The notes under the pieces were generated by a model. The model saw only the letters and a list, made by a program, of their open reading frames with translations, was not told where the DNA came from and ran no database searches. This document shows positions 1 through 28,200 of a stretch of DNA of 28,200 bases, piece after piece; position 1 is the stretch's first letter; each line of letters opens with the position of its first letter. The position numbers and the translations under genes are program-made. Source of the DNA: a virus; the IMG/VR virus record IMGVR_UViG_3300033997_000058, positions 1 through 28,200 of that record; one strand, given 5' to 3'.

Positions 1-456
1 GCAATAATCTCTTTTTGAAAAATAATACTCACCATTTACAAAGCTGGCACCGCTAACATGCCAAATTGAGTTGGCACCTTGAAATTCGTTTCTAATGCTT
101 CCACCAAGTTCAACCAACGCCTTATGGATTGCTGATTGCTTGGTTTCAGGTTCTGAAAATGATGGCTGGTTCAGGCTTGGACGCCATTTAATAACTAAGC
201 TCCAACTAAAAATATCAACACTAATAACACTATTGAACTGTTCGACATTATCTCCAACTCTAATAATTGCATCAATAGCACCACTAAACTCCGGCTTAAC
301 CACTGAGTTTTCGCGCCATGCGAAATGGGTGGCGCGCTTATTATCAAATACTCCGCTCATACCAAAATATTTGTGCGCTTTTACGCAAAAACCATCGCCT
401 TTGTCACCGTTAACAAACACCAGCCCAGCTTTCTTAAACTCACCTACTGTTTTCAT
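1..456 (-). CDS. Hypothetical phage protein, cut by the left edge
   Basis: An open frame of 152 codons starts at an ATG ending at 456 and runs off the window without a stop, so the C-terminus is missing. The start has a good ribosome-binding site, AAGGGG seven bases before the ATG. The protein begins MKTVGEFKKAGLVFVNGDKG and is mixed in character, with no membrane segment and no motif I recognise. It follows terL on the same strand, where a portal gene would be expected, but does not look like a portal. The 62-bp gap before it is almost filled by a TTGACR-N28-YGTCAA element shared with early genes elsewhere, so it probably has its own promoter. I infer an accessory gene inserted in the packaging operon. 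A plus-strand frame at 95-478 is its shadow. Confidence 0.75.
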   Translation of the reverse strand, partial: MKTVGEFKKAGLVFVNGDKGDGFCVKAHKYFGMSGVFDNKRATHFAWRENSVVKPEFSGAIDAIIRVGDNVEQFNSVISVDIFSWSLVIKWRPSLNQPSFSEPETKQSAIHKALVELGGSIRNEFQGANSIWHVSGASFVNGEYYFSKRDYC

Positions 457-474
457 CACAATCCCCTTAGTTAA

Positions 475-514
475 TTGACGCGATAAGTTTTGCATATCAT
501 TACAACGCTGTCAA
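475..514 (-). promoter_or_regulatory. Bipartite promoter/operator element, copy A
   Basis: On the plus strand this reads TTGACG, 28 bases, TGTCAA. In the direction of the downstream minus-strand gene it is TTGACA (a perfect -35 hexamer), 28 bases, CGTCAA, then a leader with AAGGGG and the ATG at 456. At 17-bp spacing the -10 candidate is a poor AAAACT. Three other sites share the same arm-to-arm distance. The promoter role is inferred; the symmetry and spacing are directly visible. Confidence 0.55.
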
Positions 515-518
515 CTGG

Positions 519-2177
519 TTATCGCCTATTTCTGCGCGAGTTTAGCAGGTAGTCGTCGACCGAATTAACAGGAGGCGGGCACGAGGCAATGATTGCAGCG
601 TCCAAAATGTTTGGTGATGGAATGCCGCGCTTTTTGAGCTCCTTCTTGCCTTCCACCTTATCGCGCCCGTTATTATCAGTGTCACGCAGAGGTCTTGAGC
701 ATTCGCTGATAAACTCTTCAAGTATTTCAGGTGCAATAGTTGAGCTGTCAAAGCTAATCATTTCATCATCAGAGAATTGTTCTCCATGCTCGATCGCCAT
801 GTAAGTATTTTTAACCCTGTCTGCAAATGTCCATGTTGTTTGAGCCTTAAGGTTGCTGAACTTATCCTCGTTAGTGATGCCTTCAGCATACTCAAGTTTT
901 GGATTGATTAAATCTCGCGAGCCAGCGTTAAAACCAAAATAGCTGACTTGGTAATTATCACCAATCTCACCTCTTGACCGCTGAAATTCTTCTTCTGCCA
1001 TTTGGTTGAACTCAGCAAAGCTTGAGCCAGCGTTGGAGCCAACTCCTATCGAGTCGTATCCTAGGCTTGCTCTGTGCTTCTTGGCGTCATCATAAACAGC
1101 CCTGTAAGATTTGCGCGACTGGTCTTCTTTGTGTTGCCACTTTTTAAGCTCAGTAATAACCGAGCCTTCCATTAAACATGTGGCGTTCCAGTCATTGCCG
1201 CCATCCATGATGTCGAAGCCTAATCGCTTAGCTCCATGCTTACCAAATCCCAACTTGATATGAGCATCAACACACGCTCTCACGTAAGCGGCTGGCATTA
1301 ACACGCCATCGATTGATGCATCATAGTCAACGTCAATTTCTTGCGCCACGGTAATCGCATCTTGTTCTCTAACCTGCTTTTCATACCATGCTTTATCTTT
1401 CCTAGGGTCATCAGTCCATCGCAGGGTTAGCACCTTAACTTTTCCGCTAAACCGCTTGCGATAAAATGCATTTCCGTTGCCGTTTGGCGTTGATATGTCT
1501 ATTTGGCAGTTTGTTGTTTGAGATAGTGCCGCATCTGCTGCTTCTTGGCGCTCTAAGAATGCAGCCTCATCGACAAAATAGATTGATGTACGAGCGCCAC
1601 GGCCAATATCATATCCGCCCTCGCCAGTGAGTGTTGCCCCGTTTTCTGGATTGGTTATTTTTAGAAAGTTGGCGTGCTGCTTTTCATTGTAACCATCAGG
1701 CAAAAAGTCAGGCGGCAATAATCGCAGGAATTGGCGGCCCTTCTCAAATATGCTCTTAGGGTCGCCAAGTCTATCAACTAGGTCTACCTTTCTTGATCCA
1801 TATCCTGCCGTGTAATCATCCCAAAATAACCACATCGTACAGCCATAAGCGATTGATAGCCACGACAAGCCGAAATCGCGCGTCTTTTCCACTAGGGCGC
1901 GTTCTTGTTTGCGCCATCGGTCATGTATCCACTTGAGCGTGTCTATTTGCTTTGGGAATAATATAAACGGAACTACCGCTGGCAAGTCTCTTTCCAAGTT
2001 GCGAGGGTCAAACGTCATGCCCCAGTCTGTAATAAAGTCCCAAGGATGATTTTTGTAATGCTTTTTTGCTGCTGCCATTGCAACAGGATTGGAGCGTAGA
2101 AACTTTAAGCGCCGCTGCCTTTCGGCTAACACGGCGCTGTAGTTAGGGTTTTTGTAGTCAATTTCAATCAGTGCCAT
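519..2177 (-). CDS. terL: Terminase large subunit (packaging ATPase and nuclease)
   Basis: This is the motor that pumps DNA into the prohead and cuts the concatemer. The 552-residue protein has a terminase-type Walker A variant KTRDFGLSW (about 98-106), Walker [10 protein letters not shown] (about 199-207) and a following STPNG coupling motif (about 229-233). The C-terminal RNase H-like nuclease probably uses the Asp in LGFDIMDGG (about 322), with further acidic residues to the C-terminus. Length is normal for the family. I chose the start [10 protein letters not shown] because AGGA lies eight bases upstream. An in-frame ATG 33 bases further up (2210) has no clear ribosome-binding site and would deepen the overlap with terS, which is 14 bases with the chosen start. 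Confidence 0.95.
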
Positions 2178-2673
2178 TAAGCATGTCCTGATATATTCTG
2201 GTTGCCTCATCTGCTGACATATCGGCGGTGATTTGCTTTATGTTTTGATTGCTGTCTATGCGGCCAGAGTGATTAAGGTCTTGCTTGTCAGATAATCCTA
2301 AGTCGCGAGCAATGATATTTGGGTTGAGAAGGTCTGCCGCGGCTCCTGAGAACTTCTGCTCGTAGATTATGGTCTTGATGTCGCGTATGACCGCCGAAAA
2401 ATCTTCGTCGTTTTCATAGTCCCTTAACGTCTGCGCTCCTATCCCCAAGAATAGGCAAAGCCCCGAGATGGTCATAGCTCGCATTTTGCAAACTGAATCT
2501 TTTACTACTGCGCCTTGAAAGTGAAATGCCTTTTCTTCCATTAACGGGTTATTCTCAACCCATTCAAAATACTCACAAGCTGCATCCCATAGCACTTCTG
2601 GAGTTGAAAATATTTTATCTCTACCGTGAGAACTTCTGACCTTCCAGAATTGATTTCCTACTGGAGCTGCCAC
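2164..2673 (-). CDS. terS: Terminase small subunit, P22 gp3-like
   Basis: TerS recognises the pac site and delivers DNA to the large subunit. The 169-residue protein matches the P22 gp3 packaging family in its N-terminus ([18 protein letters not shown]) and in [16 protein letters not shown] near residues 112-127. The ending [14 protein letters not shown] is typical of TerS tails that contact TerL. The start codon is GTG, with GAGAGG upstream overlapping the end of the preceding gene. A gp3-like TerS argues for headful packaging rather than cos cutting (family knowledge). In P22 the pac site lies inside gene 3, so it may lie here too, but I cannot locate it. Confidence 0.92.
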
Positions 2674-2678
2674 AATAA

Positions 2679-2936
2679 CTACCTCTCATTAATCACCCAG
2701 TAACAGCCTACAATTTCAACGCTTGAGCCTTTGCCGTGCTCAGTAATCTCAAACGCTTTTCTAGGGATGTCCAACTGGTATTTTAGTTTAAATTCGTTTG
2801 GCATTGATTCAAACGCCATCGATACCATCTTAGCACTTAACGCGGTGTAGTGCATCACACCCAAGCCAAATCTCGGCTTAATCATCCTTTGAGTTAGTCT
2901 TTCAATCCCTGAGTCTTTCACTTGCTTCTTGCGCAT
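2679..2936 (-). CDS. Hypothetical protein before terS
   Basis: An 85-residue basic protein that I do not recognise. It sits five bases upstream of terS, so it is co-transcribed with the terminase genes. The first possible start is the ATG at 2936, since the frame has a TGA four codons upstream. That ATG has no ribosome-binding site and lies in the loop of a 12-bp inverted repeat (2891-2902 with 2963-2974). The next ATG (codon 18, [10 protein letters not shown]) falls just after the repeat and is the alternative start. The C-terminal half looks well folded ([10 protein letters not shown]). A role in packaging or regulation is possible from position only. Confidence 0.6.
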
Positions 2937-2974
2937 AGTTAAGGTTCATGCTATGGTTTTGAAAAGACTAACTC
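2891..2974. repeat. 12-bp inverted repeat around a start codon
   Basis: GAGTTAGTCTTT (2891-2902) is the exact reverse complement of AAAGACTAACTC (2963-2974). In the minus-strand mRNA the arms can pair across a 60-base loop that holds the first ATG of the gene before terS. The upstream arm also lies inside the candidate plus-strand RNA described below. Confidence 0.6.
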
Positions 2975-3038
2975 ACCAGTTCCATTCTGTAAAGTTCCCC
3001 TAGGTTGACGCCTTGCCCTCGAAAGAGGGCTTTTTTAT
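2929..3038 (+). ncRNA. Candidate small antisense RNA with its own promoter
   Basis: On the plus strand, opposite to all neighbouring genes, there is an extended -10 (TGC then TATGGT, 2952-2957) 17 bp after a weak -35 TTGCGC (2929-2934). About 75 bases later lies a textbook terminator ending in six T. The predicted RNA, roughly 2964 to 3038, has no convincing reading frame. It would be complementary to the leader of the gene before terS. The terminator is certain by eye; promoter and RNA are inference. Confidence 0.4.
3015..3038 (+). terminator. Rho-independent terminator, plus strand
   Basis: Stem GCCCTC/GAGGGC with a GAAA tetraloop is followed directly by TTTTTTATTT. Read on the minus strand it lacks a U-run, so it acts on plus-strand transcription although no plus-strand gene lies nearby. 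Confidence 0.8.
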
Positions 3039-3250
3039 TTGTAAACAATAAACTTCCTAGGCGCTCTACAATGCTTATCAACAAATCCAGCATTCCAAGC
3101 GTGATAAGGCAATATCTGACTCTTTGCGCAGTATGGGTTAAACGAGTTCAACTGCAACTCAAAACCCTCTGCGTAAAAGCTAGCTGTCAGCTCATCCATT
3201 TCTTGAGTGTTGATTGATAGCGCACTCAAGCATTTTTCTTCATTGACCAT
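3035..3250 (-). CDS. Small hypothetical phage protein
   Basis: A 71-residue protein with a compact motif NPYCAKSQ…YHAWNAGFVDKHC in its middle, a pattern I associate with small proteins in early or accessory phage clusters, without a known function. The start has AAGGAG eight bases upstream. It overlaps the end of the preceding gene by 25 bases. Its stop codon falls in the T-run of the opposing terminator. No membrane segment or catalytic motif is seen. Confidence 0.6.
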   Translation of the reverse strand: MVNEEKCLSALSINTQEMDELTASFYAEGFELQLNSFNPYCAKSQILPYHAWNAGFVDKHCRAPRKFIVYK

Positions 3251-3453
3251 TCCATTAGCTCCTTATGCGTTGGTCTGTAGTGGCGCTTGAAGATTACGTC
3301 ATAACCATCGCCTCTTTCTCTTGGAGTGCATGGGCTGCATTCTGTTTTATTTAAGCTGCACAGTTCGCATGCTGACACACATAATCCGCGAGCAACTCCG
3401 ACTGCTTTATGCTGAATACCACCAACCACGACCACATTATGTTTGATAGTCAT
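3226..3453 (-). CDS. Small cysteine-rich protein, possible metal binding
   Basis: A 75-residue protein with the cysteine series GLCVSACELCSLNKTECSPC (about residues 23-42). The C-x3-C-x2-C…C-x2-C spacing suggests a zinc-binding or iron-sulphur knuckle. The rest is basic and polar. It starts at an ATGA overlap with the gene upstream and is translationally coupled to it. I do not recognise the family. Confidence 0.6.
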   Translation of the reverse strand: MTIKHNVVVVGGIQHKAVGVARGLCVSACELCSLNKTECSPCTPRERGDGYDVIFKRHYRPTHKELMEWSMKKNA

Positions 3454-3737
3454 ATCAGTTCCCCTGTAATTGATACCGAATCAATTTTAAGCCAACTTGA
3501 TTTACTCTTTCCTTCTCGAAGAACAAGCAGCCAATCGCCAGAAGCTAAGTGCTCCGGTATTTTTTCCTTCCACTCATTAAAGCCGTCATTAACAATAACG
3601 TGACTAGGCTTTTCAAGATTGACAAATGTAAATCTTTCCTCATTGAACTCGACTAACGATCCATCCAAATCATTAAATGCACGGTATGGCTTAAGTGCGC
3701 TATACGTTGCGCCAATTTTAAAGTTACTTGCATTCAT
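3450..3737 (-). CDS. Small hypothetical phage protein
   Basis: A 95-residue soluble protein beginning MNASNFKIGATYSALKPYRA, with a central EKPSHVIVNDGFNEWKEKIP stretch. No known motif. I chose the ATG at 3737, which overlaps the stop of the 31-codon gene upstream as ATGA, over a GTG three codons earlier. It is coupled on both sides, as expected inside a tight phage operon. Function unknown. Confidence 0.6.
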   Translation of the reverse strand: MNASNFKIGATYSALKPYRAFNDLDGSLVEFNEERFTFVNLEKPSHVIVNDGFNEWKEKIPEHLASGDWLLVLREGKSKSSWLKIDSVSITGELI

Positions 3738-3829
3738 ATCAACCACTCCACAATCGACTCACCACAAGCCACGACAGCAAACACCGCGACAATCATCATG
3801 CCTTGCATTGCGTTAATTTTCTTGTTCAT
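3734..3829 (-). CDS. 31-residue membrane or lipoprotein-like peptide
   Basis: A short frame coding MNKKINAMQGMMIVAVFAVV then ACGESIVEWLI. It has two lysines, a hydrophobic stretch of about 12 residues, and VVAC, which fits a lipobox with Cys22 as the modified residue. Mature peptide would then be only ten residues. GAGAAG lies seven bases before the ATG, and the stop overlaps the next start as ATGA, which supports real translation. A second overlapping frame (3813-3908) also codes a hydrophobic peptide but has no standard start. Role unknown; it is too short for a typical outer spanin. Confidence 0.45.
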   Translation of the reverse strand: MNKKINAMQGMMIVAVFAVVACGESIVEWLI

Positions 3830-3895
3830 TTTTCATCTTCTCGTCATAGCACTTGAGCTGAATGTATCGGCCAGCGAATAGAGCTAGGCCGATGG

Positions 3896-4126
3896 TTATG
3901 CGCCTAATGCTTTCAAGGCGTCTTCGTTAAGATCACCATGCTCGCCAGTTGGCTCACTAAGTATAACCTCAGCAATGGCATACTTCTTTCCTTCCGTACT
4001 AATCATAGGTAGACGCTTGCGTAAGGTAAGTGCCTCTTCAGCTCCATTTCTGTCACTGTGCGCACCGTCAGTTAATGTTGGATTTCCATACTTATCAAGC
4101 TCTGCCAGCCAATATTGTTTATTCAT
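3896..4126 (-). CDS. Small hypothetical phage protein
   Basis: A 76-residue protein starting MNKQYWLAELDKYGNPTLTD, a style of opening common in small proteins of enterobacterial and related phages. An AAGAGG eight bases before this ATG supports the start. An alternative start at 4228 gives 110 residues and makes a TAATG overlap with the upstream gene, so the longer form cannot be excluded. The extra 34 residues are hydrophobic and Cys-containing and look less conserved in character. No function can be assigned. Confidence 0.6.
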   Translation of the reverse strand: MNKQYWLAELDKYGNPTLTDGAHSDRNGAEEALTLRKRLPMISTEGKKYAIAEVILSEPTGEHGDLNEDALKALGA

Positions 4127-4227
4127 CTCCAAGACCTCTTGTTTACTCCGCACATAACAAAGCATTGCAGAGGATAAACAGCTGAATGCGAGGTTGTGTG
4201 CTTCCTGTGTGAGCGCAGCATTTAGCA

Positions 4228-4437
4228 TTAGAACGCTGCAATACGCTTTCCTAAGATCTCGGAGTATTGCCACATAATGTCATTTTGTTCTTTCAGGAGC
4301 TCCTGTTCATCAGCGTCAAGTGTTTCGAAAATATGGCTTGTGCCGATGAAATTGCTGAGCGCTTTTGCTTTTGTATCAAGTTCACTTTTTTCATCAACTA
4401 CACGTTGTTGGTGTGGCGCTAATTGTTGTTCTGACAT
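4228..4437 (-). CDS. Small helical protein, crAss001_48-like family
   Basis: A 69-residue, almost entirely helical protein, MSEQQLAPHQQRVVDEKSEL at the start. The pattern QRVVDEKSELDTK…LSNFI…F..L…E..LLKEQ..IM.QYSEILGKRI resembles a widespread small phage family sometimes called crAss001_48-related; the match is from memory. Start chosen at the ATG with AGAGGA six bases upstream, five codons inside the longest frame. It is separated from the next gene upstream by 77 bp. Function unknown; homologues typically sit in early operons. Confidence 0.6.
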   Translation of the reverse strand: MSEQQLAPHQQRVVDEKSELDTKAKALSNFIGTSHIFETLDADEQELLKEQNDIMWQYSEILGKRIAAF

Positions 4438-4514
4438 GGAAAATCCTCTCACTTGGTTAAATTAAACCTGCCACGAAATGTAACATTGGCGTTAGTATGG
4501 AACTTTGTAAGTAC

Positions 4515-4754
4515 TCAATCATTTTTTTCCACCTTAATCAGTTGCAATTCACGCTTTGAGTAATCATGCTCTGGATGCGTGATTATCACCTCGCGCAATT
4601 CGTAGCCTTTTATCAGCATAACGCTTGGCGGGTACATGACAGCATTGCCGTCCAGTATTCCAAAGCTCCAGCCATTGTTTAAGCGGTTCTCGACAGCCTG
4701 CCGAGTCAATCCGTGAGCCTCTGCGAACTCACGGACGTTTTTTATTGACTTCAT
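4515..4754 (-). CDS. Small protein with helix-turn-helix-like motif
   Basis: A 79-residue protein. Residues about 7-29 (VREFAEAHGLTRQAVENRLN) fit a helix-turn-helix of the kind that reads xxFAxxxGLTRQAVxxRL. The rest is a small beta-rich domain with LREVIITHPEH. It could be a DNA-binding regulator of the phage early region, and is the only clear HTH candidate in the window. It starts at an ATGA overlap with the upstream gene. Whether it binds DNA is inference. Confidence 0.6.
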   Translation of the reverse strand: MKSIKNVREFAEAHGLTRQAVENRLNNGWSFGILDGNAVMYPPSVMLIKGYELREVIITHPEHDYSKRELQLIKVEKND

Positions 4755-5167
4755 TTTATTTTATTACCTTTTAGTAACGACCGAATGTCGGTCAGAATTG
4801 TTTTTATGTACTCCGTATGTTCCCACCCTTCAAGATGACAAACTTGCATGTCAGCGGCTATATCTTTCAATATCCGCTCACGCATTTTAGCCCTTGCAAG
4901 CTCATGCAGTTCTCTAGCTGGAAATGGTTGAGCGCCTGATTTTTGCTTATGGTTATCAATCGCATTGTCAGTCTCAGGCTTTTGCCGTGGCATAGCGTGC
5001 TCATATCGCTCCGGCTTAACTCTAAGCAGCATACGCTTTCCACCACGTAAAACGCTCTTGCCATCGGTTATAAAAACAGTTTGGATTACTGGCGAGCCAC
5101 AGGTTTTGTCGATGGACCAGCCCGCTGGCATACTATCGACTATCTCCCAATTTGATTTGCTAGTCAT
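4751..5167 (-). CDS. Hypothetical phage early protein
   Basis: A 138-residue protein. The N-terminus contains WEIVDSMPAGWSIDKTCGSP followed by a FITDGKSVLRGGKRMLLRV beta stretch, a pattern I have seen in conserved hypothetical proteins of enterobacterial phages. The C-terminal half is charged and helical. I chose the ATG at 5167, preceded by GGTGG. A start four codons upstream (5179) is possible. It overlaps the previous gene by eight bases. Function unknown. Confidence 0.6.
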   Translation of the reverse strand: MTSKSNWEIVDSMPAGWSIDKTCGSPVIQTVFITDGKSVLRGGKRMLLRVKPERYEHAMPRQKPETDNAIDNHKQKSGAQPFPARELHELARAKMRERILKDIAADMQVCHLEGWEHTEYIKTILTDIRSLLKGNKIK

Positions 5168-5372
5168 CTGCACCACCATTTATTGATTTTAACGTGCCCT
5201 TTAGCACCTTTTTGCGGCCTAAGCTGTAGCTATCACCAAACAAAGTCAGCCCCATGAACGAACAGCGCTTTATGTCGCCATTTGAGACTGTCATCTCTTT
5301 GCTGTTGTGCAAAACAACATCACCGACAGATAGCGAGCTAATGCATACTTCTGCAAAGTTTAAGGCGCTCAT
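5160..5372 (-). CDS. Hypothetical phage early protein
   Basis: A 70-residue beta-rich protein with LSVGDVVLHNSKEMTVSNGD and IKRCSFMGLTLFGDSY, a pattern typical of a conserved small phage protein of unknown function. It starts at an ATGA overlap with the upstream gene and overlaps the next start, so it belongs to the same polycistron. The VGDVV…N…MTV opening suggests a small barrel, but this is inference. Confidence 0.6.
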   Translation of the reverse strand: MSALNFAEVCISSLSVGDVVLHNSKEMTVSNGDIKRCSFMGLTLFGDSYSLGRKKVLKGTLKSINGGADD

Positions 5373-5572
5373 TGCAGCGCCTTGATTGTAACCGTGACTT
5401 CTTCACCAAAAAATGCCTCGTTAGCTAATTTTTTGGCAAATCCGTTAGCACCTCTTAGAGTTTTGCAAACTTCATAGCTGATTTCTCCAGACGCTCCGCT
5501 TACCGTAACTTTGTATTTTTTCACTTTAAACTCTCCAGTTCGTTTCGATGTGGTAACTATAGCAATAAACAT
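5369..5572 (-). CDS. First gene of the small-gene operon, hypothetical
   Basis: A 67-residue protein, MFIAIVTTSKRTGEFKVKKY at the start, basic and beta-rich; no known family. It is the promoter-proximal gene of the minus-strand train that leads to the terminase genes. The ATG at 5572 is preferred over a GTG two codons upstream, though neither has a strong ribosome-binding site. A sigma70-like promoter lies about 36 bases upstream of the start (-10 at 5608-5613). It ends in an ATGA overlap with the next gene. Confidence 0.55.
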   Translation of the reverse strand: MFIAIVTTSKRTGEFKVKKYKVTVSGASGEISYEVCKTLRGANGFAKKLANEAFFGEEVTVTIKALQ

Positions 5573-5607
5573 TTGCACAACGCAAGCATTATTTGCATTT
5601 ATTCATG

Positions 5608-5636
5608 ATTATTTCAGAAATGGGTATGACTAACAA
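5608..5636 (-). promoter_or_regulatory. Promoter for the small-gene operon
   Basis: On the minus strand TTGTTA (5636-5631), 17 bp, AATAAT (5613-5608). Four and five of six matches to the sigma70 consensus. It lies in the intergenic region just upstream of the first gene. Predicted by eye only. Confidence 0.45.
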
Positions 5637-5831
5637 TAAAATGGGGTTTTCATCACCCCATCGCCAAACATAGATATACCAAGGATTACAGATAAATTAT
5701 CAAATGTTATGGATTTGTTATGGACTTTTAAGAAAATCAGAATTTATCTTTAAATACATATACTTAATCTCTTTAATAGGTATATATGGGTTAAATTCTT
5801 TAGGTTCTTATCTTTTTAGCTTATTTTTGAT

Positions 5832-5861
5832 AAAAAAATAGCCAATCATTTCTGACTGGCT
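5832..5861 (-). terminator. Rho-independent terminator, minus strand
   Basis: Read on the minus strand, AGCCAGTCA and TGATTGGCT pair over nine bases with one G-U pair around a GAAA loop, followed by ATTTTTTTA. It lies 380 bp beyond a first terminator of the ATPase operon, so it may back that up or end an unrecognised transcript. Confidence 0.7.
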
Positions 5862-5893
5862 TTTATCTCTAGCATTTATAAATGGTCTATGTC

Positions 5894-5914
5894 CTCTATA
5901 TAGTCTATATAGAG
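5894..5914. repeat. Palindrome with 9-bp arms
   Basis: CTCTATATA and TATATAGAG flank the three bases GTC. The centre of the AT-rich non-coding region. It could be a protein-binding site or a cruciform. Confidence 0.6.
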
Positions 5915-6241
5915 TTATTTTATTACCTTATCTTATATTACATATTTAGTTATGAATAGATAGTGAAATTTTGATGAAAGGATGATTTTTGATTTTTTAT
6001 TTTTGGATAGATAGTACTAAATATCAAAGTGAGCCCCATTTGACCCTAAATGACGTATTTCTTATTTAAATCATTAACTTAGCCGACCCCATCGCGACCC
6101 CATTTTGCTTTGAATTTTCCCCAGTTTTGAGAAAATGGGGTTTTCGGATTTTAATGAGTAGATTAGCAATTGCAGTATTGATATATAAATTAGATTTATA
6201 CTATTTTGCCATATGCTTATAACTTTGTGAATTTTGGTTAT

Positions 6242-6267
6242 AAAAAAAGCCAGCGGTTAGGCTGGCT
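6242..6267 (-). terminator. Terminator of the ATPase operon
   Basis: Minus-strand stem AGCCAGC/GCTGGCT with a six-base loop, followed by seven T. It starts 23 bases after the stop codon of the last gene of the operon. The 10-bp palindrome GGTTATAACC flanks it. Confidence 0.85.
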
Positions 6268-6289
6268 GGTTATAACCTCATACTATTTA

Positions 6290-6436
6290 TTAGGTGACCT
6301 CAACTAAAAACCGTTTTTCAACATACTGCACATCACCAACATCATTGCGCAGTGCAACATTAAAATTATTCTCGGCAAGCGCTTTGTAAACCCTGCCAAC
6401 CGTAAATCCTCGTAAAGCTGTGTTTAATCGCCACAT
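6290..6436 (-). CDS. 48-residue basic protein
   Basis: Last gene of the replication ATPase operon. It codes MWRLNTALRGFTVGRVYKAL followed by a short acidic-basic tail ending FLVEVT. AAGGTG six bases before this ATG fixes the start; the longer in-frame extension overlaps the zinc-finger gene upstream and is not supported. The start is one base past the preceding stop. The short helix-loop-helix look could suit nucleic-acid or protein binding, but no family is recognised. Confidence 0.55.
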   Translation of the reverse strand: MWRLNTALRGFTVGRVYKALAENNFNVALRNDVGDVQYVEKRFLVEVT

Positions 6437-6437
6437 T

Positions 6438-6575
6438 TTAATCACCTTTTGGTATTTTACCGATTGGAGTTGATTTGCAGTTTTTACACCACCTGCAATG
6501 TGATGGTTGGTCAGCGTCAAATTTAAATGAATCTTTGTACTGGCAGCAACGATAACAATATTCAATATTTTTCAT
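6438..6575 (-). CDS. 45-residue zinc-finger protein
   Basis: Codes MKNIEYCYRCCQYKDSFKFD and continues with SHCRWCKNCK. The pairs C7/C10-C11 and C27/C30/C33 make a plausible treble-clef or ribbon zinc site. The start overlaps the stop of the DUF3987 gene as TAATG, which supports coupled translation. A longer frame shifted by one base covers the same DNA but is its shadow. Small zinc fingers next to replication genes often modulate DNA or RNA binding; the specific role is unknown. Confidence 0.6.
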   Translation of the reverse strand: MKNIEYCYRCCQYKDSFKFDADQPSHCRWCKNCKSTPIGKIPKGD

Positions 6576-8173
6576 TATTCGCTATCTCTCAATCTAGGTG
6601 AAATGTAATATTCCCCGCGACACATAATCACCACGTTATCCGCAATTAGCTCAGGCATGATTACATCGCGTAGGTACGTTGTTAGCTTTCCAGTCGATGC
6701 GAAAGCTTTGTTACTCTTTAGGTTTTGCTGTAATTGCTGCACTGTTATCTTCGGCAATTTGCGCTCTTTGATGTCCTTTGCGCAACGCTTGGCTAGATAC
6801 TTTTTAACTATCTCAACCTTGGGCGACAGTCCTGCACAACCTGAATCCTCGGCTGCTGCCAAGTAAGTCCGGCTAAGCTCATCAAAAATATCAATTGCGC
6901 GTTTCGTGGTTTTGTAGCCGATCACTTTTCTGCGGCGACCGTCTTTAGCCCACTCTTTGGCTGCCCACATGATTGAAGCAATCTTCTGAATTTGCTCACC
7001 GGCTTTACCCATGGTTCCGCGGATCATCGAGTCATTGAAGCGCCCATTATCTGCCATCTGTCTTTCTATCCAGTTGCGATAGTCGTTAATCAGCCCGTGC
7101 GCGTTGTCGTCGAACGTAAAGCAAATGCCTTGGTCATTGACTAGGTTGTTCACTAAATCGATATAAGCGGCTTTTAGAGAGCCATCGACAGGCTCAAAAA
7201 TGTCATGGTTTCGAGTGCCAAGCATGTGAGGTTCTTTAATTAACAAGAAACGCTCACTAATACCGCGGCCTTTGCGACCTGCTTCAAGCAGTGAATCAAT
7301 CGTTTCTGGCTGTGCCAGCACTGCACAGGTTCCTTTTACATAACCGCGAAATGCATCACGGCTAGAGCGTTGGACTGATATCCATTCACCAGACCACATG
7401 CTAAGAAATATGCCGTTGTTGGCTTTCTTTCCTTCGCTGCCGTAGACATTCCCTAGCATGACATCTATTGCATCGGCCTCGGCTGAAATGATGTTAACCC
7501 AACCATTTTGCTTGATTGCCAACTTCTCCAAACCCTCTGGCGTAGAGTCATTAACATCAACGATGTAATCAGGCAATTCTTCAAGCTCTTGCCCTTTGTT
7601 CATCATGTCGATTTCCAATCCTTCGCGCTGCGTGTCGCTGGTCGCTGATTTGTGCTGCTTGCGTAGCTCGTGCACGTCCTTCTCAATTTGTCCGCGCTTG
7701 AATTTATTGGTCTTATTGATTGACTCGTAGGCTATGCGAATCGGTAGCATGAAGGATTCATTAACGCCAGTCTTGCCAGTTGATGGCGGCTGCCCAGAAA
7801 CGCAAAACAGGTTTACTGGCCTAGTTGCATCACTGCCGCGATACGGTGCATAACTGAACTGGCGAGACATGGCAACTGATAAGCAACCAAGGCCATGCAG
7901 TAAGCAAGTATTTGGCGGGAATTTTACAGACTTTCTAACTGAGTCAGCATAAAGCTCTAACACGTTTTTGCGCCAATCCTCTTGCTTTGGCGTAACGATA
8001 TCAACACTCAATTGTTCATTTGACTGCTCCAATATCTGCGGCCAAAGAGATTCATCTTTCAGCATCTCAATGTTTGCTGGAGCATATTCAGCTATAAGCT
8101 GCGCTGGTGACATGTTTAACGACTGATAGTCGACAATCAACTGATTGACTAATTGATCTGTTGGTGAGTTCAT
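6575..8173 (-). CDS. DUF3987 replication ATPase (helicase/primase-like)
   Basis: A 532-residue P-loop protein with Walker A GQPPSTGKT (127-135), an acidic Walker B-like strand NIISAEADAIDVM (227-239) and a GRGISERFLLIKEPH stretch resembling the arginine-finger/sensor region of DUF3987 proteins. The C-terminal ~100 residues look like a winged-helix domain. DUF3987 proteins are RecA/DnaB-like ATPases in phages and mobile elements that work in replication, often beside a TOPRIM primase. Here the primase is the first gene on the opposite strand. The start has GAGG five bases upstream, overlapping the preceding stop. The helicase activity is inferred from family. Confidence 0.82.
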   Translation of the reverse strand: MNSPTDQLVNQLIVDYQSLNMSPAQLIAEYAPANIEMLKDESLWPQILEQSNEQLSVDIVTPKQEDWRKNVLELYADSVRKSVKFPPNTCLLHGLGCLSVAMSRQFSYAPYRGSDATRPVNLFCVSGQPPSTGKTGVNESFMLPIRIAYESINKTNKFKRGQIEKDVHELRKQHKSATSDTQREGLEIDMMNKGQELEELPDYIVDVNDSTPEGLEKLAIKQNGWVNIISAEADAIDVMLGNVYGSEGKKANNGIFLSMWSGEWISVQRSSRDAFRGYVKGTCAVLAQPETIDSLLEAGRKGRGISERFLLIKEPHMLGTRNHDIFEPVDGSLKAAYIDLVNNLVNDQGICFTFDDNAHGLINDYRNWIERQMADNGRFNDSMIRGTMGKAGEQIQKIASIMWAAKEWAKDGRRRKVIGYKTTKRAIDIFDELSRTYLAAAEDSGCAGLSPKVEIVKKYLAKRCAKDIKERKLPKITVQQLQQNLKSNKAFASTGKLTTYLRDVIMPELIADNVVIMCRGEYYISPRLRDSE

Positions 8174-8180
8174 TTTCGCC

Positions 8181-8420
8181 TCACTTAATATTTATTGAAT
8201 AATTTTTAAGACCAATCCTGTCACAAGTTCCCTTTACTGCGTCAAGGGATTTGAACACTCTAAGCTTTTTTGAGTGAGTTGTTATTACTTTTACTGATTC
8301 AAGGTTTAGCGCCTCACTTTTTAGCTCAAGATGGTATCCGCCATCACATTTAATAGCGGTAACGCAGAACGGCATGTTTAGCGCTGCGTATGACTTTAGC
8401 TGCATTTCTGTTGAAACCAT
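8181..8420 (-). CDS. Small hypothetical protein, first of the ATPase operon
   Basis: A 79-residue protein, beta-rich, with VKVITTHSKKLRVFKSLDAV and a following GLKNYSINIK. The 'RxFKSLDxA…G…F/YxI' ending is common in small phage proteins of unknown function. AAGGA six bases before the ATG fixes the start. It is seven bases upstream of the DUF3987 gene and shares its promoter, so a replication-linked role is likely but unproven. Confidence 0.6.
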   Translation of the reverse strand: MVSTEMQLKSYAALNMPFCVTAIKCDGGYHLELKSEALNLESVKVITTHSKKLRVFKSLDAVKGTCDRIGLKNYSINIK

Positions 8421-8460
8421 TATAAATCCTTATTTCGTGTTGACGTTTTTTAAATTCGTA

Positions 8461-8500
8461 TTGACGACGTGATACTATTTCAATATCATCCAACCGTCAA
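8461..8500. promoter_or_regulatory. Divergent promoter and bipartite element, copy D
   Basis: TTGACG (8461-8466), 28 bases, CGTCAA (8495-8500), a perfect inverted repeat of the arms. Plus promoter: -35 TTGACG, 17 bp, -10 TATCAT (8484-8489), driving the primase. Minus promoter: -35 TTGACG (8500-8495), 17 bp, -10 TAGTAT (8477-8472), driving the ATPase operon. The two promoters overlap face to face. A third TTGACG at 8440-8445, with the context CGTRTTGACG repeated at 21 bp, could add a regulator site. Confidence 0.65.
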
Positions 8501-8519
8501 CCATAATTTGGAATTAATC

Positions 8520-9575
8520 ATGTACGACATAGATGCAATAAAAGCGGCGGCAAATGGTCGATGGATTGAAATATTCAACGCTTGCGGGATGGGTGTTACT
8601 GGTATTAAGAATAAGCATGAAGCCTGCCCAATCTGCAATGATGGCGTTAAGCGTTTTCGTATTGATGATATTCTCGGCGATGGCACTTGGATATGCAACC
8701 ACTGCGGCGCTGGTGATGGCCTTAAGTTGGTGCATCTTTACAAAGATAATTTCAAAGATGCACTTGAATTTGTCGCTGGTTATGTTGGCATCTCGCCAGA
8801 AGTGCAAATCGACCAAGCTGAAATTGATAGGCGCAAGCGTGAGTCTGCTGAGCGCAACAAGGCACGAATCAGCCAAGATGCAGCGGCAAAGCTATCAACC
8901 ACCGAGCAAGCTGCCATTGGCGCAAGCATGATAATGCAGCACGCAGAACCAGCCACAAGACACGCATATCTGACTAAGAAGCAAATCAGCGGCATCACTG
9001 CCTGGTTTATGCCTGAGTCATTTTTGATACCCACGACAGAAGGCCAAACCGACATCAAAGGTCGCCTAGTCATACCGATGATTAACGAACGTCGAGAATT
9101 GATAAACTGCCAGATTATTGACTCTGATTTCAAAATGTTTTTGCTTGGCGGTCAAATTATCGGCGCGTTTCATTTGATAGGCTCAGTGCGCTCTGGTGAC
9201 GTTATTCTGATTGGCGAGGGATATGCCACCATGAACACATTACACGATGCCACATGCTTTCCCTGTGCAGTTGCATTCAATGCGAATAACTTGCTTGCCG
9301 TGTCGCGCATCATTCAGATGCTCTATCCTTCAAATGACAAAATTATCACAGCAGACAATGACCATCACAACAATCACAAGAAGGTCGGCAATGATGGGCT
9401 GAACAAAGGGCGCATTGCATCAAATGATATTGGCTGCCGAATGGTCACTGTGCCAAACCAACAAGGTGTTAGCGACTTCAACGACTTTGATGTGATCAAT
9501 GGACGTGATGCGCTGATTAATTTACTAACTGAGCTAAAAGTGATTGACAAATTGCAAGCTGGGTGCAATCATTAA
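8520..9575 (+). CDS. Zinc-ribbon TOPRIM primase
   Basis: A DNA primase of the phage/P4 type that makes RNA primers for replication. The 351-residue protein has an N-terminal zinc ribbon CPIC…GTWICNHCGAGDG with Cys36, 39, 59 and 62. The TOPRIM core has VILIGEGYAT (Glu233) and IITADND (Asp279, Asp281), then QQGVSDFNDF (314-323), typical of phage TOPRIM primases. The start MYDIDAIK is chosen with GGA seven bases upstream; a longer frame begins inside the promoter. It is transcribed away from the DUF3987 ATPase, which probably supplies the partner ATPase activity. No helicase domain is fused. Confidence 0.9.
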   Translation: MYDIDAIKAAANGRWIEIFNACGMGVTGIKNKHEACPICNDGVKRFRIDDILGDGTWICNHCGAGDGLKLVHLYKDNFKDALEFVAGYVGISPEVQIDQAEIDRRKRESAERNKARISQDAAAKLSTTEQAAIGASMIMQHAEPATRHAYLTKKQISGITAWFMPESFLIPTTEGQTDIKGRLVIPMINERRELINCQIIDSDFKMFLLGGQIIGAFHLIGSVRSGDVILIGEGYATMNTLHDATCFPCAVAFNANNLLAVSRIIQMLYPSNDKIITADNDHHNNHKKVGNDGLNKGRIASNDIGCRMVTVPNQQGVSDFNDFDVINGRDALINLLTELKVIDKLQAGCNH

Positions 9576-9583
9576 CTTGTCAA
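9544..9583 (+). promoter_or_regulatory. Bipartite promoter/operator element, copy B
   Basis: TTGACA, 28 bases, TGTCAA. The left arm is in the last codons of the primase gene. With 17-bp spacing the -10 candidate is AATCAT (9567-9572). The right arm runs straight into CTAACTAAGAGG, the ribosome-binding leader of the next gene. Same arm distance as copies A, C and D. Confidence 0.55.
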
Positions 9584-9601
9584 CTAACTAAGAGGTTAAT
9601 C

Positions 9602-9919
9602 ATGGAGCTAAGCAAAATTCTCGAAATGATGCAAGATGCAGATGTTCGCAATAATTGCCAGTACGCCTTGCAAATTAGCACTCGCGACTGGCTTAAAAAT
9701 CGCGATCTAATTGCCACTGTTAACGAGTACATTGGCGATTCAATTGTTCGCAGTTTGCCGATAAAAAACGGCGTCAATAAGTCAATGCTTAATGAGTTTT
9801 TCGGCTCGTGCAATGTCCAGCAGTCAAAATTAGCAAGAACAATAGCAGCCCGTGACAAGCTCAATGCAGAAATTGCAGCTATGGGTGGTGATACTATGAT
9901 TTGTAATGAGGTGAAGTGA
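9602..9919 (+). CDS. Hypothetical early protein
   Basis: A 105-residue helical protein beginning MELSKILEMMQDADVRNNCQ. No known motif; the C-terminal half (LARTIAARDKLNAEIAAMGG) looks coiled-coil. The ATG has AGAGG seven bases upstream inside the leader that follows element B, so it probably opens a new transcription unit within the early region. It overlaps the next gene as TGATG. Function unknown. Confidence 0.65.
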   Translation: MELSKILEMMQDADVRNNCQYALQISTRDWLKNRDLIATVNEYIGDSIVRSLPIKNGVNKSMLNEFFGSCNVQQSKLARTIAARDKLNAEIAAMGGDTMICNEVK

Positions 9920-10170
9920 TGAAAGCTAAAGAAACTACAGCAGATTATGACCGTTACACGTGCGCAAAAGATTTAAGCATGCTTGATTATCCTTGGCGTC
10001 AAAATATGCGCAAAGACATTGAGTCTGGCGCATTTGTTAAATTTGTATCGGCCAACGCATCAGCTAAGCAGTTTGTCGTGGTTAACCTTGAGAAGTTTGG
10101 CGTTAATTTCAAGGTTACAAACTTGGGTTGTGGAGTGCAAAAAATCGAGTCGATAAAAGATGATGCCTAA
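9919..10170 (+). CDS. Hypothetical early protein
   Basis: An 83-residue protein beginning MKAKETTADYDRYTCAKDLS, not recognised. The ATG overlaps the previous stop as TGATG and has AGGTG six bases upstream, preferred over the GTG one codon earlier. The second half is beta-rich (KQFVVVNLEKFGVNFKVTNL). It overlaps the next gene by 8-11 bases. Function unknown. Confidence 0.6.
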   Translation: MKAKETTADYDRYTCAKDLSMLDYPWRQNMRKDIESGAFVKFVSANASAKQFVVVNLEKFGVNFKVTNLGCGVQKIESIKDDA

Positions 10171-10363
10171 CGACTTTGTTTGGAAGCAAGTTTATCACGG
10201 AGCTATAAAGAAAGGTGCTAATGAGCGGATAGCAAAAGAACGTGCTTGCATGGCTTCGGATAAATTCAGAAAAAGCGCTTATGGAAAAAACGCCATCAAG
10301 ATGATTGAAGATGAAATCAAAGAGGCGGTTAAGATTTCAAAAATGCATAAGGTGAACTCATGA
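10160..10363 (+). CDS. Small basic hypothetical protein
   Basis: A 67-residue helical, lysine-rich protein with WKQVYHGAIKKGANERIAKE and an ERACMASDKFRKS stretch, a 'GANER.A.…A' pattern seen in small phage proteins of unknown role. Two consecutive ATG codons (10160 and 10163) are possible starts and neither has a strong ribosome-binding site; coupling to the upstream gene is likely. Its stop overlaps the next start as ATGA. Confidence 0.55.
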   Translation: MMPNDFVWKQVYHGAIKKGANERIAKERACMASDKFRKSAYGKNAIKMIEDEIKEAVKISKMHKVNS

Positions 10364-10491
10364 CATCAGAACAAATCAAGGCGCTCATCGAAACTAACGA
10401 GCGCCTTTGGGCGGCTAATAAAAATCTCATTGCAGAGATTGAGAGGCTGAAAAAGACGCTTGATCGTGAAACGATTAAGCGTTACAATTAA
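10360..10491 (+). CDS. 43-residue coiled-coil peptide
   Basis: Codes MTSEQIKALIETNERLWAAN followed by KNLIAEIERLKKTLDRET, almost certainly one amphipathic helix with leucine/isoleucine heptads (I6, L9, L16, L23, I27, L30, L34). It begins at an ATGA overlap with the upstream gene and has AGGTG six bases before the ATG. Likely a small oligomerisation or adaptor peptide; function unknown. Confidence 0.55.
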   Translation: MTSEQIKALIETNERLWAANKNLIAEIERLKKTLDRETIKRYN

Positions 10492-10505
10492 TAAAAGGGG
10501 TTAAC

Positions 10506-10628
10506 ATGCCAATATCTTTTAAGAAGTGCGCAGAGTGTGGGGTAAGTTTTTATGGTACAGACAAAGCAAAGTTCTGCTGTAGCAATTGCAGGGTTAAATC
10601 GCACAGGGGAAAAACAAAAAAGAAGTAA
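10506..10628 (+). CDS. 40-residue FCS-type zinc finger
   Basis: Codes MPISFKKCAECGVSFYGTDK then AKFCCSNCRVKSHRG. Cys8, Cys11, Cys24/25 and Cys28 make an FCS-like treble clef, with a basic tail ending in lysines. AAGGGG lies five bases before the ATG, the best ribosome-binding site in the area. It stops at 10626-10628 just after an A6 run. The GIY-YIG gene overlaps it in the +1 frame; removing one A from the run would fuse the two into about 295 residues. It is either an independent small protein or the displaced N-terminus of that nuclease. Confidence 0.6.
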   Translation: MPISFKKCAECGVSFYGTDKAKFCCSNCRVKSHRGKTKKK

Positions 10629-11394
10629 AAAGCCAAATGGATACTGGCTGATAAGAGAGCATGTAGAGGAAGAAGCTAAAAAATACAGAACAAAGTCAGA
10701 GATGAAGTTAAAAAACAACCCAGCATTTACTGGAATGTCAAAGCTATCCATATCTGATGAAATCTTTACTTTAGGAAAGAAAAGTAATGGGTATTTGACT
10801 GTTGAAAAGTGTATTGATGCAGCTAAAAAATACAAATCAATAGCCTCTTTTTCTAAAAGTAAAGATAAAACAGCTTACAATATGCTTTGCAAGCTTGGGT
10901 TAATAATTGATGCAACAAGCCATATGAAATTAAATAGGGTTAACAATAATTATTGGACATTTGATAGATGCGTAGAAGAGGCGCTTAAGTACAAAACAAG
11001 AAATGAATTTAAAACTCTTTCTATAGGCGCTTATGATAAGTGCCATAAAAATAAGTGGTTAATCGATGTTTGTAGTCACATGGTTAGCGGGTATAAGACA
11101 AGTGATTGTGTATACGTTTGGAAGGTTGCTGGTCATGAAAATGTGTACAAGATAGGTCTGACAAAAAATACCATTGTAGAAAACAGAATAAGCTTTGTTG
11201 AAAAATCTAATAACATAAAAGCTGAGAATAAAACTAGCTTTTTGATTAAAGGCAACGCTTACCAAGTAGAGCAGGAATGCTTAATGTTTGGAGAAAGGTT
11301 TTACGGTTTTAGCGGCGATGGTTACACAGAGTTTAGGACGCTAACAGCAGTCCAATACCAAGATTTAATTAATTTTATACAAACTAAAGTTTAG
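10552..11394 (+). CDS. GIY-YIG (T5orf172-like) homing-endonuclease-like protein
   Basis: The frame gives up to 280 residues. Three repeats at about 31-63, 81-125 and 134-177, of the type YWTFDRCVEEALKYKTRNEF…CSHM, resemble NUMOD-like DNA-binding repeats of phage homing endonucleases. The C-terminal domain has GIY-like VYVWKVAG (187-194), YIG-like VYKIGLTK (198-205), Arg212, and GDGYTEFR with Glu260, as in T5orf172/MUG113 nucleases. The gene is visibly more AT-rich than its neighbours, suggesting recent arrival. Its true start is unclear: the ATG at 10552 has GGGG nine bases upstream but lies within the zinc-finger gene. A free-standing mobile nuclease between early genes is the likeliest identity. 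Confidence 0.72.
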   Translation: MVQTKQSSAVAIAGLNRTGEKQKRSKKPNGYWLIREHVEEEAKKYRTKSEMKLKNNPAFTGMSKLSISDEIFTLGKKSNGYLTVEKCIDAAKKYKSIASFSKSKDKTAYNMLCKLGLIIDATSHMKLNRVNNNYWTFDRCVEEALKYKTRNEFKTLSIGAYDKCHKNKWLIDVCSHMVSGYKTSDCVYVWKVAGHENVYKIGLTKNTIVENRISFVEKSNNIKAENKTSFLIKGNAYQVEQECLMFGERFYGFSGDGYTEFRTLTAVQYQDLINFIQTKV

Positions 11395-11407
11395 ATTGGG
11401 GTGTCTA

Positions 11408-13234
11408 GTGGAAATACCGACATTTGGCAAGTTAACGCCTCGCCCGTATCAGTGGGAAGCTATCCAGAACATTAAGCAGTTTATCCGCGAGCAATTCATA
11501 TCGTTCAAGAATGGCGGTGAAGTTAAAAACGCCATTCTTAACGCCTCTGTATCAAGTGGAAAATCATTAATAATGGGCGCAGTTGCTGCGCACTGCCAGC
11601 GCACAAACCGCCGCTGCATGATTCTGACTGACATAGGTGAGCTTTGCGACCAAAACGGCCAAGAGGCTTGGTCGATGGATGTTAAAACCTCGTTTTATTC
11701 GGCCTATGTCGGCCAGAAGTCAAACTATTACAACGTGGTGAGCGCAACGCTTGGAACAGTGGCCAATGCACTTAATCGCGATTATGCCACGGCTGAAACA
11801 GTGCCAAAGGTTTTGTTAATTGATGAATGCCATAAATTGCCGATTGAAGACATGGACGGCGAAAAGGCATCACAATATGCCCAAGTAATCGAACACTTTA
11901 AAAAGATTAATCCTGCATTGGTCGTGGTCGGTTTTACAGGAACGCCATGGCGCGGAACTAGCTCAATACTTGGATCATTTTGGTCGGAAGAATTGAAACC
12001 AGTGATTGACCGTGAGTTTTTGAAAGCTAACGGCTACACGGTTCCTGACGTTTTCGGTTTTACTGATAACGAATACGACCTAAGCGAATTCAACAATTTT
12101 ACCGAAAATGACACTGGCGACTATTCGAAAGCCGATTTAGAGCGTATGCAAGAGAAGATGGATTTGTCCACTACTCAAAAAATCATGCATGACGTTATTG
12201 AAATGGCGGCCAATCGAAACGGCGTATTAGTGACTTGTAGCGGATTTAAACACGCTCAAGAGGCCGCCAGCGTGTTAGGTGATATTCCGCACGCAATCTT
12301 TACGACTCAGCAATTGCAATCAAACACAGGGCTTAAAACGCGCAAAGAAATAGTTGACGCTATTAAGTCAGGCAAGATTAAGTATCTGTTTCAGATTGGC
12401 TGTTTCAGTGTCGGCTTTTCGGCTCCCTACATCGACACATCGGTAATTTTGCGCAGAATTGGCAGCCTTACGCTACTTGAGCAATTGCTTGGCCGTGGTC
12501 GCCGCTTACAAAATCAATGGATGCTTGACGCTGGAATTAACAAGGTCGATCACCTAGTTCTCGACTTTAGCGGCACACTCGAAGCCATGGCTGACCTGTT
12601 CAATAACCCTGTGCTTGAAGACGCTATGAAAGCCAAGGACAAGAAAGACAATAAATTCTTGAATTGCGCCAACTGCGGAACCGAGCACGGAGTTCACGCT
12701 CGCAGATGTCCTAACGAGCAGTGCGGAGAGTGGTTTAAATTCCGTGTGTGCGAGGATTTGCGCTTGAATGGAATCTTAGTGGATAAGGGCTGTGGAGTTA
12801 AAAACGACATAGCATCTAAAACGTGCTCTGGCTGCGGAAAATATCTGATTGACCCTAACGCCAGACTATCGCACAAACCCTACACAGATGCCGATTGGAA
12901 GCCTGTGCAGCGTATGGAATTGGCAATTGCCGGGAATCGCAGTGATGCTATCCAGGTGAAGTATTATTTGGACTCATACGGCTTGGACGGAAAACAGGAA
13001 ATAGCCACGGTCAACTACTGGGCGATAATGTCAGGCGGCAAGCGAGTATGGGAAAGTAAGTTTGTGAAACAGCACGTTAAACCAGCACTATGGAAAACCG
13101 TGTTAAGCATGACTCCAGCGGCAATTGTGCAAAGCACTAATTTATTTATCACTCCCAAAATGGCGACTCACCGAATAAATGCGAAAGGTGAGTCAATTGT
13201 TAATGTAAGCAAAAAGGATAAGGTGGCGGCATGA
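11408..13234 (+). CDS. SF2 DEAD/DEAH-type helicase with zinc ribbons
   Basis: A 608-residue superfamily 2 ATPase of the type III restriction/DEAD group. PRPYQWEA resembles the Q region (11-18), motif I is ASVSSGKS (46-53), motif II DECH (139-142), motif III GFTGTPWR (175-182), motif V near GCFSVGFSAP (331-340), and motif VI QLLGRGRR (359-366). After the helicase core come a four-Cys ribbon (C420, C423, C434, C439) and a second cluster (C462, C473, C476). A GTG start is chosen with GGGG six bases upstream; a TTG four codons earlier is less likely. It is coupled to the next gene by ATGA. It probably unwinds recombination or replication intermediates; substrate unknown. Confidence 0.88.
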   Translation: MEIPTFGKLTPRPYQWEAIQNIKQFIREQFISFKNGGEVKNAILNASVSSGKSLIMGAVAAHCQRTNRRCMILTDIGELCDQNGQEAWSMDVKTSFYSAYVGQKSNYYNVVSATLGTVANALNRDYATAETVPKVLLIDECHKLPIEDMDGEKASQYAQVIEHFKKINPALVVVGFTGTPWRGTSSILGSFWSEELKPVIDREFLKANGYTVPDVFGFTDNEYDLSEFNNFTENDTGDYSKADLERMQEKMDLSTTQKIMHDVIEMAANRNGVLVTCSGFKHAQEAASVLGDIPHAIFTTQQLQSNTGLKTRKEIVDAIKSGKIKYLFQIGCFSVGFSAPYIDTSVILRRIGSLTLLEQLLGRGRRLQNQWMLDAGINKVDHLVLDFSGTLEAMADLFNNPVLEDAMKAKDKKDNKFLNCANCGTEHGVHARRCPNEQCGEWFKFRVCEDLRLNGILVDKGCGVKNDIASKTCSGCGKYLIDPNARLSHKPYTDADWKPVQRMELAIAGNRSDAIQVKYYLDSYGLDGKQEIATVNYWAIMSGGKRVWESKFVKQHVKPALWKTVLSMTPAAIVQSTNLFITPKMATHRINAKGESIVNVSKKDKVAA

Positions 13235-13425
13235 TTACTAGATATTACATATCACAAGACAAAGAGCTTAAGGTAAAAATAAGGGCTAGCGATGAAGAAA
13301 TGGAGCTAGCAACAGAGATAACAATGGATGCTATCAAAAATCTTGTTAGAGTGGATTTTGTTGGTTACTGGCTTGCAAAGTTTGGATTCATGAAATTAGC
13401 AATGAAGTTCAAGGTGGCATCTTGA
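13231..13425 (+). CDS. Small hypothetical protein between helicase and nuclease
   Basis: A 64-residue protein starting MITRYYISQDKELKVKIRAS. It is coupled to the helicase gene by an ATGA overlap and to the VRR-NUC gene by a TTGA overlap, so all three are made together. The C-terminal part (VGYWLAKFGFMKLAMKFKVA) is amphipathic and basic. No known family; a helper of the helicase or nuclease is possible from position only. Confidence 0.6.
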   Translation: MITRYYISQDKELKVKIRASDEEMELATEITMDAIKNLVRVDFVGYWLAKFGFMKLAMKFKVAS

Positions 13426-13850
13426 CTGAAATCCTAACCACCACTAACCGCGCTGGCTTGACGATTTACAAGCCAGCAATCAAGCAGGTTGATCGCCTTG
13501 AGAAGTCCGAGCAAATCGACTTAAACGCGCACTGTGCGAAACGCTGGCCTGTTGAATATGAATCAATGTGGCACACAATCAACGAGAGTGGTGCGGGAGG
13601 CTCTGCTCAATACGGCGCAATGCTGAATCAGCAAGGACGAAAGAAAGGCGTTGCTGATTGGCTAGTCATGATCCCTCGCGGAGAATATCACGGCCTATTC
13701 ATCGAGCTTAAGCGCTGCCATAGCGGCACGATATCGAAAGAGCAAAAGGCCTTCATGCTACGCCAAGAATCTCTTGGTTATCGCTGCGTTGTGGCCTACG
13801 GTTTCCGCGCAGCGCTCAAGGCAATTGAAGATTATTTTAATTTAAGTTGA
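13422..13850 (+). CDS. VRR-NUC nuclease
   Basis: A 142-residue stand-alone VRR-NUC domain of the PD-(D/E)xK superfamily. GRKKGVADWLVMIP carries Asp79, and GLFIELKR gives Glu95 and Lys97. ISKEQKAFMLRQESLGYRCV supplies the following helix with Gln108. Stand-alone phage VRR-NUC proteins are structure-specific, Holliday-junction-type nucleases by family knowledge, which fits the helicase and RecT/exonuclease context. The start is TTG, preceded by AGGTGG and overlapping the upstream stop. An alternative ATG is at codon 49, too far inside. Length is typical of phage members. Confidence 0.88.
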   Translation: MTEILTTTNRAGLTIYKPAIKQVDRLEKSEQIDLNAHCAKRWPVEYESMWHTINESGAGGSAQYGAMLNQQGRKKGVADWLVMIPRGEYHGLFIELKRCHSGTISKEQKAFMLRQESLGYRCVVAYGFRAALKAIEDYFNLS

Positions 13851-13886
13851 CAATAGTTTTAGATAGATTAATATTGCATTTGTCAA
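13847..13886 (+). promoter_or_regulatory. Bipartite promoter/operator element, copy C
   Basis: TTGACA, 28 bases, TGTCAA. The left arm includes the stop codon of the nuclease gene. The -10 candidate is AATATT (13870-13875) at 17 bp, or TAATAT at 16 bp. The right arm runs into CTAACAAGGGG, the ribosome-binding leader of a 19-codon frame, and would drive the RecT/exonuclease unit. Confidence 0.6.
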
Positions 13887-13903
13887 CTAACAAGGGGTTT
13901 ATT

Positions 13904-13963
13904 ATGTACGAAGATAACACGCAGTATTTCGGTGAGGATTATCCAGTGGGGCAGCCAAAATGA
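13904..13963 (+). CDS. 19-residue leader peptide
   Basis: Codes MYEDNTQYFGEDYPVGQPK. It has the strong ribosome-binding site AAGGGG six bases upstream, better than most full genes here, and its stop overlaps the next ATG as ATGA. The peptide is acidic and aromatic with no hydrophobic core. It may be a leader that couples translation of the recT unit, or a small protein in its own right. Confidence 0.45.
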   Translation: MYEDNTQYFGEDYPVGQPK

Positions 13964-14211
13964 AAAACGCAGATATGCCAGCAATGCCAACAAGCCCAAA
14001 CAGTAACGATCCTGAATGGGCAGCCGCTAGAACTGGCGGGCTAACCAAGCGCGAAATGTTCGCTATGGCAGCAATGCAAGGAATGCTATCTCATCCTGAT
14101 GTTATTCACGCTAATGACGATGAAGAACATGAAACCATAGCTCATGCTGTTGCTGCTAATGCAGTATTGATGGCGGATGTATTGCTTAGTAAATTGGAGC
14201 TATCAAAATGA
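13960..14211 (+). CDS. Hypothetical protein upstream of recT
   Basis: An 83-residue protein. GGLTKREMFAMAAMQGMLSH (about 27-46) followed by an acidic DDEEHETIAHAVAANAVLMADVL helix is a pattern found in conserved small phage proteins near recombination genes; function unknown. It has ATGA overlaps at both ends, so it is coupled to the leader peptide and to recT. Confidence 0.65.
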   Translation: MKNADMPAMPTSPNSNDPEWAAARTGGLTKREMFAMAAMQGMLSHPDVIHANDDEEHETIAHAVAANAVLMADVLLSKLELSK

Positions 14212-15125
14212 CTCAATTAACCATCATTCAAAACCTTGAATCTCGCCTGCCAGTACGCGCAGACGAATTTGACCAAGTGCGCTCAGACGATAAAATTAAC
14301 TTTGCTCAGGAGGCTGGTTTTGCCCTGCAAATCTTGGGCGGCAATTCTTATCTTGACGGCATAGCGCGTAAAAATCCCGAGTCTCTACGCAACGCGATTA
14401 TTAACGTGGCCGCCATTGGTACAACGTTAAATCCTGCCGAAAAGAAAGCATATCTAGTGCCTCGCGGTGGCATTGTATGCCTTGACATTTCATATCGAGG
14501 CCTTGCTGACTTAGCCGTAGATTCTGGCGCGGCTGAGTGGGTAGACGCAAAGCTGGTTTACGCCAATGACGAATATCAGGCTGGCGGCATGGGCGAGTTG
14601 CCGCATCACAGACCAGCCAATCCGTTCACAGGTGGGCGCGGTGAACTGGTCGGTGTCTATGCCGCTGCCAAGCGCAAAGATGGCACTTATGCAGTTAAAG
14701 AAATGGACATGTCCGCGATCAACGCCATCAAGAATCGCAGCGAGTCAGGCAAGAAAGGCAATGGCCCATGGAAAACTGACTTTGAAGAAATGTGCCTAAA
14801 AACACCGATGAAAAACGTGGTTAAGCGACTACAAGGCACTAACAAGCGCATTGATGCAGCTATTGAGATGCTGAACAGGCAAGGTGAAGGCATTGACTTC
14901 GCAAGCGAGCAACGCGCATCACCCAAGGATATTAACTGCGACCAGCAAGCACAGGGAATGATTAACGAATTGCTTGGTGTTATTGGTATGCAGTTCTCAC
15001 AAGTGCCAATTCACATGATAACAAAAAACCCAGTAACAGACGTTTCAGACCTAACTCAGCTTGAGGCAGGCCAATTAATCGCAATGCTGCGCAATAGAGC
15101 GGCAAAATTAGGAGCTAAACAGTGA
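14208..15125 (+). CDS. recT: RecT-family single-strand annealing protein
   Basis: RecT binds single-stranded DNA and anneals complementary strands during phage recombination. The 305-residue protein has the family pattern: the first third ends in NVAAIGTTLNPAEKKAYLVP (65-85), then GGIVCLDISYRGLADLAVDSGA, and a GNGPWKTDFEEMCLKTPMKNVVKRL stretch near 188-212. The C-terminal 80 residues are variable as usual. It starts at an ATGA overlap and ends overlapping the exonuclease gene by four bases, the standard RecT/exonuclease pairing. Together they support strand annealing and concatemer formation. Confidence 0.93.
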   Translation: MTQLTIIQNLESRLPVRADEFDQVRSDDKINFAQEAGFALQILGGNSYLDGIARKNPESLRNAIINVAAIGTTLNPAEKKAYLVPRGGIVCLDISYRGLADLAVDSGAAEWVDAKLVYANDEYQAGGMGELPHHRPANPFTGGRGELVGVYAAAKRKDGTYAVKEMDMSAINAIKNRSESGKKGNGPWKTDFEEMCLKTPMKNVVKRLQGTNKRIDAAIEMLNRQGEGIDFASEQRASPKDINCDQQAQGMINELLGVIGMQFSQVPIHMITKNPVTDVSDLTQLEAGQLIAMLRNRAAKLGAKQ

Positions 15126-15850
15126 TTAACCAACTACGCGAAAACCTAGCATCATTCCAAAGCGTATTAGGATTTAACCCGCTTGAAGTTGAGCAAGGCT
15201 CATATCCATGGCTTAAGCTCAAGCTTGGAGTTATCAGTGCCAGCAAGTGCAAAGACATGATGGCTAAGAAAGGCTCAGCAACGCGCAATAGCTACATGAT
15301 GCAGTTGATTGCCGAAGTTATCACAGGCATCCCGACTGAACTAGGAACATTCAAGCAGCTTGAGTGGGGAAAAGAAAACGAGCCAGCAGCACGGACGGCT
15401 TACAGCTTCATGACTGGCGAAGCAGTGCACGAAATCCCGTTTATCTACGCTGACCAGTCAATGCGCTGCGGTATCAGTCCTGATGGGATTGTTAACGATG
15501 CAGGCTTAGAAATCAAATGCCCATTCACATCTATGGTTCACTGCGACACGCTAGTTAACGATGCGATCAAGGACGAATACTTTTTACAAATGCAATTCAG
15601 CATGTTTGTAACTGGCGCTCAATACTGGGAATTTATGAGCTATGACCCAAGGATGCCAGCGCATTTGATGACTAAGATTATCAAAGTTAATCGCTGCGAA
15701 AAGACGCAAGATAAAATCGCTGAATCCGTGCGTGAATTTATCACCGACATGGATAGAGCACTTGAGCAGTTAGGCGTTAAATTCGGCCAACAATGGTCAA
15801 CCGAATTTAATTTTAGTGAAGAAGAATTGCAGCAACAGCAAGAGTTTTAG
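15122..15850 (+). CDS. YqaJ-type (lambda Exo-like) exonuclease
   Basis: A 5'-3' double-strand exonuclease that makes single-stranded tails for RecT. The 242-residue protein has GVISASKCKDMM (36-47), EWGKENEPAAR (81-91), GISPDGI with Asp121, and LEIKCP with Glu130 and Lys132; these parallel the lambda Exo catalytic Asp119, Glu129 and Lys131. YFLQMQFSMFVTGAQYW is the usual following helix. The start is GTG with AGGAG seven bases upstream, overlapping the recT stop. It is the last gene of the plus-strand early region and ends in a convergent intergenic gap. Confidence 0.92.
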   Translation: MINQLRENLASFQSVLGFNPLEVEQGSYPWLKLKLGVISASKCKDMMAKKGSATRNSYMMQLIAEVITGIPTELGTFKQLEWGKENEPAARTAYSFMTGEAVHEIPFIYADQSMRCGISPDGIVNDAGLEIKCPFTSMVHCDTLVNDAIKDEYFLQMQFSMFVTGAQYWEFMSYDPRMPAHLMTKIIKVNRCEKTQDKIAESVREFITDMDRALEQLGVKFGQQWSTEFNFSEEELQQQQEF

Positions 15851-15854
15851 TGTA

Positions 15855-15889
15855 AGAAAAGACGCATAACTTAATATCAATTATGCGTC
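15855..15889 (-). terminator. Terminator of the tail operon
   Basis: Perfect 9-bp stem GACGCATAA/TTATGCGTC (15861-15869 with 15881-15889), loop of 11. On the minus strand it is followed by TTTTCTT, so it ends the tail transcript; on the plus strand it is followed by GGGG, a poor terminator for the exonuclease operon. Confidence 0.75.
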
Positions 15890-15930
15890 GGGGATATTAG
15901 TGTTGATGCTGCTGTCACGCTTCTTTAGTA

Positions 15931-17913
15931 TTATACAACACTCGATCTGTTTCGTGCTATCTCAATATTTGAAGCTGGAGGTGCCATGAACGCAGTAACT
16001 ACTGTTGCGTTGTTGTCAACTGCTGTTATTGTTGCCGTGGCGTCAGGTGCGGTGATGTAAATCTCCTGACCGCTGCATTTGTTAGAGTTACACGTCAAGT
16101 TCTTCTGGTTCGATGCGTTGATTGCTTTCCCTCCGGGCTTTATTACTCCAGAGGCGAATCTGTTAGATGATATCTCCACAGATTTATTTCTATCAGCTTG
16201 CACTCCGAAATCCCACGACGACGCAGGTCCAATGACCTTGATGTTAGTTACACTTACCCCAGCCGTTTCAGTGTATGGTGCTGCGTCACCAGATCCAACC
16301 TGAACAGCCGTTTGCTTGCTAGCTACAGATGCGTAGGAGTTAATTGTGACACCATCTATCTCTACTTGATCTAGTGTTTGCGCACCATCCACTAAAACCC
16401 CTACAAATTGGAAATTTTGTGAGCTAGACGCAATATACCCGCCAATCAGTCTATGCCCATCACCACCACCGAAACCCCAACCTACATCTCGTATATAATC
16501 CAAGTCGCAATTTTGGCATGTTACAGACAATCCTAGTGACCCTATACCCTGTAAGTGGGTGACGAATGCGCTGTTTAAAACTTTTACGTTTTCAGGAACT
16601 CTTGTAACTGCGTCAATGTAGTCATTGCGCGATGACATGCTAACTCCGACATTCTTTCCTTTGTACAACCTCGAATAGCTGTCGTTGTTCCCTGTAAGAT
16701 TGTCAATTGTACATTGCACAACAGACCCGTAAATGCGTACTGGTACAGTAACAAAGCTGTAGCCACAGTCTCTGATTGTCAGTCTGAACGTATCCGAAAC
16801 GTCCCATCCGCATCCAAATTGACCTCCTCCACCAATCTCTATATCTTCAAACTTATAACCAGAAGTATATTGCAGTGCCCCACCAATTTGAGATCCCGGT
16901 AGCAGGAACGCAACACCGTTTGCCATTGTGTTGCCTGTGCTTATTAAGTGGAACCCACGCCACACCTTGACGCTTCGACCCGTTTCTCTAGGAAACTCAA
17001 ACACAACATCGGTCATTTGAGCATCTATAACGCATTCTGGTCCAAAACCGTGAATTTTAACATTTGTTCCGACTGTCTGTTTCGTGTCTAGACGCATCTT
17101 CCCAGACGAAAGCATTATGGTGCCATTCAAACTCGCTGCATCAGAGAGCTCTGTATCGGCAGACACTACCCCCGTAAGGTCTATTTTCCAATCGGCAATC
17201 CACGCGCCGTTCAGTGGGATGACTTTAAACCCGCCAACTAGGAACCCGCCACTAACGGAAGATGGTACAACACGCCAATCGGTCAGCCCAGTGCTAACGA
17301 TGTCTCCGTCGGACAGTGTGATACTCAACCCCGACGCGGCAACTAGCAGTTTCATATCCTGTACTGAATTAAATTTTATTTTTTGATTACGACTTATCAG
17401 CGTGTTAATGCCATTAACACGCTGCGATGCACCAAGTTTATCAGGTTGACCATCGTCAACAATGCCAGCCTCTGCCAGCAGCGCGTCGGTGAATCCATCA
17501 TAATCATCAATAAAATCCTGAACTGAACCCCCGCCACGCTTGTTTATCGATTCAGCTTCCGTGGCAGTGAATGGTTGCCAGTTCGGATTACCGATGGGAT
17601 TAGTACCAACGGGGACAACAATCGGAGCACTGCCTGAGCCAACGTATTTGTAAAGAAAGCTATCAACAGGATCATTTGAAACAAGCAAGTTTTTGCTTTC
17701 AAGAGTGCCGCCCTGCGCGAATGTAAATGGCGCAACGCCAAATCCGAATTTATCAATAGCCTGAGATAATGAAAGAATTTGCTTACCAGTGTAGGTTGTG
17801 ACAGTGCTATTGCCGTTTAACACTTTATCAAACGAAATCGCATTATCAACGATAGTGCAAGGGTCTGACGCGCTAGCGTTTGGCAGTGGGCGCGGATTGT
17901 TGTATTCACTCAT
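15931..17913 (-). CDS. Tailspike, TSP1/Gp66-type N-terminal domain and beta-helix
   Basis: A 660-residue receptor-binding protein at the end of the tail operon. Residues about 45-115 (QILSLSQAIDKFGFGVAPFT…YKYVGSGSAPIVVPVGTNP) match the tailspike TSP1/Gp66 N-terminal domain that attaches spikes to the virion. From about 250 to 640 the sequence is repetitive short beta-strands rich in Gly, Asn, Val and Ile, typical of a right-handed beta-helix of the pectin-lyase fold. Such spikes often cleave or bind surface polysaccharide; no catalytic residues can be picked with confidence. It starts three bases after TipJ. The head domain is probably conserved and the distal part specific to the host surface. 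Confidence 0.85.
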   Translation of the reverse strand: MSEYNNPRPLPNASASDPCTIVDNAISFDKVLNGNSTVTTYTGKQILSLSQAIDKFGFGVAPFTFAQGGTLESKNLLVSNDPVDSFLYKYVGSGSAPIVVPVGTNPIGNPNWQPFTATEAESINKRGGGSVQDFIDDYDGFTDALLAEAGIVDDGQPDKLGASQRVNGINTLISRNQKIKFNSVQDMKLLVAASGLSITLSDGDIVSTGLTDWRVVPSSVSGGFLVGGFKVIPLNGAWIADWKIDLTGVVSADTELSDAASLNGTIMLSSGKMRLDTKQTVGTNVKIHGFGPECVIDAQMTDVVFEFPRETGRSVKVWRGFHLISTGNTMANGVAFLLPGSQIGGALQYTSGYKFEDIEIGGGGQFGCGWDVSDTFRLTIRDCGYSFVTVPVRIYGSVVQCTIDNLTGNNDSYSRLYKGKNVGVSMSSRNDYIDAVTRVPENVKVLNSAFVTHLQGIGSLGLSVTCQNCDLDYIRDVGWGFGGGDGHRLIGGYIASSSQNFQFVGVLVDGAQTLDQVEIDGVTINSYASVASKQTAVQVGSGDAAPYTETAGVSVTNIKVIGPASSWDFGVQADRNKSVEISSNRFASGVIKPGGKAINASNQKNLTCNSNKCSGQEIYITAPDATATITAVDNNATVVTAFMAPPASNIEIARNRSSVV

Positions 17914-17916
17914 TGT

Positions 17917-20421
17917 TTAATCTTCCTCGAAAAGTATTTCGTTGTATTCAGCCAGCGTCACCGTAGCAATCCCGTCGCCACTGTTGGACACTGATTTTAA
18001 CGTGTAGTCAGTACCACTTAATTCATCATCCGCTGCAATCAAGTATTTTGAGCCAAGTTCGTAGTCGCCATCTTGCGCAGTGTAAGCGCCTGATAATGCG
18101 ACCGACTTGAATCCTTTATCAGTATACCCCAGCGGCTCGCATGTTACTAATGCGCCAACGCTTCCATCTTCGCGCGTTGTTTGGACATAATATGTCTTGC
18201 CAGATTCAAAATAAATCGGCTCGCTTGTTAGGTATTCATCGCCGAAAATGTCTAGGATTTCACCGCCGAAAACATCTTCATCGTTCATGTCCACCCATCG
18301 CACACGATCACCTACCTTGGCCGATAGTCCGAAATAGTACGTGTCAAACTCAACGCTATCACGCTGATAGAGTAACCGCCTAATCTCATACTCAATGCGA
18401 TTGATTGCCTGAGCGTCAGACTGACAGCCAACCAATGTTATTTCTTCAGGATAGCGTCCCTCTACATCGACAATCACACCGTTTTCAATGCTGCGGTAAA
18501 TCGTCTTTTCAACGTTGTCAGGCTGCGTAACGTAAGTTAGCGAGATTGAATCCTTGTCACTTGGTAGCCGTTTTGGGAAGTTCTGCTTCGCATCGCCAAT
18601 GGTATTGCGGCGGTTGAATAACATAGTGTGTATTGGCTTTGATTCAACGCGAGAGAATGTCCATGACTGATAATCTCTGAAGGCAAGCACGCGAGCCACG
18701 TTGCATATGACGCTCAATCTTTCACGCAATCCAACGTTAGCATCATCAAAAGTGAAATCAAATGTGCGTAAGGCAGCAGGCAATGCGTCATTAATTGCGT
18801 ATAGTGTTGCCAAATCGACACTTGATTCATCTTTTTTGGCTGCTATGCAAAGCGTGTACATCGCAGCGTCGGCAAAGTCTCGCGTAGGTTGCACGTTATC
18901 AGGCTCAATCAATCCTGTGGCGCGATTGAAGTATGGCAGCATGCGCATTCCTTCGACGTTAATCTTGGATTCACGTCCGCCTATTTGTCGCTCATCAGCT
19001 TTGCGCTCAACAGTGATTAGTGTCACATCACCGTAGTTTGGCGCTGGCTGAAATTCAACACCGACAAGCTGCTCAAGCACCAATCTATCAGATGCAGCAC
19101 CAGCATATTCTCCATTTGTGCGTCTGATTCTTCCCTGATATCGGCCAGCGGTTAGTGCCTCGAATTTGTACGTGCGATATTGAGGGTCAAGAGTTGCGCC
19201 AGTAATTGACTCATCAATGAAATCAGTAAAGCCAGTTTGATTGCCAAACTCATCAACTGCGCGAATTTCCATCGTGAATGTAACCGTTGCTTGTCCGCCT
19301 TTTTCAGTTCTGATACCTGTTGGCATAACAACATGAAACCAGCACTCTTGTATTTCACTTCCGCTAAGCGTGTACCACCCAACCCAGTTAAATTCTTCTC
19401 CGCTTGAATTAGTGTTAGCAATTGTGCCAGCGCAGCCGATGTATGTTGACAATATTACGCCTGTGTCAATCAGCACAATTTGATTGAGTCCTGTATCAAT
19501 AGAAAGCACTTCGAAAGTGCCTTGTAAAATAACAGTAGCACCACCACCAGAACCTTGGCGCAAATCTACGGTAAGAAACCCGCCAACAGTCGCGCCAATT
19601 TCATCAACCCAAGTAAAATCATTGGTAAATGTCAGTAGTCCGTTATTAGTTGCTCCTGCTTGCTCAATTGTTACATCGTTAACAGTGGCTTCGTAAATCT
19701 CAGCATTCGTTCCTTGCAATACTTGGTTTGTGATTTCGTTAGTTTCACGAGCCGTTATCCGCAAATAGTCGCTAGGTATTGTGTGCGGAGCTGGCGGATA
19801 TTGCCCGTCAAAATCGCCAGTGTAGAAATAATTCCATGATGAATTTGGTATTTCATCAATATTAGTCTCGCCAGAAAACACCTTGTTAATCTGAAATTTT
19901 CCAGCAGATACGCAGAAAATCTCGCGGAGAATTTTCAGGTTGTTTTCGTAATAGTAGTATGACGGCTGAATGAAATCAGGGTAACAAACTGGCGAGCCGA
20001 AAACCTCGGGTATCGCTTGGTTTGGTCTGAATTCGTTAGTCGCTGCATTTAGCTGACTGTTTGGCGATGAGCCTTGGTTATCTGCGTTACCAGGCACCGA
20101 GGGAATTAGCAGCACAGTCGCAATCGCAAGCGCAGCAATTAGCACATAGGCGATCGTGATTGGCTCTGCTGGCTGATTGATAATGACGATGTTATCAAAC
20201 TGCTCGATACGCCTATCCAGCTTTGCGTTCATTTCCTGCGCTTCATCGGTGGCAGTCGATAAGAATCGTTCGCCGTTGATATAAACGTCAGTGTGCAATC
20301 CGCCAAAGTTGTGAGTAAAGTTTTGTTCAAAAAACTCAGCAAGCGTAATGCCTGCAATCGGGTTGAAAACTTCTTTATCACTTAGATTTGACGGGTCTTT
20401 GAATCTAACAATTGACGGCAT
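17917..20421 (-). CDS. Tail tip attachment protein TipJ/gpJ with gpI-like N-terminus
   Basis: An 834-residue protein at the tip of the tail that contacts the host. The N-terminal ~115 residues include a hydrophobic segment at about 88-107 (ITIAYVLIAALAIATVLLIP), as in lambda gpI and in fused TipJ proteins. Then NEFRPNQAIPEVFGSPVCYP marks the start of the host-specificity J core. The remainder holds beta-rich tail-tip and fibronectin-like regions (about 330-440). It is shorter than lambda J (about 1,130), so the distal fibre region is reduced and the separate tailspike may take that role. It overlaps the NlpC/P60 gene by 17 bases; GGAG lies ten bases before the ATG. Confidence 0.88.
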   Translation of the reverse strand: MPSIVRFKDPSNLSDKEVFNPIAGITLAEFFEQNFTHNFGGLHTDVYINGERFLSTATDEAQEMNAKLDRRIEQFDNIVIINQPAEPITIAYVLIAALAIATVLLIPSVPGNADNQGSSPNSQLNAATNEFRPNQAIPEVFGSPVCYPDFIQPSYYYYENNLKILREIFCVSAGKFQINKVFSGETNIDEIPNSSWNYFYTGDFDGQYPPAPHTIPSDYLRITARETNEITNQVLQGTNAEIYEATVNDVTIEQAGATNNGLLTFTNDFTWVDEIGATVGGFLTVDLRQGSGGGATVILQGTFEVLSIDTGLNQIVLIDTGVILSTYIGCAGTIANTNSSGEEFNWVGWYTLSGSEIQECWFHVVMPTGIRTEKGGQATVTFTMEIRAVDEFGNQTGFTDFIDESITGATLDPQYRTYKFEALTAGRYQGRIRRTNGEYAGAASDRLVLEQLVGVEFQPAPNYGDVTLITVERKADERQIGGRESKINVEGMRMLPYFNRATGLIEPDNVQPTRDFADAAMYTLCIAAKKDESSVDLATLYAINDALPAALRTFDFTFDDANVGLRERLSVICNVARVLAFRDYQSWTFSRVESKPIHTMLFNRRNTIGDAKQNFPKRLPSDKDSISLTYVTQPDNVEKTIYRSIENGVIVDVEGRYPEEITLVGCQSDAQAINRIEYEIRRLLYQRDSVEFDTYYFGLSAKVGDRVRWVDMNDEDVFGGEILDIFGDEYLTSEPIYFESGKTYYVQTTREDGSVGALVTCEPLGYTDKGFKSVALSGAYTAQDGDYELGSKYLIAADDELSGTDYTLKSVSNSGDGIATVTLAEYNEILFEED

Positions 20422-20821
20422 AGCGCTCGAACTCCAGTCGTGGATATAGTTTTCTCATTGCCGCTATTGTATTCCATTTCACCTGTCCTGTCCCGTCACC
20501 GCCTTGACCCCATGCGTGAACAATGCCGCCGCAAATTATGCGCCCAACGTGCTCGAAGTCTCCAGCGCTGTTATACATGCTAACAATGTCGCCATCTATG
20601 CCAGTTGATTTGATGAATCGTCCTTTATTTCTTAGCTCTGACTCTATTTCATTTGGTGAGCCTGCTGAATAAGCGTATCCATTGACTATTGGTAGCTCCA
20701 AACATTCAATCTCGCGGAATGATGCAATGACCAATCCCCAGCAGTCATAAGCCTGTGGGCCAGTTGCGCGACTAACCCAAGGCTTGCCAATGGCGTGATT
20801 AAGAAATTCTTTAGGTGTCAT
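20405..20821 (-). CDS. NlpC/P60 tail peptidase (lambda gpK-like)
   Basis: A 138-residue cell-wall peptidase in the tail tip. AYDCWGLV carries catalytic Cys27, FEHVGRII His91 and GIVHAWGQ His102, which complete the NlpC/P60 Cys-His-His pattern. IDGDIVSMY (75-83) is the usual strand before the His. By family knowledge it cuts peptide crosslinks in peptidoglycan or helps tip assembly. It starts at an ATGA overlap with the previous gene and has only the peptidase domain, without the Mov34 half found in lambda gpK. Confidence 0.9.
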   Translation of the reverse strand: MTPKEFLNHAIGKPWVSRATGPQAYDCWGLVIASFREIECLELPIVNGYAYSAGSPNEIESELRNKGRFIKSTGIDGDIVSMYNSAGDFEHVGRIICGGIVHAWGQGGDGTGQVKWNTIAAMRKLYPRLEFERYAVNC

Positions 20822-21315
20822 GATATCACCCTAAGCCCGGGGAAGTTTTGCGCTTTATAAAGCTTGGCAACGTTAATCGAATTAGGGTTGTCGTCACTTG
20901 CAACGAACGCCACAGAATCACCTTGAATACTGAAATTGCTAATCCAAAGATAAATCACGCTCGGCACGCCATTGATAAACTCTCGGTAAATGTACTCTGT
21001 AGCCGTGGTGTTTGGCAGCGCCATATCATAAGCCTTGATTTGCTTTAGATAGCTTTTAATCATCGAGCCGATATTACCCATTTGAGTAGTCATCGTCAGT
21101 ACACTATCTTCACTAACTTCTGGATGCTGCGTCTCGAATGCTGCTGGCTCGAATGTTACTATCTCACCAGCGTTGCGCGGTGCAGTTGCTTCAAGCTTAA
21201 ATTGCTTGTCAAAAAATTGACCTTTTACGCGACGATGAACCCCAACAGCAGGGTGGTAGATTTCAAACGTTTCATAGCGGATTGTTTTTTCTCTTGTCTC
21301 AAAAAAATTACTCAT
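20818..21315 (-). CDS. DUF1833-like tail-tip protein (gpL position)
   Basis: A 165-residue protein between the minor tail protein and the NlpC/P60 gene, the position of lambda gpL. The central block GEIVTFEPAAFETQHPEVSE…VLTMTTQMGNIGSMIKSYLK and YIYREFINGVPSVIYLW fit DUF1833 in my reading. The start is the ATG at 21315, overlapping the previous stop as ATGA; a GTG four codons upstream is less likely. It probably forms part of the distal tail hub. Confidence 0.75.
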   Translation of the reverse strand: MSNFFETREKTIRYETFEIYHPAVGVHRRVKGQFFDKQFKLEATAPRNAGEIVTFEPAAFETQHPEVSEDSVLTMTTQMGNIGSMIKSYLKQIKAYDMALPNTTATEYIYREFINGVPSVIYLWISNFSIQGDSVAFVASDDNPNSINVAKLYKAQNFPGLRVIS

Positions 21316-21815
21316 GCTGCCGACCACGCTAAGTTGATTGCATCATCAAAGCATTTTGCGGCTTTATCGAATGATGAATTGCAGTTCTTGTTAAGTAGGA
21401 TATAAAGGGCTCCGTCTTGGCATTCTCCAGTATCTTTGCGCACCACTTCACGCGCCATGATTTGCGCCGAATAGGTGTAAACATCGCCGTCTTGACCAGT
21501 GGCTTGAGGGTATTTAGTAAATCGCACATTCTGAGTTGTTAGACCTTCCTCGATTTTAATCGGGAAGTCAAACCAAGGCGATTTAGTGCGCACCTTGTTT
21601 TGATGCAGCCACATTTGGAAAATCCGCGCCTCATCTTGCCTGAACTTAAATTGAACATCCCAGAATGTAGGCAAGTCATCGCTGAACACCTGCAAAAATG
21701 GTGGCCCAGCATTTAGCGGACTTAATTTAAATCCAACTTCCTCATTGCGTGACTTGCTTGAAGTCACGCAGCTTTTAAGCATTTCAGGCCAATTAGCCCC
21801 GAGTGAACAAGACAT
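21312..21815 (-). CDS. Minor tail protein, gpM position
   Basis: A 167-residue protein directly downstream of the tape measure. It has a beta-rich core with WDVQFKFRQDEARIFQMWLH and WFDFPIKIEEGLTTQNVRFT, which matches the general layout of the phage minor tail proteins that connect the tape measure to the hub. The family is not identified beyond that. The C-terminus is cysteine-containing (GECQDGALYILLNKNCNSSF). Start ATG lies one base after the tape measure stop, with GGGTGG upstream. Confidence 0.65.
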   Translation of the reverse strand: MSCSLGANWPEMLKSCVTSSKSRNEEVGFKLSPLNAGPPFLQVFSDDLPTFWDVQFKFRQDEARIFQMWLHQNKVRTKSPWFDFPIKIEEGLTTQNVRFTKYPQATGQDGDVYTYSAQIMAREVVRKDTGECQDGALYILLNKNCNSSFDKAAKCFDDAINLAWSAA

Positions 21816-24800
21816 TTACACCACCCTGTTTTTAGCTGTTGTTGATTGCGTGATTGCTCCGCGAATTTTACCGCCGCTTGAAATATTACTAGCCACAGTA
21901 TCCACGATAAACTTAACGTCTGTCACGTTGCCGCGCGTTGATTGTTGCACACTTACATCAGTGTTGTTTGCGTTGTTGATAGTCGTAATATTAATGATTG
22001 GCTGACTGTTGCCACCTAAATCACCATTTGGCGTCACGCTACCACCGCGGCTACCAGTCATTAAGAATGAATCTCGGCCATCACTAAACATCTCAGCGCG
22101 TCCGTTTTCCGTGACTTTATACATGCTGTTAGGGGCTGTGTAACCACCGTAAAGACGGCCACCAGCGATTGCTAACCCTTGTGCCAATCCAACTGTTGAT
22201 GTAATACCAGCGGCAGCAGGCGCAGCGTTAGCGCCAAAGCTTGCCAAAGATGTTAACGCAGCAGCAGGAGCCATGGCTGTGGCAATTGTAGCGCCAGACG
22301 CAACAGCTCCAGCGGTGGCGGTGGCTTGGCCGATTAAAGCCTGAATACCCATTTGCACTAATGCGCCAATCATTTGAGTTAAGATTGATTGTGCCAAGCT
22401 TCTTATCGCTTCCTCGCCACTCATTGCGCCAGTTGCAAATGCGGTGAAAGCCCCAACAGCACTAGCTTGGAATGACTTAAGGCTTGCTCCGTTTTCGGCC
22501 ATCATATCAACAAATGACTTTCCTTGGTCTGCCGTTAAAGCTTTAACTTTTTCAAGGTATGCGGCATCAGCAGCGGCTCTAGCATCCAAAGCTGTTTGAT
22601 GATTAGCAGTTTCAAGGGTTTCATACTCGGCAATTAAATCATATTGCGCTTGCAGTTCCGCTTGAAGCTTTTCAAGTGGAGTTGATGCTAAATCTGTTAC
22701 AGCGGCAGTTACAGTTACGCTTCTTTCCTGCCTCTTCTTTCTCTGCGCCTCTGAATCAGCGTCAACCTGATTCATTATTTCAACTTCTTGACGCAATGCT
22801 TGTAGTGAGCGCAATTCTTTTACGTTTGCTTCTATTGCTGCTGCTGATGCTCCGCTTGCTGCTAGCTGTTTTCTTAGGGCGTATTCTTCATATCCGTCAG
22901 CGGTTAATGTTAATTTAGCTCTTAAATCATCAAGAGATGAATCAATTTTATCTATACTTGCGCCAAAAGCCTCCCCAGTTGATGCAATTAGTTCTGGAGT
23001 TGTCTTTAATATTTCAGGAATACCAGATTTAAATATTGCCTGTTGTTCAGCAGACAATTCATTAAGTTTCTGAGTTAGAGTCTCAACTTCATTTTTGTAC
23101 TGCTTAACTTTTTGGTTGGCAAATGGATCTGTTTTTGCTGTCTCAGTCCAGTTATTTAATGCGTTAGTAGCTGACAGAAGTTTTCCACGAACTGCCGTCA
23201 TTTCTGTGCTTATTTTTGATAGCGCTATTCCGCGCTGAACATCGTTAAGTCCTTTGTATGAATCAGCAAGAGTATTAACTGATTCAGCAAGCGCCTTTGT
23301 TTTTTCATCCGCAGTTTCCGCTGTTGCGTAATAATAAGCTATTGCAGAAGCCGCTATAATTGCCGCCCCTGCTGGTCCGCCTAAAAGCGCTAGCACACCG
23401 CTAGCACCACGCATTGCTGTTCCAAGGAGTGTTGTTGATGCTATTGCCTTAGCGTTTGCAGCATCAGCTAGAACAACTGCTTTGTTGTAATTTCCAACCG
23501 CAACTGCTGCTGCTGCTGATTGCTTAGTTAGGTTTGCTTTTGCAAATGCATAAGCATTAGTGCCAGCGGCGGCTTTGACATCTAAACTTGCAGATGATAC
23601 CAGTGCAAGCGCAGATATTTTTTCGGCTTCTGCACGTCTTAGTGCCGCCTTGGCCGCATTATTGTCAGCTATTACAGCGGACGTTGTTGCCGATACTTTC
23701 TGGATCATTGCTGCTGTGTATTGCACCGATGCGGCAACTAATCTACCAGCCAATACAACAGCTAAAGCCTCGCCAGATTTAACCACACCATCAATAATCC
23801 CGCCCCAATTTTTCAACGCGTCTTTATTGCCATTTATGGCTGATAAAAACTCAGTGAAAGCCTTGGTAAGCGTTCTTAATTCGCTATCAGCAAGCGATCC
23901 TATTTGAATTTGTAGCGCCTCAATAACACTTTCAAGCGCTTTCATATCACCAGCCAAGTTATCCGTATTTGTTCTAGCTTGGTCAAATGCTGTATTTGTT
24001 CCTGTTAGCTTTTCTGTTAGAGTGTCAAGTCCAGATGTAGATGCTAATAATGTTTGAGCTGCTACGATATTTTCAAGACCAAATCGTTTAACTTGAGCGG
24101 CTCCATCTTCATTTAGTTTATTTACGTTCTTAAGAGCTTGCGACAAACCAACAACTGATGGTCTTAGGTTTTTATCTACATCGTTGTTCAGCTTAAGGAA
24201 AATGTTTCTTAATGCAGTGCCAGCCTCAGATCCTTGCAATCCTACAGCAGATAAAACTTGAATTGCCGCTCCTGTTTGCTCAAAAGATATTTTTGCAGAA
24301 GACGCGGCCACACCAGCAGCTTTTAGCGCCTCTGATATTGCAGGTATTTCAGCGGAGCCAAATTTAGAACCAGCGGCTAGAACGTTAACGAATCTAGCCG
24401 CCTCGCTTGCATCAGCTCCAAATTGATTTAAAGATTTACCTACAGTTTCAGCCGCTTGAGCCAAGTCAATTCCAGCAGCTTCTGCAAGTAATATTGCCTG
24501 CCGAGTAACTTCCTTTAGTGCAGCACCAGATTGAAGTAAGTCAGGCTTTGCGGACGCAACAAGCTTTAATGCTTCCGCCGCCTGTGATGCTGACAGCGTG
24601 GTAGTTGCACCAAACTCTAGCGCAGTCTTTCTCAAAAATTCTAAATCTTTACCAACTGCACCAGTTATGGCAGATAGGTTTGATATTGAGGCGTTAAATT
24701 CCATTGCAGCTTTTGATGCATCTAGCAAGAATTTTGCTATTGACCCTGCCGTAATAACTCCAGATATTGCCTTTGCTAGTTCAGAAAGCCTAGAGTCAAC

Positions 24801-24899
24801 CCTATCTACAGATCCAGATATTTGACGCTCGGCAGTCATCAATGCCGAAACGTCAGCATCGACGGTATAGTAAATATTGCCTAGATTGGTGCCTTCCAT
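21816..24899 (-). CDS. Tape measure protein
   Basis: A 1,027-residue tail tape measure. The N-terminal ~330 residues form the conserved TMP core (FNASISNLSAITGAVGKDLE, then long Ala-rich helices). A hydrophobic segment ALLGGPAGAAIIAASAIAYY lies near 510-530, followed by coiled coils and charged helices. The last ~100 residues are Gly-rich with GGRLYGGYTAPNSMYKVTEN, a C-terminal motif common in TMPs. By the usual rule of about 1.5 Å per residue the tail would be near 150 nm. The ATG at 24899 overlaps the chaperone stop as TGATG; a TTG one codon upstream is less likely. Confidence 0.93.
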   Translation of the reverse strand: MEGTNLGNIYYTVDADVSALMTAERQISGSVDRVDSRLSELAKAISGVITAGSIAKFLLDASKAAMEFNASISNLSAITGAVGKDLEFLRKTALEFGATTTLSASQAAEALKLVASAKPDLLQSGAALKEVTRQAILLAEAAGIDLAQAAETVGKSLNQFGADASEAARFVNVLAAGSKFGSAEIPAISEALKAAGVAASSAKISFEQTGAAIQVLSAVGLQGSEAGTALRNIFLKLNNDVDKNLRPSVVGLSQALKNVNKLNEDGAAQVKRFGLENIVAAQTLLASTSGLDTLTEKLTGTNTAFDQARTNTDNLAGDMKALESVIEALQIQIGSLADSELRTLTKAFTEFLSAINGNKDALKNWGGIIDGVVKSGEALAVVLAGRLVAASVQYTAAMIQKVSATTSAVIADNNAAKAALRRAEAEKISALALVSSASLDVKAAAGTNAYAFAKANLTKQSAAAAVAVGNYNKAVVLADAANAKAIASTTLLGTAMRGASGVLALLGGPAGAAIIAASAIAYYYATAETADEKTKALAESVNTLADSYKGLNDVQRGIALSKISTEMTAVRGKLLSATNALNNWTETAKTDPFANQKVKQYKNEVETLTQKLNELSAEQQAIFKSGIPEILKTTPELIASTGEAFGASIDKIDSSLDDLRAKLTLTADGYEEYALRKQLAASGASAAAIEANVKELRSLQALRQEVEIMNQVDADSEAQRKKRQERSVTVTAAVTDLASTPLEKLQAELQAQYDLIAEYETLETANHQTALDARAAADAAYLEKVKALTADQGKSFVDMMAENGASLKSFQASAVGAFTAFATGAMSGEEAIRSLAQSILTQMIGALVQMGIQALIGQATATAGAVASGATIATAMAPAAALTSLASFGANAAPAAAGITSTVGLAQGLAIAGGRLYGGYTAPNSMYKVTENGRAEMFSDGRDSFLMTGSRGGSVTPNGDLGGNSQPIINITTINNANNTDVSVQQSTRGNVTDVKFIVDTVASNISSGGKIRGAITQSTTAKNRVV

Positions 24900-25564
24900 C
24901 AATTAGCCCTCTTTGCCGCTTCACGTCTTGCGTTAACTTCATCTAGCCATGCCATAGCTTTGTCATGCTCATCAAGAGTCGGAGCCTTGCCTTTGCGCTT
25001 AGCATCAGGATATTTATTGTCGATATAGCGGTCATACTCAGTTTTAGTAAGGTTTTCTGCTGCTTCAATGCTCATGTTTAGATGATTTACCGCATTTTCA
25101 ACATAAGCATAAACATCGATTGAACTTGTTGACTCGCCTTTAGATTCGCTCTTTGCCGTTTGCTTTCCAACAACACCATGAATTATCAAGGCACGCGCAA
25201 TATGAAGCACGTTTTCAATATTCATAACACCCAAGCGCCAAGCCTTGCGGCCTTTTTCATAAGACACAAAGCCAGTTAGCTTGCCAGTGTCGTCATCGCA
25301 ACAACATTGAATAACATGCGCGGCATCTTCATAAATTCGGTTTATTCCGCGCTGAATAAGACGCTTTCCAACGGTTGATGCTGTGATTGCATTAACCTTT
25401 GACGCTTGCTGAATAAAAAACTCTGCCTCGCGCCCAAACAAGCGACTGAAAAAATCCGGCATCTCGTTTGGCTCGCAAATATTACGCATATTCTTAAAGG
25501 TGGGGTATAACTCATATTCTTTGTCGCCATAGCCTATGGCAAAGTGACCTATATCTGTGCGCAT
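24899..25564 (-). CDS. Tail assembly chaperone, DUF6246-like
   Basis: A 221-residue protein between tail tube and tape measure, the chaperone position. The opening TDIGHFAIGYGDKEYELYPT then FKNMRNICEPNEMPDFFSRL matches the DUF6246 family of phage tail proteins as I remember it. It appears as one continuous frame; no slippery site and second frame as in lambda G/GT were found. The C-terminal ~45 residues (PTLDEHDKAMAWLDEVNARR) resemble the region that contacts the tape measure in other chaperones. Start is ATG at 25564 or GTG at 25573; neither has a clear ribosome-binding site. Confidence 0.75.
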   Translation of the reverse strand: MRTDIGHFAIGYGDKEYELYPTFKNMRNICEPNEMPDFFSRLFGREAEFFIQQASKVNAITASTVGKRLIQRGINRIYEDAAHVIQCCCDDDTGKLTGFVSYEKGRKAWRLGVMNIENVLHIARALIIHGVVGKQTAKSESKGESTSSIDVYAYVENAVNHLNMSIEAAENLTKTEYDRYIDNKYPDAKRKGKAPTLDEHDKAMAWLDEVNARREAAKRAN

Positions 25565-25593
25565 GGTAATCACTGGTTAGCTGATAATGATTT

Positions 25594-25622
25594 ATCATAA
25601 CACAGACATAAAAAAGCCCCAA
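25594..25622 (-). promoter_or_regulatory. Internal promoter before the assembly chaperone
   Basis: Minus-strand TTGGGG (25622-25617), 17 bp, TATGAT (25599-25594), with TG one base before the -10 (extended -10). The -35 lies inside the terminator hairpin. A TGATAATGATTTATCA palindrome (25582-25597) overlaps the -10. Confidence 0.45.
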
Positions 25623-25632
25623 TGAAGGGGCT
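25605..25632 (-). terminator. Terminator after the tail tube gene
   Basis: Minus-strand stem AGCCCC/GGGGCT with a six-base loop and then TTTTTTATG. It starts 18 bases after the tail tube stop. It would let the tube gene be transcribed more than the tape measure and tip genes. Confidence 0.85.
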
Positions 25633-25650
25633 GATTTATTGAGATTAAAA

Positions 25651-26142
25651 CTAAGGCGTTTCGCTCACAATGTTGTTGTTGTAAGTAGATTCAGCAGCAG
25701 CAAAAGCGGTGCTGAATGTAACCTCTGAACTTGTATCACCATTGCGATCATAGGTTGTCATGGCGCAAAATACGGTGAATGTTAGGTCAGGGAATGGCAT
25801 GCGAATATAAACGTTTGTCGTAATTTTCGCGGCCAAGTTTTCGAAATACTGCTTAACAAGCTGTTTGTGAAAATCCCAATCAGTGCCGCTTTTACGGCAA
25901 ACTCCATCACCCTGAACTTCGAAAGTCGCTCCAGTTGCGATTGTGTCTGTAAATCCACCGCTAGACGTGTCTGTCATGGTGCCTGTGGTTTCTGCGGCTG
26001 CTGTGAATGATTTCACAGTTAGCGAGCCAAGGCGCTGAAAAGTTAATGTTGCTGGATCAACATCACCGCAAGCAATCGCGATTTCTAACGGTACAACTGA
26101 GCCAACGTATCCGCCGCCCGATGCGCAATTTTGAACTGCCAT
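25651..26142 (-). CDS. Major tail tube protein
   Basis: A 163-residue beta-rich protein with low charge. Position (after the tail terminator, before chaperone and tape measure) and the following strong terminator identify it as the tube subunit, the most abundant tail protein. Features are RLGSLTVKSFTAAAETTGTM and FPDLTFTVFCAMTTYDRNGD then TFSTAFAAAESTYN. The 'V.SFTAAAETTGTMT' stretch is typical of tube proteins that read 'tas.eeid.t' domains, though the sequence family is not certain. It starts at a TAATG overlap. Confidence 0.8.
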   Translation of the reverse strand: MAVQNCASGGGYVGSVVPLEIAIACGDVDPATLTFQRLGSLTVKSFTAAAETTGTMTDTSSGGFTDTIATGATFEVQGDGVCRKSGTDWDFHKQLVKQYFENLAAKITTNVYIRMPFPDLTFTVFCAMTTYDRNGDTSSEVTFSTAFAAAESTYNNNIVSETP

Positions 26143-26573
26143 TATTGTATTCCTCTATCAATTTTAACCAAAGTTTGGATTTCAACGTGTGGGCGGCCAG
26201 ATTCAGTTAGCATCACTGGCGTAGCACTTACAATTGGATCAATGTTAATAATACCGCATTTTGTGCGAGTCTCCAAAAGATAGCTATAAATCTCGCCAGC
26301 ACGAGCCTTAACTACGGCTGAATCGGTTTTATCTTGCAGCCCAAATAACACGATTGAGACAGTAGAATTTTGGACATATCGATTGCCGCCGCCTCCTCCA
26401 GTTTCGCGGATTAGAATTATTCGCTGGTCAGCAACATCAGGATCGCTTTCATCAAATAACATTAACTGGACTGCGGGAGTTGGCTGGTTATCGCCAAAGT
26501 AATCGACAAAGGCAGATAAAAAACCGCCTTCATCTAGTATTTGCCTAATTTCTTCTTCTAAAATCATGCTCAT
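26142..26573 (-). CDS. Tail terminator protein
   Basis: A 143-residue protein in the position of lambda gpU. It opens with a helix (LEEEIRQILDEGGFLSAFVD), then strands VQLMLFDESDPDVADQRIIL and STVSIVLFGL, a helix DSAVVKARAGEIYSYL, and the closing HVEIQTLVKI. This alpha-beta order is that of the tail terminators that cap the tube. The start is an ATG in an ATGA overlap with the upstream gene. Function from position and fold pattern. Confidence 0.75.
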   Translation of the reverse strand: MSMILEEEIRQILDEGGFLSAFVDYFGDNQPTPAVQLMLFDESDPDVADQRIILIRETGGGGGNRYVQNSTVSIVLFGLQDKTDSAVVKARAGEIYSYLLETRTKCGIINIDPIVSATPVMLTESGRPHVEIQTLVKIDRGIQ

Positions 26574-26953
26574 AGTTTGTAACCGTTTATGATGATACGC
26601 TTGTAATCTTCTTGATATGCCTGATTTTCAAAAGCGTTAGACAAAAAGTGTGGAGTGGCGTTTTTCTTTTTAACTGGCTTCCAATCTACGTTTTCATGCA
26701 GATACAGGCCATAGTTAAATCCTTTTTCGCTGAAACCAGCTCCATAGAAAACTACGCCAGATTTACCGCCATTGATTAGCTTATAGTCTTGACTGTTAAT
26801 CAGTGCCGCAGTATCGACAGGGGTAGCCAGTTTTGCATATCCTGCGCCAGTCATGATGATGGTTAGCAAAACCTTTTCTGTGGCTTTGCCTTCGATTTCA
26901 GCAACCAATCTGCCAACATTTCGCTTTATCTGCGCCACGCCTTTAACTGGCAT
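26570..26953 (-). CDS. Tail completion / neck protein (HK97 gp10-like)
   Basis: A 127-residue protein. The order AGYAKLATPVDTAALINSQD, FNYGLYLHENVDWKP and PHFLSNAFENQAYQEDYKRI matches HK97 gp10-type neck proteins: a helix, 'TPVDTGxL', 'YxxyvHE', and a final 'fL..A.e'. These join the tail to the head-closure ring. It starts two bases after the head-closure gene and is coupled by ATGA to the terminator gene. Confidence 0.8.
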   Translation of the reverse strand: MPVKGVAQIKRNVGRLVAEIEGKATEKVLLTIIMTGAGYAKLATPVDTAALINSQDYKLINGGKSGVVFYGAGFSEKGFNYGLYLHENVDWKPVKKKNATPHFLSNAFENQAYQEDYKRIIINGYKL

Positions 26954-26954
26954 A

Positions 26955-27323
26955 TTAAACCCCTAGGATGTAATCAGGCTTTTCAGATGCGCCAAACATA
27001 GCCGCATCATCGATTGTTATCATTCTAATGTCTGAGGCTGTTGGTTCTGATGAGCCTGCAAACTCGCCCAGTAAAATCTTGTCGCCAAAATTAGGCTTAG
27101 CGACAAACGCGGTGCCATCAACTAATTTTAACTCAGTCCAGAAAATCGACTTAGGCGTAAATGCAACCCCTGTTGAATCAGTGTATTGCTCAGAGCCGCC
27201 AATTCGATATGAGCACAGCAAGTGCTCTGGTGCTGAATACGTATAGCGCCCGAATTGGTCTTTGGCACCGCGCCGCCACAGCGTTAACGTTTGAGTGTAT
27301 GACCAGTTGGCAATTGTGCTCAC
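26955..27323 (-). CDS. Head-closure (stopper) protein
   Basis: A 122-residue beta-barrel-like protein. WSYTQTLTLWRRGAKDQFGR then ITIDDAAMFGASEKPDYIL is the pattern of SPP1 gp16/HK97 gp9-type stoppers (T-x-W-R…G-x-y at the start, D-Y-I-L at the end). It starts at GTG overlapping a 15-codon frame as TAGTG. That frame could be its displaced N-terminus: one more T in the preceding T5 run would fuse them. Confidence 0.7.
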   Translation of the reverse strand: MSTIANWSYTQTLTLWRRGAKDQFGRYTYSAPEHLLCSYRIGGSEQYTDSTGVAFTPKSIFWTELKLVDGTAFVAKPNFGDKILLGEFAGSSEPTASDIRMITIDDAAMFGASEKPDYILGV

Positions 27324-27370
27324 TAAAAACCATCCTTCGACATTGGAGGTCTTGCATCATTTTTTATCAT
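27323..27370 (-). CDS. 15-codon frame ahead of the head-closure gene
   Basis: Codes MIKNDARPPMSKDGF. It starts in an ATGA overlap with the gene upstream and ends in a TAGTG overlap with the gene downstream, exactly filling the gap. AAGGATGG inside it can serve as the ribosome-binding site of the next gene. Either a tiny translated linker or the true N-terminus of the stopper, cut off by a one-base change in the T5 run. Confidence 0.35.
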   Translation of the reverse strand: MIKNDARPPMSKDGF

Positions 27371-27516
27371 TTATTAATCCTTAGCAAATCGCATGATACG
27401 CAGCATTTTGGTATAAATCCTTTATAGCCAAATAACATAGGTATGCCAACAGTAAAATAAAGCATCCAAACATGCTTTATTTTTACTTCGTAAGTTACTT
27501 TTCTTAATTCTGCCAT
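27367..27516 (-). CDS. 49-residue membrane-like protein in the neck cluster
   Basis: Codes MAELRKVTYEVKIKHVWMLY and continues FTVGIPMLFGYKGFIPK with CCVSC near residues 40-44. The hydrophobic segment is about 17 residues and the C-terminus is basic. It begins at a TAATG overlap with the adaptor gene and ends in ATGA with the next frame. It lies in the neck gene cluster but is unlike any neck protein I know; an inserted accessory peptide is possible. A longer frame at 27422-27616 is its shadow. Confidence 0.55.
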   Translation of the reverse strand: MAELRKVTYEVKIKHVWMLYFTVGIPMLFGYKGFIPKCCVSCDLLRINK

Positions 27517-27920
27517 TATCTGCAAGTCCTACAAGTACGCCCGAATGCGCCTGATGCGAATTGATCTCCTTGAGGATATGCAGCCTCAAAACATCCAGCC
27601 GTGTCCAGCATTGCAATCATGCGGCCATAGTTGGTCATCTTAATACCTTCGGCTGATGTGAAATAGTCAAACGAACGTGATGCGCCAGAAGGTGCAGATT
27701 GAGACTTGGTGTATCGCCCAACTGACATAGCAGTGAAATGTGAGATTGCATTTAACTTAATAGCTGATTGAGTGCAGTCATCCGCTGGATAGTTTAAATC
27801 AAGGCAATCGTCCAGTTTGTTAACCAAGCAGATGTAAGTGTTAATTGTCGAATCTGGAACCGATGCGTAATCAGCGCCTAAAAATTCTCTTACTTGCTCG
27901 ATTGTGATTACCGCGGCCAT
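27516..27920 (-). CDS. Head-tail adaptor / connector protein
   Basis: A 134-residue helical protein in the adaptor (gp6/gp15-like) position. ITIEQVREFLGADYASVPDS then TINTYICLVNKLDDCLDLNY and QSAIKLNAISHFTAMSVGRY fit adaptor proteins, which begin 't.e.vr.fL' and carry a Gly-rich tail. The end is unusual, with GAFGRTCRTCR. It binds the portal and receives the stopper (family knowledge). It starts at a TAATG overlap. Confidence 0.75.
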   Translation of the reverse strand: MAAVITIEQVREFLGADYASVPDSTINTYICLVNKLDDCLDLNYPADDCTQSAIKLNAISHFTAMSVGRYTKSQSAPSGASRSFDYFTSAEGIKMTNYGRMIAMLDTAGCFEAAYPQGDQFASGAFGRTCRTCR

Positions 27921-28200
27921 TATGGTGTCACCCCTGCTTTGCTAAACATATAACCGATTGTGCCGATTGTTGACACTGCTGTAAAGAGAATGCCAACCAG
28001 AATAAACCACACTCGACCGTTGATACTCTGCATTAAGTCAATCCAAGGGCGGTCTGATGCCTGTTGCTCTCTGATTGATTGGATGTTTTCTTCTAGGGAA
28101 TCAAGACGCTTATGCATACGATCGGTCGCTTCTCGTGTATGCCGTTGCTCAACTGAGCTTTCGTGTATTGACTGAGTCAACTTGGCAATCGATTCGTTAG
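27920..28200 (-). CDS. Coiled-coil membrane protein, start beyond the right edge
   Basis: The frame is open to the edge (NESIAKLTQSIHESSVEQRH at the visible end), so the N-terminus lies outside. A TTG at 28180 could start an 86-residue form, but it has no ribosome-binding site. A coiled coil (about 40 residues, RLDSLEENIQSIREQ) is followed by a membrane segment VWFILVGILFTAVSTIGTIG near the C-terminus. This helix-plus-C-terminal-TM layout resembles XhlA/holin-like helper proteins, yet it lies next to the head-tail adaptor. Function unknown. Confidence 0.6.
   Translation of the reverse strand, partial: NESIAKLTQSIHESSVEQRHTREATDRMHKRLDSLEENIQSIREQQASDRPWIDLMQSINGRVWFILVGILFTAVSTIGTIGYMFSKAGVTP

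Follow-up and report, generated by a model that had tools for sequence, protein, structure and literature searches.

The window analysed here, i.e. the whole stretch of 28,200 nucleotides (positions 1 to 28,200 of IMG/VR virus record IMGVR_UViG_3300033997_000058), represents 28.2 kb of a tailed phage genome. Genes for terminase, tail tape measure protein, DNA primase and a DUF3987 DNA helicase were identified in it, together with a second ATP-dependent helicase gene, a VRR-NUC gene and RecT-like and RecE-like genes. The primase gene (8520-9575, + strand) carries a zinc ribbon and a PHROG primase match. As judged by the terminase, the nearest isolate is Pseudoalteromonas phage TW1 (74%). Relatives of the window were gathered by means of the primase, the terminase and a DNA pattern, and the lineage that bears the element described below is an uncultured marine phage group. 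When 84,980 species genomes were scanned with the terminase and with a helix-turn-helix (HTH) protein, no relative, prophage or other, could be confirmed, and no integrase was seen in the window, itself a fragment. The lack of confirmed relatives in cellular genomes fits a presumably lytic life style of the phage.

Paired arms in the window

Four exact copies of TTGACR-N28-YGTCAA, 40 bp each, had been reported in the initial annotation, and all of them were confirmed at 475-514 (site D), 8461-8500 (site A), 9544-9583 (site B) and 13847-13886 (site C), each lying upstream of a gene. TTGACR occurs 21 times and YGTCAA 23 times on the + strand of the window, and the spacings from TTGACR to YGTCAA up to N120 comprise N28 four times, N12 once and N49 once, with no others, which means that no spacing except N28 is represented by more than one pair. 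About 0.017 pairs are expected per given spacing from these arm counts; the chance expectation put forward earlier (0.007) was two- to threefold too low, which leaves the conclusion unaffected. An unbiased scan of all inverted 5-mer pairs at spacings of 5 to 60 ranked TTGAC-N30-GTCAA first in the window (4 seen versus 0.072 expected; for this particular word and spacing, p is 1e-6), and the same word ranked first at N31 in three relatives, designated G002 (four copies), G012 and G018 (five copies each). Nothing like the TTGAC/GTCAA pair was found in the ten others scanned, namely TW1, G009-G011, coliphage T1, phage tuinn, two Vibrio phages, XCL1123 and ZP9. When IMG/VR was scanned widely with GTCAACTAAC appended to the pattern, 39 matches were obtained at N28/29 as compared with 21 at N31/32; six of the 39 fall in the lineage, and most of the others resemble chance or unrelated promoters.

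Site A is bidirectional and is located between divergent genes. Its rightward promoter, which drives the primase gene (ATG at 8520), comprises the -35 TTGACG (8461-8466), the -10 TATCAT (8484-8489) and the +1 arm CGTCAA (8495-8500). Its leftward promoter, serving the gene at 8420-8181 on the - strand, has its -35 at 8500-8495, its -10 TAGTAT at 8477-8472 and its +1 arm at 8466-8461. Site B points rightward, with the -35 TTGACA (9544-9549) within the end of the primase gene, an extended -10 TGC-AATCAT (9567-9572), the +1 arm TGTCAA (9578-9583) and an ATG at 9602. Site C is also rightward, and its -35 TTGACA (13847-13852) overlaps the stop codon of the VRR-NUC gene, followed by the -10 AATATT (13870-13875, or TAATAT at 16 bp), the +1 arm TGTCAA (13881-13886) and an ATG at 13904. 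Site D lies on the - strand, with the -35 TTGACA at 514-509, a weak -10 AAAACT at 491-486 preceded by TGC, the +1 arm CGTCAA at 480-475, and then a ribosome-binding site (RBS) and, at 456, the ATG of a leftward gene whose remainder lies outside the window.

Two further features were noted beside these sites. An unpaired third arm, CGTCAA at 8440-8445 on the - strand, lies 21 bp to the left of site A and has no TTGACR at N28/29; it stands 19 nt ahead of the ATG of the gene at 8420-8181, the usual distance, and is missing from the site A counterparts in G002, G012 and G018. After site C, a 19-codon open frame (13904-13963) has a stop codon that overlaps the ATG (13960, as ATGA) of an 83-aa gene, and this frame is possibly a leader peptide or a translationally coupled start.

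Promoter anatomy and transcription-unit heads

In the direction of the gene, the left arm forms a sigma70-type -35 hexamer, and a -10-like hexamer follows at a distance of 17 +/- 1 bp. At the eight sites scored (four in the window and four others), a -35, a spacer of 16-18 bp and a gene-oriented -10-like hexamer were found, and all eight forward hexamers have A2 and T6, site D being the weakest, while A2/T6 are mostly missing from the reverse -10-like hexamers at one-way sites. Since the right arm starts 5-6 bases past the -10-like hexamer, its Y is placed at the predicted -1 and its G at the predicted +1. The distance from the right arm to the start codon is 17-21 nt at one-way sites, and at site A it is 19 nt rightward and 40 nt leftward. 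The earlier view that one arm is a -35 hexamer and the other falls on the predicted start was upheld, and related phages have kept the two arms together as one unit. What is found is a sigma70-type promoter bearing a second, inverted -35 hexamer 28 or 29 bp on. The right arm tends to extend as GTCAACTAA, with no matching preference in the flank of the left arm, and at the dyad no consistent inner palindrome was detected, the spacer showing little inner dyad symmetry. A simple symmetric dimer site is therefore not obvious, given the one-sided GTCAACTAA extension and the weak symmetry of the spacer.

The two arms are closely coupled near start codons. All YGTCAA located 14-23 nt before an RBS and start codon in G002, G012 and G018 are paired with TTGACR at N28/29, as are two of the three in the window, the lone one being the arm at 8440-8445; six comparison phages have two such start-proximal YGTCAA in total, both unpaired. 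In G012 and G018 the element was found at the head of most transcription units, these units having been called from open reading frames. Regulation had initially been proposed for early and accessory genes, which is too narrow, as tail and portal-region units of the relatives are headed by the element too. The clearest exception is the coat-protein unit of G012 (13490-17124), which is without arms and has TTGTAC-N18-TATAAT, with a consensus-like TATAAT; it may represent a separate promoter class.

Conservation among related phages

Six orthologous groups of sites (A-F) were recognized, of which the window carries A-D, E and F being predicted to lie past position 28,200 of this phage, and these groups recur ahead of equivalent genes in the related contigs G001, G002, G004, G012, G017-G020 and G030-G032. 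Group A serves the primase and an opposite unit, group B the gene after the primase, and group C is located after VRR-NUC. Group D is leftward and lies just past the terminase large subunit gene, group E is flanked by an MT-A70-like methyltransferase unit on one side and an early-looking unit on the other, and group F is found between a tail unit and another rightward unit. Genes on both sides are served by groups A, E and F. The two promoters of A and of E have arms in common, and group F consists of two interleaved elements (8299-8345 in G012 and 33230-33276 in G001), one for each divergent promoter and each equipped with a separate -35 arm and start arm. The element set is absent from TW1, G006, G009, G010 and G011 despite a 74-76% identical terminase, and the element is accordingly specific to one lineage.

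Across orthologues TTGACR and YGTCAA are retained, with changes at the R/Y position only. When the spacers of the window were aligned with those of the relatives, 11-13 of 28 positions matched at sites B and D, 16-17 of 28 at site C and 14-17 of 28 at site A; random spacers under the same alignment gave a mean best of 10.6 matches (95%, 14). Because the arms have been kept while the spacers diverged to or near random identity, these alignments establish purifying selection on both arms. The conservation of the arms in related phages that was expected from the initial annotation was thus found, and pairs at other spacings, which in equal numbers would have spoken against the element, were not equally frequent; the fixed spacing of 28 holds within the window but not across the relatives, where it is either N28 or N29. 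Site A is at N28, again between divergent genes, in G001, G002, G012, G018 and G030, whereas the three sites B, C and D each have N28 in the window and N29 in the relatives (for site D, in G002, G012, G018 and G030). This joint difference of B, C and D fits a trans-acting factor with an altered preferred geometry.

Interpretation of the element and its candidate readers

Two inverted conserved half-sites with a spacing of 28 or 29, repeated genome-wide, constitute an operator-type geometry, and we see about an even chance that the element is a lineage-specific promoter-operator module, located at most unit heads, whose two arms are both contacted by one trans-acting factor. A symmetric operator around a promoter had been suggested earlier; the two-armed element around the promoter stands, while the operator role and the single regulator are still putative. 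In such a module, host RNA polymerase would take the left arm as the -35 and would initiate at or beside the G of YGTCAA, and a phage or host protein would most likely bind TTGACR at both ends, with arm centres 34-35 bp apart. The trans-acting factor would block or time initiation (a presumed sign of regulation), and by covering the -35 and the start site together a single reader could switch or time the units. At bidirectional sites each arm would act as the -35 for one promoter and as the start arm for the other. A more specific version is offered tentatively and with some doubt, namely that the half-site of a dedicated regulator is the -35 hexamer itself, read at -35 and mirrored at +1 about 34-35 bp apart, with one protein controlling early, replication and structural units and divergent promoters swapping -35 and start roles.

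The main rival, and a live one although we hold it to be unlikely, is that the right arm is an initiator or leader element, that is, a conserved start sequence YGTCAAC... whose mirror likeness to the -35 is coincidental and which involves no regulator; it would serve to make initiation efficient, to allow promoter escape or to form the 5' end of a short leader. The placement of the arm agrees with this, its G being 6-7 nt after the -10 and its end, at one-way sites, 17-21 nt before the start codon, and so does the conserved GTCAACTAA extension on the downstream side only. The start arm of the reverse promoter in group F, CATCAA, retains a purine at +1, the one-base variation in spacing is as in start sites, and a YR start motif at -1/+1 would partly predict the right arm. 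However, a free start motif would be expected to coincide with the TTGACR reverse complement in only about one case in a thousand, only two distances from the -35 are used though the position of the -10 and the leader vary, and right arms without a left arm are nearly absent.

It is improbable, in our estimation, that the right arm is simply the -35 of an opposing sigma70 promoter and that all sites are overlapping face-to-face promoters or what is left of such promoters. Groups A, E and F, which are flanked by genes on both sides and have reasonable -10s both ways, would suit this explanation, but the one-way sites combine a perfect arm with a reverse -10 that is poor or unconserved (AGCTTG/CAGCTT in B and CATTAC in D), and in group F the outer start arms come on top of the -35 arms in use. 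Group F keeps the start arm though two -35 arms would suffice for divergent transcription, and among the sequence comparisons this interleaving speaks most strongly for a start arm that matters in its own right and is more than a reverse -35. An origin of the pairs by chance, or by recent duplication of a single promoter, is extremely improbable. Nothing beyond the shortness of the arms speaks for it, the four spacers of the window have no sequence in common, and orthologous spacers have diverged to or near the random level with the arms recurring in all relatives; this recurrence in related contigs refutes it.

The promoter-operator module was also compared with known systems, and the element is best filed among phage promoter-operator modules. 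The sites resemble the sigma70 (RpoD) promoters of lytic phages in their TTGACA-like -35, 16-18 bp spacer, -10-like hexamer and pyrimidine-purine start, but differ from them in the second, inverted -35 hexamer fixed on the start site, which is better conserved than the -10. In Escherichia coli, bioO (the BirA operator) is an interrupted palindrome of about 40 bp over face-to-face promoters with half-sites at its outer ends, and BirA half-sites are longer and closer together than the arms described here. The likeness to bioO lies in the interrupted palindrome of about 40 bp whose outer half-sites span promoters, and the difference in that the promoters here are mostly one-way and scattered across a phage genome. 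The bidirectional promoters described in E. coli have one common -10, with start sites within it or on either side (PMC12825309). Sites A, E and F could similarly seat polymerase in two mutually exclusive orientations, but their -10s are separate and the common parts are the -35/+1 arms; at site A the forward -10 occupies element positions 24-29 and the reverse one positions 12-17. A literature search, in which subscription journals were sparsely covered, yielded no description of the TTGACR/YGTCAA pair in a phage.

Another short inverted pair repeated across lytic siphovirus genomes, TAGCA-N5-TGCTA, was observed ten times in coliphage T1 (0.05 expected) and four times in phage tuinn. Several copies lie right behind a stop codon and before promoter-like sequence, and the set looks like an operator set of T1-like phages. 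It differs from the element of the window in being a compact 15-bp palindrome of other sequence that does not span the -35 and the start, and T1-like phages were rejected as carriers of the TTGACR/YGTCAA element on account of this different palindrome.

With six conserved sites heading most units, an uncultured marine phage group gains a readable regulatory code. Should the -35 hexamer be read by a protein at both ends, this would amount to two-point control of host-polymerase promoters, and the protein would be a candidate for action on host promoters as well. Should the right arm prove to be a start-site element instead, it would be an unusually strict natural case of an initially transcribed sequence under selection.

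Three phage proteins were considered as readers of the arms, and none of them was supported in this role. The small HTH_17-like protein at 4515-4754 (- strand), the regulator candidate of the initial annotation, does co-occur with the element, a homologue being present in every motif-positive contig that spans the primase region. The window protein itself has no Pfam match to HTH_17 (PF12728), and its G030 homologue scores 16.7 bits, below the cut-off of 27. The predicted model (pLDDT 78) consists of an H-T-H and a beta hairpin, an HTH-plus-wing pattern, and gave weak matches only against the PDB and viral libraries. However, the second helix of the family differs, with TRQAVENRLNNGW in the window protein, SQQVMHHRCKAGW in that of G002 and SPQLAKQKRDNGY in that of G012, while the sites are the same, and the closest homologue, 56% identical over 46 residues, comes from Shewanella phage ZP9, which has zero sites. 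The candidacy of this protein is weakened by the divergent recognition helix and the site-free ZP9. An 89-aa Fis/NinH-like HTH protein (32166-32435 in G012), 98% identical among G012, G002 and G018, was also rejected, as G030, whose sites are the same, has only a 38% homologue, and Vibrio phages 1.210 and 1.076 carry homologues without sites; no homologue of the G012 protein was found in the window. The 79-aa protein encoded at 8181-8420 (- strand), in the unit that site A drives leftward, was rejected on its predicted alpha-beta fold, which is without a helix-turn-helix and whose nearest PDB matches, all weak, are mostly eukaryotic ribosomal proteins. The ZP9 homologue of the protein at 4515-4754 corresponds to an unannotated small HTH frame with a TTG start, situated between annotated genes at 15795-15953. 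The arms may instead be read by a protein of the host, or by one that the phage encodes beyond the window.
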